The notes below the pieces were generated by a model. It did no database searches, was not told the DNA's origin, and saw only the letters and a program-made list of their open reading frames with translations. From contig NZ_JABBYJ010000001.1 of the NCBI RefSeq assembly GCF_012932565.1, positions 1,178,001 through 1,242,000 of the forward strand: a stretch of 64,000 bases of DNA, written 5' to 3'. The stretch is from Sneathiella limimaris (GTDB taxonomy: Bacteria; Pseudomonadota; Alphaproteobacteria; Sneathiellales; Sneathiellaceae). Below are positions 1-64,000 of the stretch, piece by piece. The translations under genes were made by a program, and so were the position numbers. Every line of letters begins with the position of its first letter. The first letter of the stretch is position 1.

Positions 1-373
1 CGGCCTCTTGGCGATTGCCATTCGCTCGATCGGTTTCTGTGCAAAGCTGCTTTATGAAGCGATTGAGGAGATTGATCCCAAACAGATTGAGGCAATCTCA
101 GCGACGGGTGCTTCCCGTTGGCAGGTCATGGTTTATGGCATCGTCCCGCAAATCTTGCCAGCCTTTGCCGGGATCTCGGTTTTCCGGTGGGATATTAATA
201 TCCGCGAGTCTACCGTTCTGGGCCTTGTGGGCGCAGGCGGTATTGGTCTACAACTGCAATCCTCATTAAATGTTCTGGCTTGGCCGCAGGTTGCCCTGAT
301 CCTGATTGTGATCCTGGTTGCTGTTGTGGTCGGCGAGTGGGTTTCTGCAAAGGTGCGCGGTGCAATCATCTAA
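1..373 (+). CDS. phnE: Phosphonate-type ABC transporter permease, C-terminal part (PhnE-like)
   Basis: This is the last 123 codons of a membrane permease whose start lies before the window. The visible part has the binding-protein-dependent permease loop (EAI...GASRWQVMVYGIVPQI, the EAA-type motif that docks on the ATPase), followed by a membrane segment ending in VVVGEWVSAKVRG. The phrase RESTVLGLVGAGGIG is typical of PhnE, the inner-membrane subunit of phosphonate/phosphate-ester importers. The next gene starts inside its last codons (14-base overlap), so the two are probably translationally coupled. The substrate is not shown by this fragment. Confidence 0.85.
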   Translation, partial: GLLAIAIRSIGFCAKLLYEAIEEIDPKQIEAISATGASRWQVMVYGIVPQILPAFAGISVFRWDINIRESTVLGLVGAGGIGLQLQSSLNVLAWPQVALILIVILVAVVVGEWVSAKVRGAII

Positions 374-1298
374 CCTGTTTGAAGACCTGTTTCCCTCCTT
401 GGATGGGGAACAGGCTTTTACTCTTTATGAGGCGGTCAAGGACCGCCTTCCTTTTGCCTCTCATCCGACAAATTCGGAACGCCATTCAGGACTTCTGGAT
501 GTTGCTCCATCTGTGGATGCGTTCGTTTTTGATGCCTTTGGTGTGCTGAATGTTGGAACCACTCCAATCCCTGGCGCAAGCGATTGTATTCAGGAACTCA
601 GAAGGCTGGGGAAGAAGGTGTTTGTGCTGACAAATGCGGCCAGCTTCAACCGCAATGAGACATTTGAAAAATTCAATAAGCTGGGTTTTGATTTCACTCA
701 TGACGAACTGGTGACCAGTCGAAATGCTGCCGAACTGGATCTGGCGAGTTTCGGGCCGGAGCATTGTTGGGGTGTTGCTGCTACCGATACATTCCGGATT
801 GAGGATCTGGCCTGCCAGTCCCTTGAAATTACGGATGATCCCGAAACCTATGAAAATGTGTCAGCCTTTCTGTTTCTGTCCGTACAGAATTGGACAGAAG
901 CGCGTCAGGCGCTGCTTGAAAAATCGTTGAGCCAAAACCCGCGGCCTGTTGTCATTGCCAATCCAGATATTGTCGCGCCGCGCGGTGAGTATTTCTCGGT
1001 AGAACCTGGTTACTTCGGGCATCGGATGGATCGACATTACGGTATTGATGTTCACTTCCATGGCAAGCCGTTTCCCTCTGTCTATGACTTAGTGGAAGAG
1101 CGCCTTCAGGGATCTCAGATCGAACCTGGCCGTATTTGCATGGTCGGTGATACTTTGCATACGGATGTGCTTGGCGGGGCTGCACGGGGGTGGAAAACTG
1201 CGCTTGTCACTGATCACGGTCTCTTCAAGGGACTGGATCCAGAGCTTTATATCGACAAAAGTGGCATTCGTCCTGACTGGATGGTAGGGTCAATCTGA
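360..1298 (+). CDS. HAD-superfamily hydrolase, class IIA type
   Basis: A 312-residue HAD-like phosphatase. The nucleophile motif is near residue 48 (VFDAFGVLNVG, first Asp nucleophile; the usual second Asp is Ala-Phe-Gly here), and the C-terminal metal motif GDTLHTDVLGGA is present. The cap position between them fits class IIA enzymes (NagD/CECR5-like). The GTG start at 360 was chosen because AAAGG lies at 349-353 with good spacing; an ATG at 318 would run deep into phnE. Coupling to phnE suggests a phosphatase for a phosphorus compound brought in by that importer, but this is inference from position. The substrate is unknown. Confidence 0.8.
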   Translation: MQSSNLFEDLFPSLDGEQAFTLYEAVKDRLPFASHPTNSERHSGLLDVAPSVDAFVFDAFGVLNVGTTPIPGASDCIQELRRLGKKVFVLTNAASFNRNETFEKFNKLGFDFTHDELVTSRNAAELDLASFGPEHCWGVAATDTFRIEDLACQSLEITDDPETYENVSAFLFLSVQNWTEARQALLEKSLSQNPRPVVIANPDIVAPRGEYFSVEPGYFGHRMDRHYGIDVHFHGKPFPSVYDLVEERLQGSQIEPGRICMVGDTLHTDVLGGAARGWKTALVTDHGLFKGLDPELYIDKSGIRPDWMVGSI

Positions 1299-1341
1299 GT
1301 TTAGGATCCGTTCCCGGTTTTTCCTTGAAGGAGCAGCTCAC

Positions 1342-2007
1342 ATGATCACGCCCGCCGTTTTGGACGTTGCCCTAACCGCGTTTGTCACCCTGTTCGTCAT
1401 TATCGACCCTTTGGGGTTGTTGCCCATTTTTATCAGTGTGACCAAGGGGACAACGCTTTCACATCAGCGCCGCATGGCTATTAAGGGAACCCTGATCGGC
1501 GGTGCCATGCTGCTGTTCTTTGCTCTGCTGGGGGATAAGTTTTTAGCTCTGCTCGGGGTTAGTCTGCCCTCTTTTCGGATCGCTGGCGGTGCCATGTTGT
1601 TTTTGATGGCGCTGGAAATGGTGTTTGATAAACGCAGTAAACGCCGGGAAAGCAGTGCTGAGTCCATGCGTGATGAGATTAAGGCGCACGAGAATGAGCA
1701 TCACGCCTTTGATGATGTCTCGGTATTTCCCCTGTCTATTCCGTTGATATCGGGCCCTGGCGCCATCTCCTCTATCATGCTGCTCATGAGTGCGAACCGG
1801 GATAATCTTGTCCATCAGGGAACAGTATTGCTGGTGTTAGGTGTGGTTCTTTTGATCACCCTGATTTTATTTTTGCTCGCGCCGCGCCTTGAAAAACTGA
1901 TGGGGGTGACCTTCACACAGATTGTCTCCCGCGTGCTTGGGGTGATCCTCGGCGCACTTGCCATTCAGTACATCGTCGACGGTATCAAGTTAAGCTTCGC
2001 CATATAA
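1342..2007 (+). CDS. MarC-family integral membrane protein
   Basis: 221 residues with six hydrophobic segments and the family signature near the start (FVTLFVIIDPLGLLPIF) and middle (PLSIPLISGPGAISSIM). These fit the MarC/YhgN/SNARE-like UPF0056 family of inner-membrane proteins. The family's transport role is not settled; the old link to multiple antibiotic resistance was not confirmed in E. coli. A polar, charged loop rich in Lys, Arg and Glu sits around residues 95-125. A good ribosome site (AAGGAG) precedes the ATG. The next gene begins 4 bases after its stop, so they are probably cotranscribed. Confidence 0.85.
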   Translation: MITPAVLDVALTAFVTLFVIIDPLGLLPIFISVTKGTTLSHQRRMAIKGTLIGGAMLLFFALLGDKFLALLGVSLPSFRIAGGAMLFLMALEMVFDKRSKRRESSAESMRDEIKAHENEHHAFDDVSVFPLSIPLISGPGAISSIMLLMSANRDNLVHQGTVLLVLGVVLLITLILFLLAPRLEKLMGVTFTQIVSRVLGVILGALAIQYIVDGIKLSFAI

Positions 2008-2010
2008 ATC

Positions 2011-2523
2011 ATGACAACACGTAAACTCTCTCTGGTGGTTGCCCCAGATCCAATCTTTCGTCAGAAAGCCAAACCGGTTGCAGAGGTCACGGATGAAACC
2101 CGGGATTATGTGCGCCAGATGTTTGATATTCTTGAGACTGAGAAGGGGATCGGAATTGGTGCCAATATGGTGGGCCTGACAGAGCAGATTATTGTGATCC
2201 ATATGAAAGACGGAGGCCCAGGTGATTATCTTGCCATGATCAATCCGCAAATCCTGCAAAGCTCTGAAGAGACACAAGAGTTTGAAGAAGCGTCTTTAAG
2301 CTACCCCGGCATTTCGGCTTCGATTACCCGTCCTGCCCAAATCGAGGTTCAGTATCTGGATCAACAGGGAGAAGAGAGAACCTTAAAAGCAGATGGGTTT
2401 CTCTCCACCGTCATTCAGCATGAGATGGATTACTTGCAGGGGCGCACTTACCTTGATCACCTATCTCGCCTCAAACGCAATACGCTTCTTCGGAAATACC
2501 AAAAGCTTCGTCAAGGGCGCTAA
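2011..2523 (+). CDS. Peptide-deformylase-like protein with altered active site
   Basis: 170 residues, the normal length for peptide deformylase, and all three motif regions can be recognised, but each is changed. Motif 1 reads GIGIGANMVG (residues 46-55), with Met where the active-site Gln normally stands. Motif 2 reads EASLSYPG (93-100), with Ser95 replacing the metal-binding Cys of EGCLS/EACLS. Motif 3 reads HEMDY (137-141), with Tyr replacing the second metal-binding His of HExxH. Only one of the three metal ligands is left. By homology this is unlikely to be a working iron/zinc deformylase; it may bind peptides or ribosomes, or have a new role. It follows the marC-like gene by 3 bases. 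A true def gene must be elsewhere in the genome. Confidence 0.8.
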   Translation: MTTRKLSLVVAPDPIFRQKAKPVAEVTDETRDYVRQMFDILETEKGIGIGANMVGLTEQIIVIHMKDGGPGDYLAMINPQILQSSEETQEFEEASLSYPGISASITRPAQIEVQYLDQQGEERTLKADGFLSTVIQHEMDYLQGRTYLDHLSRLKRNTLLRKYQKLRQGR

Positions 2524-2600
2524 CCTTGATTGTGGGAAATGGCTCTCCAAGTCTAAGGAGTATCACTACATCCAAAATCCCATAACCTTGGACACATCAT

Positions 2601-3782
2601 ATGGATCAGCTATTCCAGCCCTTTACATTACCCTGCGGTCGAATTTTAAAGAACCGTATTGTCAAATCTGCGATGTCAGACTCTCTGGGAGATGGCCAGG
2701 GAAATCCTACGGAAGCCCAGATCCGGCTTTATGAGCGATGGGCGGAAGGCGGGCTTGCGGTTGCTATTATCGGTGAGGTCCAGGGAAATCCTAATTTTGC
2801 CGAAAAGCCGGGAAATCTGGTTCTTCGGCCTGATGGTGAATTGGATAAATTTCGCGAACTTGCAAGGCGTGGGTCCGTAAATGGCGCTGAGCTTTGGCTG
2901 CAGCTTGGTCATGCTGGGGCCATGTCTCATCCTCCCATCAGTACACCCAAAGGACCCAGTCCCCTTGATATCGCTGGTTTGAAATCGGACGGATACAGCC
3001 GGGCGGAACTGCAAGACGTATCTACTGAATTTGCTGCGACGGCAGCGCTTGCAAAAAAGCTCGGTTTTGGCGGCGTACAAATTCATGCGGCCCATGGTTT
3101 CTTGCTCAGTCAATTTTTGTCGCCTCTTTTTAACAAGCGGACTGATCACTATGGCGGGTCCATTGAAAATAGAATGCGCCTGTTATTAGAGGTAATTCAA
3201 CAGGTTCGCGCCGCTGTCGGTCCGGATTTTCCCATTGCCGTTAAACTGAATGCAACAGATCAGCTTGAAGGTGGTCTGGAGGAAGAGGATGCACTCAAAG
3301 TCGTCGCTGCATTGGATGCGACCTCAATTGACTTGATTGATATCAGCGGCGGCACCTATTTTCCGGGGGCAAAATCCGCATCCGACGGGCTTGGTAAGGG
3401 GCCCTATTTTTTGGATTTCGCGGCACAGGCGCGACCTTTGACAAAGAAGCCACTGATGGCGACAGGTGGTTTCAAGGACCCCCGGCAAGCCATCGATGCG
3501 GTTAAATCAGGTGCGGTCGATTTGGTTGGAATGGCACGCGCTTTCGTTCTGGATCCAGCATTTCCAAAGAAATGGCAATCAGGTGACAAAGCTCCCCTGC
3601 CGTTCCCAAGATTTACCTCTCCACCCGAGGGAGGAATTACAGCCTGGTACAGCATGCAGCTCACCCACCTCGGCGGAGATGAACCTGTTGAGGATGCTTC
3701 AACCCTTCCAGCCGCACTTCAGGCTTATGAAGCACGTGATGAAGCGCGCAATAAGCTCTGGCGGAAACGGTTCAGGTCTTAA
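2601..3782 (+). CDS. NADH:flavin oxidoreductase, Old Yellow Enzyme family
   Basis: A 393-residue FMN-binding TIM-barrel enzyme. It carries the family blocks KNRIVKSAMSD near the N-terminus, VQIHAAHGFLLSQFLSP mid-protein, NKRTDHYGGSIENR just after, and the C-terminal phosphate-binding stretch MATGGF...VDLVGMARAF. Such enzymes reduce activated C=C bonds (enals, enones, nitroalkenes) with NAD(P)H. Without the C-terminal ferredoxin/NAD domains of 2,4-dienoyl-CoA reductase it is the short form. It converges on the halogenase gene with a 4-base overlap at the stops. The exact substrate cannot be told. Confidence 0.88.
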   Translation: MDQLFQPFTLPCGRILKNRIVKSAMSDSLGDGQGNPTEAQIRLYERWAEGGLAVAIIGEVQGNPNFAEKPGNLVLRPDGELDKFRELARRGSVNGAELWLQLGHAGAMSHPPISTPKGPSPLDIAGLKSDGYSRAELQDVSTEFAATAALAKKLGFGGVQIHAAHGFLLSQFLSPLFNKRTDHYGGSIENRMRLLLEVIQQVRAAVGPDFPIAVKLNATDQLEGGLEEEDALKVVAALDATSIDLIDISGGTYFPGAKSASDGLGKGPYFLDFAAQARPLTKKPLMATGGFKDPRQAIDAVKSGAVDLVGMARAFVLDPAFPKKWQSGDKAPLPFPRFTSPPEGGITAWYSMQLTHLGGDEPVEDASTLPAALQAYEARDEARNKLWRKRFRS

Positions 3783-5521
3783 AGGATACTCGGTTCCGAA
3801 AAGTCGCTTTTTGATTTTTCCTTAGGCTTGAAACTGATATTGGGCTTGGCACTTTGCCCGCCAAACATCACTGTTGGTTGCCCGCCCATGGGTACGCCAA
3901 CCGTTGCTTTTGACGAATAAGCCGCGGCCAGATTGCCATAAGGATTTGGGGCAGCAGCAGGCTTTGCAGTACCCTCTCCCCGAAATGCCGTGAGCAATTC
4001 ATAATGACCTGGCAACTTTTTGATCAGTGCCTTTTCCCGGTTCTTCATTTGGGTAACCCGTTTGACCCAGTCTTCTTTTCGAATGAACCGCTCTGCTGGA
4101 AATGTGGTGTCCTTGAAATAATCCTTGGCAAAAAGAACTGTCTCAAAGCTCATGCGGTTGAAAAGGAACGTCCGGTCAAACGGTGTGGTTAGCGGCAGGG
4201 TATGCTGATACTCATCCAGCATCTCCGCAAGGCTGTCCGGGATTTCCATTTCCTCCCGCGCAACCCGCCAGTACTCGCTATCCTGTCGGTTGTTGATGCA
4301 GTAATGCAGGACGATGAAATCCCGAATGGATTCCATCATCCGGTCAGTTGTTTCATTAAACCGCCGCGCCAGCGATGCGGGGAAGGACATATCGGGGAAA
4401 TTGAGCAGCAGCATCTTGATGGAATTTTCAATCATATAGATGGCTGTGGATTCCAATGGTTCGATAAAGCCAGCTGACAGGCCGATCGCGATACAGTTTT
4501 TCTCCCAGGTTTTTTCCATTCCACCGATATGCACCGGAATAGCGCGGGGCTCAGCGCCTTCGCCGCGAGGGCCGAGATGAGCAAGGAACTCCGCTATGGC
4601 TTCATCATCGGATCTGAAATCGCTGGAAAAGACATAACCGGTTCCAACCCGGTTAAACAGCGGTACATTCCAGACCCACCCTGCGCCCAGTGCTGTTGAG
4701 GTTGTGCATGGCTCGATCTGGGTCACGTCTTCATGGGGAATTTGAACGGCAAGGGCCCGGTTGTTCAACAGATATTTGCTGTAATCCTGACGCTTGACAC
4801 CCAAGGCTTCATTGATGATAACCCCTTTAAAACCGGTGCAGTCAACGACAAGCTGGATGGGGTGTTCGCCATTCCGTTGCAGGGTCAGGCTGGAGACAAA
4901 CCCCTTCTCATCCAGGTTGACGGCTTCCACGTCATCAAGCACATGGTTCACGCCGCGCTCAATGGAAATGTCTCTCAGGAATTCAGCAAATTTTCCAGCA
5001 TCCAGGTGATAGGCATAATTCAGTGTTTTTTCGTAATCCCCCTGATCCAGGGTTTTGGGTCCTCTTTTTGCGCGGATGGCGCCGACACTGGCGGACAGAA
5101 CATCATCAATATTCCGTTTGCCGTTGGGGCCACCGAACTTATGAAAATGGTAGGCGGGATTTTGTCCGCCAAGCTGGGCACTGTTGCCATCAAAAGGATG
5201 AATGAAAGACGTCGCATTGCCTTTGTGATCATGGGACCAGTTGACGAAGCGCACCCCCAGCTTGAAAGAGGCGTTACAGCGCCTGAAAAATTCCCGCTCC
5301 GAAATGGCGAGACTGCGAAGCAGGTCAGACATGCTGGGCACGGTCGCTTCCCCAACGCCAATCGTCGGCACATTCGGCGATTCAATCAGCGTGATTTTGG
5401 TAGGCGATTCCTTCTTGTTGGCGTTCATGTAGCGAACAAGAAAAGCGGCCGTAAGCCAACCGGCTGTTCCGCCGCCGACGATGGTGATTTCCGTGATTGG
5501 TTCTGACACTGGTTCCCCCAT
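3779..5521 (-). CDS. Flavin-dependent halogenase (tryptophan-halogenase family)
   Basis: 580 residues. The FAD site is IVGGGTAGWLTAAF (about 14-27). The catalytic lysine of PrnA-type halogenases is matched by Lys87 in ASFKLGVRFVNW. The family WxWxIP motif appears as WVWNVP (282-287), and the active-site Glu/Ser pair as PLESTAIY (355-362; Glu357, Ser358). In PrnA the residue after the Thr is Gly; here it is Ala360. The core thus looks competent to make an enzyme-bound hypohalous acid/haloamine from FADH2, O2 and halide. The last 60 residues or so are a low-complexity Pro/Gly/Ser tail not usual in the family. It lies 54 bases behind the alpha/beta hydrolase on the same strand, so both may answer to the HxlR regulator. 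No peptide synthetase or polyketide genes are nearby, so a free small-molecule substrate is likely but unknown. A flavin reductase partner is not adjacent. Confidence 0.9.
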   Translation of the reverse strand: MGEPVSEPITEITIVGGGTAGWLTAAFLVRYMNANKKESPTKITLIESPNVPTIGVGEATVPSMSDLLRSLAISEREFFRRCNASFKLGVRFVNWSHDHKGNATSFIHPFDGNSAQLGGQNPAYHFHKFGGPNGKRNIDDVLSASVGAIRAKRGPKTLDQGDYEKTLNYAYHLDAGKFAEFLRDISIERGVNHVLDDVEAVNLDEKGFVSSLTLQRNGEHPIQLVVDCTGFKGVIINEALGVKRQDYSKYLLNNRALAVQIPHEDVTQIEPCTTSTALGAGWVWNVPLFNRVGTGYVFSSDFRSDDEAIAEFLAHLGPRGEGAEPRAIPVHIGGMEKTWEKNCIAIGLSAGFIEPLESTAIYMIENSIKMLLLNFPDMSFPASLARRFNETTDRMMESIRDFIVLHYCINNRQDSEYWRVAREEMEIPDSLAEMLDEYQHTLPLTTPFDRTFLFNRMSFETVLFAKDYFKDTTFPAERFIRKEDWVKRVTQMKNREKALIKKLPGHYELLTAFRGEGTAKPAAAPNPYGNLAAAYSSKATVGVPMGGQPTVMFGGQSAKPNISFKPKEKSKSDFSEPSIL

Positions 5522-5575
5522 TTTCCAGGACTATGGGAAAATAGTATCAGATAATAGAAATTTAGGAAAACATCA

Positions 5576-6514
5576 TTAACTAGAATTGCGCCTTAAAAAC
5601 TCTCTGCTGATCGCAATCACTTCCGGCTCCTGCAAAATGCGGTTGTGACCAAGTCCGCCGGTCCGCACGAAAACCGCATCCTGCCAGCTTTTGGCTAGCC
5701 GTTCCCCTTCTTCAAACGGGACCATCTTATCCTTCAGATCATGAAAAATGAGGGCAGGGAGTTTGTAATTTTTGGATAGGGTAGAGCCACGAACGGCGTC
5801 AAATGGCAATCCATATCGCGTGGCCAATTGTGCTTCAGCATGCCTTGTGACCTTCGCATTAAACCCGATCAGCTTGGATAACCGATAGAGGTAACCTTTC
5901 AGATCTTCTGGGGGGGCCAGATAGATCACTTTTTCAATTTGCATCCCAAAGGAAAGTGCAAGGGTGGTTGCCGCCGCCCCGTTGGAGTGAGCGATAAGCG
6001 TGTCAATGTCGCCGTATGATTTCTGAAAAGCCGCTAGTAGCCGAGCAATTGCCGGCATTGAGATGCGCTTGCCCGGTGCATTTCCATGGGCAGGAAGATC
6101 CAGGGCTATGACCTGATACCCCTCTTCCAGCAACGGATCTGCAAAGGCGGAGAGCTGCCCGGCCCGACCAGAAAGCCCGTGAACCAGAAGCGCTTTTTTG
6201 TGGCCTTGCCCAAACGTGTAGACAGCCGCGCGATGTCCTTCGTGATCAAACCAATCCTGTTTTGCACTCTTCAGCCATTGCTGTTCCTTTTGGGGGATTG
6301 AATGCCGTTGCGGCGTTTCGAATATTTTTTGCAAACGCTTGCTACCCCATCCGGTGGAGGTGGAACTCGCAAGTCGGTTAAGGGCAAGAAAAACCAAAAT
6401 ACCAAATCCCGGCTTCTTAGACTTTCGCGGCTGTTTGGAAGTTTCGCTTCGGTCGATCAAGGTGGGAAAGGGCTCTACTGCCACTTCTGGCGGGGATTGA
6501 ATATCCGTCTGCAT
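5576..6514 (-). CDS. Alpha/beta hydrolase
   Basis: A 312-residue serine hydrolase. The oxyanion/HG region is LLVHGLSGRAGQ (about 110-120), the nucleophile elbow is AHSNG with Ser177, the acid is probably the Asp in FHDLKDKMVP, and the His is in LGHNRIL near the end. There is an extra N-terminal stretch of about 85 residues with a weakly hydrophobic patch (GILVFLALNRL). It is divergent from the HxlR regulator, across paired palindromes, and upstream of the halogenase, so it is likely the first gene of a regulated two-gene operon. The substrate is unknown; ester hydrolysis or detoxification is plausible. Confidence 0.82.
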   Translation of the reverse strand: MQTDIQSPPEVAVEPFPTLIDRSETSKQPRKSKKPGFGILVFLALNRLASSTSTGWGSKRLQKIFETPQRHSIPQKEQQWLKSAKQDWFDHEGHRAAVYTFGQGHKKALLVHGLSGRAGQLSAFADPLLEEGYQVIALDLPAHGNAPGKRISMPAIARLLAAFQKSYGDIDTLIAHSNGAAATTLALSFGMQIEKVIYLAPPEDLKGYLYRLSKLIGFNAKVTRHAEAQLATRYGLPFDAVRGSTLSKNYKLPALIFHDLKDKMVPFEEGERLAKSWQDAVFVRTGGLGHNRILQEPEVIAISREFLRRNSS

Positions 6515-6530
6515 ATTTTTGCCTATAGTT

Positions 6531-6582
6531 AGTTCTAAAAAGGAACTTAATGATTATTAGATATAAGTTCTCTTTTGGAACT
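6531..6582. promoter_or_regulatory. Two tandem palindromes, likely HxlR operator
   Basis: Two 17-base elements of the same design, AGTTC-N7-GAACT, lie at 6531-6547 and 6566-6582, 35 bases apart start to start. They sit in the 93-base gap between the divergent hydrolase and HxlR genes, where both promoters must be. HxlR-family proteins (for example YodB and HypR) bind palindromes with a 7-base spacer, so this is the expected site type. The reading as operator is inference from symmetry, repetition and position. Confidence 0.7.
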
Positions 6583-6607
6583 TGTCAAACTGTGTTAGGC
6601 TTAGCTC

Positions 6608-7069
6608 ATGAAATGGAAAGATTTGCAAAATGAAGACTGCCCGGTAGCAAGGGGACTATCCGTTATGGGGGATCGCTGGACCCTCCTTCTGCTTCGGGAC
6701 TGTTTTCTCGGGGTGCGCCGGTTCGATGATTTCCAGAAAAATCTCGGGGTTACCCGCCATGTGCTGGCGGATCGCTTGAAGCTTCTCTGTGATCGCGGGG
6801 TATTGGAAAAAAGGCCCTATCAGGATCGCCCGAAACGCTATGAATATAAACTGACGGAGAAGGGGAAGGCCTTCTTTCCGGTCTTGATGACGCTCATCAA
6901 CTGGGCTGATGAAGAATTCCCCACCGACAGTTCCTCACCCTATGAGTTTGTTGCTCGTGACACAGGTAAAAAACTGAAGCCGGAATTGACGGATGCCAAT
7001 ACTGGGGAGCGGCTGGAGCTGCGGAATATCATTCGCAAGGTGAGCGGACAGACCGAAGAAGTCTCCTAA
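6608..7069 (+). CDS. HxlR-family transcriptional regulator
   Basis: 153 residues, winged helix-turn-helix of the HxlR type: conserved start EDCPVARGLSVMGDRWTLLLLR with the family cysteine at residue 11, then FDDFQKNLGVTRHVLADRLK as recognition region and a YELT-like wing (YEYKLTEKG). The N-terminal Cys is the redox or electrophile sensor in several family members, so sensing a reactive quinone, aldehyde or hypohalous stress is possible but not proven. The tail of about 50 residues after the HTH domain is longer than in the smallest members. It is divergent from the hydrolase/halogenase pair, which it probably controls together with itself. Its stop overlaps the hmuV stop by 4 bases. Confidence 0.88.
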   Translation: MKWKDLQNEDCPVARGLSVMGDRWTLLLLRDCFLGVRRFDDFQKNLGVTRHVLADRLKLLCDRGVLEKRPYQDRPKRYEYKLTEKGKAFFPVLMTLINWADEEFPTDSSSPYEFVARDTGKKLKPELTDANTGERLELRNIIRKVSGQTEEVS

Positions 7070-7806
7070 AGGTGTACCCGTTCTTTCGGGATCTCATAGA
7101 GGCTGCTGACCTTTTCAACCGTCAACACCTCTTCTGTCGCGCCGGAGGCAAAATCCTGCCCATGCCGAAGGAGTTGAACCCGATCGCACACCTGCCGCGC
7201 CAGGTGCAGATCATGGAGCACGACGCAGATAGCGTAATTTCGCTGTTGAGCCAAATCCCGACAGAGATCAAACAAATGGAACTGGTGTTTCAGATCCAGG
7301 GCAGATGTGGGCTCATCCAAAAACAGAAGCGCGCCGTCCTGCTCCCACAGCTGGGCAAGCACGCGAGCCATATGGACACGTTGCTGCTCCCCACCTGACA
7401 GGCTGGTAAATTGTCGATCCGCTAGATGCAAGACATCCGTTAGCTTCAGGGCTTCCCGCGCAATATCCAGATCCTTCTCGCTATGACCAAGACCGCTTTG
7501 CTGTCCTCGGCCCATACTGGCAATTTCCAGCACTTTAAAAGGGAAGTTCAGGGTGATGTTTTGGGTTAGAACCGCTCTTTTATGAGAGAGATCCTCCAGT
7601 GCATAATCATTAAGGGGTTGGTCCAGCAGATAGATCTCACCACTTGTCGGTTGATGATATCCGGACAGGCATTTGAGCAGGGTGGATTTTCCCGCTCCAT
7701 TGGGTCCCAGAATGCCGAAGATCTGGCCTCTGTTCACTTCAACGGAGATATCGACAAGGATCTCCTTTCCGGCAATCTGGAAAGAGAGATTTTGGGCACG
7801 CAACAT
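7066..7806 (-). CDS. hmuV: Haem ABC transporter ATP-binding protein
   Basis: 246 residues: Walker A GPNGAGKST (34-42), signature LSGGEQQR, Walker B LLFLDEPTSALD, and an H-loop in VVLHDLHLA. The gene order directly after the haem permease and the length match HmuV, which powers import of haem across the inner membrane. The start is set at the ATG at 7806, two bases after the hmuU stop; longer readings would run into hmuU. It is the last gene of the haem operon and converges on the HxlR gene. Confidence 0.92.
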   Translation of the reverse strand: MLRAQNLSFQIAGKEILVDISVEVNRGQIFGILGPNGAGKSTLLKCLSGYHQPTSGEIYLLDQPLNDYALEDLSHKRAVLTQNITLNFPFKVLEIASMGRGQQSGLGHSEKDLDIAREALKLTDVLHLADRQFTSLSGGEQQRVHMARVLAQLWEQDGALLFLDEPTSALDLKHQFHLFDLCRDLAQQRNYAICVVLHDLHLARQVCDRVQLLRHGQDFASGATEEVLTVEKVSSLYEIPKERVHL

Positions 7807-7808
7807 AA

Positions 7809-8852
7809 TCAGATTTGTCCTCTGCTCTGACGGATGAGAAGCCATAAGAAAAAGGGCCCCCCGACTAGACTGGTGAGGATACCTACCGGAATTTCGGTGG
7901 GTGCTGCAACCGTTCTTGCAATCGTATCTGCAAAAAGAAGAAGCGCTGCCCCAAAAAGCGCGGATCCGGGAATAAGCAGTTTGTGATCTGCCCCAAAGGT
8001 CAGTCGGATGAGATGCGGTACCACAAGGCCAATAAAGCCAATAACGCCGCTCACCGAAACAGATGCGCCAACACAAAGGGCCGCGCAAATTACAATAACA
8101 CGTTTCAGTTTATGGGTATCCACACCGATATAAGTGGCGTTCTCTTCTCCCAGCAAAAGAATGTTGAGCTCTCGGGCCTTGCGGGTGATCATAAAGACGC
8201 AAGGCAGGATGATGGTGGCCGTGACCAGAACCGGCTCCCACATGGCGCCGCCAAGGCTGCCCATGGTCCACATGGAAATTTCCCTGAGCTGCTGATCCGT
8301 GCTGAGAAAGCTCAGAAAGCCAACCCCTGCAAAGGTGAGAGCATTGATTGCAATGCCGGCCAGCAGCATATGGGTGACGGAAAAGACACCGGAAATGCGC
8401 GCCAACCGAAGGATGAGGAGGGAAGTGATGGTGCCCCCGATGAACGCGGCAAAGCCGAGCCCATAAAGACCACCGATACCGGTGAGTGCCCCTGCAAAAA
8501 CAATCACAAAGGCGACACTCAAAGCGGCGCCGCCCGTAATCCCGATGAGTGTCGGATCAGCAAGTGGGTTGCGGAAAATTCCCTGCATAGCTGCCCCTGA
8601 GATGCCGAGTGCTGCTCCAACCAATATGGCCAGCAGGACGCGGGGTATTCGAATGCTGACAAGGACCTGCTGATGGAATTCAGAAAGGGTTCCCGAAATC
8701 ATCTGGATGACGGGAATTTCAATAGCGCCCATACTTGCCCCAAACAGGGCAGCGAGCAGCACAAGAACTGCAAGGGCGATAAGGATCCCAAGTATTGGCG
8801 GTTTTTCCGAAAACCTGTCTGCTGCGGTAAACCGCCTTAAGGCAGCAATCAT
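7809..8852 (-). CDS. hmuU: Haem ABC transporter permease (FecCD family)
   Basis: 347 residues, about ten membrane segments. Typical FecCD blocks are RIPRVLLAILVGAALGISGA, GIFRNPLADPTLIGITGGAAL and GVIGFIGLVVPHLIR. It forms the inner-membrane channel for haem delivered by HmuT and driven by HmuV. Its start overlaps the hmuT stop by 4 bases (ATGA), a sign of translational coupling. Confidence 0.93.
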   Translation of the reverse strand: MIAALRRFTAADRFSEKPPILGILIALAVLVLLAALFGASMGAIEIPVIQMISGTLSEFHQQVLVSIRIPRVLLAILVGAALGISGAAMQGIFRNPLADPTLIGITGGAALSVAFVIVFAGALTGIGGLYGLGFAAFIGGTITSLLILRLARISGVFSVTHMLLAGIAINALTFAGVGFLSFLSTDQQLREISMWTMGSLGGAMWEPVLVTATIILPCVFMITRKARELNILLLGEENATYIGVDTHKLKRVIVICAALCVGASVSVSGVIGFIGLVVPHLIRLTFGADHKLLIPGSALFGAALLLFADTIARTVAAPTEIPVGILTSLVGGPFFLWLLIRQSRGQI

Positions 8853-9682
8853 TTTGCGGTGAGCTTCCTGTTAAGTTCTATGGCAGCATCCACGGTGCGC
8901 GGTCCAAACCCAAGCAACAGCAAGGCGTCCATATCAACAACCTTCTTCTGCTGGCCGGCAGGTGTTAGGGCTAGTCCGGGAAGTTCTAGAAATTTCTCGA
9001 TACCGCCAACGCTTTGAAGGGAGCTGGTGGAAACGATCAGATAATCCGGGGCATATTTTACGGCAGCTTCCGGGGTCAGCGGTTTATAGCGCTCATAATC
9101 CTGCACCACATTCTCTGCCCCGGCCAGTTCAATGATGCTATCTGCAGAAGTTCCCTTACCGGCAACCATAGGGGCCCCGCCGTGGTTCATCAGAAACATG
9201 ACCCGCGGTGCCGCCTTCTGTTTGGATTTCAGCTCCTCCAGATTGCGAAGGGCTGCAGTCATTTGGGCATTAAGTTCAGCGCCTTTGGCTGGCACCCCTA
9301 AGAGTGACGCCAATTCCACATTGTTGCCCATGACGTCATCCAATGACTTGGCAGCCTTTAACTTCACCAGTTTTACATTCGCAGCTTGAAGTTGCGCCAG
9401 AACTGGGGGCGGTCCAGCCTCCTCTGTCAGGATAACAGCCCCTGGTTTTAGGGATAAAACTCCTTCTGTCGATAGCGTGCGCATATAACCGACCTTTGGA
9501 AGGTCTTCGGCTGCGGGCGGGAAATAGCTGGTTGTGTCACTGCCTACCAGTTTTGCCTCCTGCCCGAGCGCATAGACCGTTTCTGTCAGGCTCCCCCCGA
9601 TTGAGATAATCCGGTTTAAGTCCTCGCCATGAACAAATGTGGGGGTTAGTAAAATTAGGGCGAGGGCAAGCAATTTCTTCAT
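8849..9682 (-). CDS. hmuT: Periplasmic haem-binding protein
   Basis: 277 residues with a clear signal peptide (MKKLLALALILLTPTFVHG) and the class III binding-protein fold of haem and siderophore carriers. RIISIGGSLTETVYALG opens the mature domain, and the Tyr in VGYMRTLSTEG matches the haem-ligating tyrosine region of HmuT/PhuT/ShuT. It collects haem released by the outer-membrane receptor and hands it to HmuUV. It overlaps exbD by 4 bases at its start. Confidence 0.92.
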   Translation of the reverse strand: MKKLLALALILLTPTFVHGEDLNRIISIGGSLTETVYALGQEAKLVGSDTTSYFPPAAEDLPKVGYMRTLSTEGVLSLKPGAVILTEEAGPPPVLAQLQAANVKLVKLKAAKSLDDVMGNNVELASLLGVPAKGAELNAQMTAALRNLEELKSKQKAAPRVMFLMNHGGAPMVAGKGTSADSIIELAGAENVVQDYERYKPLTPEAAVKYAPDYLIVSTSSLQSVGGIEKFLELPGLALTPAGQQKKVVDMDALLLLGFGPRTVDAAIELNRKLTAK

Positions 9683-10113
9683 GGGGTACTTTCTTTTTGC
9701 ATCAGGATATTTGCAGCCTCAATCCCTTGAGATTGCAGATAAGTCAAAACACCAAGGAGCCGCTCAAGTGAGACGGATTTATCCCCTGCGATGACCAGTT
9801 TGTGTTCCGGTTTTTGGGCCAGTGTATCTTCAAGCGCTTTTTTCAAACCTTCCAGATCGGAAAACTCGGTGCCATCCACCGCATAATTGTCAGCGCGAAG
9901 TTCCAGCATGATGTGTTTCTGTTCGGCGGTGCGGGTCTGCTGTTCGCTCACCGATTTTGGCAAGGTCAGATCCAGCGACCGATAAACAGCACCAGCCGTC
10001 AGAATGAAAAAAACCAGCAGGATAAACAGGATATCCAGAAGAGTGGTCAGGTCGGGCAGAAACCCGCCATCCTCTTCCTGTTCCCCAATACCAGCTCCGC
10101 CGGCGCTAATCAT
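9679..10113 (-). CDS. exbD: Biopolymer transport protein ExbD
   Basis: 144 residues, one membrane anchor near residues 20-42 with the proton-path Asp in PDLTTLLDILFILLVFFIL. The rest is a periplasmic domain. With ExbB it turns the proton gradient into motion of TonB, which opens the haem receptor. A private exbBD pair inside the haem operon is common in alphaproteobacteria. It overlaps exbB and hmuT by 4 bases each. Confidence 0.92.
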   Translation of the reverse strand: MISAGGAGIGEQEEDGGFLPDLTTLLDILFILLVFFILTAGAVYRSLDLTLPKSVSEQQTRTAEQKHIMLELRADNYAVDGTEFSDLEGLKKALEDTLAQKPEHKLVIAGDKSVSLERLLGVLTYLQSQGIEAANILMQKESTP

Positions 10114-10718
10114 GAGGCGATCCTGTGTTGATTAGAGGAATTGGCATTGGATTGATCTATACCGTGGCTGGTTTTCTCAAGTTCGAAACTCAGGGACTGG
10201 GCATTTAAGCGGGCAACCACAGTTTCAATGATCCGCTGCTTGTGGCTCTGAAAAATGCCGGCACTGATTACAGATGGCAGAGCAATCATCAGTCCGAATG
10301 CAGTGGTCAGTAATGCTTCCCACAAACCATCCGCGATCATGTTTGGGGTCACCGGTGCATCCGCCGCCGCAATGACCCGAAACGCATCAATAATTCCTAG
10401 GATCGTTCCCAAAAGTCCAAGCAGCGGTGCGACAGCCGCAACCAGTTTGAGCAGGTTTAACCCTCGGGCAAGCGGCCTCGCATTTTCGCTGACGGCCAGG
10501 CTAACAACTTCATCACGCAAGGCTTTTGGCTCGGCTTTATGGATATTGAGAATACCCATCAATCGCTTGCTCAATTTGCGGCCGTTGAAATCCACCAGCA
10601 GGAAAAAAATCGCGCGCTCGAGAATAATCATGGCTGCCAGGATTGAGCTGACCAGAAGTGGCCAGCCCATAACACCCAGCTTTTCAAAGCTGTCTGATAG
10701 CAGGATCTCAAGCGGCAT
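10110..10718 (-). CDS. exbB: ExbB/TolQ-type proton channel protein
   Basis: 202 residues with three membrane segments: about 15-37, then a pair in VAAVAPLLGLLGTILGIIDAF and EALLTTAFGLMIALPSVIS, the MotA/TolQ/ExbB core. It works with ExbD and TonB. Its start lies 11 bases inside hmuS, and its stop overlaps the exbD start. Confidence 0.92.
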   Translation of the reverse strand: MPLEILLSDSFEKLGVMGWPLLVSSILAAMIILERAIFFLLVDFNGRKLSKRLMGILNIHKAEPKALRDEVVSLAVSENARPLARGLNLLKLVAAVAPLLGLLGTILGIIDAFRVIAAADAPVTPNMIADGLWEALLTTAFGLMIALPSVISAGIFQSHKQRIIETVVARLNAQSLSFELEKTSHGIDQSNANSSNQHRIAS

Positions 10719-11778
10719 TTGCCACCTTCCGTGGGCTCAAGGCAGCAATGATTTCCCGCCAGGTGTCGAGCTCCTTCTCACCTGGTTTGCGCTTGCCAAA
10801 GAACGTGGCGATAATGTTGCCGTCCTTGTCAAAAACTTCCAGAGCCGTCACATCTCCATCAACGGTTGGCTTCTTGGTAACCCAGCACCGGGTGATTTCA
10901 GCCTCGTTCAGATGCATGGTGTATTTTGGGTCCATGATGTTGAACCAGGTGCCATAATCCACCAGCTTGTTGACCGCACCGGTGAAGATCTGAATGCAAC
11001 CTCTATTGCCAACAAAGATCATGATCTCGCATTCCTTTTCGCGAGCCATCTCGACGACTTTGCGAACGGCATCCGTGTCGACCTCATAGGCAAGGTCAGT
11101 GCCGATCTTGCGAAATGCCTGTTCCCGGCCAACCTTGTATTTACGGAGCATGCCAAAGAAATCGTGGGTATCTTTCATGTTCTCCCAGGAAGTGCGAAGG
11201 CCCTCCCAATCGATCTCTTCATCGGGAAGATCTGCGGCAGGTGCTGGATAGGCCGTGAGCGCCAGTGCCGGGTTCTGATCTTCTGCCTGATATTTGGCAA
11301 CAACAGCGTCATAAGCTGCTTCATCAGAATGATTGGTTAGGTGAATCTTGTGAAGCGCTTCGCCGGATTTATCAAAGAACTGCAGGCTCTTTTTTGTGCC
11401 CGCTTTTGTCTCGTCGGTCACGGCAAAGGTAAAGGTCCAATGATCCATGAACAGGCGCAGATCAATTTCTGGCGTCACAAAAAGACCCATGTTCATTTTG
11501 CCCCGCTCAAAGAATTTTGCGCCCTTATAGATACCCTTGTTTTCATTGACGCAGCTTTCATTGCGGGTCAGGGCCATTACCTCTCCCAGTGGTTCCAGCT
11601 CGGCGAGGATTTCTTTGGGCCGGTTCTCCAGACGGATAACATCCTTCCCAATCCTGGTTGCCAATAGTTCTGCTTCAGATACGCCCAACGCCTCAGCGAT
11701 GTTGCGGATCCGCATTGACGGGTTTTCTGCTTTCATCGCTTCATAGCGTGACGCCAGCTCAGATATCTCTTGTGTCAT
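10708..11778 (-). CDS. hmuS: Haem-degrading/trafficking factor HmuS
   Basis: 356 residues, the usual length for HemS/HmuS/ChuS, built of two similar halves (for example GDVMALTRNE-like and GNRGCIQIFTG blocks). These cytoplasmic proteins take haem from HmuUV and carry it or open the ring to release iron. The second half carries VGNRGCIQIFTGAV and the conserved FNIMDPKYTMHLNEAEI, close to family members. It sits between tonB (16-base gap) and exbB (overlap). Confidence 0.93.
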   Translation of the reverse strand: MTQEISELASRYEAMKAENPSMRIRNIAEALGVSEAELLATRIGKDVIRLENRPKEILAELEPLGEVMALTRNESCVNENKGIYKGAKFFERGKMNMGLFVTPEIDLRLFMDHWTFTFAVTDETKAGTKKSLQFFDKSGEALHKIHLTNHSDEAAYDAVVAKYQAEDQNPALALTAYPAPAADLPDEEIDWEGLRTSWENMKDTHDFFGMLRKYKVGREQAFRKIGTDLAYEVDTDAVRKVVEMAREKECEIMIFVGNRGCIQIFTGAVNKLVDYGTWFNIMDPKYTMHLNEAEITRCWVTKKPTVDGDVTALEVFDKDGNIIATFFGKRKPGEKELDTWREIIAALSPRKVANAA

Positions 11779-11794
11779 TTAAGGTCTACTCCAG

Positions 11795-12763
11795 TTAGTT
11801 AATGACAAAGCTCACGGGTACTCGGACCCAGCTTGAAACTCTCACTCCATTTCGAACCAGCGGTTCGAACTCCCACTTTTTCACAGCCGCCATCGCGGCC
11901 TTGTCCAGCAGACGATGGCCGGACGATGTTTCGATTTTCAGCTCTCTAGTTTTGCCGTTCGGTTCAATCAGTGCGGTCAGGGTTACAAGACCCTGTTGAC
12001 CCAGGTCATAGGCCCGCTTTGGGTAGACCGGTGGGGTGCGCTTTCGGTATTTGGCGTTTTGAATTACGGTGGAGTTGCTGTGTCCCTGATCGTCAGAGAC
12101 AGATGATTTCGTTGGTTGAGAAGGTTGCTCAACGTGTTTCTGGACAGGTTTTTCAGTCTTTTTTGCCTCAGGGGCGGGTGCCAGTTTGGCAACCTGTGGC
12201 GTTTCGATTGGCTTTTTAGGCTTGACCGTCTCTGGTTTGACAGCCGGCTTTTCGACAATCTTTTCCGCTACCTGTTGGGGTGGTTCCGGCAGGCTTGGCT
12301 TTTTGGCCACAAGACGCGGTGTTGGCACCGGCTCTACCTTTTCAACGGGCTTTGGTTCTGGCGTTGGTTCAACCTTTTTCTCAATCGGTTCAACCATGTC
12401 TTTAACCGGCTCGAATTTCTGCCAGTCGGCAGCGGCAAAATCCTGAGTTTCAACATCAACACTAGGCTTAACCGGGGCAGGGGGTTCGGGCAGGACTGCA
12501 GGCTCAATCACCTCTTCAACAGGCTTTTGAACGGACACGGGTTCCGGCGGTATCTCGGCAGGCGTGGCCTCGGGTACCGGTTCTGATTTTGGTGCTGACA
12601 GTGTCTGAATTGAGATCTGGATTTGCTCAACAGGTGGAATTGGGTTTGGTTTGGCGCTCAGGTCAATGGAGTTGAAAAGATACCCATGGACAAAGAGCGA
12701 CAGGGTGAGAACCCCACCCCATCGCACCAGATCACCCATGTCCATTGACCGAGAGACTACCAT
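11795..12763 (-). CDS. tonB: TonB energy transducer
   Basis: 322 residues: one N-terminal membrane anchor (about 12-30), a long periplasmic linker rich in Pro, Glu, Lys and Val (about 35-225), and the C-terminal TonB domain with YPKRAYDLGQQGLVTL, AAMAAVKKWEFEP and a final SWVRVPVSFVIN. The linker lets it span the periplasm to the TonB box of the receptor. Its start overlaps the receptor stop by 7 bases. The repetitive Pro-Glu-Pro coding gives long spurious reading frames on the other strand. Confidence 0.92.
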   Translation of the reverse strand: MVVSRSMDMGDLVRWGGVLTLSLFVHGYLFNSIDLSAKPNPIPPVEQIQISIQTLSAPKSEPVPEATPAEIPPEPVSVQKPVEEVIEPAVLPEPPAPVKPSVDVETQDFAAADWQKFEPVKDMVEPIEKKVEPTPEPKPVEKVEPVPTPRLVAKKPSLPEPPQQVAEKIVEKPAVKPETVKPKKPIETPQVAKLAPAPEAKKTEKPVQKHVEQPSQPTKSSVSDDQGHSNSTVIQNAKYRKRTPPVYPKRAYDLGQQGLVTLTALIEPNGKTRELKIETSSGHRLLDKAAMAAVKKWEFEPLVRNGVRVSSWVRVPVSFVIN

Positions 12764-14793
12764 TTAATGCGGACCCTCGCGGCGAAGTTCACGCCCTCTT
12801 CTGGAAGGGAGGCGAACCGCTTCGTGTAATATTTGTCGAAAACATTCTCGACGGCCAGATCAAGGGACAGGTTCTGCAAGTCGCCCTCACTTGGTGCGAA
12901 ACGATAGTAGATATCGTGAACGCCGTAACCGGCTGTCTGTTCACTTTCCTCCGCGTGATCGTTTTCGTTTGCGTAACGGGCACGCCAACCGAACGTGGAA
13001 GAAATATCTTCAAACAGGTAGCTGACATCAGTAGTTAGCGTTAGCGGAACATTGTTGCCAAGATACTCACCTGTATCTTCATCCTCTGCTTCGACGTAGC
13101 TGAGGCCTGTCTTGAAGCTGAAGTTTGAAATGCGATAGTCGCCTTCGACTTCAAAACCCCACAAGCGGGCATTGTCCACATTGTAATTTTCAGTGGTTCC
13201 GGCAAAAACATCAACTTCCTGCGTAATGAAATCTTTGCCCTTGCTGTAGTGCCAGGCACCCTTGATGCGCAGCTCATCATCCTCGCTTGCAAGTTGCTGG
13301 AAATTGACGCCGGCACCCAGCTCAAACGTTGTCACGGTTTCCGGCTTCAGATCCGGGTTCGGGACGAAGTTGTTGTTTGGAATGAAGGGTGGAAAGCCCG
13401 GGAAATGCTGACCGCTTGGATAAAGCTCGGTCATGTTTGGTGCGCGGAAGGCTTGCGCGATGCTACCAAAGAAAACAAAGTTTTCAGTAGGTTTGTAGCT
13501 CACCGCAATTTTCGGGGAAACGGCACTTTCATTCTGGCTGTTGCCATCGTCATCATCGCTCCGATACTGATCAAAGCGCACTGCTGGGATGATCAGGAAC
13601 TGCCCTGCACCTGTCTCAAGCTTAATCTCGTCCTGCAGATAGATACCCCATGTCAGGGCCTCTGCATCCGGTACGCCTGGACGTGATCCATCAGCGGTAG
13701 CCGTGCTAAAGCCTTCCTGTTCATCTTGGTAGACTTCCACACCATAAGAGAATGTATGTGAATGGCCGTCTGAGACGTCAAACCTGCTTTGGTTATCAAT
13801 GGTAAGGCCTATTGTGTCGAGCGCACGCACCTGAACACGTCCAAGGTTGGAGCCGCTGATATCGGTTTCCTCAACCTCTGTATCGTTATAATAGGCATGA
13901 ACTTTCAGGTTCACCAAATCGTCGGTTGGATTGTCATATTCGTAGCGCAGGCTGAACTGGTCATCATCCACCAGCTTGTCGACAACCGGGTTGGAGGAGC
14001 CGATCCCACCGGATGGGTTGTTGGGCTCCTGCCCATCGTTCTGAAGGCCTTGGTACTGGAATTTAACCGTGTGCCAGTCGCCCAATGTGTAGCCCGCTTT
14101 AAAGAGGCCAGAGAGAACCTGGTCATCAGTGGAGAGATCCTCTCCGTCACCATCCCGGATATCGCCTGAATTACGGAATGTCACGCTGCCCAACAGATCA
14201 AGATTACCTGTTCGGCCATAGACACTGCCCATAGAGGAAGTTTCCTCATTTGCCGTGCGAACACCAAAGCTGCCAATGGCGCCGATAGACTGACCGGGTT
14301 TGAGAAGGTCTGAAGCATCCTTGGTTTCAAAGGCAACAACGCCGCCAATGGCGCCGCCACCATAAATGGAGGATGCAGCACCCTTGACCACTTCAACCCG
14401 TTTCAAAAGAAGAGGATCGAAATAGAAGCGGCCATCATGAGCAGACTCAAAATTCTGTCGCCGTCCATCCATCAGGGTAATGATGGCTTCTTTGTCAAAT
14501 CCGCGAATGGTAACGGTTTGACCATTGCGGCGTGGACCGTTGATGACATCCACACCCGGGGTCATTTTTAAAAGACCTTCAGTATCGTTGGACAGAGCCG
14601 TTCCTGGGGCCTCGGCATCGATGGTGTTGACCATTAATGGTACATCAAAGGAGGATTGTTCACTCTTGGTCGCGTAGACCGTGACCGTATCTAAGGTTGA
14701 ACTGTCGGCGACTTCTTCCGCAAGGACCTGAGACGATAAAACTGTTGTTGTTAAAAGCGCAGCCGTAAAGCGCACGCAAGACACTCTTCGCAT
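12757..14793 (-). CDS. hmuR: TonB-dependent haem/haemoprotein receptor
   Basis: 678 residues: signal peptide ending near VLSSQVLAEE, TonB box region (TLDTVTVYATKS), plug domain with TPGVDVINGPRRNG and IRGF, then a 22-strand barrel ending in a C-terminal aromatic-like residue (VRIKW). The haem receptor FRAP and NPNL boxes are present as FRAPNMTELYP and NPDLKPE, with a His between them. ATG at 14793 was chosen over GTG at 14805 because GTGGGA precedes it at good distance. It is the outer-membrane gate of the operon; whether haem or a host haemoprotein is the natural ligand is not visible. Confidence 0.92.
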   Translation of the reverse strand: MRRVSCVRFTAALLTTTVLSSQVLAEEVADSSTLDTVTVYATKSEQSSFDVPLMVNTIDAEAPGTALSNDTEGLLKMTPGVDVINGPRRNGQTVTIRGFDKEAIITLMDGRRQNFESAHDGRFYFDPLLLKRVEVVKGAASSIYGGGAIGGVVAFETKDASDLLKPGQSIGAIGSFGVRTANEETSSMGSVYGRTGNLDLLGSVTFRNSGDIRDGDGEDLSTDDQVLSGLFKAGYTLGDWHTVKFQYQGLQNDGQEPNNPSGGIGSSNPVVDKLVDDDQFSLRYEYDNPTDDLVNLKVHAYYNDTEVEETDISGSNLGRVQVRALDTIGLTIDNQSRFDVSDGHSHTFSYGVEVYQDEQEGFSTATADGSRPGVPDAEALTWGIYLQDEIKLETGAGQFLIIPAVRFDQYRSDDDDGNSQNESAVSPKIAVSYKPTENFVFFGSIAQAFRAPNMTELYPSGQHFPGFPPFIPNNNFVPNPDLKPETVTTFELGAGVNFQQLASEDDELRIKGAWHYSKGKDFITQEVDVFAGTTENYNVDNARLWGFEVEGDYRISNFSFKTGLSYVEAEDEDTGEYLGNNVPLTLTTDVSYLFEDISSTFGWRARYANENDHAEESEQTAGYGVHDIYYRFAPSEGDLQNLSLDLAVENVFDKYYTKRFASLPEEGVNFAARVRIKW

Positions 14794-14842
14794 GTTAATT
14801 CCCACTGACTGGATTAAAAGGCGATGGCTTGCTGCCTTGCGA

Positions 14843-14856
14843 CCTCCCGCGGGAGG
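14843..14856. other. Perfect 14-base palindrome in the hemP-receptor gap
   Basis: CCTCCCGCGGGAGG is its own reverse complement and would fold as a five-pair GC stem with a CGCG loop in the transcript. It lies between hemP and the receptor gene and is not followed by a T-run, so it is not a classic terminator. A stabilising or processing hairpin that sets receptor levels is possible. Confidence 0.45.
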
Positions 14857-14880
14857 ATGGCTGGGTGGCTTGCTACTAAC

Positions 14881-15054
14881 CTACTTCGTTAATATAAGCT
14901 TGCCGTTTCCGGTAAGTTGCAGTTTGTACTCGTCCCCATTATGCAAAATGCTCAGCTGACGACAGGACTGGAAGATCTGTTCACTTTCAATCCTGTTATC
15001 GACCACTGGAATCTGTCGAACCCGCGGGTCTGATTTTTGCTGCTCGGTACTCAT
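14881..15054 (-). CDS. hemP: Hemin uptake protein HemP
   Basis: A 57-residue protein ending in the hallmark DEYKLQLTGNGKLILTK, after an SEQIFQSCRQLSILH block matching the HemP family. HemP is a small, poorly understood leader protein of alpha- and betaproteobacterial haem operons; in some species (HmuP) it is an activator of the receptor gene. The ATG at 15054 gives typical length; a GTG at 15069 is possible, and neither has a strong ribosome site. It is the first gene after the Fur-like box. Confidence 0.88.
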   Translation of the reverse strand: MSTEQQKSDPRVRQIPVVDNRIESEQIFQSCRQLSILHNGDEYKLQLTGNGKLILTK

Positions 15055-15102
15055 AAGAAAACTGCTCACACGCTAAGGAAACGGCGGTAACTCCGTTGCT
15101 AT

Positions 15103-15137
15103 TAAGAATGATTATCAATAGCGTGATAGTGAGTCAA
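15103..15137 (-). promoter_or_regulatory. Fur-like box and promoter of the haem operon
   Basis: On the minus strand the 15-mer TGATAATCATTCTTA (15117 down to 15103) matches the Fur consensus TGATAATnATTATCA at 12 of 14 fixed positions, inside a wider imperfect palindrome with TATT/AATA arms (15100-15120). A -35-like TTGACT lies at 15132-15137, with TAATCA 17 bases on at 15109-15114. The box therefore covers the -10 region, the expected layout for iron-dependent repression by Fur (or an alphaproteobacterial relative). Confidence 0.75.
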
Positions 15138-15173
15138 GTGGTTTGATGGAAAATTAAATCCTTCATGCCCTTG

Positions 15174-16616
15174 TTATGCGGTTGCTTTGATCTCTTCGTA
15201 GGCCGCTAGCGCTGCCCCGCGGGATGCTTTCAGATCCGCCATGGGTTTAGGATACGTCTTTCCAAGCGTGACCCCAGCTGCCTGCAAAGTCGCTTCGTCG
15301 GCTTCCCAGGGGGAGAACAAATACTTGGTGTCCAGTTTTGAAAGCTCCGGTACCCAATGGCGCACATATTCTCCATCAGGGTCAAAGCGGTGACCTTGGG
15401 TCACTGGATTGAAGATCCGAAAATAAGGGGCTGCATCGGCGCCGCACCCGGCGACCCATTGCCAGCTTGCACTGTTGTTAGCAAGATCTGCGTCTACCAG
15501 CGTGTCCCAGAACCAATCTTCCCCTTCGTGCCAGTGGATCAACAGATTCTTGGTCAGAAAGGACGCGACGACCATGCGGATCCTGTTATGCATGTAGCCG
15601 GTTTTCCAAAGTTCGCGCATGCCGGCATCCACAATCGGGATACCGGTTTGCCCTTTTTGCCATGCTTTAAGGGCGATCGGATCAGATCTCCAGGGGAAGC
15701 CGTCAAACTTGGGCTGTATATTCTTGCGAGGAAGCTCTGGATTGTAATAGAGGAGCGAATACGAAAACTCCCGCCAGCCCAGTTCCATGAGGAAATGGTC
15801 CATGTTTTTATCAAGCCCCTCTGACCCGGCGAGGGTCATAATCCGGTGCCACACCTGGTTGGGGGAAATTTCACCGAAATGCAAATGCGGAGAGAGGCGC
15901 GATGTGGAGAGTAGAGAGGGAAAATCTCGACCCTTTTTGTAATTCGCAAGTCCGTTCTCTAAAAACAGATCCAGCTGATGCCATGCGCCTTTTTCTCCAG
16001 GCTGCCAGCTCGGCTCCTGTGTCAGGGTCCAGTTCTGTTTAGGTTGCAGCTCAAGGCTTTCCACCGCCGGCATTTCAAGATCATGCTGTGCGAAGGTGAT
16101 CTCACGCGGCGCCTTCAGTGGAAATCTAGGGGCCTCCGCGTTTAGGCATCCATTGCGGAAAAATTTTGTGAACACCTTATAGGGTGTGCCGTCAGGTTTT
16201 TGAACGGTCCAAGGCTCCCACAACAGGCGACCGTTAAAGGTTTCAATCTCAAGCCCATCAGCCTTCAGGCTCTTCTTGATCTCTGTATCCCGCGTGATGG
16301 CAAAAGGCTCATAACTTCTGTTCCAGGTCACCTTTTTCGCGCCGCTTTGCCGGATCAGCTCGCTCAAAACGCTTTCGGATCTCCCTTTTCGAATGACCAG
16401 TTTCCCACCAAGGCTCTCATTCAATTGTGTCAGGGATCGGTGAAGCCACCAACGGCTCGCAGCACCCATTGTCCAATCACCCGGCGTTTTATCATCCAGA
16501 ATAAAGACCGGAATGACACTGCCAGACTGGCAAGCGTCAAGGAAAGCAGGATTATCAGACAGACGAAGATCCTGTCTGAACCAATGGAGAGTTATGAACG
16601 TATTAGAAGATGTCAT
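15174..16616 (-). CDS. phrB: Deoxyribodipyrimidine photolyase
   Basis: 480 residues, the usual length for class I CPD photolyase. The N-terminal antenna domain opens with LHWFRQDLRLSDNPA. The FAD domain holds TSRLSPHLHFGEISP, MRELWKTGYMHNRIRM and DADLANNSASWQWVAGCGAD, including the conserved electron-transfer Trp region. It repairs UV-made cyclobutane pyrimidine dimers using blue light, which suits a surface-water organism. It stands alone, divergent from a cyclase gene. Confidence 0.93.
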   Translation of the reverse strand: MTSSNTFITLHWFRQDLRLSDNPAFLDACQSGSVIPVFILDDKTPGDWTMGAASRWWLHRSLTQLNESLGGKLVIRKGRSESVLSELIRQSGAKKVTWNRSYEPFAITRDTEIKKSLKADGLEIETFNGRLLWEPWTVQKPDGTPYKVFTKFFRNGCLNAEAPRFPLKAPREITFAQHDLEMPAVESLELQPKQNWTLTQEPSWQPGEKGAWHQLDLFLENGLANYKKGRDFPSLLSTSRLSPHLHFGEISPNQVWHRIMTLAGSEGLDKNMDHFLMELGWREFSYSLLYYNPELPRKNIQPKFDGFPWRSDPIALKAWQKGQTGIPIVDAGMRELWKTGYMHNRIRMVVASFLTKNLLIHWHEGEDWFWDTLVDADLANNSASWQWVAGCGADAAPYFRIFNPVTQGHRFDPDGEYVRHWVPELSKLDTKYLFSPWEADEATLQAAGVTLGKTYPKPMADLKASRGAALAAYEEIKATA

Positions 16617-16730
16617 TCTTAAGCTATGGTAGTAGAGTAATCATTACTGTTACGGCTTGCAGGGATGCTTGGATTTGTGAGTTAGGATTTTTGGGATTGG
16701 TTTCCCAGGTTAAGGTAGAGGATAAGCTGA

Positions 16731-18287
16731 GTGTCGGAGCAACCGAAAGCATCAAATTTTTCTGACACCCTTCAACCCTCCAAATATCTGGCTATCTATT
16801 TGCTGGGTTTGGTTCCAATTGATCAGGCGTTTATTCTGATTTACGCCATTTTGTCTGGAAACTGGTCGGGCGCACTGTCTTCAATCCTCAGAAGTCTCGT
16901 GATTTTTGGTCCGGCGCTCGTGCTGTTGGCCTACTGGTTGTCGAAAGATCTTCGGCGGCTGGAGCGGTCGGAGCCACTGTCCGACCAGAAAAATGTGGGT
17001 GGTGTGTTCCATGCCCTGCACATCCGAATTACCTTCTGGGTATTTGTACTGACTTTTGCCTACCAGCTTATCAATATCTCTCGTGGTGAGTATCTGATCA
17101 GTGAAACCGAGTGGATTGGGGTCACCGATGGCCAATTGATTACAGCCGCTCTCTGGTTTTCCCTAATTTATGCCTGTCAGTTTTGCGTCTACGCGTATTT
17201 CATTACGGTCGAGGCAAGCATGTACGGGCGGGGCTGGTTAGCGCGAAACGCCAGTCTTCCTGTTACCATGTCTCCAGTTTACCAATCCTTGCTTGCCAGA
17301 CTGCTGATCGGGACCCTGGCGATCGTGCTCTTGCCCGCAATCCTGATCGTTTCGGACCTATACTTTTTTGAAGACGTTCGGGCATTGCAGGGGCTTGATC
17401 TTCGCTCAGCTGTGGTTCTGGATATCAGCTCAACGATTATTGCCTCTTTCTTTTGTATCTATTTCATCTGTCGATCCCTGACCGAACCTCTTAGAAACCT
17501 GAAAGACGTGGTGGAGGAAGTCCAGGACGATAATCTGGAGGCCAAGGCCATTCCGCTAACAGATGACGAACTTGGAATTCTGTCAGGCCAGGTCAATACC
17601 ATGATTGCCCAGATCCGGGATCGGAACTTCATCCGCCAGACCTTTGGTCGGTATGTTCCGGAAAAGGTGGCGGAGCTGATCCTGGAAAACCGGGATCGGT
17701 TCACGCCCCAGGTTCGAACTGCGACTTTGATGTTTATCGATATCGAGGGCTTCACCAGCCTGTGTGAGAGTTACGAGCCAAAAACGGTCGCCCAGATCCT
17801 CAATGTTTACTTCGGGGAGGTGGTCAAGATCGTTGCGCGCAATGATGGGGTGGTCAATCATTTCGAAGGGGACGCTATGCTGGTCACCTTCAATGTTCCA
17901 GTGGTTGATGCGGATCATGCTGCAAAAGCAGTTCGGACGGCTGTTGAGATCCAGATGCTCTTGCAGAATTTTGTGTTTCCCCATGGTGAGCGATTGTCCT
18001 GTCGCATCGGAATTAACACAGGTGAAGTAATCGCAGGTGTTGTGGGGCCGCCGGAGCGGGCCATTTATACTGTTTACGGGGATGCTGTGAACATTGCGTC
18101 ACGGCTAGAGAAAATGAATAAGGATTTTGACAGTCGGATCCTGCTTACCGAAGCGACGGAGGCTCTATTGCCCGGTACGGAACGCGCCGGTTTCAATTTG
18201 CTTTCCAAAGGCCCTCAAGTTGTGCGGGGGAAGATGGACTCTGTGGTGGTTTTTGAAGTCACCCCCACAGATTTCTCCTTATCTTAG
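16731..18287 (+). CDS. Membrane class III adenylate/guanylate cyclase with HAMP domain
   Basis: 518 residues. Six or so membrane segments fill residues 20-250, followed by a HAMP-type linker (SLTEPLRNLKDVVEEVQDDN...DELGILSGQVNTMI), then a class III catalytic domain from about residue 325. Metal-binding aspartates are in FIDIEGFTSL (about 334-343) and HFEGDAMLVTF (about 378), and the C-terminal YTVYGDAVNIASRLE motif is intact, so it should be active. It makes cAMP (or cGMP) in response to a signal at the membrane domain. The GTG start at 16731 is the only one that keeps the first helix. No receptor partner is adjacent. Confidence 0.88.
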   Translation: MSEQPKASNFSDTLQPSKYLAIYLLGLVPIDQAFILIYAILSGNWSGALSSILRSLVIFGPALVLLAYWLSKDLRRLERSEPLSDQKNVGGVFHALHIRITFWVFVLTFAYQLINISRGEYLISETEWIGVTDGQLITAALWFSLIYACQFCVYAYFITVEASMYGRGWLARNASLPVTMSPVYQSLLARLLIGTLAIVLLPAILIVSDLYFFEDVRALQGLDLRSAVVLDISSTIIASFFCIYFICRSLTEPLRNLKDVVEEVQDDNLEAKAIPLTDDELGILSGQVNTMIAQIRDRNFIRQTFGRYVPEKVAELILENRDRFTPQVRTATLMFIDIEGFTSLCESYEPKTVAQILNVYFGEVVKIVARNDGVVNHFEGDAMLVTFNVPVVDADHAAKAVRTAVEIQMLLQNFVFPHGERLSCRIGINTGEVIAGVVGPPERAIYTVYGDAVNIASRLEKMNKDFDSRILLTEATEALLPGTERAGFNLLSKGPQVVRGKMDSVVVFEVTPTDFSLS

Positions 18288-18585
18288 TTTCGCTTTAAAA
18301 TAGTATTATAATATCCACTTCCAGGGATTCTAAATTCTTATTACTTCTGCGCTCAATTTCTGATTTTATTCAAATAAAACAATCTTTAAACCATAATGAA
18401 AAATTGGAACTTATTTTCAATTCAAAATATTCATTAATTTCATCATCTTAATTGTATAGATTTCCGCAAGTTGTCGTGTTACGGTTTTGTGATGGCTGTG
18501 GGATGATCTTATTTTTTTAGTCCGGTTTAGTATCGTTTTAGTTGGTCTTTTACAGCCTTTAAGCGAAAAAAACAGGGACAGGGAT

Positions 18586-19026
18586 ATGAGTCAAACAACA
18601 TTTGTCGTAGGGATTGATGGCTCCCAATCCGGCGAAAAGGCGCTTGCCTTTGCGAAAAGCCGGGCAAAGCTGATCGGGGATGGGAAAATCCTGATTTGCT
18701 ACGTCATCGAATGGTCACCCTTTTCATTTCAGACAGCTGAGGAAAATGAACAACGTCATAAGCGCCGCGAAGAGGAAATCGCGCTCGCCAAAGAACGTGT
18801 TCTGGATCCGGCCGTAAAGGCTGCGGCTGCAGAAGGGTTCACGGTTGAAGGTATTGTTCGCCACGGAGATGTTGCGGAACTCCTGGATCAAATCGCGGTA
18901 CAGAACAAAGCTGAGCAAATTGTCGTTGGCCGTGTTGGGGCCCGGGGTTTGAAAGAGCGTTTATTTGGTGGGGTGAGTGGACGGCTTGTTGCCACTGCAT
19001 CTGTGCCGGTTACGATCATTCCATAA
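18586..19026 (+). CDS. Universal stress protein (UspA family)
   Basis: 146 residues, single Usp domain: start VVGIDGSQSGEKALAFA, and the ATP-binding loop near the end, VVGRVGARGLKERLFGGVSG, followed by the usual last strand VPVTIIP. The G-2x-G-9x-G(S/T)-like pattern suggests it binds ATP. The next gene, a sodium/amino acid symporter, starts 9 bases later, so it may tune or be coexpressed with that carrier. The 298 bases before it are AT-rich with no gene. Confidence 0.88.
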   Translation: MSQTTFVVGIDGSQSGEKALAFAKSRAKLIGDGKILICYVIEWSPFSFQTAEENEQRHKRREEEIALAKERVLDPAVKAAAAEGFTVEGIVRHGDVAELLDQIAVQNKAEQIVVGRVGARGLKERLFGGVSGRLVATASVPVTIIP

Positions 19027-19035
19027 GGGGGCAAC

Positions 19036-20625
19036 ATGACTTTACAAACTAAAATGCGCGGGGCATTTGCCCTGTTTCTGACTTTGTTGCCAGGACTGGC
19101 CTGGGCACAGGAAGAAGCGATGACTTTTGACCAGCAGGTCAATGATATATTTGCAAGTTCTACAGGGTGGTTTGTCAGCCTGATATTTGCGCCTTTGCCA
19201 GGGACATCATTTCCCTGGATCGTTTTATGGCTCGTTGTTGCGGCCACAATCTTCACGCTCTATTTCGGTTTTATTCAGTTCAGGGCGTTTGGCCATGCAA
19301 TATCACTGGTGAAGGGTGATTATTCGGACCCTAATGATGCGGGTGAGGTCAGCCACTTCCAGGCACTGGCAACGGCGTTGTCGGGAACTGTTGGACTTGG
19401 AAATATCGCCGGTGTTGCTGTTGCGGTTGGCATTGGCGGACCCGGGGCAACATTCTGGATGATCCTTGCCGGGTTAATGGGCATGGCCTCCAAATTCACT
19501 GAATGTACGCTCGGGGTGAAATACCGGAACGAATATGAGGATGGAACCGTTTCTGGTGGCCCCATGTACTACATGACTAAGGGCTTTAAGGAGCGGGGAT
19601 TGCCGGGCGGCGCGGTGTTGGCTGTGCTGTTCTCTATCTTTACAATTGGCGGCGCGCTTGGTGGCGGTAACATGTTTCAGGCCAACCAGGCCCATGCGCA
19701 GCTCGTTGGAATTACAGGAGGTGAGGCTAGTTTCCTCGCTGGAAATGGCTGGTTGACTGGCCTGATCCTTGCGGCCGTTGTCTTCCTTGTGATTGTTGGC
19801 GGTATTAAGTCCATCGCGAATGTGACGGAAAAAGTTGTTCCCTTCATGGGGGTTCTTTATGTCGGCGCGGCTTTGATAATCCTGATTGCAAATTATGATT
19901 TGATTGGTTGGGCTTTCGGACAGATTTTTGAAGGCGCCTTCACAGGGCTTGGGGTTGCCGGCGGGTTTGTCGGTGCTTTGATCCAAGGGTTCAAGCGTGC
20001 CGCGTTCTCCAACGAGGCTGGTGTGGGCTCAGCTGCGATTGCCCATTCTGCGGTTCGAACTAAAGAGCCGATTACCGAAGGTGTTGTCTCTTTGCTGGAG
20101 CCTTTCATTGATACGGTCGTGATTTGTACGATGACGGCTCTGGTGATTACAATCTCTGGTGTGTTGGTGACAGATCCTGGTACCGGAATGTATCTTCTGG
20201 ACGGTGGGTCCATCCAAACGGTTGATGGCTCCTCCGGGGTTCAATTGACCTCTGCAGCTTTTGGGTCCTCAATCAGCTGGTTCCCCTATGTGCTGGCCAT
20301 TGCTGTTGTCCTCTTTGCTTTTTCAACCATGATCAGCTGGTCCTATTACGGTTTGAAGGCCTGGACATATCTGGTGGGCGAAGGAAAAGCAAAAGAGACT
20401 GTTTTCAAGGTTATCTTCTGCATCTTCATTGTGATCGGGGCTGCCGCGCAATTGGGGGCCGTGATCGATTTCTCTGATGCAATGATCTTTGCCATGGCGG
20501 TCATTAATATTCTCGCGCTTTACGTCTTGATGCCGATTGTGAAACGCGAAATGACCAGCTATTTCAGCCGGCTAAAATCCAATGAAATTGTCCGATTTAA
20601 AGGCGGCGCTTCAGAGAAAACCTGA
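19036..20625 (+). CDS. Sodium/alanine-glycine symporter (AGCS family)
   Basis: 529 residues with about ten membrane helices. Family motifs are GEVSHFQALATALSGTVGLGNIAGV, GPGATFWMILAGLMGMASKF and FKRAAFSNEAGVGSA. It should bring in alanine or glycine with Na+. The N-terminus (MRGAFALFLTLLPGLAWAQEE) resembles a signal peptide with a cleavage site before the first carrier helix, seen in other proteobacterial members. It is followed by a strong terminator. Confidence 0.9.
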   Translation: MTLQTKMRGAFALFLTLLPGLAWAQEEAMTFDQQVNDIFASSTGWFVSLIFAPLPGTSFPWIVLWLVVAATIFTLYFGFIQFRAFGHAISLVKGDYSDPNDAGEVSHFQALATALSGTVGLGNIAGVAVAVGIGGPGATFWMILAGLMGMASKFTECTLGVKYRNEYEDGTVSGGPMYYMTKGFKERGLPGGAVLAVLFSIFTIGGALGGGNMFQANQAHAQLVGITGGEASFLAGNGWLTGLILAAVVFLVIVGGIKSIANVTEKVVPFMGVLYVGAALIILIANYDLIGWAFGQIFEGAFTGLGVAGGFVGALIQGFKRAAFSNEAGVGSAAIAHSAVRTKEPITEGVVSLLEPFIDTVVICTMTALVITISGVLVTDPGTGMYLLDGGSIQTVDGSSGVQLTSAAFGSSISWFPYVLAIAVVLFAFSTMISWSYYGLKAWTYLVGEGKAKETVFKVIFCIFIVIGAAAQLGAVIDFSDAMIFAMAVINILALYVLMPIVKREMTSYFSRLKSNEIVRFKGGASEKT

Positions 20626-20646
20626 TCTATAGCTGGATTTGGAAAT

Positions 20647-20679
20647 GAAAAAGGCCGCCTTTTAGGGCGGCCTTTTTTA
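20647..20679. terminator. Bidirectional rho-independent terminator
   Basis: AAAAAGGCCGCC, a TTTTA-type loop, then GGGCGGCCTTTTTT: a GC-rich stem flanked by A-run and T-run, between the convergent symporter and glutathione transferase genes, so it can serve both strands. Confidence 0.9.
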
Positions 20680-20700
20680 GTTTGATTTTCGAGTACTGGC

Positions 20701-21579
20701 CTAGTCGCCTGCAGCTTCCAACTTGTCCTGGGTCTTGGTTTCGAAGTCGCTGGCATCATGTCTTTCGCGCAGCTGCTCTTCTTCCGGTCCGGAAACCCGA
20801 TTGACCATGCGGCCCCGTTGCACCGCTTTGCGCTGGCCAATTTGTTCTGTCCAGCGGTTGACGTTCTTGTATGACGCTGTGTCCAGGAACTCAGCCGCGC
20901 CGTAAACTTTGTTTTGCACCAGTGCGCCGTACCACGGCCAGATGGCGATATCTGCAATCGTATACTGATCGCCGCTGATATACTCATTGTTGGCCAGTTG
21001 CCGATCCAGCACATCCAGCTGACGCTTTACTTCCATGGCGAAGCGATCAATGGCGTATTTAATCTTGAATGGGGCATAGGCATAGAAGTGACCAAAGCCG
21101 CCGCCGAGATAAGGTCCGCTGCCCATCTGCCAGAACAGCCAGGAGAGAGTCTCCGCCCGCTTGGATGGATCTGTTGGCAGGAAGTTACCAAATTTTTCAG
21201 CCAGATACATTAGAATGGCGCCAGATTCAAAAACCCGTGTTGGTTTTTCTGTGCTGTAATCCATCAGGGCCGGGATTTTGGAATTGGGATTAACATCCAC
21301 AAAGCCACTGCCAAATTGATCGCCGTCACCGATGTTGATGAGCCAGGCGTCGTACTCGGCACCTGCGTGACCTGCAGCGAGCAATTCTTCCAGCAGGATC
21401 GTAACCTTTACACCATTGGGGGTCGCAAGGGAGTAAAGTTGCAGGGGGTGCTTGCCTTTTGGCAGCTCTTTGTCGTGGGTAGGGCCGGCGATTGGGCGGT
21501 TAATGTTGGCGAACTTGCCTCCATTTCCTTGCTCCCAGGTCCAGACTTTAGGAGGGGTATAGGAAGTTTCTTCCGACAT
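20701..21579 (-). CDS. yghU: Glutathione S-transferase, YghU/YfcG-type
   Basis: 292 residues, close to E. coli YghU (288). It has the long N-terminal arm (YTPPKVWTWEQGNGGKFANINRPIAG) typical of this group, a thioredoxin-like half with TPNGVKVTILLEELL and NPNSKIPALMD, and a helical C-terminal half with YTIADIAIWPWYGALV. YghU-type proteins bind two glutathiones and act as disulfide-bond reductases rather than classic transferases. The ATG at 21579 has AGGAGA just upstream; an earlier ATG is possible but lacks this. Confidence 0.9.
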   Translation of the reverse strand: MSEETSYTPPKVWTWEQGNGGKFANINRPIAGPTHDKELPKGKHPLQLYSLATPNGVKVTILLEELLAAGHAGAEYDAWLINIGDGDQFGSGFVDVNPNSKIPALMDYSTEKPTRVFESGAILMYLAEKFGNFLPTDPSKRAETLSWLFWQMGSGPYLGGGFGHFYAYAPFKIKYAIDRFAMEVKRQLDVLDRQLANNEYISGDQYTIADIAIWPWYGALVQNKVYGAAEFLDTASYKNVNRWTEQIGQRKAVQRGRMVNRVSGPEEEQLRERHDASDFETKTQDKLEAAGD

Positions 21580-22043
21580 AATTGGATCTCCTGGTTTCTT
21601 GTCTCTGTTTCTCATTGGATGCGCCCAACAGTGTCTTATTTTGTATAGATCCTGCCTAGATACAACTCACAATTCGCAATTTTATTTCATTCGTCACACT
21701 GCAGTGCGCTTTTGACTTCAATTGATTCTCTTCTTGGTTTCGCAATTGAGGCGTCAAATTAAAACATCCTCTAGCTGTCAAATATAGAAATTTATATTCG
21801 ACCTAATGGTCATGTCTTCAATAGTAAAAACAAATAACCAAATATAATTTCAGTCATAATAAATATTAAAAATACTTTTAATAGTAATTGTATTCTATGA
21901 ATTAGTATTAATAACTGTACTGAATAAATGAGTTTTAATTAAACCACAAGAAAGTGAAAAAAACAAAGTGGCATGGATTAATCTAACATGTTAAGACTTC
22001 ATTAAAATTTAGACTGTTTACAGAAAAACAGGGAGAAAATAGT
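21580..22043. other. AT-rich intergenic region
   Basis: 464 bases between the divergent yghU-like gene and the ABC importer operon. The part from 21770 to 22020 is strongly AT-rich. There is a small palindrome TAACATGTTA at 21984-21993, which could be an operator for the importer. No gene or RNA is seen. Confidence 0.6.
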
Positions 22044-23654
22044 ATGGATAAAGAGATGAATTCCGATCTAACAGCGAAGCTTCTCGCTGATGGGCGGAAA
22101 GGCCGCATCACGCGTCGTGATTTCATGCAGTATTCTGCTGCGGCTGGTTTGACCATCAGTGCAGCATCAGCGCTTTGGACAAAGGAAGTTCAGGCCGCGA
22201 CCCCTAAAAAAGGGGGTAATTTCCGTCTGGGGTCCCATGACGGGAATACATCTGACTCGCATGATCCAGGAACCTATCTCAGCTTCTCCATGATTCAGCT
22301 GGCTCACACTTACCGCAGCTACCTGACCCTGATCACCTCGGACAATGAATTGGGTCCGGATGTGGCGGAATCCTGGTCAGCAACACCAGATGCGAAAGCC
22401 TGGACCTTTAAACTGAACAAAGGGGCTTCTTTCCACAGTGGCAAGCCTTTGACTGCTGACGATGTGATTGCATCCCTGAACCATCATCGGGGTGACAAGT
22501 CGACCTCGGCGGCAAAAGCCCTTTTGAAAGACGTGTCTGATATCGTCAAGGACGATGATCATACAGTAACGATCAAGCTGGCAACTGGTAACGCAGACCT
22601 GCCTTGGCTGATGACGGACTATCATTTGGCGATGTGTCCGGCGAATTCAGATGGAACAATTGACTGGAAATCCGGTGACGGTTCCGGCCCTTATAAAATT
22701 GTCAATCATGAGCCAGGTGTTGGAACCAAACTGGTTCGCCACGACGCTTGGCATCTGGAAGGCGCCTATTTTGATTCCGTTGAACTGGTCGTTCTGAACG
22801 ATCCAAACGCTCGCCAGACAGCACTGGTCACCGGTGATGTGGATGCGATTACGCAGCTCGACCTGAAGACACTGGCCCTTTTGAAACGGGATCCAAACAT
22901 TCTTGTTGATAACGTCCCAAGTGGCGCAGCGATTAGCATGCCAATGTTCTGTGACGTGGCGCCATTCAATGACGTGAATGTTCGCCTGGCGATGAAATAT
23001 GCAATCGACCGGAATGAAATCATTGAGAAAATCGCCTTCGGTACGGCTATTCCGGGTAATGACTACCACGTCTCCCCGAATATGCCTTATTGGGCAGATC
23101 TGCCGCAGCGGCCATATGATCCGGAAAAAGCAAAATTCCATTTGAAGAAAGCCGGTCATGACGGCATCAGCGTTAATCTGTCAACGGCGGATAGCGTGTA
23201 TTCTGGCGCTGTTGATATGTGCGTTCTCTATGCTGAGCAGGCCAAGAAGGCTGGCATCAATATCAACGTGGTGCGTGAACCAAATGATGGTTACTACTCC
23301 GATGTTTGGCTGAAGAAGCCATTCTGTATGGTGCAGTGGGGCGCGCGTCCAACACCGGATGTGATGCTGTCTCTGGCCTATAAAGATGATGCAGCCTGGA
23401 ATGAAAGCCATTGGCAGAACAAGCGGTTCAACGAACTGCTGTTGCTGGCCAAAGCCGAACTGGATCAGGCGAAACGCGCGGAAATGTATCGGGAAATGCA
23501 GATTTTGGCTAAGGATGACGGTGGAACCATCATTCCAATGTTCACCAACTTCGTATATGCCCGCCGCAAGAATGTGGCTCATGGCGAGAACTTGTCAGGT
23601 GCTTGGCAGGTTGATGGTGCCCGTGGTGCCAGCCGCTGGTGGTTTAGCTCATAA
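22044..23654 (+). CDS. Tat-exported ABC transporter substrate-binding protein, family 5
   Basis: 536 residues. The N-terminus has a twin-arginine signal (ITRRDFMQYSAAAGLTISAA) before the mature domain at about residue 45. The body matches family 5 extracytoplasmic binding proteins for peptides, nickel or opines: LRLG-like opening, LTADDVIASLNHH, and VRLAMKYAIDRNEII. It delivers the ligand to the permeases encoded next. Export by Tat implies folding before export. The precise ligand cannot be read from sequence. Confidence 0.9.
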   Translation: MDKEMNSDLTAKLLADGRKGRITRRDFMQYSAAAGLTISAASALWTKEVQAATPKKGGNFRLGSHDGNTSDSHDPGTYLSFSMIQLAHTYRSYLTLITSDNELGPDVAESWSATPDAKAWTFKLNKGASFHSGKPLTADDVIASLNHHRGDKSTSAAKALLKDVSDIVKDDDHTVTIKLATGNADLPWLMTDYHLAMCPANSDGTIDWKSGDGSGPYKIVNHEPGVGTKLVRHDAWHLEGAYFDSVELVVLNDPNARQTALVTGDVDAITQLDLKTLALLKRDPNILVDNVPSGAAISMPMFCDVAPFNDVNVRLAMKYAIDRNEIIEKIAFGTAIPGNDYHVSPNMPYWADLPQRPYDPEKAKFHLKKAGHDGISVNLSTADSVYSGAVDMCVLYAEQAKKAGININVVREPNDGYYSDVWLKKPFCMVQWGARPTPDVMLSLAYKDDAAWNESHWQNKRFNELLLLAKAELDQAKRAEMYREMQILAKDDGGTIIPMFTNFVYARRKNVAHGENLSGAWQVDGARGASRWWFSS

Positions 23655-23667
23655 TTTATGATGCAAG

Positions 23668-23726
23668 CGGGACTGATCAGTCTTCTCCTCTTCGGGGGAG
23701 GGGATATGGTCAGTCCCGTTTTTTTT
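23668..23726 (+). terminator. Hairpin terminator/attenuator after the binding-protein gene
   Basis: A 12-base stem (CGGGACTGATCA at 23668-23679 with TGGTCAGTCCCG at 23707-23718) encloses a second small stem with a UUCG-like loop, and eight T residues follow. It lies between the binding-protein gene and its permease genes, so partial readthrough would keep the binding protein in excess over the membrane parts. Confidence 0.85.
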
Positions 23727-23813
23727 AGTTCAGTTGAAATGTATGGATGTCTGCAACCTTGGCATCACTGCGGGATCTGATAGGACCCGGTTCGGGTATG
23801 GGGAGATAAACCT

Positions 23814-24770
23814 ATGAAAGACATAGGTCTTATTGTTTTAAAAAGATTGGGCATGGGGCTTTTGACCCTGTTTATTGTCTCAATCATTATTTTTGGGGCT
23901 GTTGAATTGTTGCCTGGGGATATCGCGGAAGCGGTTCTTGGGATGGGGGCGACGGAAGAAACCGTTGCGGCAATGCGGGCCAATCTGGGATTGGATCAAC
24001 CGGCGCCGCTGCGATATTTGCAATGGCTGGGCGGTGCGGTGACAGGGGACTTCGGTGTTTCCCTGGTGAACCAGGAGCCGGTTGCTGCTGCAATCGGGCC
24101 GCGCTTTTATAACACCCTGTTCCTGGCATTATATGCGGCTGTGATCGCTGTTCCTGTTGCGATCTTTTTGGGTGTTCTGGTGGCTTTGTTCCGCAACTCA
24201 ATTTTTGATCGGGTTGCGAACGTCTTGACGCTGACCTCAATCTCCTCACCAGAATTTTTCTTAGGCTACATTCTGATCCTCTATCTGGCTGTGAAAACCG
24301 GCTACTTTCCGGCGATCGCCAAGATCAGCCCGGATATGAGCTTCACGGATCAGCTGTATCGAACCTTCCTGCCCGCGCTGACTATGGTGCTGGTGGTGGT
24401 TGCCCATATGATGCGGATGACGCGGGCAGCGATTATCAATCTGCTCGCCTCTCCTTATATTGAGATGGCGCGATTGAAAGGGGTTCCGGCCTTTAAGGTT
24501 ATTACACGGCATGCGCTTCCAAATGCTTGGGCGCCGATCATCAATGTGGTGGCCCTGAACCTGGCTTATCTGATCACCGGTGTTGTGCTGGTCGAAGTGG
24601 TGTTCGTTTATCCGGGTATTGGCCAGCTTCTGGTGGATAGCGTGACCAAACGGGATTTCCCTGTTGTTCAGGCTTGCTGTCTGATCTTCGCGGCGACCTT
24701 TATCCTGCTCAATCTGGCAGCGGATATCGGCGCGATCCTGACCAACCCGCGCTTGCGGCATCCGAAATAA
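23814..24770 (+). CDS. ABC transporter permease, DppB type
   Basis: 318 residues, six membrane helices. It has the usual DppB landmarks: N-terminal LLTLFIVSIIIFGAVELLPGD, an LGLDQP-like periplasmic stretch, and the ATPase-docking loop ASPYIEMARLKGVPAFKVITRHALPNA. It pairs with the next permease. Twelve bases separate the genes. Confidence 0.9.
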   Translation: MKDIGLIVLKRLGMGLLTLFIVSIIIFGAVELLPGDIAEAVLGMGATEETVAAMRANLGLDQPAPLRYLQWLGGAVTGDFGVSLVNQEPVAAAIGPRFYNTLFLALYAAVIAVPVAIFLGVLVALFRNSIFDRVANVLTLTSISSPEFFLGYILILYLAVKTGYFPAIAKISPDMSFTDQLYRTFLPALTMVLVVVAHMMRMTRAAIINLLASPYIEMARLKGVPAFKVITRHALPNAWAPIINVVALNLAYLITGVVLVEVVFVYPGIGQLLVDSVTKRDFPVVQACCLIFAATFILLNLAADIGAILTNPRLRHPK

Positions 24771-24781
24771 GGGGGCTCGAT

Positions 24782-25843
24782 ATGAACTATTTTGTCATTG
24801 GCTATTACGCCCTTCTCATCGGGTTTTCCTGTCTTGCGGCTTACTACAGTCGTCGGCAGGCATTTCTGCTGCTTTTCTCGCTGACACTGGCCTCCTTCAT
24901 TATGGGGATCATTGGCGGGGAATCTGCTCTTTGGACCGTTACAGTTTGTGCCGGCGCTATTGCGCTTGCCGCTGGAACCTCTTATGCGTTTCGCGAATTT
25001 TTGGTCATTCTTCTCCCGCGGGAGGGGGCAAAGATCATGCGAACGGCGCCGCTCACGGCAAGTTTCGGCCTGTTTGTTATCGGCACCTATGCCATCGCCG
25101 GAATTTTCGCGCCAATCATCGCCCCTTATGGCGAGGCAGAAGTTCTCGGCTCTGCCTTCGCACCGCCAGATGAAAACCTGTTGCTGGGCGGGGATCAGCT
25201 CGGCCGCGACGTCTTCAGCCGTTTGGTTTATGGTGCGCGGAACACAGTTGGTCTTGCGCTGATTGCAACCTCGCTTGCGTTCCTGATGGGCGCTGTTGCA
25301 GGCCTGATTGCGGCGACTAAAGGCGGCTGGATTGATCAGATCATGGGTCGGGTCGTGGATGTGATCATGTCCATTCCATCCCTGATTTTCTCGCTTCTGT
25401 TGCTGAGTATCTTTGGCACCAATTTGGTGACCCTGGTGATCGTTATTGCGGTCATCTATTCACCAAGGGTGTATCGTCTGACGCGAGCTGTCGCCGGGAA
25501 TATTGTGGTTATGGATTATATTGAGGCGGCCCGTCTTCGCGGTGAAGGCCTCTGGTATTTGATCCGAAAAGAAATCCTGCCCAACTCGGCAGCTCCGCTT
25601 GTTGCCGAATTCGGTTTGGAATTCTGCTTCGTATTCCTCTTGATCGCGGGTCTGTCCTTCTTGGGCCTCGGTATTCAGCCGCCAACTGCGGACTGGGGTG
25701 CCATGGTTCGGGAAAATGCAACCCTGATCTCGTTCGGGGACATCACACCGCTCATCCCAGCTGCAGCAATTGCCTTGCTGACGGTCGCCGTCAACTTTGT
25801 TGTCGACTGGATGCTGCACCGTTCCTCTGGCTTGAAGGATTAA
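24782..25843 (+). CDS. ABC transporter permease, DppC type, with N-terminal membrane extension
   Basis: 353 residues. From about residue 85 onward it is a standard DppC permease (PLTASFGLFVIGTYAIAGIFAP, LLGGDQLGRDVFSRLVYGAR, docking loop YIEAARLRGEGLWYLIRKEILPNS). The first 80 residues hold three extra hydrophobic segments (about 3-20, 24-45 and 48-68) that a normal DppC of about 280-300 residues does not have. The ATG at 24782 keeps all of them. The extra helices may bind a partner or a lipid. Confidence 0.88.
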   Translation: MNYFVIGYYALLIGFSCLAAYYSRRQAFLLLFSLTLASFIMGIIGGESALWTVTVCAGAIALAAGTSYAFREFLVILLPREGAKIMRTAPLTASFGLFVIGTYAIAGIFAPIIAPYGEAEVLGSAFAPPDENLLLGGDQLGRDVFSRLVYGARNTVGLALIATSLAFLMGAVAGLIAATKGGWIDQIMGRVVDVIMSIPSLIFSLLLLSIFGTNLVTLVIVIAVIYSPRVYRLTRAVAGNIVVMDYIEAARLRGEGLWYLIRKEILPNSAAPLVAEFGLEFCFVFLLIAGLSFLGLGIQPPTADWGAMVRENATLISFGDITPLIPAAAIALLTVAVNFVVDWMLHRSSGLKD

Positions 25844-25847
25844 TCAC

Positions 25848-27509
25848 ATGTCTGGAAAACCGAATAAAAAAGAAGTGCTTCTGGAGATCAAGGACCTGCG
25901 GATCGAAGGCTACTCCGATGAAAAGTGGGTGGAGATCGTGCATGGTATCAACATGACCCTGCACCGCGGGGAAGTGATTGGCTTGATCGGGGAATCCGGT
26001 GCCGGTAAGTCGACAGTGGGTTTGGCCTCCATGGGCTTCACCCGCGATGGCTGCCGTATCTCTGGCGGGTCCGTTGAATTTGACGGGATGGAACTGACAA
26101 CTAGCTCCAAGTCGGATCTGCTGGCTCTTAGGGGGTCACGCATTGCCTATGTGGCGCAGTCCGCGGCGGCATCCTTTAACCCGGCTCACAAGCTGATTGA
26201 TCAGTACACGGAATCGCCGACCCATTATCGCATCCAGAAACGGATCGAAAGTCAGGAAGACGCGATGGAGCTGTATGCCCGCCTCCGGCTTCCAAATCCG
26301 CGGGAAATTGGGTTTCGTTATCCCCATCAGGTCTCTGGTGGACAGTTGCAGCGGGCGATGACCGCTATGGCCATGGCATGTCGCCCTGATCTGATCATTT
26401 TTGATGAGCCGACAACCGCGCTGGATGTGACCACACAGATTGAGGTGCTTGCCGCGATCCGAGACATTGTTGATCAGTTCAACACTGCTGCTATCTATAT
26501 CACCCATGATCTGGCGGTTGTTGCCCAGATGGCCGATGTGATCAAGGTACTCCTCAAAGGTGATGAGGTTGAAGAGGCTGATACCGAAACCATGCTGAAA
26601 TCTCCAGAAGAGGATTACACCAAGTCCCTCTGGGCGGTTCGAAGCTACAAGCGGGAACAGAAGCCGCCGCCGGCGCCGGATGAAACACCAGTTGTTTCTG
26701 TGCAGAATGTCTCCGCATCTTATGGCGATACGCCTGTTTTGCATAATGTCTCGTTTGATATTTATGCGGGGCGCACAGTTGCGGTGGTTGGCGAGTCTGG
26801 TTCAGGCAAGTCCACCACAGCGCGCTGTATTACCGGTCTGCTTCCACCGACAGAGGGAAAGATCCTTTTTAACGGTGAAGAGCTGCCCGCCAAATATACG
26901 GACCGGTCAAAAGACCAGTTGCGTCAGGCCCAGATGATTTATCAGATGGCCGACACGGCCTTGAACCCGAAATTGAAAATCAGTGAACTGATCGGCCGTC
27001 CGGCCCAGTTCTATAAGGGTCTTCGGGGCGGCAAGTTGAAAAGCCGGGTGGACGAATTGCTTGATCTGATCGAGCTTGAACCCTCCAAGTTCTATAACCG
27101 CTATCCTTCAGAGCTTTCCGGGGGTCAGAAACAGCGGATTGGTATTGCCCGTGCCTTGGCGGCGGAACCTGCCTTCATCATCTGTGATGAGGTGACAAGT
27201 GCACTTGACCAGCTGGTGGCCGAGGGTATTCTCCGTCTGCTCGATCGGCTGCAGAAGGAATTGAACCTTGCCTATATGTTCATTACCCATGATCTGGCGA
27301 CGGTCCGCTCCATCGCGGATGAAGTTGTGGTGATGAAGGAAGGCCGGGTTGTGGAACAGGGACCCAAAGATGAGATGTTCACCCCGCCTCATCATCCCTA
27401 TACGGATCTGTTGCTCTCTTCAGTTCCGGAAATGGATCCCAACTGGCTCACCACTTTGCTTGAAGAACGCGGCGTTGATAATATTGGGGAGGCTGCCCGC
27501 GATAAATAA
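25848..27509 (+). CDS. Fused double ABC ATPase (DppD-DppF type)
   Basis: 553 residues with two complete ATPase units in one chain. The first has GESGAGKST (about 46-54), VSGGQLQRAM and LIIFDEPTTALD. The second has GESGSGKST (about 312-320), LSGGQKQRIG and FIICDEVTSALD. Such fusions power the peptide/nickel-type importer made by the upstream genes. A Pro-rich joint (KPPPAPDETP) links the halves. In the second unit Val follows Glu instead of Pro (DEV for DEP), a common variant. Confidence 0.92.
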   Translation: MSGKPNKKEVLLEIKDLRIEGYSDEKWVEIVHGINMTLHRGEVIGLIGESGAGKSTVGLASMGFTRDGCRISGGSVEFDGMELTTSSKSDLLALRGSRIAYVAQSAAASFNPAHKLIDQYTESPTHYRIQKRIESQEDAMELYARLRLPNPREIGFRYPHQVSGGQLQRAMTAMAMACRPDLIIFDEPTTALDVTTQIEVLAAIRDIVDQFNTAAIYITHDLAVVAQMADVIKVLLKGDEVEEADTETMLKSPEEDYTKSLWAVRSYKREQKPPPAPDETPVVSVQNVSASYGDTPVLHNVSFDIYAGRTVAVVGESGSGKSTTARCITGLLPPTEGKILFNGEELPAKYTDRSKDQLRQAQMIYQMADTALNPKLKISELIGRPAQFYKGLRGGKLKSRVDELLDLIELEPSKFYNRYPSELSGGQKQRIGIARALAAEPAFIICDEVTSALDQLVAEGILRLLDRLQKELNLAYMFITHDLATVRSIADEVVVMKEGRVVEQGPKDEMFTPPHHPYTDLLLSSVPEMDPNWLTTLLEERGVDNIGEAARDK

Positions 27510-27525
27510 GCGGGTAGTGAAAGAG

Positions 27526-27554
27526 AAGGCCGGGGTTTTCCCCGGCCTTTTTTT
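27526..27554 (+). terminator. Rho-independent terminator of the importer operon
   Basis: GGCCGGGG, TTTT loop, CCCCGGCC, then seven T residues, ending 10 bases before the convergent methyltransferase gene stop. The perfect 8-pair GC stem is a strong stop. Confidence 0.93.
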
Positions 27555-27563
27555 ATGGATCCA

Positions 27564-29399
27564 TCAAAGAGGGCTGCACCAAAATTGATACATGCCGCGA
27601 AACAGGCTGGGGTTCATCTCTTCCACCTTTTCCCAGTTTTCCAACCGGCGCCCAAAGGGGTCGCTTGGAAAGGCCAGCTGGTAGGTTTCCATTAGTCCCG
27701 GATCAACAAACTCAAAGCCCAGGAACTCGAGCTTCAAATCCTCAAGCGCCTTGGCAATTCGCCCAATAGTGAAGCGCTGTTCCTGCCGGTGAAAAAGGAA
27801 ATCCCGACAACCGCTTAAAGAGTAAAAATCCAGCTCCTTCGTGACGGGTTTGGCCGGATGGTCATTTGGCAGATCAAGGAGTTTCTCTCTCGCCTCCCGG
27901 ATCTCATCGAGGGTCGCGTTTTTGGGGTCCAGTTGCAATGTCTCTCGCGCCGCGACCACATCCTGTCGGGCGGCTTCTGAATAAAGCGCAACCTTCATGA
28001 CCCCATCCGGTTTCAGATGTGTCAAAAGGGCGCTCCAGCCGCCTTCAGGATCGGCCATGTGATGCAACACCCCGCAGCATTCAATCAGGTCAAATTTTCC
28101 AAGATCCTCTGGCAGGCGGGTAATGTCAGCCCGTTGGAAATGTATGTTTTGAAGGTCCAGAATTTCCCGTTTCATTTCCGCATAAGCGAGCGATGCGGCG
28201 CTGAGATCAAGGGCAGTCACTTCTGCGTTTTCAAGCCGCAAGGCCGTTCGAAGGGCATGCCGACCGGTTCCGGAGCCTGCGACCAGAACCTTCGGCTCCT
28301 CCGCCAAACGCTTGACGGTAACCCTTGGAAACAGGGATTGCACAAGTGCGGGCAGGCTTTTCCGGTCCCCATGTCGAACCCCTTGCCAGCGGGGATAGGG
28401 GCTTTCTTCATATTGATCCTGAACGGCTTTGGAAACCGTATCCTGGGCCGCATCTCCTGCACTGAAGCGGGCTTTTAAGGTTGCAATCTTTTGCCGGGCG
28501 GGTCCGAGCCGGGTCAGTAACAGGCGGGTAAAAGGCAACGCCTCCAGCCGCTCAGCTTCAGCTTCCAGCAGATCTTCATAAAGGGCGGGAGCGTCCATTT
28601 CAATCAAGGCTGATCGAACCGCATCCTCCAGAGGATCCGCCCTGAATTCAGCGATACTTTCTGGTCGTGGCAGGCAATACTCCCGAAGTTCCAACTGCAG
28701 GGCGACGACCGCCATTGCCTCCAGCTGATTGGCTTGATTGGGAGCTGTTTCTGCCGCCAGCAACAGATCGCGCAATGTCCGGATCAGGCTCTCGCCCTCA
28801 GCTGTTGGCAGGATCAGGTTGGCGATAATCGCGGCGTTAATCGGGGCCGTGATGGCCTCAATGAGTTTCGGGGGGGACGGGGATTGAGACGGGGTCTGAT
28901 CCGCCCAGAAGACTTTTAACACCGGGTCGGTTCGGAGGATCTGAAGCGCGGCGCGAATGGTAATGTCGCCGTCTACATCGCTCCGCCCCAGCGTCAGGAG
29001 CAAGGCTTCCTCTCCGATTTTGCCAAGCGGGGCCTCACCTGCTGTTTGCAGCATGTCAGCGACCAACTGGCTGGCTTCGGCTGACCCGTCCAGGAGTTTT
29101 GCCGCCTGCAATGCGGAGCGAACCGCATCCCGATGACGCTCCCGATCGCTAAGGAACCGGGCATAGCCCTGCCAGGCGAGCGTGTAGGCTGGGTTGGTTT
29201 TTACGGCCAGCTTGAAGGATTTATCCGCTGCCGCTGTCTTGCCCACATTTTTCAGGATCAGTGCCAGATTATAATGGGCCGTTGATAGCTTGGGGTTGGA
29301 TTTCAGGATTTTCCGGTAAAGGCTCTCCGCTGCGGGCAGGTTTCCATCCCGCTGCAGCCGGGCTGCCAGCCCCATTTCCTGTTCCAGTGATAAATTCAT
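27564..29399 (-). CDS. TPR protein fused to a class I SAM methyltransferase
   Basis: 611 residues. The first 130 residues contain tetratricopeptide repeats (NLPAAESLYRKILKSNPKLS, AHYNLALILKNVGKTAAADK). The last half has a SAM-binding motif VLVAGSGTGRHALRTAL (about 365-385), acidic ALDLSAASLAYA and post-motif LIECCGVLHHMADPEGGW. The middle is helical and not recognised. Such fusions occur in alphaproteobacteria; the target is unknown, with a protein or glycan held by the repeats as one guess. A good ribosome site (GGGGGA) precedes the ATG. Confidence 0.85.
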   Translation of the reverse strand: MNLSLEQEMGLAARLQRDGNLPAAESLYRKILKSNPKLSTAHYNLALILKNVGKTAAADKSFKLAVKTNPAYTLAWQGYARFLSDRERHRDAVRSALQAAKLLDGSAEASQLVADMLQTAGEAPLGKIGEEALLLTLGRSDVDGDITIRAALQILRTDPVLKVFWADQTPSQSPSPPKLIEAITAPINAAIIANLILPTAEGESLIRTLRDLLLAAETAPNQANQLEAMAVVALQLELREYCLPRPESIAEFRADPLEDAVRSALIEMDAPALYEDLLEAEAERLEALPFTRLLLTRLGPARQKIATLKARFSAGDAAQDTVSKAVQDQYEESPYPRWQGVRHGDRKSLPALVQSLFPRVTVKRLAEEPKVLVAGSGTGRHALRTALRLENAEVTALDLSAASLAYAEMKREILDLQNIHFQRADITRLPEDLGKFDLIECCGVLHHMADPEGGWSALLTHLKPDGVMKVALYSEAARQDVVAARETLQLDPKNATLDEIREAREKLLDLPNDHPAKPVTKELDFYSLSGCRDFLFHRQEQRFTIGRIAKALEDLKLEFLGFEFVDPGLMETYQLAFPSDPFGRRLENWEKVEEMNPSLFRGMYQFWCSPL

Positions 29400-29464
29400 A
29401 TGTCCCCCAAAATCTCTCGGGGCAGTTTTATCGCGAAATGATCAAATTGCAAAGCCACTTGGCT

Positions 29465-30691
29465 TCAAGCTGTTGCCGGTCGGGTGGGAGGTCGTATCAG
29501 TGCGAAAATGATTTGCACAAATCCGGCTGTCAGGCCCATGGAAATGCCGATTACCAATGCCACATCGTAAGAGCCAAATTTATCAAACAGCCAGCCACCG
29601 CCAAACGCGCCCAAGAAGCTGCCAAACTGATGGTTAAAGAAGGCAAATCCCTGGATCATGGCCTGCCACCTGAGGCCAAACATCTCAATGACCGATCCCG
29701 CCACCAATGGGGAGACACCTAACCAGAGGAAGCCCATCACAGCGGCAAAGACAATTGTACTTGTCGCCGATGGCGGGGTGATGAAATAGACCGCCAGCAC
29801 GAGGGAGCGCGAACAGTAAATGAGCCCCAGGAGTGCCTGCTTGTTCCAGCGTTGCCCCGCCCAGCCGAAAAAGAGGCTTCCCAGAATGTTGAACCCACCG
29901 ATGATGCCAATGGCGCTTGCCCCCAGCATGGGATCCATTCCGCAGATCTGCAGGTAGGAGGGAAGGTGCGTTGTCAGGAACACAAGCTGCATGCCGCAGA
30001 CCAGATAGGCCATGGCCATAACCACAAAGCTTGGGTTCTTGAATGCCATTTGCATGGCCCCGGTGGCCGATAGCCGATCCGCATTATCTGCGGAAAGCTC
30101 AAGCGGTGCTTCCTTATCGACGCGCCCTGCAATCCAGGCGGCAGGGATGATCAAAAGTGCCAGCACTGCAAATCCAAGGGCAGCAATTCGCCAGTCAAAA
30201 CCGTTCAGTAGAAACTGCCCATATGGGGCGGTGACCATCGCGCCGATGGAGCCGGCAGCAGAGACGATCCCAAGAGCGGTACTTCGAACAGACACGGGAA
30301 CCAGCCTAGATGTCACGGCCAGGGTCATGGCGAAGGACGCGCAGGCCATGCCAATACCCACACAAATCCCGGCGCCGAACAGGATCATCCACGCCCCGTT
30401 TGCCGAGGCCATGGTCAGCATCCCGACCAGGTAGGAGATGGCACCGACCAGCATCACGGGGCGGAACCCCCACTTGTCGGCGGCAATCCCGGCGATGGGC
30501 TGACAGAAACCCCAAACCAGATTCTGGATCGCAATGGCCGCTGTGAACTGGGTAATCGTAACGGCGATATCACTTGTGATTTGCGGCAGGAAAAGGCCAA
30601 GGCTTTGCCGAATGCCAAAGGCAATCGTTAGCATGAAGGAGGCCGCAATCAGGATGGGCAGAACAGGGCGAATTGCCTCGCGGGTGGTCAT
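29465..30691 (-). CDS. MFS transporter, monocarboxylate/oxalate-like
   Basis: 408 residues with twelve membrane segments. The start TIAFGIRQSLGLFLPQIT and the signature loop GIAADKWGFRPVML match the MCT/OFA branch of the major facilitator superfamily, which carries monocarboxylates or similar anions. The second half has the repeat loop GWAGQRWNKQALLG. It has no metabolic neighbour that points to a substrate. Confidence 0.87.
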   Translation of the reverse strand: MTTREAIRPVLPILIAASFMLTIAFGIRQSLGLFLPQITSDIAVTITQFTAAIAIQNLVWGFCQPIAGIAADKWGFRPVMLVGAISYLVGMLTMASANGAWMILFGAGICVGIGMACASFAMTLAVTSRLVPVSVRSTALGIVSAAGSIGAMVTAPYGQFLLNGFDWRIAALGFAVLALLIIPAAWIAGRVDKEAPLELSADNADRLSATGAMQMAFKNPSFVVMAMAYLVCGMQLVFLTTHLPSYLQICGMDPMLGASAIGIIGGFNILGSLFFGWAGQRWNKQALLGLIYCSRSLVLAVYFITPPSATSTIVFAAVMGFLWLGVSPLVAGSVIEMFGLRWQAMIQGFAFFNHQFGSFLGAFGGGWLFDKFGSYDVALVIGISMGLTAGFVQIIFALIRPPTRPATA

Positions 30692-30777
30692 TCAGGTGAT
30701 CCTATTATTATTTTTTTGCATCACTATAGACCTCTGCCAGAGGGTTTGGCAAATCCGATTGTGATGCCGCTTCAGGC

Positions 30778-31767
30778 TTAAAAGAGTTCGATATCTGTGG
30801 TGACGCTTGGTTGGCTGATCACGTCTGGTTGAAAGACAACTTTATTCCGACCACTGGTTTTGGCGGCATAGACCGCCTGATCTGCCGTCTCTATCAGGGA
30901 ATAGGCCGGTTTGTTATGATCTACGCGGGTATAACCAACGCTAACGGTCATCCGGTTGGAGGGGAATTTGTAATCCTCCACCAGCGTACGAAAGCGCTCA
31001 AGCGCGGTATTAACGCCCGCCTCGTCAGTCTGGTTGATGATGACCAGAAATTCCTCTCCGCCATAGCGGAACAGAAAGTCCGTATAGCGGAAGGATCGCT
31101 TCATCAGGTTGGCAAAATGGATGAGCACTTCGTCGCCATAAAGATGCCCGAACTGGTCGTTCACCTTCTTGAAAAAATCAATATCCAGAAACGCAATCCA
31201 GGATTGGGAGGCGGGGTCTGCCTCTGCCTTTTGTCGATAGAAATTCAGTACCTGCTCCAGGGTCAAGTCCAGGGTTTGGCGATTATGTAGATGCGTCAGT
31301 GGGTCCCGCTCCTTGGCGTCCAGCAGGCAGATCAGCTCTCCATAAACCTGGGCGAGGCCCTTGATGACCTCCCGCACGGAAGCATCCGGCTGCCCTTTCA
31401 GGATCAACAGGCGCTTGGGGTCGATATTCCGGGTCAGGTAAATGGCGATGTCGCTGGCGTTCTCACCCGGGATTTCCTGATATCCATGCACATCGGCGGT
31501 CGCTATCTCGGTAATGAGATCCTGATTTTCATCCGTAAAATCTGCATCCAATGTCAGGGGAAACCGGCGGATTATCAAATCCGTTGTTTTATTCACCGTA
31601 TCATTGCGTTTGGGCGTATCTCCCAGGATTTCATAGGATTTGACATCGGAAATACCGTCCAGCTCCAGCAACATATGGATCATGCGCTGGGTCAGATCAA
31701 AATAGGATCTGGCCTTCAACAGCTCGGATGAGAGGGTGAAAGCATGTTTCAAATCCGGGACCGACAT
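30778..31767 (-). CDS. Diguanylate cyclase (GGDEF domain)
   Basis: 329 residues. The C-terminal 170 residues are a GGDEF domain with active-site GGEEF (about 236-240) and, five residues earlier, an RYTD that fits the RxxD inhibitory site for product c-di-GMP. The start of the domain is seen in DPLTHLHNRQTLD. The N-terminal part is a cytosolic sensor-like region without membrane segments. It makes c-di-GMP and should be self-limited. The ATG at 31767 was taken; upstream readings add poorly coding sequence. Confidence 0.9.
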   Translation of the reverse strand: MSVPDLKHAFTLSSELLKARSYFDLTQRMIHMLLELDGISDVKSYEILGDTPKRNDTVNKTTDLIIRRFPLTLDADFTDENQDLITEIATADVHGYQEIPGENASDIAIYLTRNIDPKRLLILKGQPDASVREVIKGLAQVYGELICLLDAKERDPLTHLHNRQTLDLTLEQVLNFYRQKAEADPASQSWIAFLDIDFFKKVNDQFGHLYGDEVLIHFANLMKRSFRYTDFLFRYGGEEFLVIINQTDEAGVNTALERFRTLVEDYKFPSNRMTVSVGYTRVDHNKPAYSLIETADQAVYAAKTSGRNKVVFQPDVISQPSVTTDIELF

Positions 31768-32046
31768 CAACAAAACCTTACAACACAACAGGATAAAGCC
31801 ATCCGTTCGGATGGACTTTGTGTTGATAAAGGAATTTTGCATATATGTAAAACTCTTATATAAAATTTGGCAGATCCATGGTTGCCTTTTATCGGCGGTT
31901 GGGGTAAGAAGCGCCAAGGCCGTGAGGGAGGCCTGCCCGCAAAAGATGACATCACCCTCTCTTTCCAAATGAGCAAAATGACTGTTTGAACAAACAAGAC
32001 TTTTGAGTTGGCGTTGCGGGGCTGCCAGATAAACTTGAGGGTTATG

Positions 32047-32562
32047 ATGATGACAAACATGTCGATTGAAGAGCTCAAAATCCGGGCGAAAAAACTTCAG
32101 AAATCAGCATTAGCAGGCGATCCTGCTGCCTTGAAACGCCTCCGCCGTGTGTGGAAGGGAGAGGGGGAGCTGAAACGCAAGCTGTGTCTTAATGCCATCG
32201 GGATGGAGCTTGGTTTTCGTGACTGGGCCCATGCGCGTGATGTGTTGGAGGGCACCGCGACAGGGGAGGCAAACCGAGGTACCTTTTGGTACTCAAACCG
32301 GTGTATGCCGTTCCTGAACCACTGGTTCGCAGACTATCAGGAAGCCAAGGTCTTTCTCCTTCGAAACCAGGGATATACGCTGGTGCCGTATAAAACCCAG
32401 TTTGTGGTGGTCGAGGATGATTTCCTTGAGGCGATTAACCTGAATGAGGAGTGTGACGCCCTCTGGCAGGAGATCCATCATGACGCTGTTCATGGGTATG
32501 GGACCCCTGCCTGGCAAGCACTTGTGTACCGCCGGATCAGCCATCTCCGCGATGCGCCGTGA
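32047..32562 (+). CDS. Protein of unknown function with an alpha-helical N-terminal module
   Basis: 171 residues. The first 65 (SIEELKIRAKKLQKSALAG, DPAALKRLRR, LGFRDWAHARDVLEG) resemble a short helical module seen at the start of various alphaproteobacterial proteins, where the end often reads EYGFxSWxxLKxH. The rest (FWYSNRCMPFLNHWFADYQEAK) is not recognised. There are three ATG codons in a row at 32044-32052; GAGGG at 32037-32041 favours the second or third. It is convergent with the binding-protein pseudogene. Confidence 0.65.
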   Translation: MMTNMSIEELKIRAKKLQKSALAGDPAALKRLRRVWKGEGELKRKLCLNAIGMELGFRDWAHARDVLEGTATGEANRGTFWYSNRCMPFLNHWFADYQEAKVFLLRNQGYTLVPYKTQFVVVEDDFLEAINLNEECDALWQEIHHDAVHGYGTPAWQALVYRRISHLRDAP

Positions 32563-32566
32563 GGAT

Positions 32567-32598
32567 AAAAGAGCCCTTGAGTTGTCAGGGGCTCTTTT
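32567..32598. terminator. Bidirectional terminator hairpin
   Basis: AAAAGAGCCCTTGA pairs with TCAGGGGCTCTTTT (one G-T pair) around a four-base loop, with A and T runs at the ends. It sits between convergent genes and overlaps the last bases of the pseudogene to its right. Confidence 0.88.
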
Positions 32599-33328
32599 AA
32601 TTGGTCATCAGGCAGGTTTCTCGAATACCTTCTGCGCTATCCAGTAGACAGCCCAAGGCTTTATATTTTCGAAAAATCTCGCTGATAATCGGCTCATAGG
32701 CTTTCTTGTCTTTGTGCAAGTAGGTGTAGGTATAAACTGCGTCGAGTTTTTGTTCTTTCAAACCGTATATTTCCGGCTCCATCAATTCACGCTGGGCACT
32801 GTCGGTGACGATGCCAGAAATCCTTTTGCGAAGGAGCATGGATTTGAGGTTCGCGTTTGAATTAATCTCAACTTTTGTATAGCTGGGGAAGGGGAGGTTG
32901 GCGCTATTTTTCTCCAGTGTTTTTTGAGCCCAGGCTCAGCCTCGAACCACACCTATTTGGTTAGTTAGAGTGTCTAAATCGGGCCAGTAAATCAGCCACG
33001 CATCAAAACCGCCAAACGGCTCCTGAACCTTGACGGTGACATGTTGGATAAGTTCTCCAAACTCTTCGGAGGCAATAACCTGCCCATCAATTTCGCCGGC
33101 TTCTAGCATCTCGACAGCTCGGGTCAACGGCAAATTGACAAGCTTGATACAGTACCCGTGACTTTCCATTACTGTCTTAAAATTTTCCCCAAGAAAGGAT
33201 AATTTTTCCGCGATGGCTTTCACGGTATTCATGCGCAGGCATTTTGTCTTGTCGATCTCGGCAGAGATAGCCGCGCTGGAAATGAGCAGGGCAAAAACTA
33301 GGGAAAGACTATACCGTATGAATGACAT
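32597..33328 (-). pseudogene. Periplasmic binding protein gene (SBP_bac_3-like) with in-frame TGA
   Basis: Read as one frame the gene would be 243 residues, the same as the intact paralogue at 35295-36026. It has a signal peptide, then KCLRMNTVKAIAEKLSFLGE near the start and the family ending GIRETCLMTN. A single TGA at 32936-32938 breaks it after IGVVRG. The frame goes on without other stops as AWAQKTLEKNSANLPFPSY, matching the paralogue WAQRLLNLN. This is a recent nonsense mutation, or a sequencing error. A start at an internal ATG could still give an 80-residue C-terminal piece. Confidence 0.8.
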
Positions 33329-33536
33329 GTTGGGACTTTTCTAAATCGAACTATTTCTAAAGATATACGAGTTTATCAATTAGACAATATTAATTTAGTG
33401 GGGTGGCCCGGGCATGAGCGTCTCATGATACGGATCGCCGTTATGGTGAGGCGCCTTCTAAAACCCCAGTTTGATGCCCAATAAGTCCTCTCACTGGGGC
33501 AATTTCAAGTCGAATACTAGAAAAGAAAAAGCAATG

Positions 33537-34249
33537 TCAGTTGGTGGGCAGGCAGGTGTCAACGATGCCGGATGGATTATCAAGCTCGCACCCATTCTTC
33601 TTATAGTTTCGATAAATTTCAGCAATTGCTGGGGCATAAGCTGCCTTGTTTTTATGAAGGTAAATATATCCCTTATGCTCGGAAATCTTTTGCTTTTGCA
33701 GGTCGGTTTTTTCGAAATCGATACCCTTGATTTCCCGGTTATTACCGACACACGGCGATAGAGCAGCATTGAAACCAGGTTTTCATGGCTGTTCGCTTCC
33801 ACAACCGAGAAGGCCCGGCGATTTGTTCGCGTGGCGAATCTTTGCAACGCAACAAGCGGCCATTTGGCGCCTCTCAACACCCCAACTGGATCAATTTTGT
33901 GGATGTCCTCAGGCCAGAAGACCAGCCATCCTTCCGATACGCCGAACGGCTCCTCAACAACAACAGAGAATTGTTCCAGTGTTTTTCCATATTGCTCAGA
34001 CACAACCACATAACCATCGATTGATCCTTCCTTGAGCATCTCGGTCGCTCTCTTAAGGGGAAAATTGATTAACTCGACGCAGATCCCCGCTCTTTCAACA
34101 ATGGTTTTGAAGTTTTCGCCCAGATGTTTGAGCTTTGCAGAAACGGCTGACAGCGTATTCATCCTCAGACACTCCTGCGCCTGAGCTTCCCCTGCTTTTA
34201 AAGGGCCTGCAATGAGAACTAGAAACAGTATGAAATTTAAAGGTTTCAT
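33537..34249 (-). pseudogene. Periplasmic binding protein gene (SBP_bac_3-like) with frameshift
   Basis: The first 170 codons (signal peptide, ECLRMNTLSAVSAKLKHLGE, EEPFGVSEGWLVFWP, VGVLRGAKW) match the two paralogues in the cluster. After RRVSVI, near 33735, the frame breaks. The expected ending is found in another frame: NNREIKGIDFEKTDLQ, then YIYLHKNKAAYAPAIAEIY, then GIVDTCLPTN and a TGA at 33537-33539. As read, the ribosome would continue off-frame to 33491. A small deletion is the simplest cause, because the joined sequence is about two residues shorter than the paralogue here. Confidence 0.82.
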
Positions 34250-34545
34250 TGGGGGATGAAGCTTTCAAAATTTCGGTCCAAATTCTAATCTGGTTCGCAT
34301 GATCTATAGGTCAATGCGATCAGCCCATGTTTTTAAATATATCTCGCGTTAGATGTCATAAGCTGTGATGAATGCGCAAAAAAATGAAAGATAATTAACA
34401 AAAACTTAATTCAAATGACCGACCCTAGAAAACTTGGATGCGAGTCAGTTGGATGTAGAAAAGTCGATTTTTTCACACATGTCTTATGCTACCGGTGGGT
34501 CGTTTCCTCAGTCCAACCACTCTCTTGAAGAAAAACTGGACCGGC

Positions 34546-35277
34546 ATGTTGAATAAGATTTTGTTTCTGCAGTTATTTGCAGTTTTTTTGAGCAGTCTCT
34601 CTGTTGCCGATGAGCATGAACTGAAATTTGCCTGCACCCAGTTCCCGCCCTTTAAAATCCAGGACAGTGAAACGCCGGGAATTGATGTTGAGCGGATTTC
34701 AACAATCATTGATCGGCTGGGTCTGCAGGCTGAGTATACATTTTTCCCCTGGGCACGGGCTTATGAGGAAGTGAAGACAGGACGGCAGGATGCCCTTTGT
34801 GGGTGTTCCTATCAAAGAGAACGGACAGAGTTTTTTTATTTTTCCGATGAATTTGGCACTCATGCTCAAGGCTTTCTGACGTCTCCCGGATCAGCCATCA
34901 GTGACGATTTCGAGCAGGGAAAATCACTCGATGAATATTCCCTTGCTGTCGTGAGGGGGTATCAGCTCTCCAACGAGCTGGAAGGCCTTGTCCCAAATGT
35001 TGTTCGGGTGAAGGATGATCTGCAAGCGATCACCCTGTTTCAGCAGGGGCGCGTGGATGCCGTGTTCGGATATATTGATGTGATGAGGCATATTATCCAG
35101 AAGCATAATTTGGATATTCCTATTGATTTTCATACGATTGAGCGCAGACCCTATTACATCTGTTTCCATAAAAATGAGAAAAACCACGACTTGCTGCATC
35201 GCTTTAATGATGAGATCCGCCAATCAAAAGCAGATGGCAGCTTTGAGAAAATCAACAGAAAATATTTAGGCAATTAG
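34546..35277 (+). CDS. Orphan periplasmic binding protein (SBP_bac_3-like)
   Basis: 243 residues with a signal peptide (MLNKILFLQLFAVFLSSLSV) from the ATG at 34546; an upstream ATG at 34486 has no better ribosome site and would hide the signal. The mature part begins LKFACTQFPPFKIQD and has WARAYEEVKTGRQDALCGCS and GRVDAVFGYIDVM, typical of amino-acid-type binding domains. It closely resembles the protein at 53980-54768 (CTQFPPFK against CNEFPPYK; CGCSYQRER against CSCSYTKER). There is no permease or ATPase nearby. Confidence 0.82.
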   Translation: MLNKILFLQLFAVFLSSLSVADEHELKFACTQFPPFKIQDSETPGIDVERISTIIDRLGLQAEYTFFPWARAYEEVKTGRQDALCGCSYQRERTEFFYFSDEFGTHAQGFLTSPGSAISDDFEQGKSLDEYSLAVVRGYQLSNELEGLVPNVVRVKDDLQAITLFQQGRVDAVFGYIDVMRHIIQKHNLDIPIDFHTIERRPYYICFHKNEKNHDLLHRFNDEIRQSKADGSFEKINRKYLGN

Positions 35278-35294
35278 GCGCCGAGCCAGCCCGG

Positions 35295-36026
35295 CTAATT
35301 CGTCGGCAGACAGCTTTCCTTGATACCTCTACGGTCAAGTAGGACGCACCCTTTATCGGTATATGAGCGATAAACTTTGCTGATTAGCGATGCATATCTA
35401 GATTGGTTCTTATGAAGGTATGTGTAGCCGTATAGAACCCCGAGATGCTTCGTGGCGAGGCCTAGCCGGTCAATATTCGATGACTGAGTTCCACTGACCG
35501 TCCCAATAATTGCCTGTATGCGATTTCGGGATAATAGGGAAAATAAATTCTCGTATGTCCTCCCTTCAACAAGGGTGTAAGACGAAGCTAACAGCGGAGG
35601 CGGATTTAGGTTTAGTAAACGTTGCGCCCACTTGTTGCCCCGAATGATCCCGACGCTTTTGATTTCTACGTCCTGATGGGGCCAAAACACGATCTGGGTG
35701 TCGGTTCTCCCAAAAGGAACCTCTACCTGAACGGTGAAGTTCTCAATGATCGGTTCAAATTCTTCCGATAGGACAACAAAGCCATCAATCTCTCGATCTC
35801 TTAGCATTTCGATTGACCTTTCCCAGGGGATGTTCAGGATCTCAACGCATATCCCGGAATTGTCCATGAGGGCTTTGAAATTCCGCCCTATATACTCAAG
35901 ATCCTCGGAGATGGCGCCAAGGGCATTCATTTTCAGGCATGTGGTTTTAGGGGGCTCCGCGGCAAAAGCTGTGCTCGAAATGCCAGTCATGATCAACACT
36001 TGGAAAAGAAGTGAACGCAGGTACAT
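35295..36026 (-). CDS. Orphan periplasmic binding protein (SBP_bac_3-like), intact paralogue
   Basis: 243 residues: signal peptide, then TTCLKMNALGAISEDLEYIG, NIPWERSIEMLRDREIDGFV, VEVPFGRTDTQIVFWP and the family ending GIKESCLPTN. It is the only unbroken member of the three minus-strand copies in this cluster. The Cys near the mature N-terminus and the second Cys in DNSGICVEIL may form a disulfide. The function is unknown; lone binding proteins often feed a sensor rather than a transporter. Confidence 0.82.
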   Translation of the reverse strand: MYLRSLLFQVLIMTGISSTAFAAEPPKTTCLKMNALGAISEDLEYIGRNFKALMDNSGICVEILNIPWERSIEMLRDREIDGFVVLSEEFEPIIENFTVQVEVPFGRTDTQIVFWPHQDVEIKSVGIIRGNKWAQRLLNLNPPPLLASSYTLVEGRTYENLFSLLSRNRIQAIIGTVSGTQSSNIDRLGLATKHLGVLYGYTYLHKNQSRYASLISKVYRSYTDKGCVLLDRRGIKESCLPTN

Positions 36027-36704
36027 GCGAAGCCGGCTCCCAGATTATCCCCCGCTTCATAAGGTATGGCGAATATGTCTGTATGGCCAACAGGAAACGA
36101 CATTCCTGAGCTTAAAAATGCAGAATTAGGGTTTAATAATATTATTAATTGCACATTCTTAAATAAAATTCTTGAAATGCGGGTTTGGCCCTCCCATATG
36201 GCCATTCCTGTGCAGAAAGGGCTTCCTCTGAGTTTACGTCTCTTTGGGTTTCCTGTGATCAGGGCGTCGGGCACAAGTGACCGACTTTACAATGCGCCTG
36301 ATCCAAATCTTCGACACGTGCAAAACCACTTTAAAAATTCAGTAAACTTGCCGGTGATGCATGCGTACCAATTTTGATACCGAGTAACCTGTTAGTACAG
36401 AAGTAACCGCATCACCGGTCTTTTTCCGGTTGCGTACAGAAACACGCTCATTGGGGGATGAGACACCATGCAGAAATACACGCCGTAAAGCGGCTAAGGG
36501 ACTGATCCAAAACATAAAATCAAACCAACCCGATCAGCCTGCCAACCCAACATCTATCGACACCACCCACCCGGCACGAATTCTGTGTTTGCGGGCCTTT
36601 TGGGGTGTTTTAAGGTGTATAAAGTTTTACTCATTTTTGGGGTATTGATTAATCAATATTAAACCAAATAGCTGTAGCTATGCGCCATTAATAGGGGTGA
36701 AAAG
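36027..36704. other. Long intergenic region with structured element
   Basis: 678 bases between divergent genes. Small reading frames occur (for example 36066-36377) but none looks like a protein. The one clear structure is an inverted repeat at 36351-36425, listed separately. The last 100 bases before the TPR gene are AT-rich and probably carry its promoter. Confidence 0.55.
36351..36425 (+). ncRNA. Possible small structured RNA or terminator-like element
   Basis: CCGGTGATGC (36351-36360) and GCATCACCGG (36409-36418) are perfect 10-base complements with 48 bases between, and five T residues follow at 36421-36425. The inside has a small CTGT/ACAG stem and two direct copies of AGTAACC (36383-36389 and 36402-36408). 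The layout, a closing stem with a folded loop and then a T-run, could be the end of a small RNA or a leader. No known RNA family is recognised. Confidence 0.3.
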
Positions 36705-37739
36705 ATGCGATTAATACTTGCTTTGGTAATTACATTTTGTGCTTTGGTATCATATGCTCAGGCGGGACATTGGGGATCTGCTACAGAAGACAAACTGGAA
36801 GCCAGTCAGCCGGAATTGTTTAAGGACTTCCGCAAAGCTCGTGAATTAATCGATAATTTTGATGGAATTCGAAAGCCCTTATTGGTTGCCAAGGAACTGC
36901 TGGATAAAACGATTGAGCAGGATATAAATTTCGCACCTGCTTATGTCGAATATGCCCGACTTTATTATAAAGGGGGGCATATCCTTGGGGGCGTATTCAA
37001 GTCTCAAACAAGGAGTATGGCTAGAGCTGCCATTGAGAGGGCAATTGAAGTTGAGCCTGACTATGAGGATGCTTATGTCCTGCTTGGCTATCAGCTATAT
37101 CAGGAAGGTGCAAATGAGGAAGCATTAACTGTTCTTGATCATGCTGAAGAACTGGGCAGCAAGAGTCCCTGGTTGCATCTAAATAGAATGCTAGTTTATC
37201 AGTTTACCGGTCAGCGGGACGAGGCATTTAAACATCTTCTGAAGGTGATTGAGAAAAAGCCAAATAATGAGAACGCTTATTCCTTCGCGTTGGAGAAAAT
37301 GGCGCGTTTTTATGTCAACAGAGAAAATTTTTCGGAAGCAGATCAGTGGTATGAGCGCCTTTTGCAACTGCAGCCAATTGCATGGAACTATAGTAAAATA
37401 GCCTACTATCAGCTCATGCATAAACGGGATGTGGATGCAGCAATAAGCTATGGGGAACAAGCTCTTGAAAAAATGGATTATTACGAGGCGCGGAGAATTC
37501 TTGCTGCCGCCTATTTTGTCAAATGGTCCCAGGTGACAAAAAAAGGGCGACTAGAAGAAGCCATGAGCTATTTTGCTAGGGGGTTCGAGCTTTTTCCCAA
37601 CCTGGTCAAGATAATTGATGTCTATCAGAGTGAAGATGCCATGAAGGATACTCTGGCCCGGTTGCGGGTTTATGTACGCTATGCCGTCTCCAAAAGCCTG
37701 CAAATCATGCGTGAAGAAGGTGTTCAAATTCCAGGATAA
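36705..37739 (+). CDS. Exported TPR-repeat protein
   Basis: 344 residues with a signal peptide ending near YAQAGHWG and several tetratricopeptide repeats across 60-270 (APAYVEYARLYYKGG, EDAYVLLGYQLYQEGANEEA, SEADQWYERLLQLQP). It should fold as a periplasmic helical scaffold for protein contacts. Its partner is not clear. The gene is alone, between the structured intergenic region and a convergent SDR gene, and is more AT-rich than its neighbours. Confidence 0.78.
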   Translation: MRLILALVITFCALVSYAQAGHWGSATEDKLEASQPELFKDFRKARELIDNFDGIRKPLLVAKELLDKTIEQDINFAPAYVEYARLYYKGGHILGGVFKSQTRSMARAAIERAIEVEPDYEDAYVLLGYQLYQEGANEEALTVLDHAEELGSKSPWLHLNRMLVYQFTGQRDEAFKHLLKVIEKKPNNENAYSFALEKMARFYVNRENFSEADQWYERLLQLQPIAWNYSKIAYYQLMHKRDVDAAISYGEQALEKMDYYEARRILAAAYFVKWSQVTKKGRLEEAMSYFARGFELFPNLVKIIDVYQSEDAMKDTLARLRVYVRYAVSKSLQIMREEGVQIPG

Positions 37740-37762
37740 TGATTTAGGCGGGTTATCCGTCT

Positions 37763-38512
37763 TCAGGTTTTCATCTTTACATAACCCCGGTTGTGGCTGG
37801 GGCTGATCACGAGTGTGCCGACGGAGACGCGTTTGGGAAGGTTGGCAAGGAAGAGAATGGTTTCACCCAGATCTTCCTCCTGCAGCATTTTTTCCCGATC
37901 TTCCGGAGAGGGTGGGACGGGGCGTTTATCCAGGATTGGGGTGTTCACCTCTCCCGGACAGAGGGCAGTGGCGCGAATGCCGTGATCCCCTTCCTCCATA
38001 TTCAGGCTTTCACTAAAGGCGACGACGCCATGCTTCGCGGCGGTGTACGCCGGACCGGTCAGGATGGATGGGCGCACGCCCGCAACAGAGGAGACATTGA
38101 TAATAAGCCCATCGGCCTGTTTTCGCATCAGCGGCAGGACCGCCTGGCAGCAATAAAAACTGCCATTGAGGTTGGCGGAAATGACGCTGTCAAATCCATC
38201 CGGGGTCACCCGCTCCCAGCTTCGATCGGGGATATTCAGGCCAGCGCTGTTCACCAGGATATCAAGCTTGCCATGCGCTGCCTCGATCTTGTCCGCTGCT
38301 TTTTTGACGGCGTCTGCGTCCGTCACATCGAGGGGCAGGATCTCCGCTGATCCGCCCGCTGACGCGATCTTTTGGGAGATGTCTTCAAGTGGTTCCACCC
38401 GCCGGCCAGACAGAATGACATGTGCGCCTGCCGCCGCCAACTTCAGCGCGCCCGCCGATCCAATCCCGGTGCCAGCCCCTGTTACCCATGTAATTTTTCC
38501 GGAAAGTGTCAT
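37763..38512 (-). CDS. Short-chain dehydrogenase/reductase
   Basis: 249 residues with a classical SDR core: TGAGTGIG cofactor site, NSAG, catalytic Ser in INVSS and the YxxxK motif as YTAAK. An Arg in the GRR after strand 2 suggests NADP preference. ATG at 38512 was chosen because AGGAG lies at the right distance. Substrate unknown; many such SDRs act on hydroxy-acids, sugars or ketones. Confidence 0.88.
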   Translation of the reverse strand: MTLSGKITWVTGAGTGIGSAGALKLAAAGAHVILSGRRVEPLEDISQKIASAGGSAEILPLDVTDADAVKKAADKIEAAHGKLDILVNSAGLNIPDRSWERVTPDGFDSVISANLNGSFYCCQAVLPLMRKQADGLIINVSSVAGVRPSILTGPAYTAAKHGVVAFSESLNMEEGDHGIRATALCPGEVNTPILDKRPVPPSPEDREKMLQEEDLGETILFLANLPKRVSVGTLVISPSHNRGYVKMKT

Positions 38513-38711
38513 GTCCCTGCTCCTCATTATTGGTTTTATTTTAGCGCCCTGAGGGAAAGCATAGGATGGAATGGCAGGCTTGTCGAATGGCAGAAGCGGT
38601 GCCATCTCAAGTCTAGAGGTTCAGCTTTGTAGAATTAGTCACAGTGGATTGAGGGCGGATCTGATAGGGTATCTATCAGACGTGTCGCATTTAACGGGCG
38701 GATGGAAATAT

Positions 38712-40040
38712 ATGCGGGTGTTTAAGGGGCGTGAGGGGATTGGATCAGAGATTGAGCAAACCCTTCTTGGTGCGGAGCAGCAGGGTCTGAAGCTGGCCAT
38801 TAAAGGGCGGCTGATCGCGCTGGTGGTTGTTGGGCTTTGGATGGTGCCATCGCGCGGTGCTGATCGGGCCGCGGATATTATTCTAGCGCTGGTGGTTCTG
38901 GTGGCGCTGGGGCTTTTGCATTTCTTCCTCATTGGCTCGCGCTGGGACCGGAAATGGGTGAAATATGTCTTCATCACGGTGGATCTGGCGCTCCTTTCTG
39001 GTGCCATGGCCCTTGTCCCGCCGGAGCCGGGCCTTGACCTGCCGCAGATCTTCATCTTCCGCTTTGATGTGTTTCACTACTACTATGTGATCATTGCCGT
39101 GGCGGCGTTCAGCTTCTCCCCCGGGTTGGTGCTTTATTCAGGCGTTCTGGGGGCAATCGGGTGGCTCAGTGCCTTTTTATGGGTGCGAAGCGGGATTGAA
39201 AAACCGCTGGAGTGGGGGGATGCGCTGACGGAAGGGAGCAGCGACTATTTCTCGAAAATCATTTTGCATCCGGATTTTGTGGCGACCGGCAGCCGGGTGC
39301 AGGAGGCCATCATTTATCTGATGGTGGCGCTGCTGGTTGCAGTTGTCATGTACCGGGCCCGGCTGACGGTTCGCCGCCGATTTGAGGCGGAGCAGGATGT
39401 GGCGACGGTGACCAATCTTTTCGGCCGGTATGTGCCCGAAGCCGTTGCCCAGACCATGATCGAGGATAAAGGCGCCCTTGATCCGATTGAACGGCAGGCA
39501 ACCGTGATGTTTGTCGATGTCGAAGGGTTTACGAGCCTGACCGAGGCAAAAGGACCTGGCGCCACAGTTGATATCCTCAATGCCTATTTCGATGCAGCGA
39601 CAGAGATTATCAGTCGCCACGGGGGTATTGTGACCCAGTTTCAGGGAGACGGTATTCTGGCGGTTTTCAACGTCCCGATTGCGGTGGAGGATCATGTTGG
39701 TCACGCCTATCAAGCGGCGTCAGAGCTATTGGCGCTGGTCGAAAGCCGGGACTTTGCCGGGACCCGGTTTAACATCCGGATCGGGCTGACAACGGGCCCC
39801 GTTTTTGCCGGTAATATTGGCGGCGGCGGTCGTCAAAGTTATACGGTTTATGGGGATACGGTAAATCTGGCCTCCCGCCTTGAGGTATTGAATAAAACTC
39901 AAGGAACCCGCTTGCTCATCTCTCATTTTGCGGCGGCTCACCTGCCATCAGCAGTGTTAAGGTCCCTCGGCGCGGTGGAGATCCGGGGCGTTGCTGAACC
40001 GGTTGAGATTTATACCCATAAGACAGACGGCGAAGGTTAG
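38712..40040 (+). CDS. Membrane class III adenylate/guanylate cyclase
   Basis: 442 residues. Four to six membrane segments over residues 28-215 replace the sensor; the catalytic domain follows without a clear HAMP region. Metal-binding sites FVDVEGFTSL (about 266-275) and FQGDGILAVF (about 310), and the ending YTVYGDTVNLASRLE, are intact. Its catalytic half is similar to the cyclase at 16731-18287 (FGRYVPE linker in both), so the two are probably paralogues with different sensing parts. The ATG at 38712 has a GGATGGA-type ribosome site. Confidence 0.87.
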   Translation: MRVFKGREGIGSEIEQTLLGAEQQGLKLAIKGRLIALVVVGLWMVPSRGADRAADIILALVVLVALGLLHFFLIGSRWDRKWVKYVFITVDLALLSGAMALVPPEPGLDLPQIFIFRFDVFHYYYVIIAVAAFSFSPGLVLYSGVLGAIGWLSAFLWVRSGIEKPLEWGDALTEGSSDYFSKIILHPDFVATGSRVQEAIIYLMVALLVAVVMYRARLTVRRRFEAEQDVATVTNLFGRYVPEAVAQTMIEDKGALDPIERQATVMFVDVEGFTSLTEAKGPGATVDILNAYFDAATEIISRHGGIVTQFQGDGILAVFNVPIAVEDHVGHAYQAASELLALVESRDFAGTRFNIRIGLTTGPVFAGNIGGGGRQSYTVYGDTVNLASRLEVLNKTQGTRLLISHFAAAHLPSAVLRSLGAVEIRGVAEPVEIYTHKTDGEG

Positions 40041-40522
40041 TTCGGCTTTTCATCCAGATTGATTTTGGGAACACCGCGCAGCATCAGAAGGGTATTCCGC
40101 CCGGCCCGGAGAATTGGATAGCTGATCCGGCTGACAGTTGCGGATTTAAAAAGCCAGGCATTGAGCCGATTAAACCAGCCGTGAGCGCTACCGAGGAGCG
40201 CCATCATCTGTAGCGCATCGGCTCCGTGATAGAGCCGCCCGCCATATTTCAGAATCATGCCTTCATCCAGATCGAGATTTGCCTTTCGGATTTCCTTAAG
40301 CAGGGGATGGTCCGGGTCGCTCCGTCCATCCAGCAGGTGAAGCGATCCTGCGGCCTGCCGGATTTGCAGTGCCATCGCCGCCCGGGTGCATAATGGGCAT
40401 CCCCCATCATAGACAAACCAAACCCCGTCTTCAGAGGCGGCGGTTTGGTTGGGTATAATTTCCTGTTGTAGGGGCTGCGGGGCCACGGCATCCACTTTGC
40501 TTATGATCGATCTCGTAATCAT
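40037..40522 (-). CDS. DCC-family thiol-disulfide oxidoreductase-like protein (DUF393)
   Basis: 161 residues. The DxxCxxC signature is seen as YDGGCPLCT (Cys42, Cys45), then the thioredoxin-like fold; the end is poorly conserved. The family is widespread, its role is unsettled and a redox task is assumed. It converges on the cyclase gene with a 4-base overlap. Confidence 0.85.
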   Translation of the reverse strand: MITRSIISKVDAVAPQPLQQEIIPNQTAASEDGVWFVYDGGCPLCTRAAMALQIRQAAGSLHLLDGRSDPDHPLLKEIRKANLDLDEGMILKYGGRLYHGADALQMMALLGSAHGWFNRLNAWLFKSATVSRISYPILRAGRNTLLMLRGVPKINLDEKPN

Positions 40523-40548
40523 AAGCTTCCCGCGGATGCCTGCAACTT

Positions 40549-41748
40549 TTAGCTGATGACGCCCTTGGTTTTTAAGGAATTAATCTCATCCGTGGTATAC
40601 CCCAGAAGATCGCTTAGAACCGTGTTTGTATTTTCCCCAAGCTTCGGCGGCGGGGTTGGTTCAGGCGGTGTGTGACCAACAAACTTGACCGGGTTGGAGA
40701 CCATTTTAAGCGGACCGATTTCAGGGTGGGTGACCGTCTGGATCATGCCCCGCGCGGCCGTGTTTGGATGATCCAATGCCTCAGCAATACTGAGGATAGG
40801 GGCATGGGGAACGTCAAATTCCTCCATCTTTTGGGTCCAGGCGGCAGTGGTGTCGGTCTTGAAAATCTCGGTAATCAGGGCCTCCAGCCCTTCGCGATTG
40901 GCAAGGCGATCCTCATATGCGGCATAGCGCGGATCTTCCAGCAAATCAGCACGGCCCATGGCATTAGCAAAATTGCGCCAGAACCCCTCGGTCAGGCAGG
41001 CGACGATGATATGGCCATCTGCGGTTTCAATGGCCCCATAAGGTACAATATTGGGATGACGGGTGCCATAAGGCTCTGGTGTTTTGCCCGTGACAAAATA
41101 CAGCTGGGAGAGATATCCCAGCATGCCGAGCAGGCTATCGAGCATGGAGATATCCACCTTTCGCCCGACTTTCTTCGTGGTGGCTTCATGCAGGGCGGCC
41201 AGGATGCCAAAGACCCCAAAAATACCGCCGGACATATCCCCCAACGGAACGCCGAGCTTGGTTGGGCTTTGATCCGGTTCTCGATTAACGCTCATGATCC
41301 CAGAGAGGGCCTGGGCGACGATGTCAAAGGAGGGCTTGTCCTTCAATGGCCCCTCCGCCCCAAAACCGGATATGGCACAATAGACGAGGGCAGGATTATC
41401 TTTTTTCAATTCCTCGTACCCGAGGCCGAGTTTGTCCATCACGCCGGGTCGAAAATTTTCAATCACCACATCGGATGTTGCGGCAAGATCCTTGGCAATC
41501 TTGGCCCCTTCCGGGGTTTTCAAATCCAGCGTGATGCTTGATTTATTGCGATTAAGGGCAATGAAATAATGACTGAGGTCGCCCACATATGGCGGGAAGT
41601 TCCGTGTCTCATCTCCTTTTTCAAGGCTTTCAATCTTGATGACCTCCGCCCCAAGATCCCCAAGGATCATGGTCGCATAGGGACCGGAGAGCACTCGCGT
41701 AAAATCGAGGACCCGCACCCCATCAAGGGGCCCCTTATCTGTTATCAT
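40549..41748 (-). CDS. CaiB/BaiF family III CoA transferase
   Basis: 399 residues, typical for the family. The start LDGVRVLDFTRVLSGPYAT, the ADVVIENFRPG-like block (SDVVIENFRPGVMDKLGLGY) and the catalytic Asp, probably Asp142 in SFDIVAQALSG, are present. It should move CoA between two carboxylic acids. It stands on the other side of the IclR gene from the acyl-CoA synthetase and dehydratase, suggesting one pathway. The ATG at 41748 has GGGAGG 8 bases upstream. Confidence 0.9.
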   Translation of the reverse strand: MITDKGPLDGVRVLDFTRVLSGPYATMILGDLGAEVIKIESLEKGDETRNFPPYVGDLSHYFIALNRNKSSITLDLKTPEGAKIAKDLAATSDVVIENFRPGVMDKLGLGYEELKKDNPALVYCAISGFGAEGPLKDKPSFDIVAQALSGIMSVNREPDQSPTKLGVPLGDMSGGIFGVFGILAALHEATTKKVGRKVDISMLDSLLGMLGYLSQLYFVTGKTPEPYGTRHPNIVPYGAIETADGHIIVACLTEGFWRNFANAMGRADLLEDPRYAAYEDRLANREGLEALITEIFKTDTTAAWTQKMEEFDVPHAPILSIAEALDHPNTAARGMIQTVTHPEIGPLKMVSNPVKFVGHTPPEPTPPPKLGENTNTVLSDLLGYTTDEINSLKTKGVIS

Positions 41749-41841
41749 TTTCACACCTCCCTTATTATCGGTTTTAGGCAGGATCTGGGTTTCTCTGTCC
41801 CTTTATTGATCCTTCGTTTCAGGCTGTCACCTGCTTGGCAT

Positions 41842-42630
41842 TTACATATTGATACTGTTTGTCGTCTCCCTCGCAGCGATCAGCAGTTGTTCGGCTATTG
41901 GCTCTAGCCCCATTGATTTCACCTGCTCCGACACCCCGACAGTGACGATGCAATTTGTCATCGCGCCAGCCTTGTTGAAGACCGGGGCGGAGAGAATGGT
42001 CACACCCCGGATATAATCGCCTGTATCGATACCGTATCCCCGTTTTTTGGTTTCTTCGATCTGGGAGATCCAGTCTTCATACGTGGGTGGGTTGTCCCAG
42101 CTCAAGGCGTCGAACTGACGCTTTAGATCCCGGCGAGAGAGATTGTTAAACGCGGCATGGCAACGGCCTGTCGCACTGATCAGGCCGGGGAACCGACTGC
42201 CCACATCCACCTGCAGGCGAAAGGGCAGGCGGGAGCGGGCAATAGCCACGACGACCATATGCTTCACACCGGTCACCTGAACCCCAATAGAGGTCATGCC
42301 AAAGTCGTTGGAGAGATTATCCAAATGAGTCTGGACCACATGATTGAACACGTTCTTCATGAGCACGGTGCGGGCAAGCGGCAGGACCCCAATTCCGAGG
42401 CTGTAGCGTTTGGTCTCTTCCTCAACCACAACCAGTTCTTCTTCGACCAGGGTACGCAAAATATGCAGGCAGGTACTGGGAATCAAATCCGTGTCCCGAG
42501 CAATCTGATTCACCCCTAATGGCTCATCCGACTGAGCCAGATGACGTAAAATGGCAATGCCTCTTGTGAGGGCGGGGACCTGTCTGATTCTGGCTTGAGA
42601 GCCGCTGTTTTCCTTGGCTTTTGGGGGCAT
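41842..42630 (-). CDS. IclR-family transcriptional regulator
   Basis: 262 residues: N-terminal winged helix (LTRGIAILRHLAQSDEPLGVNQIARDTDL...STCLHILRTLVEEELV) and a C-terminal ligand domain with LISATGRCHAAF and an SAPVFNKAGAMTNCIVTVGV ending. It probably senses an intermediate of the CoA pathway and controls the genes on both sides. Its own promoter region holds two palindromes. Confidence 0.9.
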   Translation of the reverse strand: MPPKAKENSGSQARIRQVPALTRGIAILRHLAQSDEPLGVNQIARDTDLIPSTCLHILRTLVEEELVVVEEETKRYSLGIGVLPLARTVLMKNVFNHVVQTHLDNLSNDFGMTSIGVQVTGVKHMVVVAIARSRLPFRLQVDVGSRFPGLISATGRCHAAFNNLSRRDLKRQFDALSWDNPPTYEDWISQIEETKKRGYGIDTGDYIRGVTILSAPVFNKAGAMTNCIVTVGVSEQVKSMGLEPIAEQLLIAARETTNSINM

Positions 42631-42645
42631 TAAGAACTCCTGATT

Positions 42646-42684
42646 TTATTGTCTATGTACAATAATAGAATCATATTGACAATA
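42646..42684. promoter_or_regulatory. Palindromes in the IclR/acyl-CoA synthetase gap, probable operator
   Basis: TTATTGT-N6-ACAATAA at 42646-42665 is a 20-base palindrome; a second one, TATTGACAATA, lies at 42674-42684. Both contain the ATTGT/ACAAT half-site. They sit between the divergent IclR gene and the acyl-CoA synthetase gene, a normal position for IclR autoregulation and control of the pathway. The match is by symmetry only. Confidence 0.65.
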
Positions 42685-42749
42685 CAATTCATTTTCGTCT
42701 GACTAGAGAAAAATAAGAAGAGTGCGATTGATTGGGAGAGACGATAGCG

Positions 42750-44288
42750 ATGCTGACTGAATTCACGTCCTATGCGGATGCACAAAAACATTATTCGAAA
42801 GAGGGCTTGTGGGAGCTGTTTGACGGTGACCGGGAGCGGATCAATATTGCCCATGAATGTATCGATAGACATGCAGTCGGGGATCGCATCGCGCTGAATA
42901 TTGTCTCCACCGAAATGGACACGGTTTCCCTGAGCTTTCAGGAAATTTCGGAGCTGTCCTCCAAATTCGCTCATGCCTTGGTTGCCAAAGGGGTCAAGCC
43001 GGGCGAGCGGGTGGCGATCATGTTGGAGCCGTCACTGGAATATTACGTGGGTCTGTTCGGGGCCATGAAGATGGGTGCGATTGCTGTTCCCATGTTTACC
43101 CTGTTCGGTCCGGATGGCATTGCTCTTCGGGTTGAGGATTGCAGCCCTTCTCTAATGCTGACCAATTCGGAAAAAGCAGCGCTCTGTCCAGATCGTGCGG
43201 ATATGGAAATTGTTGTCGCCGATGCTGATTGGCTGGCAAGCCTTGAGGGATACCCCGCTCAGTATGACTGTAAGACAGCAGGAAGTGATCTAGCCGTGTT
43301 TCAATATACGTCCGGAACCACTCGCCAATTACCGGATGCCGTTCGTCATACCCATCGCTCTATCGTCACGCTGATGAATGCCGCTCTTTATGCGACGGGA
43401 TTACGGCCGGGCGACGTATTTTTCTGTCCGTCCTCCCCCGCCTGGGGTCATGGGCTCTGGCATGGAACGCTGGCGCCCTTGGCCTTGGGCATTACCACGG
43501 GGACCTTTTGCGGGAAGTTCGATGGCGGCAGGCTGCTGGAGGTTCTGGAGGAGCTGAAGGTGACCAACCTGTCTGCTGCGGCAACCCACTACCGCCTGGC
43601 CAAGAATTCTGGAAAGGCTGGTGAACATCAGTATTCCCTTGAGAAACTCTCCTTCACCGGGGAGCCGATCGATGAGGATACAGCCGAGTTCCTGGAAGAG
43701 GTTTTCGGATTACCGGTCTGCAGCATGTACGGCACGACCGAGGTTGGGGTGATCCTCGCCAATTATCCGGGAGCCCCGGATTTTGAAGTGCGCAGCGGAT
43801 CGCTGGGTAAAGCCGTTCCGGGTGTCGAGGTCGAGGTGCACCGGGCTGATGGCAGCGAATGTGCGCCAGACGAAATGGGCGAGCTGGTCGTTCTCCGGCA
43901 GGGGAAATGGTACCAGACCAAAGATCTCGGGCGGCGGGATGCTGACGGCTATTTCTATCACGGAGGCCGGGCGGATGATGTGATCATCTCTGCCGGGTGG
44001 ACAATGAGTGCCGTGGAAATCGAGGATGCGATCCTCAAACATGAGGATGTACTGGAAGCAGCGGTTATCGGGGTGCCCGATGAGTTGCGGGGCCAGGTGG
44101 TTAAGGCCTTCGTCGTGTCGAAAAGAGCCGGCGATGATCAGTTCACAAAAGAAATTCAGGATCTGGTTCGCGGGCGCCTCAGCCAGCATGAATATCCACG
44201 CCTGATCAGCTTTGTACAAGATCTGCCCAAAACCCCTGCTGGGAAAATTCACCGAAAAATCCTGCGCGACCGGGAAGCTGCCGCGTGA
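42750..44288 (+). CDS. Acyl-CoA synthetase (AMP-binding family)
   Basis: 512 residues. It has the ANL-family motifs SMYGTTEVG, YHGGRADDVIISAGWTMSAVEIE and the C-terminal catalytic Lys in KTPAGKIHRKILR, so it should activate a carboxylic acid with ATP and CoA. The P-loop-like motif is unusual: VFQYTSGTTRQLPDAVRHTHR, where most members have TSGTTGxPKG. The Gly and Lys of that loop are missing. Start is ATG 42750 with GGGAGAG upstream. It is divergent from the IclR gene and leads into the dehydratase gene. Confidence 0.88.
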   Translation: MLTEFTSYADAQKHYSKEGLWELFDGDRERINIAHECIDRHAVGDRIALNIVSTEMDTVSLSFQEISELSSKFAHALVAKGVKPGERVAIMLEPSLEYYVGLFGAMKMGAIAVPMFTLFGPDGIALRVEDCSPSLMLTNSEKAALCPDRADMEIVVADADWLASLEGYPAQYDCKTAGSDLAVFQYTSGTTRQLPDAVRHTHRSIVTLMNAALYATGLRPGDVFFCPSSPAWGHGLWHGTLAPLALGITTGTFCGKFDGGRLLEVLEELKVTNLSAAATHYRLAKNSGKAGEHQYSLEKLSFTGEPIDEDTAEFLEEVFGLPVCSMYGTTEVGVILANYPGAPDFEVRSGSLGKAVPGVEVEVHRADGSECAPDEMGELVVLRQGKWYQTKDLGRRDADGYFYHGGRADDVIISAGWTMSAVEIEDAILKHEDVLEAAVIGVPDELRGQVVKAFVVSKRAGDDQFTKEIQDLVRGRLSQHEYPRLISFVQDLPKTPAGKIHRKILRDREAAA

Positions 44289-44344
44289 GGACCTTCATCA
44301 ACCAACATTGACAGAATAAGAAAATTTAGACTGGAGAAAACGAC

Positions 44345-45481
44345 ATGAATGCAGAATCCAAAACACTCTTTCCCAAGATCACCGAAAAAGGGCTAGAGGA
44401 CCTGCGTAAACGGATCGGCGTCAAGATTGAGAAAACAGTGGAGCCCTGGTGTTATGAGGCGACGCGGGACAATATCCGCCATTACGCCCATGGTATTGGG
44501 GATGATAATCCGCTCTGGTGTGATCCTGAATATGCCAAAACCACCAAATATGGCGATGTGATCGCACTGCCAAGCTTCCTGTTTGCAACAAGCCGGATTG
44601 TCTCTGGTTATGTGGGCGGGATGCCAGGCGTGCACGCCATGTGGTCCGGAGCTGATTGGACATGGCATAAACCGGTTATGCGCAATGATGAGATCCGGAC
44701 CGAAGCCTGGCTGAAAGATCTTGTAGAGCATGAAACCCGTTTTGCCGGAAAATCCATCCAGCAGATCTATCACGTGAATTTCTATAACCAGAAGGATGAG
44801 CTGTTGGCGGAGGCGGATAGCTGGTGCTTCCGGACTGACCGGGATATTGCGCGCGAACAAGGCACAAAATATACAGAAGTGAAAGCCCGTGAGCCAAAGG
44901 TCTACACCGATGAGGAACTGGTGGATTTCTATCGTCATTATGCCAAGGAAGAAATTCGCGGCAGCGAAACCCGTTACTGGGATGATGTAAGCGATGGGGA
45001 AGATCTGCAAACCATCGTTAAGGGCCCCATGACAGTGACAGGCTTTATTGCCTATGCCCAAGGCTGGGGCGGGCTCTATATTCGCGCCAACAAATTGAAC
45101 TGGCAGCAGATCCACGCCCATCCGGGACTTGGCATCAAGAACGCGCAAGGTATCCCCGATTGTCCGGAGCGGGTTCACTGGGAAGAAGAGTTTGCCCTGA
45201 AAGTGGGCGCGCCGGGTGCCTATGACTATGGGCCGGAAAGGTGCTCCTGGCTGACCCATCAGCTCACCAACTGGATGGGTGATGATGGTTTCTTGCGGAA
45301 AGCCAGTTGCCAGGTGCGGCGTCATAACCCGGCTGGCGACCTTTTGTTCATCAAGAGCCATGTGGTGAAAAAGTATGAGGAAAATGGCCAATATCTGGTG
45401 GAGATCGCACAAGAAGCGACAAATCAGGATGGCGAGCTGTCCGCGTTTGGAACAGGGATTGTTGAACTGCCAAAACGCTAA
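44345..45481 (+). CDS. MaoC-like/FAS1-type dehydratase with two hot-dog domains
   Basis: 378 residues. Both halves have features of MaoC-type hydratases; the first half has DNIRHYAHGIGDDNPLWCD and TTKYGDVIALPSFLFA, a catalytic Asp/His-type arrangement. Family members hydrate or dehydrate enoyl-CoA or mesaconyl-type esters. Placed after an acyl-CoA synthetase, it likely acts on the same acyl-CoA. The first half is better conserved than the second. Confidence 0.83.
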   Translation: MNAESKTLFPKITEKGLEDLRKRIGVKIEKTVEPWCYEATRDNIRHYAHGIGDDNPLWCDPEYAKTTKYGDVIALPSFLFATSRIVSGYVGGMPGVHAMWSGADWTWHKPVMRNDEIRTEAWLKDLVEHETRFAGKSIQQIYHVNFYNQKDELLAEADSWCFRTDRDIAREQGTKYTEVKAREPKVYTDEELVDFYRHYAKEEIRGSETRYWDDVSDGEDLQTIVKGPMTVTGFIAYAQGWGGLYIRANKLNWQQIHAHPGLGIKNAQGIPDCPERVHWEEEFALKVGAPGAYDYGPERCSWLTHQLTNWMGDDGFLRKASCQVRRHNPAGDLLFIKSHVVKKYEENGQYLVEIAQEATNQDGELSAFGTGIVELPKR

Positions 45482-45536
45482 GCTAAAGAGACATGTGACA
45501 GACCCTCTCTGCATGTTGGTCTGTCCCTGTGGAGAA

Positions 45537-45566
45537 GAGGTCGGCCGCAGCCCGGCCTCTTTTTTT
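45537..45566 (+). terminator. Rho-independent terminator
   Basis: GAGGTCGG and CCGGCCTC form an imperfect GC-rich stem (one T-G pair) with a short loop, and seven T residues follow. It closes the acyl-CoA synthetase/dehydratase operon. Confidence 0.8.
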
Positions 45567-45653
45567 GAGACAGCAGATGCTCTACACGGCATTGTGATTT
45601 GATCCATCGGCCTAATCCGGGGACCCTTTGGAAGTGTGTGATGGGAGGTATGG

Positions 45654-46622
45654 ATGCGCGGACTTTACCTACTTTTTCTTCTCCTTCTGGCAAGCCCCGC
45701 GGCGGCGAACCCGGAGCAGTGGCAACTGGATCTGCTGAAACGGGAGTTTCCCAAGGCGGATTTTTCAAAACAGGCAGTTCCTTTGTCGGAGATCCAGTCA
45801 GGCGGTCCGCCGCGCGATGGCATTCCCGCGATTGATAATCCGGTTTTTCGCCCGGCAAGCGAATTGGATCTTGTGGCGACAGAACCAGTTATCGGGGTGG
45901 AAATTGGCGGCGCCTATAAAGCTTACCCGCTTCGGGTACTGATGTGGCATGAGATCGCCAATGATACGCTGGGTGATGTGCCGATTACGGTGACTTACTG
46001 TCCGCTTTGCAATGCGGCGATTACATTTCGGCGGGAGATGGGCTCCCGGCTGCTGGATTTTGGGACCACGGGGCGGCTTCGAAATTCTGACCTGATTATG
46101 TATGACCGGCAGACAGAAAGCTTCTTTCAACAGGCAACCGGCCGCGCGATCATTGGCACATTGATGGGCGAAAAACTGAAGATGATCCCCTCCCGTCTGG
46201 AGAGCTTTGCGGATTTCAAGGCTCGTGCAGGTTCGGATGCCCCGGTTCTGGTGCCCAACAATCCGGACCTTCGAGATTACGGGACCAACCCTTACGAGGG
46301 ATATGATGAAGCGCGCCCGTTCCTTTACCGCGGGGAGATGCCAGAGGGGATTAATCCGCTGGAGCGGGTGGTCACGACAGAGGCGCGAGAGATTGCCTAT
46401 TCCCTGAGCCTGTTGCGAGAAAAGGGGGAAATAGAGGCACCTGATGGAACCCGTTTCAGCTGGTCACCCGGTCAAAGCACCGCACTTGGCCACCGATCCA
46501 TCAGTGAAGGAAAAGATATCGGCAACGTCACCGCTACGCGGGGTGGAAAAGACGTGGTTTATTTCGTCGAGTTCGCCTTCGTCTTTCATGCGTTCTCAGA
46601 CGGACAGGAAATCGTGAAGTAG
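45654..46622 (+). CDS. Exported DUF3179 protein
   Basis: 322 residues with a signal peptide (first 18 residues) and the DUF3179 core: VIGVEIGGAYKAYPLRVL, EIANDTLGDVPITVTYCPLCNAA and FGTTGRLRNSDLIMYDRQTES. The CPLC pair suggests metal or disulfide chemistry. Function unknown. Its end overlaps the next gene on the opposite strand by 27 bases. Confidence 0.85.
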   Translation: MRGLYLLFLLLLASPAAANPEQWQLDLLKREFPKADFSKQAVPLSEIQSGGPPRDGIPAIDNPVFRPASELDLVATEPVIGVEIGGAYKAYPLRVLMWHEIANDTLGDVPITVTYCPLCNAAITFRREMGSRLLDFGTTGRLRNSDLIMYDRQTESFFQQATGRAIIGTLMGEKLKMIPSRLESFADFKARAGSDAPVLVPNNPDLRDYGTNPYEGYDEARPFLYRGEMPEGINPLERVVTTEAREIAYSLSLLREKGEIEAPDGTRFSWSPGQSTALGHRSISEGKDIGNVTATRGGKDVVYFVEFAFVFHAFSDGQEIVK

Positions 46623-47447
46623 CGACGGGCAGCTAGTTTCCGTGTGTTTTTTGATCCAGTTGGCCAGCTTATTATCGAGGTCAGTGATTGTGGCTTTGAC
46701 TTTTTGATCCTTGATTTGAGGTTTGACCCGCGCGAGATCGTTTCGGATCCACTCCATCTGATCGCTTCGGGACAGGTAACCATGTCCCTGCTGGATGTCG
46801 CTTGAGACCTTGCCTTCCAATTCTTTGAGCAGGTCAATCGCGATCGGGCTTTCCTCCAGTTGGTCAAAGGCTAAAGCCAAATCTGCATAAACCGAATAGC
46901 CGACCCCGCTCCGGTTAGCGACTTTCAGTTGATCCTTATAGCGTATCGCTTCCCGATATTTGCCAATCCTGAGCTGTTCCTCAATATATCGCATGATGGC
47001 AATGACGTTATCCGGGTCAATTTCGATCGCCTCGAGATATTGTTTGTTATCAATAAGTGTCTTAACTCTTTCCTGTTCTTTGAGCTTTTCAATATTGTTT
47101 TGGGAGACGTTAGGAACTGAGGAAATTGTGTTGATCACTTGGTTGCGGAAATTGACGTTCGTCTCATTAGCAGTCTGCACTTCCTGCTGCAGAGAGGCTA
47201 TTTTCTTATTGAGGGTCGCCTCAATCTTGCCATCGGGGGCTATGGAGATCTCGATCGTGCTCCAGATCCCGATGCCGACCAGGATGGTGCCAACGACACT
47301 CATGACAGAGCCGCCAACCCCAAACAGATGTTTCTTGACGTAGACAATGCAGACGCAGATCAGCAGCCCACTGCCGAGCAACATGCCGACAATAGCCGTT
47401 GCGGCGGCAAGGTAGTGTTGTATAAGTGCTTGCTCGTTTCCATCCAT
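46596..47447 (-). CDS. Unknown membrane protein with coiled-coil and helical repeat region
   Basis: 283 residues. Two membrane helices near the N-terminus (about 12-36 and 43-65) are followed by a Gln/Asn/Lys-rich probable coiled coil (KKIASLQQEVQTANETNVNF) and a helical part that resembles TPR (YLEAIEIDPDNVIAIMRYIEEQL, KYREAIRYKDQLKVANRSG). No family is recognised. It has a strong ribosome site (GGGGGAAG) at the ATG. It is divergent from the dicarboxylate symporter. Confidence 0.6.
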   Translation of the reverse strand: MDGNEQALIQHYLAAATAIVGMLLGSGLLICVCIVYVKKHLFGVGGSVMSVVGTILVGIGIWSTIEISIAPDGKIEATLNKKIASLQQEVQTANETNVNFRNQVINTISSVPNVSQNNIEKLKEQERVKTLIDNKQYLEAIEIDPDNVIAIMRYIEEQLRIGKYREAIRYKDQLKVANRSGVGYSVYADLALAFDQLEESPIAIDLLKELEGKVSSDIQQGHGYLSRSDQMEWIRNDLARVKPQIKDQKVKATITDLDNKLANWIKKHTETSCPSLLHDFLSV

Positions 47448-47640
47448 TTCACTTCCCCCAAAGCGTTCAAGCAGTGGCCATCTGGGGCCATACGTAACAT
47501 TAGAATTGTATTTACTACGGTATTTGTGATCGTTTGGCTAGTAGTCGCCGTGAACTACCCCGTTTAGCTGACCTGACAAGCAAGGTCGGTGGCGTTATAC
47601 TGGCCACTGATCACGAACAGCAGTCGCGGGGGCAGCATCA

Positions 47641-49008
47641 ATGGCGGTTTCACGATCACTTATCAGTTTGAAGGATAACCTTACTAGCCTGGTGGCCGGG
47701 CGGCTGTGGCTGCAGGTGATCATTGCCATGATTGCGGGAGTTGGCTTTGGTGTGCTGATCGGTCCGGCAACCGGCCTCTTTGAAAAAGACATGGCTGAGA
47801 CCATCGCCGGATGGGTCGCGCTGCCGGGACGGGTGTTCCTCCTCGCCATTCAGTTTGTCATCATCCCGCTGATCGTGGCCTCGGTCATTCGGGGGATCGC
47901 GGCGGGCGAGGCGACGGAAAATATCGGCAAGCTGGGGGTTGCCTCCATCGCGTTTTTTGTCTTTACCACCATCATTGCTGTGAGCCTTGGGATCGGGGCT
48001 GCACTCCTGATCCAGCCAGGTGCTTATATCGACAGCGGACAGCTCAAAGCCATCATCCCTGAAAATATGCCGAGCGTCGAGGGTGCTGCGGCGGGCCTGC
48101 CGACACTCAAGGAGCTGCCCGGCCTTCTGACCGGGCTATTCCCTAAAGACCCCCTTGCCACTTTCGTCAGCGGCAACATGCTGCAGACGGTGATCAGCGC
48201 GGTTATCATTGGCGTTGCCCTTGTCGCCATGCCCGCAAGCCAACGCAAGCCGATCCTTGATCTTCTGGGCTCCATCCAGTCGGTTTGCATGGTGATTATC
48301 GGTTGGGTACTGAAGTTTGTGCCCTACGCTGTCTTTGGCTTGATCGCCAGCATCAGTGCACGGGTCGGGATCTCCACCCTGTTGGCGACAGCGGTCTATG
48401 TGGGGGCGGTGCTGGCCGGGCTGATCGGCTTACTGATCGTTTATCTCCTCCTCCTCTATCTCATTGGGCGCAAAGGGCCGATTGAGTTTTTGCAAAACAC
48501 GCGGGAGGTGATCCTGCTGGCCCTTTCAACCTCCTCCTCGGCGGCAGTGATGCCGCTGACCCTCAGCACAACAGAGGAAAAGCTTGGCGTGCGGACAGGC
48601 ATTTCCCGCTTTGTTATTCCGCTCGGCACAACCATCAACATGGGCGGAACCGCCCTTTATCAAGGCGGGGCAACCCTGTTCCTTGCGCAGGTTTTTCAGG
48701 TGGATATTGGCCTTTCAGGTATGGTGCTGGTGGTGGTGATGGCAACCGGCGCCTCCATCGGTTCGCCAGGTACACCGGGGGTCGGCATCGTCATTCTGGC
48801 CACCATTTTGGAAAGTGTTGGCATCCCCGCCGCCGGCATTGCCCTGATCATGGGGGTCGATCGGATCATCGACATGTGCCGAACCTCGGTCAATGTGATC
48901 GGTGACATGGCCGCCGCCGTGGTGCTGGACCGGATGATCAGCGATCCTGAGGGAGAGGGCGCAGAGGCGGTGGCAAAGACCTCAGTCGTTTCTGAGGAGA
49001 CCGGTTGA
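47641..49008 (+). CDS. Dicarboxylate/amino acid:cation symporter (DAACS, GltP-like)
   Basis: 455 residues, eight helices plus two re-entrant hairpins. The family fingerprints are ALSTSSSAAVMPLTLSTTEE, GTTINMGGTALYQGG and DRIIDMCRTSVNVIGDMAAA. It imports glutamate, aspartate or C4-dicarboxylates with Na+ or H+. The last codons (KTSVVSEETG) have a diverged copy at 50775-50813. Confidence 0.9.
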   Translation: MAVSRSLISLKDNLTSLVAGRLWLQVIIAMIAGVGFGVLIGPATGLFEKDMAETIAGWVALPGRVFLLAIQFVIIPLIVASVIRGIAAGEATENIGKLGVASIAFFVFTTIIAVSLGIGAALLIQPGAYIDSGQLKAIIPENMPSVEGAAAGLPTLKELPGLLTGLFPKDPLATFVSGNMLQTVISAVIIGVALVAMPASQRKPILDLLGSIQSVCMVIIGWVLKFVPYAVFGLIASISARVGISTLLATAVYVGAVLAGLIGLLIVYLLLLYLIGRKGPIEFLQNTREVILLALSTSSSAAVMPLTLSTTEEKLGVRTGISRFVIPLGTTINMGGTALYQGGATLFLAQVFQVDIGLSGMVLVVVMATGASIGSPGTPGVGIVILATILESVGIPAAGIALIMGVDRIIDMCRTSVNVIGDMAAAVVLDRMISDPEGEGAEAVAKTSVVSEETG

Positions 49009-49078
49009 CATAAGAAGACTATAAAAAATCTCCAATCCAGGTATATTAAGAAAATGGATTATAGCTGGGGAGGTGGAT

Positions 49079-49891
49079 TTGACGGCAAACACTAAATGGC
49101 AACTAACGGGGAATGCAGCTGAGTTATATGAGCAGTTTCTCGTACCCACCATCTTTATTCCATGGGCTCAGCATGTTCTGGCGCGGGTAACTCCGGCATT
49201 CGGGGAACATGTTCTGGACGTGGCGTGCGGGACGGGCATTGTTGCGCGCATGACCGCCGCCCGCGTGGGCCCTTCAGGCCATGTTTCAGGCGTTGATCTA
49301 AATCCGGGTATGCTGGAGGTTGCCCGGTCGATCGTTTCCGATGGGTCCATCAACTGGGTGCAGGCAGATGTCGCCGATATCCCGCTCGGAGATAACGAAT
49401 TTGATAAGGCTTATTGTCAGCAGGGGCTGCAGTTTTTTCCAGATAAGGTTGCCGCGCTAACAGAAATAGCGCGTCTTTTAAAGCCGGGCGGCACCTGTGT
49501 GGCTGTTGTTGCTGGCCCTTTGGATCAAAATCCATTGATGAAAAGTCAGGTTCAAGCCCTTGAGAAGACCATCAGCGCCGAGGCCGCAAACGGGATCCGT
49601 GCCGTCTGTGGGTTGCCGGATGCCGGGACCATTGCCGGACTTTTCGAGGAAGCTGGATATCAGGATATTCAAGCGTCCACAGAAGATCTGACCCTATTTT
49701 ATCCTGATGGGCATGAATTTGTCCGCAATGGGATCATGTCGACGCCACTGGCCGCCCTGATCGCGGATTGGGATCTGGAAAAGAAGGACGGCCTGATTTC
49801 AGAGATACTCAGCGGTTTTGGTTCTTATTTTGATGGAAAATCCCTGATTTTTCCGCACGTATCCAACGTCGTCATCGCAAAAGCCGCGTGA
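49079..49891 (+). CDS. Class I SAM-dependent methyltransferase
   Basis: 270 residues with motif I VLDVACGTGIVARMTA, acidic SGVDLNPGMLEVA and post-motif region DVADIPLGDNEFDKAYCQQG, in the ubiE-like group. TTG at 49079 was chosen because GGGGAGG lies 5 bases upstream; a GTG at 49073 would overlap that site. The acceptor is unknown. The SDR gene follows 35 bases later, so they may be one operon. Confidence 0.8.
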   Translation: MTANTKWQLTGNAAELYEQFLVPTIFIPWAQHVLARVTPAFGEHVLDVACGTGIVARMTAARVGPSGHVSGVDLNPGMLEVARSIVSDGSINWVQADVADIPLGDNEFDKAYCQQGLQFFPDKVAALTEIARLLKPGGTCVAVVAGPLDQNPLMKSQVQALEKTISAEAANGIRAVCGLPDAGTIAGLFEEAGYQDIQASTEDLTLFYPDGHEFVRNGIMSTPLAALIADWDLEKKDGLISEILSGFGSYFDGKSLIFPHVSNVVIAKAA

Positions 49892-49926
49892 AGAGTTGAC
49901 GGCGATATTCAGATGGGGAATGTGGT

Positions 49927-50685
49927 TTGGACATTAACGGCGCAATAGCTTTTGTGACAGGGGCCTCCGGTGGTTTGGGTTACCACATTGCTGAGGCACT
50001 CGCGAAGGAAGGCGTGCAACTGGCACTGGGCTATCTTCATGGGCAGGATCGTGTCGAGATAATCAGAGACAAGATGCAACAGCGGGGGGTAAAGGCCGTC
50101 CCTATCAAGCTGGATCTTCAGGATGCCCCCTCAATTGACGCTGCGATCGAGGCGACCCTGCAGACGTTTGGGGGACTTGATTTGCTGATCAATAATGCGG
50201 GTGTGGCCTCTGCCGGACATCATCTGCCAGCGGGTGACCTTGATGCACTCACCCCGGAGATTTGGGACCAATTGATGAGGATAAATGTTCGGGGGCCCTA
50301 TCTTGTCTCCCGGGCGGCGGCGCCTCATCTCAAACGATCAAAATGGGGTCGGGTGATCAATATCGGCTCGACCATCAGCGAAGGGCAATCGCATGCAGAT
50401 GCTGCCTATGCGCCGAGCAAAGGATCGGTTATCCCGTTGACCCGCTATCTGGCAGCGGCTCTAGCCCCGGATGTAACTGTGAACTGCATTGCCCCCGGAT
50501 TAATGGAGGGCACCCAGATGAGCGGCGGCGCCCCGGGCGAGTATATTGAAACATGGCAGGGGAAGGCCCTGCTAAAGCGCACGACCAGCCTTGAGGATGT
50601 CGCCAATCAGGCCGTCACGTTCTGTAAAAGCGAAAGCGTCACGGGACAGACCTTGATCATGGATGGTGGCATTCATTTTTCCTGA
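49927..50685 (+). CDS. Short-chain dehydrogenase/reductase
   Basis: 252 residues with a full SDR core: TGASGGLG, NNAG, INIGS and YAPSK. It starts with TTG in MDINGAIAFVTG. Its end (GQTLIMDGGIHF) matches fatty-acid/polyol-type SDRs. Substrate unknown. Confidence 0.85.
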   Translation: MDINGAIAFVTGASGGLGYHIAEALAKEGVQLALGYLHGQDRVEIIRDKMQQRGVKAVPIKLDLQDAPSIDAAIEATLQTFGGLDLLINNAGVASAGHHLPAGDLDALTPEIWDQLMRINVRGPYLVSRAAAPHLKRSKWGRVINIGSTISEGQSHADAAYAPSKGSVIPLTRYLAAALAPDVTVNCIAPGLMEGTQMSGGAPGEYIETWQGKALLKRTTSLEDVANQAVTFCKSESVTGQTLIMDGGIHFS

Positions 50686-50732
50686 GTGCGATCTGTTTCG
50701 AACCTTTTTTGAATGACAACTCCCCTCCACCC

Positions 50733-50820
50733 TATAGACCTCCAACATTTGGGGAGAAGGCCCGGTGGCAGGGCGAAGACCTCGGTCGTTTCCGAGGAGA
50801 TCGGTTGACATAACCAGGCT
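50733..50820. other. Rearrangement scar: hydrolase 5' leader joined to gltP-like 3' end
   Basis: Positions 50771-50813 match the end of the symporter gene (48971-49013) at 38 of 43 bases, and both encode KTSVVSEE(T/I)G and a TGA stop. Just before, 50733-50758 contains ATAGACCTCCA then ACATTTGGGGAGAA, pieces also found at 52014-52024 and 52067-52081 upstream of the alpha/beta hydrolase. A deletion between relatives of these genes would leave this join. Confidence 0.6.
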
Positions 50821-50844
50821 GTCATAATGGCTAAAAGGATCCGA

Positions 50845-51603
50845 TTATTCAGTATACTTGTTTCGTATCCTGTACAACGTTCCATCCCTTTCCATATCTT
50901 TCAGGGCTTTTTCCAGAGGCAGATACCCTTGAGTTTTATAGAAATTGGAGAATTTGGAGAGAGCAATAAACGATGGCCGACCCTCTAGTATGAGGGATGA
51001 TTTTTTGATGGATTGTGAATATTTTTTTTCAAGATATTTCCCCAAAAGGGAAGGAACTATTACAGCATCTATTCTTCCTTTTCCGAGCATTCTGAATAAC
51101 CCGGAATAGTTGGTGGCCTTGAGTTTGGTAAAATGGCGGGCCGTATCAAATTGTTGCGTATAGGTTGATCCTCTCAGGACGCCTACCGTTTTTCCGGTCA
51201 AGCCCTCAAGTGACTGTATGTCGGTGGCGTCTTTTTGAACATAGAAGGACTTGTCTTCTCTTGGTAAAGCGGTTTCAAGAAAATACATATATTGCTTGCG
51301 CTTTTCAGTTTTGTTAGGCCCAAGCATTAAGTCGACATCTCCCCTTTCGAGTAGGAAAAGTGCTCGCCTGAAAGGGACATTGATAAAATTCGTCTCTATG
51401 GAAGAGCGTTTACAGGCTTCCCTGATGATATCCACATAATAGCCAGAGTAATTGGTTTCAGAGCCAAGCTTTTCAACTATCCTGTAAGGCGGAGAGTGAT
51501 TGACTGCGATCGTTATTTTAAGAGGGGTAGCACCTGCCGAAAAGGTCGCGAGACATAAAAGACATAAAACGGTACTCAACAGGCGCAATAGGGGGGGGAG
51601 CAA
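50845..51603 (-). CDS. Orphan periplasmic binding protein (SBP_bac_3-like)
   Basis: 252 residues with a signal peptide (LLSTVLCLLCLATFSAGATP) and amino-acid-binding-protein features (KITIAVNHSPPYRIVE, YYVDIIREACKRSSIE, VPFRRALFLLERGDVDLML, LTGKTVGVLRGSTY). It begins with TTG, preceded by AAGGAG. This is the branch most like classical glutamine- or arginine-type binding proteins, but no transporter genes are next to it. Confidence 0.82.
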   Translation of the reverse strand: MLPPLLRLLSTVLCLLCLATFSAGATPLKITIAVNHSPPYRIVEKLGSETNYSGYYVDIIREACKRSSIETNFINVPFRRALFLLERGDVDLMLGPNKTEKRKQYMYFLETALPREDKSFYVQKDATDIQSLEGLTGKTVGVLRGSTYTQQFDTARHFTKLKATNYSGLFRMLGKGRIDAVIVPSLLGKYLEKKYSQSIKKSSLILEGRPSFIALSKFSNFYKTQGYLPLEKALKDMERDGTLYRIRNKYTE

Positions 51604-52084
51604 AAGGAACTCCTTAAATTTTTGATCCGAAACCTAGATAGATTTAGCTGGATTTGGAAAGTCTGAATGGCAGGCCTGTGGCTTGGAAACTGTAAATGAA
51701 GGTTGTTATCTCAGCAAATAGGGTGGAATTTCTTCATTTTTCGTTACTTTTTTCCAACAATATACACTGTTGCCATAGCGAGACAAATAAAGTTTCCAAA
51801 GCTGGCGCACCGCTCAGAGGCCTGGCAGTGAACCACATGGCCGCTGTTTTGACAGATTGGTGATCGGGGGACAGGCAATAAATCGCAGGATATATGCGGA
51901 TTGCAAGAATTTCTAATATTCAAATTCCAGCCTGAAATCTCTTGTCTGAACGGTTTGAAAACCGTTTGACGGATCGTGCATGGCATCGCGCTCTATCGTT
52001 TCAGCCCCGCGCCAATAGACCTCCATCTTCTCTTCGCTTATACTCGCGGTAACTTAATCAAGACCAACATTTGGGGGAGAACCC
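51604..52084. other. Intergenic region upstream of the alpha/beta hydrolase
   Basis: 481 bases. It holds an 18-base palindrome, AACGGTTT-GA-AAACCGTT, at 51949-51966, and the leader pieces shared with the scar at 50733-50758. An 80-codon frame at 51744-51986 shows no sign of being a real gene. Confidence 0.55.
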
Positions 52085-52945
52085 ATGGGGCCGATTTCAA
52101 ACAGTTATATCTCGCAGCGCCTGAAGCTTCATTATGTGGATTGGGGGAATGAGGGGGCGCCGCCCCTGTTGCTGATCCACGGCGGGCGGGATCATTGCCG
52201 CAACTGGGACTGGGTTGCCGAGGAGCTCCGCCATGACTGGCATGTGATCGCACCGGATTTGCGCGGGCACGGGGATAGCAGCTGGACCAATGATGGTAAT
52301 TACCCCATGCAAAGCTATGTCTATGACATCGCCCAACTTGTTCATCAGAAGGAGCTGAGCCCGGTCACCATTGTTGCCCATTCCATGGGTGGTAACGTGG
52401 CGCTTCGCTATACGGGGCTCTATCCGGAAACAGTTCGCAAACTCGTGGCGATTGAGGGACTTGGCATGTCACCAAAAGTACAGGCGGAGACGGCTGCCAA
52501 ACCGGTTGCCGAGCGGTGGCGCGAATGGATCGATAAAAAGCGGGCCGCCAGCACTAAATCCCACCGAAAATATGAGACCTTCGCCGATGCGCTGGCCCGC
52601 ATGAAGGCGGAGAATAAGCACCTGTCGGATGAACAGGCCCTGCATCTCACCGTGCATGCGGTGAACCAGAATGAGGATGGAACCTTTAGCTGGAAGTTTG
52701 ATCCGGCCATGCGCGCCTGGTGGCCGTTTGATACAGAGCCCAAGGAAGTTCAGGAGCTGTGGTCAGAGATTACCTGCCCGACCCTGCTGCTTTATGGGGC
52801 GGATAGCTGGGCGTCCAACCCCGTGGAGGATGGGCGGATCGCGCATTTCAAGACGGCCACGGTCAAGACCTATGAGGAGGCCGGGCACTGGCTACATCAC
52901 GATCAGTTTGATCGCTTCATGACAGAGCTTCGGGACTTTCTCTAA
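52085..52945 (+). CDS. Alpha/beta hydrolase
   Basis: 286 residues with catalytic triad positions visible: AHSMGG with Ser100, the Asp in LLYGADSW (about 240), and His268 in AGHWLHHDQF. The oxyanion region is LLIHGGRDHCRNW. Likely an esterase or C-C/haloacid-type hydrolase. GGGGGAG precedes the ATG. Confidence 0.87.
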   Translation: MGPISNSYISQRLKLHYVDWGNEGAPPLLLIHGGRDHCRNWDWVAEELRHDWHVIAPDLRGHGDSSWTNDGNYPMQSYVYDIAQLVHQKELSPVTIVAHSMGGNVALRYTGLYPETVRKLVAIEGLGMSPKVQAETAAKPVAERWREWIDKKRAASTKSHRKYETFADALARMKAENKHLSDEQALHLTVHAVNQNEDGTFSWKFDPAMRAWWPFDTEPKEVQELWSEITCPTLLLYGADSWASNPVEDGRIAHFKTATVKTYEEAGHWLHHDQFDRFMTELRDFL

Positions 52946-52948
52946 GGT

Positions 52949-53818
52949 TTAGTCGTCCGTCATCAGGCTGCCGGAGGGGTGGGATTGCCCCTCTGGCAGG
53001 TCACCAGACATGACCTGCTTGTAGGCGTGCCAGGTTGCATGACCAATGAGCGGCAGGGTAATGGCAAGGCCGATGCCTGCGGTGGCAAGTCCGATTCCTG
53101 TGAAAATGACAATCATGGCCGCCCACAGGATCATGGCATTCTTGTTGCGCACAATCGCATAGGCGCTGGTGATAATGGAGGGCAGGAGCACGGATTTGCG
53201 GTCGACCATCATGGGCATGGAAAAGGCGCCTGCGACGAAGATAACCGCCGCAAAAACGGCGCCAACCAGTGCAATGGAAATGCCGAAATAAATCCCGTCC
53301 ATGCTCAGGGCCCGCTCCAGAATGACCATCCAGTCCGGCATCACGCCTTTGAAGTTGAGGGCGAAAACCGTGAAGGAAATGCGGATCCAGATCTGGAAGA
53401 TAAAGGCCATGGCCATGCCGAAGCCAAAGATACCCAGCTTGTTGTATCGGGCGGCGGTAACAGCTCCCCAGAAGGTGGCTTTCTCCCCCGCTGCGTGGGC
53501 GCGGCTAATTTCGTAGAAACCGATCCCGACGGCAGGCCCGACCAGCAGAAATCCGGTAAGGCCCGGCAGGATCAGGTAAGGCCAGCCCATAAAATAGAAG
53601 CCGAAGGAGAGAATGATCCCGGCAATGATGAAAAGAGCCGCATAGGAGACGCTGACAAAGGTATTCGCCTTCAAATCCGACCAGCCAGCAGCAAGCCACC
53701 GCCACACATCTTCGGTCGTGACATCGCTGACGAGGCGCATGTCCTCCACCAGCAGGTTGGCCTTGCTTGGACCGCGAGTGGTCCGGGCATTTGGACTGCT
53801 TTCATCCCCGTTTGTCAT
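52949..53818 (-). CDS. DUF2189 integral membrane protein
   Basis: 289 residues with six membrane helices after a polar N-terminus. The family opening around VWRWLAAGWSDLKANTFVSV and the helices LILPGLTGFLLVGPAVGIGFYEISR fit DUF2189. Function unknown. It is convergent with the hydrolase gene. Confidence 0.85.
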   Translation of the reverse strand: MTNGDESSPNARTTRGPSKANLLVEDMRLVSDVTTEDVWRWLAAGWSDLKANTFVSVSYAALFIIAGIILSFGFYFMGWPYLILPGLTGFLLVGPAVGIGFYEISRAHAAGEKATFWGAVTAARYNKLGIFGFGMAMAFIFQIWIRISFTVFALNFKGVMPDWMVILERALSMDGIYFGISIALVGAVFAAVIFVAGAFSMPMMVDRKSVLLPSIITSAYAIVRNKNAMILWAAMIVIFTGIGLATAGIGLAITLPLIGHATWHAYKQVMSGDLPEGQSHPSGSLMTDD

Positions 53819-53979
53819 TGATCCCTCCCAAGCTCAATTCTTTTGTCCATCAGATTAAAATCACTGATTGAATTAGTAAAGCGATCTGATGAAGAGAAGG
53901 CGGTTGGTCTCCGCTTTTTTGCGTGCGGATTGATCTGCAATACCGAAAAGTCCTGATCTTTAGTTGCATTATTTCGAAA

Positions 53980-54768
53980 ATGCCTAATATTATCTGCAAA
54001 AGGTCAAGCGGCACTAACAGAAGTGGTACGGCGAATTTGCGGTCTGGGATAGTTGCTTTCATATTTTTTTGCCTTGTCTTCATCCGGCCAGCGCAGTCTG
54101 AAGAAGCAGCGGTTTTTGTCTGCAATGAATTTCCCCCCTACAAAATGGAGAATAGTCCGTCAGGCCTGCCCGGTTTTGATGTGGAATTCCTGAGGGAAGC
54201 TTTTGACCGCGTCGGCATTCCCTTGGAAATTCAATATATGCCCTGGAAGCGGGCCCTGGATACAGCCAAAAAAGGTGAGGTAAGCGGGGTGTGCAGTTGC
54301 TCCTACACCAAGGAGCGAGAGGCCTATTTATTGTTCTCTGAGCCATTGGGAAAAGCCTCGTCTGGATTGTTCAGTCTGGCGTCACAAAATTTCGAGGAAG
54401 TCCAGGGGCTTGAAGAGGTGGGCAAAAGATCCGTTGGGGCAATCAATGGATATAATCTGATCAAAAAACTGGAGGCGGCAAAAGTTCAGCGGACGTTTGA
54501 GCTTTCCAGTGAGAAGCAGGGGCTTCAGATGCTGCTAAAGGGCCGGATCGATTTTTATTACAGTTATGAGGCGCCTGCCCGCTATTACCTCTCACAGCTA
54601 CAGGACGCGCAGAAGGTTAAGTATCAGGAGCTTTCCTCGACGGACTATTATTCCTGCTTCAGTAAGCCAGCGCCAGGTTCGGCTGAGCTTCTCAAAAAGT
54701 TCAACAGAGGGCTTGCTGAAATCAAGGCCGATGGGACCTATGACGCAATTCTCAAGAAGTACAGATAA
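53980..54768 (+). CDS. Orphan periplasmic binding protein (SBP_bac_3-like)
   Basis: 262 residues; one N-terminal hydrophobic segment (SGIVAFIFFCLVFIRPAQS) as signal peptide, then FVCNEFPPYKMENS, MPWKRALDTAKKGEVSGVCSCSYTKER and FDAYEAPAR-like helices. It pairs with 34546-35277 as a subgroup. The start is uncertain because an upstream GTG at 53923 is in frame. No transporter is adjacent. Confidence 0.78.
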   Translation: MPNIICKRSSGTNRSGTANLRSGIVAFIFFCLVFIRPAQSEEAAVFVCNEFPPYKMENSPSGLPGFDVEFLREAFDRVGIPLEIQYMPWKRALDTAKKGEVSGVCSCSYTKEREAYLLFSEPLGKASSGLFSLASQNFEEVQGLEEVGKRSVGAINGYNLIKKLEAAKVQRTFELSSEKQGLQMLLKGRIDFYYSYEAPARYYLSQLQDAQKVKYQELSSTDYYSCFSKPAPGSAELLKKFNRGLAEIKADGTYDAILKKYR

Positions 54769-54868
54769 GCAAACGCCGGACGGCATATTGCTTTTGTCTT
54801 AAATAAGTATATCTTCACATACTGGGCTAATTGTACTTTCAGTGCGTTTTTTGCGGGATTAATAACGG

Positions 54869-55639
54869 ATGCCATCTGGAATTTTTAATGTCGATCCTCG
54901 GGATCTGAACAAGGTTCTGGCGCGGCTGTTGTTCGTTATTGGTGTCGTCGCGTTAGGCTGGTTGAGCCCAGCTTTAGCGAGCGAGCCGTTGAAAATCAGT
55001 ATCGCCGCAGGCTCCCCTTTTCATAAATCCGGCCAGACAGGCTTTGTTGATCTTGTTCTGAAGGAAGCTTTCGAACGGATTGGCGTAGAGGTGGATGTCG
55101 TCAAATATCCGGCAGAGCGGGCCATTCATGGCGCAAATAACGGCGATTTTGATGGGGATGGCTACCGGGTTGCGGGTCTCGAGCGAATTTATCCCAATTT
55201 GATCCGGGTGCCGGAAAAAATATTTGATATGCGCTTTGGCGCCTTTAGTCGTGACGAGACCGTCCCGACCGAGGACTGGGATAGCTTAACCCCCTATTCA
55301 ATCGGGCTGATAATCGGCTGGAAGATTTTCGAGTTGAATGTGAAATCCGAAAGGGTCACCAAGGTCAAGAATGTGGACCAGCTTTTCTCCTTGCTGTCAA
55401 AAGGCCGGGTAGAGGTTGCCCTCTATGATCAGTGGCAGGGTCTGGCCTATCTTCAGGAAAACCAAATTAGCGGCTTTAAGGTGCTGGACCCGCTGCTGGC
55501 CACAAAAGACATGTATCTTTATCTCCATAAAAAGCACGCAGACAAGGTGCCGCTGGTTGCCAATGCACTTCGGGAGATGAAGGCGGATGGCACTTTGCAA
55601 AAGTATATTGATCAGATCATGTCACCGCTGTTGATGTAG
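54869..55639 (+). CDS. Orphan periplasmic binding protein (SBP_bac_3-like)
   Basis: 256 residues. The signal anchor (LLFVIGVVALGWLSPALAS) lies at about 20-38, and the mature part begins LKISIAAGSPFHKSGQTGFV. The usual two-lobe pattern is seen (FVDLVLKEAFERIGVEVDVV, YSIGLIIGWKIFEL, QLFSLLSKGRVEVALYD). It is the most distant of the seven in the window. A hairpin terminator follows. Confidence 0.8.
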   Translation: MPSGIFNVDPRDLNKVLARLLFVIGVVALGWLSPALASEPLKISIAAGSPFHKSGQTGFVDLVLKEAFERIGVEVDVVKYPAERAIHGANNGDFDGDGYRVAGLERIYPNLIRVPEKIFDMRFGAFSRDETVPTEDWDSLTPYSIGLIIGWKIFELNVKSERVTKVKNVDQLFSLLSKGRVEVALYDQWQGLAYLQENQISGFKVLDPLLATKDMYLYLHKKHADKVPLVANALREMKADGTLQKYIDQIMSPLLM

Positions 55640-55661
55640 GGCTGATCCCGCTTGAGCTGCA

Positions 55662-55687
55662 AGCGCCACCTGGATGGCGCTTTTTTT
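55662..55687 (+). terminator. Rho-independent terminator
   Basis: AGCGCCA, a six-base loop, TGGCGCT, then a T-run of seven. It follows the binding-protein gene. Confidence 0.88.
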
Positions 55688-55787
55688 GTCTATTAGACCT
55701 ATTGAGTTAATCTTCACCTGCGCTAGACTGGTTTCGGTGTTAGGGGCGCACCCAAGCAAAATAGAAAATAAGAAGAGAATAAAAAGA

Positions 55788-56462
55788 ATGGATTTTGATA
55801 CAGTTGTGCGCGGGCGGCGATCAACCCGTGGTTTTAAGCCTGATCCCATCCCAAAAGAAACTCTGCTGGAAATCATAGAACTGGCCTCACGCGCGCCGTC
55901 TTCCATGAACACCCAGCCATGGCACCTGCATGTGATCAGCGGGGAGCCGCTGGATCGTATTCGCGAGGGCAATACCAAAAATAATCTGGCGGGTGTTCCG
56001 CCATCTCGTGAGTTCCGGGTGGAAGGTAAATACGAAGGTGTTCATCGGCAACGGCAGGTGGATATTGCCATCCAACTGTTTGAGGCCATGGGGATCGAAC
56101 GTCATGATAAGGAAAAACGTCAGGATTGGGTGCTTCGGGGCTTTCGCCAGTTTGACGCACCCGTGTCGGTCATTGTTGCCTATGACAAGGAATTGCAGGG
56201 CGATATCCGGCATTTTGACCTTGGTGCGATTACCTATGGACTGGTGCTTGCCGCCTGGAGCCGGGGAATTGGCGCTGTCATTAACAGTCAGGGTATCATG
56301 CAATCCCCTGTCGTCCGTGAGAATGCCGGTATTCCGGAAAATCACGTGATCCAGACGGCGGTGGCCATGGGCTATCCTGATGACAGTTTTCCCGCCAATG
56401 CGGTTGTCTCAACCCGCCGCCCTGCAGAAGAGGTCGCGACCTTTATTGGCTTTGAAGGATAA
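55788..56462 (+). CDS. Nitroreductase-family flavoprotein
   Basis: 224 residues. The FMN-binding features RRSTRGFKPDPIPKETLLE, ASRAPSSMNTQPWHLHVISG and GAVINSQGIMQSP are family marks. It reduces nitro, quinone or similar compounds with NAD(P)H. ATG at 55788 was used; more upstream starts would overlap the terminator. Confidence 0.88.
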   Translation: MDFDTVVRGRRSTRGFKPDPIPKETLLEIIELASRAPSSMNTQPWHLHVISGEPLDRIREGNTKNNLAGVPPSREFRVEGKYEGVHRQRQVDIAIQLFEAMGIERHDKEKRQDWVLRGFRQFDAPVSVIVAYDKELQGDIRHFDLGAITYGLVLAAWSRGIGAVINSQGIMQSPVVRENAGIPENHVIQTAVAMGYPDDSFPANAVVSTRRPAEEVATFIGFEG

Positions 56463-56529
56463 TATTAAGGGATAATAAAGAGAGTTAATGTAGTTCTGTA
56501 ACGCTTTATGGTTGTTCTCAGGTGTGAAA

Positions 56530-56826
56530 ATGACATGGGATGATTATGGAATTACCTTGATGTTGGGTGAGACGTTTTTCGTGCTGTCTTACTCAAACAT
56601 CACTCTCTTTGTGCTCGTTTTTGCGGGCGTCTTGGGAGGCTACTTCCTCTTCGTTCACTTTTTCCACAAAGGTAAAGGGGCAGCTTGCTCGTGGCGCCAT
56701 TTGCCAAATCGAAAAACAAAGGCGCTTAGAAAATGGCAGTGCAAAAAGTGCGGCATTGAGGCTTACTCAACGGACAAGCGCCCTCCAAAAGAATGTAAGA
56801 AGGGGTTGAAGCCGGTCGTGTATTAA
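56530..56826 (+). CDS. Small membrane protein with zinc-ribbon-like end
   Basis: 98 residues. One membrane helix (about 24-46) is followed by a basic tail with four Cys: Cys53, then WQCKKCG (Cys71, Cys74) and Cys89 in PPKECKKG. The spacing suggests a zinc ribbon on the cytoplasmic side. AGGTG lies before the ATG at 56530. Not a recognised family; unknown function. Confidence 0.6.
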   Translation: MTWDDYGITLMLGETFFVLSYSNITLFVLVFAGVLGGYFLFVHFFHKGKGAACSWRHLPNRKTKALRKWQCKKCGIEAYSTDKRPPKECKKGLKPVVY

Positions 56827-56855
56827 GGCCCTGGAAAATTTGACTTTTGTCAATT
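56825..56855. repeat. Direct repeat, copy 1 (flanks the esterase gene)
   Basis: A 31-base sequence that recurs at 57934-57964 with three mismatches (28 of 31). It begins AAGGCC and includes TGGAAAATT and GACTTTTGT, and overlaps the stop of the esterase gene. It can also form a weak stem and may act as terminator. Confidence 0.7.
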
Positions 56856-57782
56856 TTTGCCTGCCCTGTCCAAGGATTTGAAGAAATCGATGATCAAGTC
56901 ATTGGCATCAATATCTTTGGAGGTGCGACCGATTACGCGCTCGGGAAGATACTGCTTTTTCCTGGGCCAGGCATGACCGCCTCCGTTAATCCGATATAAC
57001 CGAAGGGGGGCGCCTGGTGCACAGTCTGGCCAGTCCAGACGCTCGGTCAATGTTCCGTCGGTTGCGTCAAGATCCGGTAGTTGTGTGACTTTGGGAAAGC
57101 TTGCGCAGGTGTTGTGCATGCGCCAGAAGTCGAGTGTCTCGGCAGTTGATGTGACCGTTCCGCGAGATCCCCATTGAGGCGCAATTGGACCGCCATCAAA
57201 GGGCATCAGTGGATCCTCGGTCCCATTTATGTAGAGAATTCCGAGCGGTTTGGAAGGGCGGCAGCTTTTTATGAGTTCTGGTGTGAGTTGGGCCGTTACA
57301 ATTGCCGCCCCGGCGAAGCGCGCTGCTTGCTCGCAGATCAGGCGCTGGATCATATGGCCGCCATTCGACATGCCGGCAAGGAAGATTTGGGTTTCATCAA
57401 GAAACTGTATCTCTGCCATGGTCTCTTGAATAGCAGCAAGAATAAACCCCACATCGTCAACACCTTGATATTGGGGGCGGCCATCATTCCAGTGCCGGTT
57501 CACGCCAGAGGGATAAAGTCCGACAAAGCCCTCTCTCGCGGCGAGACGGTTAAACCCAGTGGATCGCATCATGGAACGGCCCGTCCCTCCGCCGCCATGC
57601 AGGAGAATAATAAGTTGTTTTGGTGTTCCAATTTGGTGGGCTGCAGGCGGGACATATCTCAGGTATTGGCGTTCAATACCCTCATGGACAAGTGTGTGTT
57701 CTGATAAACCGTCTGAGGCGTTTGCACTGGTTGAGATAAGGGTCCAAACTAGTAAAATTGCTAATCCCGATATCCGGGTCAT
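56850..57782 (-). CDS. Exported PHB-depolymerase-like esterase
   Basis: 310 residues with a signal peptide (up to about residue 22). The catalytic set is AGMSNGG with Ser139, NGTEDPLMPF with Asp190 and NGGGHAWP with His270; the oxyanion loop is LLHGGGGTGRS. This fits the LpqC/PHB depolymerase esterase family, acting on polyesters or cell-wall esters outside the cytoplasm. It lies between two copies of a direct repeat. Confidence 0.87.
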   Translation of the reverse strand: MTRISGLAILLVWTLISTSANASDGLSEHTLVHEGIERQYLRYVPPAAHQIGTPKQLIILLHGGGGTGRSMMRSTGFNRLAAREGFVGLYPSGVNRHWNDGRPQYQGVDDVGFILAAIQETMAEIQFLDETQIFLAGMSNGGHMIQRLICEQAARFAGAAIVTAQLTPELIKSCRPSKPLGILYINGTEDPLMPFDGGPIAPQWGSRGTVTSTAETLDFWRMHNTCASFPKVTQLPDLDATDGTLTERLDWPDCAPGAPLRLYRINGGGHAWPRKKQYLPERVIGRTSKDIDANDLIIDFFKSLDRAGKN

Positions 57783-57933
57783 GACCTGTTCCCTCTTGGA
57801 AACCCTGTGGTGGTGTGAGCCTTACCCTATCTTGTCCCGGGCTGCCAAGAAACAGCTTTTGAATGTCTTTCGCCTGTAAAGCTCAGCTATCTTGACATGC
57901 TGCTATGCAGAAATTGCAGATCAGTCTTGTAAA

Positions 57934-57964
57934 AAGGCCATGGAAAATTAGACTTTTGTTAATT
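57934..57964. repeat. Direct repeat, copy 2 (flanks the esterase gene)
   Basis: Matches 56825-56855 at 28 of 31 bases. It lies 152 bases upstream of the esterase start and 110 bases before the DUF1127 gene, in otherwise gene-free sequence. Confidence 0.7.
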
Positions 57965-58073
57965 GCGGATTCACTTTTGAAGCCGTATATGAGCGTCAAG
58001 AAATTCAAAGGCTCGATGTGTGGCCTTATTGAACTATCCGTATTTTGTAGATGTAGTGTGTAGGAGTGACGCC

Positions 58074-58289
58074 ATGACCCCGTATTCAAGCAAGATTTTT
58101 TTGATCAATTCACAGCCACCTGTTTATGTGGATTCCAGCCTGAGCAACATGTTTCAGACTGCTCGGGATTATTTTCAGGCCCGCGCAACAATGCGCCAGC
58201 TGAACGAACTAACAGATCGCGAATTGACTGACATTGGCATTACACGCGCTGATATTCCTGCGGTTGCCAAAGGTGAATTCCACCGCTAA
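58074..58289 (+). CDS. DUF1127 small protein
   Basis: 71 residues ending in the DUF1127 helix-turn-helix-like module ARATMRQLNELTDRELTDIG. Alphaproteobacterial DUF1127 proteins have been linked to phosphate and C1 metabolism and RNA turnover, but a role here is not shown. ATG at 58074 has AGGAGT 8 bases upstream. Confidence 0.85.
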   Translation: MTPYSSKIFLINSQPPVYVDSSLSNMFQTARDYFQARATMRQLNELTDRELTDIGITRADIPAVAKGEFHR

Positions 58290-58318
58290 TAACTGCGTGT
58301 TTCAACCGGCGCAAGTTT

Positions 58319-58351
58319 AAAAAGGCTCCCCGACACGGCGGAGCCTTTTTT
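58319..58351 (+). terminator. Rho-independent terminator
   Basis: AAAAAGGCTCC, a loop, then GGAGCCTTTTTT: stem with flanking A- and T-runs, just after the DUF1127 gene. Confidence 0.9.
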
Positions 58352-58507
58352 CATGGTTGGCTGAGATTGCGATCAAGGTTGATGGTGAAAAAAACCGAAC
58401 AGAGGACCAACCGCTGTTTCTCACGCAGGACGAAAGAGCATTTTCACCGCAAAATTAGATAAAAGTGATATGATGTGGCTGAGTCATTTGGCAACTGGGA
58501 GAGTTCA

Positions 58508-59206
58508 ATGACGAAAACAGCTTTGATCACAGGTGCCTCGAGCGGAATAGGCCGTGGTACTGCTATTCGCCTTGCCCGTGATGGGTGGCATATTTTAGCC
58601 CATGGTCGTAACCTGGAGGCCCTTGAGGAGACCGTTCAAGACATTGAGAAGGCCGGTGGAAGTGGGTCCTTTTTCCAGGCTGAGATGGCCGATATGGCGT
58701 CGGTTGCCGCACTCGCCGATTGGGCGCAATCTGGCGAACGGCTGGATGCGGTTATTTATTGTGCGGCGAAATTCACTTATGGCCCTGTCTCAACCGAGCG
58801 TTTTGATGATTGGGACCTGACAATTGATCGGGTGTTGCGGGCAAGTATCCGCCTGACCGCCCATACGCTCCCTGCTATTAAGGCAAGCGAGGGGGCTTAT
58901 GTGTATATCTGCGGGGCGACTTCATGGCTTGGATGGAAAAATCACGCTATTCACTGCGCCGTTAGGCATGCGCAGGCGGGATTTGCCAAGGCCTTGTTTG
59001 AGGATGTGCGAGAGGATGGCGTGCGTGTCACGCTGGTTCACCCCGGTTTTGTTGACACACCCGCCATTAGTTCGGACGGGAAGGATCGCGCTAAAATGAT
59101 CCAGCAAGAAGACATTGCGGAAATGATCGCAACAGCCATCACCTTGCCGAACACTGCCTGCGTGACCGAGCTGACCTTGCGCCCGCAACGATCACCTTAC
59201 GTTTGA
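58508..59206 (+). CDS. Atypical short-chain dehydrogenase (His/Arg in place of Tyr/Lys)
   Basis: 232 residues. The cofactor site TGASSGIG and a Ser (Ser139 in GATSW) are present, but the usual YxxxK reads HCAVR (His149, Arg153), and the NNAG motif reads CAAK. The rest of the fold is well conserved (LVHPGFVDTP). It may bind NAD(P) without classical reductase activity or use an altered mechanism. Start is ATG 58508, with GGGAGAG upstream. Confidence 0.8.
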   Translation: MTKTALITGASSGIGRGTAIRLARDGWHILAHGRNLEALEETVQDIEKAGGSGSFFQAEMADMASVAALADWAQSGERLDAVIYCAAKFTYGPVSTERFDDWDLTIDRVLRASIRLTAHTLPAIKASEGAYVYICGATSWLGWKNHAIHCAVRHAQAGFAKALFEDVREDGVRVTLVHPGFVDTPAISSDGKDRAKMIQQEDIAEMIATAITLPNTACVTELTLRPQRSPYV

Positions 59207-59221
59207 ACCAGTTCTCTCAGC

Positions 59222-61558
59222 TCAGCAGTTCCTGTAGTTGGAGCCAAAGCATTTCCGTGAGCGATCGAGGGCCCGGATCCGCTGTTCCGGTTTGAGCAGT
59301 TTTTCCAGTTCCCCATAATATTTACTGATCTTGCCTGTATCTTTACCGGCCTTGAGCCCTGTTTTTTCGGCGGTATAGAGCCACATCAGCGCATATTCTG
59401 GCTTCCAGTGTTTGGGATAATTGTCATACTGGCTGTGAATAAGGCCCATGTAATATTGTGACCAGGTATTCCCCTTGCGAGATGAGATCAGGAAGTTCTC
59501 CTCCGCCTTGTCCGCGTTGCCGAGCTTGGTGAGGTAGGTAAGTCCAGCATAATAGTAATAGATGTCTTTCCCCTCACGGGCCCATCTTTCAAACTTCTGT
59601 GCCCGTTCCAACTCGGATTGTGTGCTACTGGCTGGCGGGGCGGAAGGTCCTGAAGGTGCGGACGGGGCGGAAAGTGAGGCATAGTATTTCTTCAGCGCAT
59701 CCTTGGACTTTTGATGGCCCTTGTTTGCCGCTTTTTGATACCATCCTTTTGCCTCAGACTTTCTATTGTTACCTGCATTTCCCTTCCGGTAAAATTCCGC
59801 GAGGTAATACATGCCGATCAAATTTCCCTTGTTCGCAGCTTTTTGATAGAGCTGCTCGGCTTTTGCAAAATCCCGCTTCAGATGGGATCCAATTTCATAA
59901 TGCGCCGCAAGATACAGCATGGAACCGATATGCCCATTTGCGATCGCTTTTTGCAGCAGTTTGGCGGCTTCACTGCCCGATTGATTGACATCGAAGCCAT
60001 GAATATATTTTTTCGCCAGCACATAAAGTGCGTCGTTGCGCCCCGTTTTGGAGGCTTTGACCAGCCAGTCATGTTGGGGTTGGCCGCGCTTTGCCTTTTT
60101 CAAATCATTATAATAGTTTTCCGCGTAGGCATAGCGCCCGGATACGAAGTTCCGGTCTGCGGAAGTTTTGAAGTTGTTAAGTGCCAGGCCCTGATTGGCT
60201 TTGGTGCCCAGACCATAGAGATAAAGATAGCCAATGTAATAGGCGGCCTCTCCCGATCCCAGTTTTTTTGATGCCTGAAAAAGTGGCATAGCTTTTTTGT
60301 AGTCGCGAGAAACACCCTCGCCGAAATAATAGGCCTTGCCGAGTTCTGAAAGGCCTATCACATCTCGCCCTTCTGCCGATTTACGAAACAGGCTGATGGC
60401 CTTTTTCAGATCTTTTTTAACCCCGTTACCAAACCGGTACATGACACCCAGGCTGGCCATCGCGGAGGCATGACCCTTATCGGCGGCGCGGGTGAAATAG
60501 TAGGCGGCTTCCTCGTTTCGAATACCGCCAGCGTGACCGCCTCGATAGTGATAGCCAAGCGCATTGAGGATATTGGGATCCTCCTGATCAGCTGCTTTGA
60601 GGATTTGCTCTGCCCGTTTTGCATCCCGCGGGACGCCTTTGCCCCAGCGGTAGGCTTCGGATAACAGAACACTGCCGAGACCAAAATTTTGTTGGTGGAG
60701 CCGTTCGGCGAGATCCAGAGCCCCTGGGTTTTGGCGGGAGCCGGTATATTCCTCGATCTTATACTTTGCCCGGGCTAACGCAAAAGTTACCGAGGGACTT
60801 TGCGTGGGTTCAACGCCATGCTTGCAATAGCCAGTCGCAGGTTTCTCATCAACCCGGGAGAGGATCCGGCCGTCATTATAAGGTGCGCGGAGTTTTTTAA
60901 CCGCTGGATCTTCGGGGTGGCCGGCATAGGCAAGGCACATGAAGTCCATATGGGCTTCGCGCATAATTTCCTGCTCTGTTGGGTCTGTGTATAAGCGGTA
61001 CGTGTAGCTTGCAGGATCCTTCATGATCCAGTCGGCACCTCTTATCCCGACCCAATATCGGGCGTAGGCTTTTAATCCGTCAACAGTTTTGGGGGAAACA
61101 CCCTTATCATAGACGCTAGGTATCTTTCGTTTAAATGCCTCATCACGTTCTTTTGGTGAGAGCTTCATTTCATTGACATAGAAGCGGTCATTCTGATGAT
61201 GGACGATGTAATAATAGTATTGTTTCGAACTATTTTTAAATTGTGCAAGATAGATCCCGTCGGGTTTGAAAAGCGGTACAAACCGAACCGCTTTTGGGTT
61301 GAGTTCTGATCCAAAATGAGCGGCGGTTAGTCGCGGGCCAACTTCATAAAAGGTGTATTCTTTTGATCCCGGCTCAACATCGAATTGGACATTTTGCTGA
61401 AGCTTGATAGGGCCATCAATCAACTGAAGTAAAGACTTCTGATCGGGTAGTCCCGGATTGCTCGTTGCGTTCAAAACCGGTTTTTCTGAAACCACAAAAC
61501 AGCCACCTAACAAGAACAGCAGCATCAGCGGCAAGACGCGAACAATATTTCCAACCAT
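59222..61558 (-). CDS. Sel1-repeat lipoprotein
   Basis: 778 residues. The lipobox LLGGC with Cys20 marks a lipoprotein signal. After an N-terminal region of 270 residues without a match, about ten Sel1-type repeats run from about 280 to 640 and again near 690-760 (for example LSEAYRWGKGVPRDAKRAEQ, LGVMYRFGNGVKKDLKKAIS, LGKAYYFGEGVSRDYKKAMP). A Ser/Ala/Pro linker follows around 645-665. Such repeats scaffold protein complexes. ATG at 61558 with GGGGTGGGG upstream was chosen. No partner is evident. Confidence 0.82.
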   Translation of the reverse strand: MVGNIVRVLPLMLLFLLGGCFVVSEKPVLNATSNPGLPDQKSLLQLIDGPIKLQQNVQFDVEPGSKEYTFYEVGPRLTAAHFGSELNPKAVRFVPLFKPDGIYLAQFKNSSKQYYYYIVHHQNDRFYVNEMKLSPKERDEAFKRKIPSVYDKGVSPKTVDGLKAYARYWVGIRGADWIMKDPASYTYRLYTDPTEQEIMREAHMDFMCLAYAGHPEDPAVKKLRAPYNDGRILSRVDEKPATGYCKHGVEPTQSPSVTFALARAKYKIEEYTGSRQNPGALDLAERLHQQNFGLGSVLLSEAYRWGKGVPRDAKRAEQILKAADQEDPNILNALGYHYRGGHAGGIRNEEAAYYFTRAADKGHASAMASLGVMYRFGNGVKKDLKKAISLFRKSAEGRDVIGLSELGKAYYFGEGVSRDYKKAMPLFQASKKLGSGEAAYYIGYLYLYGLGTKANQGLALNNFKTSADRNFVSGRYAYAENYYNDLKKAKRGQPQHDWLVKASKTGRNDALYVLAKKYIHGFDVNQSGSEAAKLLQKAIANGHIGSMLYLAAHYEIGSHLKRDFAKAEQLYQKAANKGNLIGMYYLAEFYRKGNAGNNRKSEAKGWYQKAANKGHQKSKDALKKYYASLSAPSAPSGPSAPPASSTQSELERAQKFERWAREGKDIYYYYAGLTYLTKLGNADKAEENFLISSRKGNTWSQYYMGLIHSQYDNYPKHWKPEYALMWLYTAEKTGLKAGKDTGKISKYYGELEKLLKPEQRIRALDRSRKCFGSNYRNC

Positions 61559-61945
61559 AAACCCCACCCCAAGAATGAATATTACCCCAACATTTTCTAA
61601 TTTTAACTGGGCTGACCACAAAATCAACCGGGGCGGGAGATAAAAAATACTTGCGAGATCTTTCGCTATTTACTACCAAAATGCAGCGTAAAAGCGCGGG
61701 TTGACCGAAACCCCAGATCGCTATTTTGGCGTGATGTTTGTTAAAGCTGAAAGTCGCAGTTTTGGTTTTAATGGCAGAGGCTGGAATGGCTTAGGGCGTG
61801 ACCGGTGTTCCGTTATACCTGTTGAGCGACACGCTGAGGCGGGTAACGGAATTAGATTGGAACGATTGAAGTATGGTATTAAATTGACTTGGTACCCACA
61901 AAAGGTACATTCAAGAAAATATTTAGGACTAATTGGGAGGCACAA
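61559..61945. other. Intergenic region with probable promoter of the importer
   Basis: 387 bases. On the plus strand TTGACT at 61884-61889 and TACATT at 61906-61911 (16-base gap) form a good promoter ahead of the binding-protein gene. A 82-codon frame at 61701-61949 is not convincing. Nothing else is seen. Confidence 0.5.
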
Positions 61946-63127
61946 ATGAAAAAGCTACTTATGGCCGCGACAGCGATGGCCCTAATGAGCACGTCTGTAC
62001 AGGCGGAAGATATCAAGTTGGGCGTAATCTTCGGATATACGGGACCCATTGAATCTCTGACCCCAGACATGGCTGCTGGCGCAGAGCTGGCAATTGAAGA
62101 AGTTAATGCAAGCGGCGCCTTGTTGGGTGGATCGAAGGTTTCATCCGTTCGTGCAGATACGACTTGTACAGATGCTGCTGCTGCGACAGCTGCGACAGAG
62201 CGTCTTGTCACATCCGATAAAATCAATGCAATTGTTGGCGGTGACTGTTCCGGCGTGACCACAGCAATGCTGCAGAATGTTGCGTTGCCAAATGGCGTCG
62301 TGATGATTTCACCTTCTGCAACATCTCCAGCCCTCACGAGTGTTGAAGATAACGGACTATTCTTCCGTACAGCGCCATCTGATGCCCGTCAGGGTCAGGT
62401 TCTGGCTGAAATCCTGAAGGATCGTGGTGTGAACTCTGCGGCGCTGACCTATACCAATAATGACTATGGTAAGGGCCTGGCAGAAAGCATCAAATCCAAC
62501 TTTGAAAAAATGGGTGGTAAAGTCACAATCACTGCTGCGCACGAAGATGGCAAAGCTGACTACACTGCTGAAGTTGGTGCACTTGCATCAGCGGGCGGTG
62601 ATGTTTTGATCGTTGCTGGTTACTTGGACCAAGGCGGTAAAGGTATTATTCAGGCAGCGCTGGATACAGGTGCGTTTGATACATTCGTTCTGCCAGACGG
62701 CATGATCGGTGACAGCCTTCCATTGGCAATCGGCTCAGACCTGGACGGCTCTTTCGGTACCGTTCCTGGAACAGATAGCCCAGGTGCTGGTAAATTCTCT
62801 GAAATGGCAAAAGCTGCTGGCTTCAAGGCAGGTCCATTTGCTTCAGAATCCTATGACGCAGCAGCACTTATTCTGTTGTCCATGCAGGCTGCAAAATCAA
62901 GTGACAGCAACGTTTTCAAAGACAAAGTCATGTCAGTTGCAAACGCGCCTGGTGAAAAAATCTATCCAGGTGAACTGGCGAAAGCACTTAAAATTATCGC
63001 TGAAGGCGGCGATGTTGACTATGTTGGTGCCTCTGCGGTTGAGCTGATTGGCCCAGGTGAAAGTGCCGGTAACTATCGTGAAATCGAAGTTGCAAATGGC
63101 AAGAACACAACGGCCAAATTCCGCTAA
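61946..63127 (+). CDS. Branched-chain amino-acid-type ABC binding protein
   Basis: 393 residues with a signal peptide (first 20 residues, ending VQAED). The mature protein is a periplasmic binding protein type I: LGVIFGYTGPIESLTPDMAA, AELAIEEVNASGALLGG and IVGGDCSGVTTAM. It is the LivJ/LivK branch; the ligand may be an amino acid, amide or another small molecule. ATG at 61946 has GGGAGG upstream. Confidence 0.9.
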   Translation: MKKLLMAATAMALMSTSVQAEDIKLGVIFGYTGPIESLTPDMAAGAELAIEEVNASGALLGGSKVSSVRADTTCTDAAAATAATERLVTSDKINAIVGGDCSGVTTAMLQNVALPNGVVMISPSATSPALTSVEDNGLFFRTAPSDARQGQVLAEILKDRGVNSAALTYTNNDYGKGLAESIKSNFEKMGGKVTITAAHEDGKADYTAEVGALASAGGDVLIVAGYLDQGGKGIIQAALDTGAFDTFVLPDGMIGDSLPLAIGSDLDGSFGTVPGTDSPGAGKFSEMAKAAGFKAGPFASESYDAAALILLSMQAAKSSDSNVFKDKVMSVANAPGEKIYPGELAKALKIIAEGGDVDYVGASAVELIGPGESAGNYREIEVANGKNTTAKFR

Positions 63128-63157
63128 TTTCATATAGCAGAATGACTTGAAGATATT

Positions 63158-63195
63158 GGGAAGTGATCACGGATTCCGAGGTCACTTCCCTTTTT
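63158..63195 (+). terminator. Hairpin terminator/attenuator after the binding-protein gene
   Basis: GGGAAGTGA (63158-63166) and TCACTTCCC (63182-63190) are perfect complements, and five T residues follow. It lies between the binding-protein gene and the first ATPase gene, where it would raise the amount of binding protein. Confidence 0.82.
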
Positions 63196-63211
63196 GTTAA
63201 AGTAGTTGTTG

Positions 63212-63994
63212 ATGATTAGAATTGAAAATCTCCATATGCAATTTGGCGGCATTCATGCCGTTGACGGTGTCTCCTTGAGCATCGAGGAGGGCAGCATAAC
63301 GGGGCTGATTGGTCCCAATGGTGCTGGCAAAACCACGTTATTTAATTGCATTGCAGGAGCCTATACCCCTACCAGTGGCAAAATCTTTCTGGACGGGGAA
63401 GAAATTACTGGTCTCAAGCCACACGAGCTGTTTGCAAAAGGCCTGCTAAGGACATTTCAGATTGCCCAGGAATTTTCCACGCTGACGGTGCGGGAAAACC
63501 TGATGATGGTGCCGGGAGACCAAAGCGGTGAGAGCCTCATCGACACCTGGCTTCGCCCGGGCAAAGTCCGTGAAGAAGAAGAGCAGATCCGGGAAAAAGC
63601 CGACAGTGTTATTGAGTTTCTAGAAATTTCCCATGTCGCGGACGAACTGGCCGGGAACCTGTCCGGGGGCCAAAAAAAGCTGCTGGAGCTTGGGCGAACT
63701 ATGATGGTTGATGCCAAAATCGTCTTTTTGGATGAGGTTGGCGCCGGCGTAAATCGGACGCTGCTGAACACCCTTGGCGATGCGATCCAGCGACTGAATA
63801 AGGAGCATGGATATACCTTCTGCATGATCGAGCACGATATGGACTTCGTCGGTCGCCTGTGTGATCCGGTGATCGTGATGGCCGAGGGTCAGTTGTTGGC
63901 AGAGGGCACGATCGAAGAGATAAAATCCAATGAGCAAGTTATCGAGGCCTATCTTGGAACAGGGCTCAAGAACAAGCCGGAGGCCCAGTCATGA
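63212..63994 (+). CDS. livG: ABC transporter ATPase, LivG type
   Basis: 260 residues: Walker A GPNGAGKTT (about 35-43), signature NLSGGQKKLLELG and Walker B VFLDEVGAGVN. The extra loop and ending IEAYLGTGLKN are typical of LivG. ATG at 63212 follows two in-frame TTG codons. The stop overlaps the next ATG at 63991. Confidence 0.9.
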   Translation: MIRIENLHMQFGGIHAVDGVSLSIEEGSITGLIGPNGAGKTTLFNCIAGAYTPTSGKIFLDGEEITGLKPHELFAKGLLRTFQIAQEFSTLTVRENLMMVPGDQSGESLIDTWLRPGKVREEEEQIREKADSVIEFLEISHVADELAGNLSGGQKKLLELGRTMMVDAKIVFLDEVGAGVNRTLLNTLGDAIQRLNKEHGYTFCMIEHDMDFVGRLCDPVIVMAEGQLLAEGTIEEIKSNEQVIEAYLGTGLKNKPEAQS

Positions 63995-64000
63995 GTTATC
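63991..64000 (+). CDS. Start of the next gene, probably the second importer ATPase
   Basis: Only the first three codons (ATG AGT TAT) lie in the window; the ATGA overlap with the livG stop is typical of a LivF-type second ATPase. The call comes from context alone. Confidence 0.4.

Follow-up and report, generated by a model that had tools for sequence, protein, structure and literature searches.

A conserved pair of predicted operators accompanies one clade of HxlR-type regulators while the divergent partner gene changes

Two palindromes of the form AGTTC-N7-GAACT, found between a hydrolase gene and an hxlR gene in a 64-kb stretch of Sneathiella limimaris DNA (hereafter the window), are very probably docking sites of the neighbouring HxlR protein. 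Comparison with related loci indicates that they form a real and conserved twin operator, as yet a predicted one, of a known kind of regulator, which is defined here for one clade. With regard to function, we consider it probable that the palindromes are twin operators of an adjacent HxlR autorepressor, which would also silence the divergent gene and would be released at its residue Cys11. The features of the locus are collected in Table 1.

Table 1. Positions in the window of the genes and predicted regulatory elements around the site pair
Feature	Position	Strand	Basis or remark
Flavin-dependent halogenase, 580 aa	3779..5521	-	PF04820, E 1.1e-134; aligned to solved halogenases
ATACTATTTTCC, possible -10 region of the halogenase's own promoter	5536..5547	-	One match in window, 0.01 expected
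Alpha/beta hydrolase, 312 aa, immediate divergent neighbour, presumed target	5576..6514	-	Pfam Abhydrolase/Hydrolase_4
Distal operator AGTTCTAAAAAGGAACT (predicted)	6531..6547	.	Motif search; second copy at 30 of 80 related loci
-10-like TATATC, hydrolase side	6560..6565	-	17 bp after TTGACA; sequence
Proximal operator AGTTCTCTTTTGGAACT (predicted)	6566..6582	.	-42 to -26 from hxlR start codon; motif search
Putative hxlR -35 region TTTTGG	6573..6578	+	Inside proximal operator, 17 bp before -10
-35-like TTGACA, divergent (hydrolase) promoter	6583..6588	-	Directly abuts proximal operator; TGTCAA kept in logo
hxlR -10 TAGGCT, TGT before	6596..6601	+	-12..-7 from ATG
hxlR, 153 aa, Cys11, putative recognition helix TRHVLADRL	6608..7069	+	PF01638

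The first-pass annotation of this DNA had reported two copies of the palindrome, and both are present as described, as AGTTCTAAAAAGGAACT and AGTTCTCTTTTGGAACT, within the 93-bp gap (6515-6607) that separates the divergent hydrolase (minus strand) and hxlR (plus strand) genes. They are the sole two copies in the window, and 100 shuffles of the window gave a mean of 0.01 copies and never reached two. An Rfam search of window positions 1-16000 returned no match.

The expectation that the motif would also stand out across the genome held only in part. Exact copies number 8 in the whole genome versus 7 for the reversed control, and a single copy is therefore near chance, which points towards the refuting condition that the first-pass annotation itself had named, a motif scattered at random across the genome. 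Two HxlR genes, nonetheless, account for three of the eight copies, in their upstream regions, and the remaining five fall within open reading frames and were dropped as regulon members. A consensus derived from the comparison of related loci, RGTTCHNWWWNDGAACY, yields 7 sites in the genome versus 2 for its control. Four of these are upstream of the same two HxlR genes; of the other three, one precedes a thiolase gene, one precedes a thioesterase gene, and one, at 1948531, is inside a reading frame and was dropped as a target. The longer pattern TTGACARGTTCN7GAACYT occurs twice in the genome, both times at HxlR genes, versus none for the control, and has one match among 384 further genomes drawn from the class. 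As separate observations, a paralogous HxlR gene of this genome, facing away from a MATE efflux gene, is accompanied by a site pair of slightly different type, GTTCA-N5-TGAAC (G000:C1:1637291-1637337; L049 about 9292-9338), and ACTTC-N7-GAAGT upstream of another of its HxlR genes is a suggestive single site.

Relatives of the regulator were recovered from 41 of 95 genomes, its own included, at E<=1e-20, and the best 80 of 109 related hxlR loci were compared. With at most one mismatch, the motif is found within 130 bp upstream of hxlR at 53 of these 80 loci and in two copies at 30, counts that overstate independence because the rows share descent. The reversed control, at the same tolerance, was found in none of the same 80 upstream regions, and the remaining 633 kb of the loci contain 13 motif matches. 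When two mismatches are allowed, 64 of the 80 loci possess a site, compared with one for the reversed control and a background of 0.019 per upstream region. Furthermore, variation of the spacer across the same 80 regions gave 83 matches for a spacer of 7 and 12 for a spacer of 11, and no match for spacers of 3-6 and 8-10. The upstream counts and the spacer test thus favour the earlier suggestion that the adjacent HxlR has a pair of operators here, each with a 7-base spacer.

The position of the site is also fixed. At 43 of the best 80 of 109 loci, a site with up to two mismatches lies at -46..-38, and in the 44-row alignment formed by these loci and the window, 32 rows place the first base of the site at precisely -42 relative to the hxlR ATG. 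The logo of this proximal site, TA-AGTTC-YYTTTYG-GAACC-TGTCAA, has an asymmetric and conserved spacer (YYTTTYG), whereas the spacer of the distal site is looser (AGTnRGTTCYnWWWnRGAACYnACT, 49 loci). Where a locus has just two sites (49 loci, up to two mismatches), the distance from start to start is 22-32 bp, and the 35 bp of the window pair falls outside this range. The same gene order as in the window, with AGTTCTAAAAAAGAACT and AGTTCCCTTTTGGAACT in the corresponding gap, is found in S. glossodoripedis (G008, locus L054). Its regulator is 61% identical, and it is the sole other carrier found among 24 Sneathiella genomes, several of which are incomplete, so that absence of the regulator from the others is not secure.

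The occurrence of the site also follows the regulator itself. Residues R50-H51 of the putative recognition helix and the site are both present in 61 of the best 80 of 109 loci and both missing in 12, with four loci carrying only R50-H51 and three carrying only the site, although these rows are not independent. It is on such grounds that we regard as extremely unlikely the alternative that the palindromes serve some other regulator, or arose by chance and have nothing to do with HxlR. The genome-wide exact count, close to its control, speaks for that alternative; against it, the sites track HxlR and its recognition-helix residues through many genera and with a constant spacing to the hxlR start. 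The association does not extend to HxlR proteins at large, to which the first-pass annotation had ascribed palindromes with a 7-base spacer. Upstream of 41 other HxlR genes, a spacer of 7 is not enriched, with 9 exact 5-bp palindromes compared with 6-23 for spacers of 2-6 and 8-13, some of these regions having been measured from the match start rather than from a verified start codon. In a literature search judged by titles, none was found that describes this operator, an HxlR-MATE divergon or an HxlR-halogenase divergon.

The regulator matches PF01638 with an E-value of 4.5e-22 (78.2 bits, cut-off 20.8). Cys11, to which attention had already been drawn, proved to be present in every one of the 86 aligned rows. 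Downstream of hxlR, a convergent set of heme/B12-type ABC transporter and ExbB/ExbD genes occupies positions 7066-10718, and by eye similar frames also adjoin hxlR of S. glossodoripedis. Elsewhere among the HxlR matches, frames of about 340 aa at G002:C100:38160-39017 and G087:C461 (L023) each contain two HxlR matches and are apparently tandem-fused domains, and several other Sneathiella HxlR frames are 315-338 aa long.

By sequence, the closest solved chains are PA1607 (2f2e, E 1.4e-27) and 4gcv (E 2.3e-26), two uncharacterised HxlR proteins for which we know of no operator or signal. In a structure-sequence search, the regulator also matched YodB (5hs7, E 1.3e-9) and QsrR (4hqe, E 0.00033). 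YodB, CatR and QsrR, from Bacillus and Staphylococcus, have the DUF24 group and a conserved N-terminal Cys in common with the window protein, but differ from it in operator letters and in targets; the YodB operator is reportedly TACT-N7-AGTA. Excerpts of published work describe all three as DUF24 thiol-switch repressors of detoxification genes that respond to quinones or diamide (PMC6943732, PMC6798810, PMC10458429). Sensing of electrophiles or thiols through the window HxlR is plausible. B. subtilis HxlR (7bzd, E 2e-7) is of the same family and shares Cys11 by number, an equivalence drawn from position and not from structural superposition. It is said to have two 25-bp binding regions at hxlAB. 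The window protein differs from this activator in two respects: its residue 13 is Val rather than Lys, and the position of its sites suggests repression. In excerpted form, the formaldehyde switch of the B. subtilis protein is described as joining Cys11 and Lys13 (PMC9224381); as residue 13 is V, I, L, M or A and never Lys in the 86 rows, this switch is missing here.

The arrangement of the predicted promoters indicates what binding at the sites might accomplish. In the 32 rows with a site at -42, T and A occur in 30 rows each at -12 and -11, T occurs in 22 rows at -7, and G in 25 rows at -14. This extended -10 is so placed that the ATG would itself be the transcription start, and the hxlR promoter is thus probably leaderless. 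The proximal palindrome overlaps the predicted hxlR -35 region, and its 17 bp are at the same time the exact spacer of the minus-strand arrangement TTGACA-17-TATATC, so that it fills the spacer of the predicted divergent promoter. The hydrolase-side -10 appears the weaker one, as only its first two bases, TA, are kept in relatives while the sixth T is not. Together with the lack of TTGACA at several loci (e.g. L081, L094, L096, L100, L102 and L104) and a consensus scan of the locus that found no sigma-70 promoter, this makes the hydrolase-side promoter less sure.

Because the proximal site lies over the hxlR -35 and within the divergent spacer, steric repression of both genes is the likeliest outcome. 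The palindromes would serve as tandem operators bound by dimers of the adjacent, DUF24/MarR-like HxlR. The proximal operator would cover the -35 region of the leaderless hxlR promoter and also sit between the -35 and -10 of the hydrolase promoter, and the distal operator would fall no more than about 25 bp past the hydrolase transcription start, as counted from the predicted -10. By occluding polymerase, bound HxlR would then repress hxlR itself and, still more tightly, the hydrolase gene, with the halogenase gene being reached only via read-through. Modification of Cys11 by an electrophile or oxidant would release the repressor, and the substrate of the hydrolase may be a toxic acyl or ester compound.

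The main rival to this repressor model, which we judge unlikely, holds that the operators do belong to HxlR, but that the protein activates the divergent genes, its dimers reshaping, or recruiting at, a promoter whose -10 is weak. The poor hydrolase-side -10 and the empty promoter scan agree with such a role, and precedents exist in B. subtilis HxlR, a positive regulator of hxlAB, and in the activator HypR, as far as excerpts of the relevant papers describe them (PMC9224381, PMC6943732, PMC10458429). However, a dimer bound over the hxlR -35 and in the divergent spacer would block polymerase, whereas the sites of an activator are expected upstream of the -35. Nor does residue 13, never Lys in the 86 rows, allow the Cys11-Lys13 switch of that precedent.

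Under the repressor model, the presumed target is the hydrolase, in which S177, D262 (or D259) and H290 form a candidate triad, all four residues being invariant in a 3-row alignment. The halogenase gene follows 54 bp behind. Its product contains the motifs of a flavin-dependent (Trp-type) halogenase, namely GGGTAG at 16-21, K87, E357, and WVWNVP at 282-287, in which V replaces the I of WxWxIP. We take these to have their usual roles in halogenases, with K87 and E357 presumably as the catalytic Lys and Glu, and the enzyme looks intact. At its stop codon, the halogenase gene (minus) overlaps by 4 bp (3779-3782) that of an Old Yellow Enzyme-type gene (2601-3782, plus).

A terminator scan of the 54-bp gap between the hydrolase and halogenase genes detected none. 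The gap does contain ATACTATTTTCC, which at 11 other Sneathiella halogenase loci is exact in three, occurs with 1-3 mismatches at -34..-42 in four, and is absent from the upstream regions of four, including that of S. glossodoripedis, the window's nearest partner. As the element is present in the gap and in other halogenase upstream regions, the halogenase may have a promoter of its own, for which this pattern is suggestive only. Of 24 Sneathiella genomes, 12, among them that of the window, contain a strong PF04820 match (E<=1e-116), which in G007 has an inner stop. Around 10 of these 12 matches, neither an HxlR nor a hydrolase gene was found at a distance of up to about 1.5 kb, nor was the motif found between genes. 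The hxlR-hydrolase-halogenase trio was encountered only in the window and in S. glossodoripedis among the Sneathiella genomes, and a search of the full loci located a halogenase, apart from the window's, at one (L054) of the best 80 of 109. The S. glossodoripedis halogenase (G008:C12:1037558-1038945, L045) is broken into two frames close to the N terminus, through either a frameshift or a sequencing error.

These distributions bear on the proposal of the first-pass annotation that the locus is a regulon for halogen or quinone stress, with the halogenase as the regulator's functional partner. The proposal draws on the tandem arrangement with no detected terminator, on the recurrence of the trio in S. 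glossodoripedis, there without the possible halogenase promoter element, and on the invariance of Cys11, given that DUF24 relatives are described, in an excerpt, as sensing HOCl and quinones (PMC6943732). We nevertheless hold it to be very unlikely: a halogenase accompanies one of the best 80 of 109 related loci, ten of the twelve strong matches are unlinked to HxlR, the window gene may have its own promoter, and the S. glossodoripedis copy is split. The halogenase is thus not supported as the meaningful target, and what remains in favour of a response to reactive halogen compounds is the shared family and an adjacency in two genomes. The halogenase looks to be a local hanger-on, and not the point of the system.

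Partner genes vary across the clade. Labels were assigned by a tblastn search of the divergent strand out to 1.2 kb at all of the best 80 of 109 loci, superseding an earlier Pfam scan of 53 of 72 candidate ORFs (19 omitted by eye as wrong-frame or unrelated; no candidate ORF at 8 of the 80 loci). The partners are a MATE efflux protein at 37 loci, an SDR at 14 and an alpha/beta hydrolase at 8, with none recognised at 19 and two loci too short. Every one of the 59 loci with a recognised divergent partner carries a site with up to two mismatches, and 15 of the 19 loci without a recognised partner are also without a site. The hxlR-MATE divergons, mostly from Rhodobacterales, hold the same operator in all 37 cases, usually paired and usually at -42, but differ from the window in that MATE efflux (with a 4HBT thioesterase also present at 13 of the 37) takes the place of hydrolase and halogenase. 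On the protein tree, the hydrolase-, SDR- and MATE-linked regulators each require at least two label changes, forced by well-supported branches, with labels that were set by hand and miss L062, L066, L074, L081, L092 and L098 (MATE) and L095 and L126 (SDR). As labels change on the tree while the sites are kept, it appears that the operator stayed while the partner changed.

Beyond the divergon, a RGTTCHNWWWNDGAACY site lies 51 bp upstream of an unlinked thiolase gene (G000:C1:1669514-1669530; L154 1501-1517), which is predicted to be a further target of HxlR. The thiolase gene occurs in 4 of 24 Sneathiella genomes at E<=1e-60. That of S. glossodoripedis (G008, L181) has an exact AGTTCCAAAAAAGAACT upstream, such that the thiolase operator is present in both Sneathiella genomes found with this regulator. 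In genome G016, the thiolase upstream region contains no operator, and the closest HxlR seen is 49% identical with just a 2-mismatch match upstream; at a completeness of 56%, G016 cannot with certainty be said to lack the regulator. The upstream region of the copy in G006 is cut off by a contig end.

A second RGTTCHNWWWNDGAACY site precedes a 4HBT thioesterase gene by 68 bp (G000:C1:1768437-1768453; L155 1501-1517). It is not claimed as a target, since, of 22 other Sneathiella loci, the 21 scanned (the last lies at a contig edge) gave no match with at most one mismatch, and matches with two mismatches were found in G023 and G006 only. This site sits in a longer near-palindrome, ACCTATTA...TAATAGGT.

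A broader scenario is one to which we assign a low probability. The twin operator would be a portable cassette of one HxlR clade that captures efflux, thioesterase, SDR, hydrolase or halogenase genes according to lineage, and that in Sneathiella governs a scattered regulon (hxlR, hydrolase-halogenase, thiolase) for the handling of a self-made halogenated or acyl electrophile. Irrespective of that scenario, an HxlR clade for which no operator was found in the literature searched gains a predicted tandem operator, AGTnRGTTCYnWWWnRGAACYnACT, together with a promoter layout and candidate targets. The comparison also corrects the tempting story of a halogenase regulon, and suggests instead that in this clade partner genes have been exchanged while the operator has been kept.
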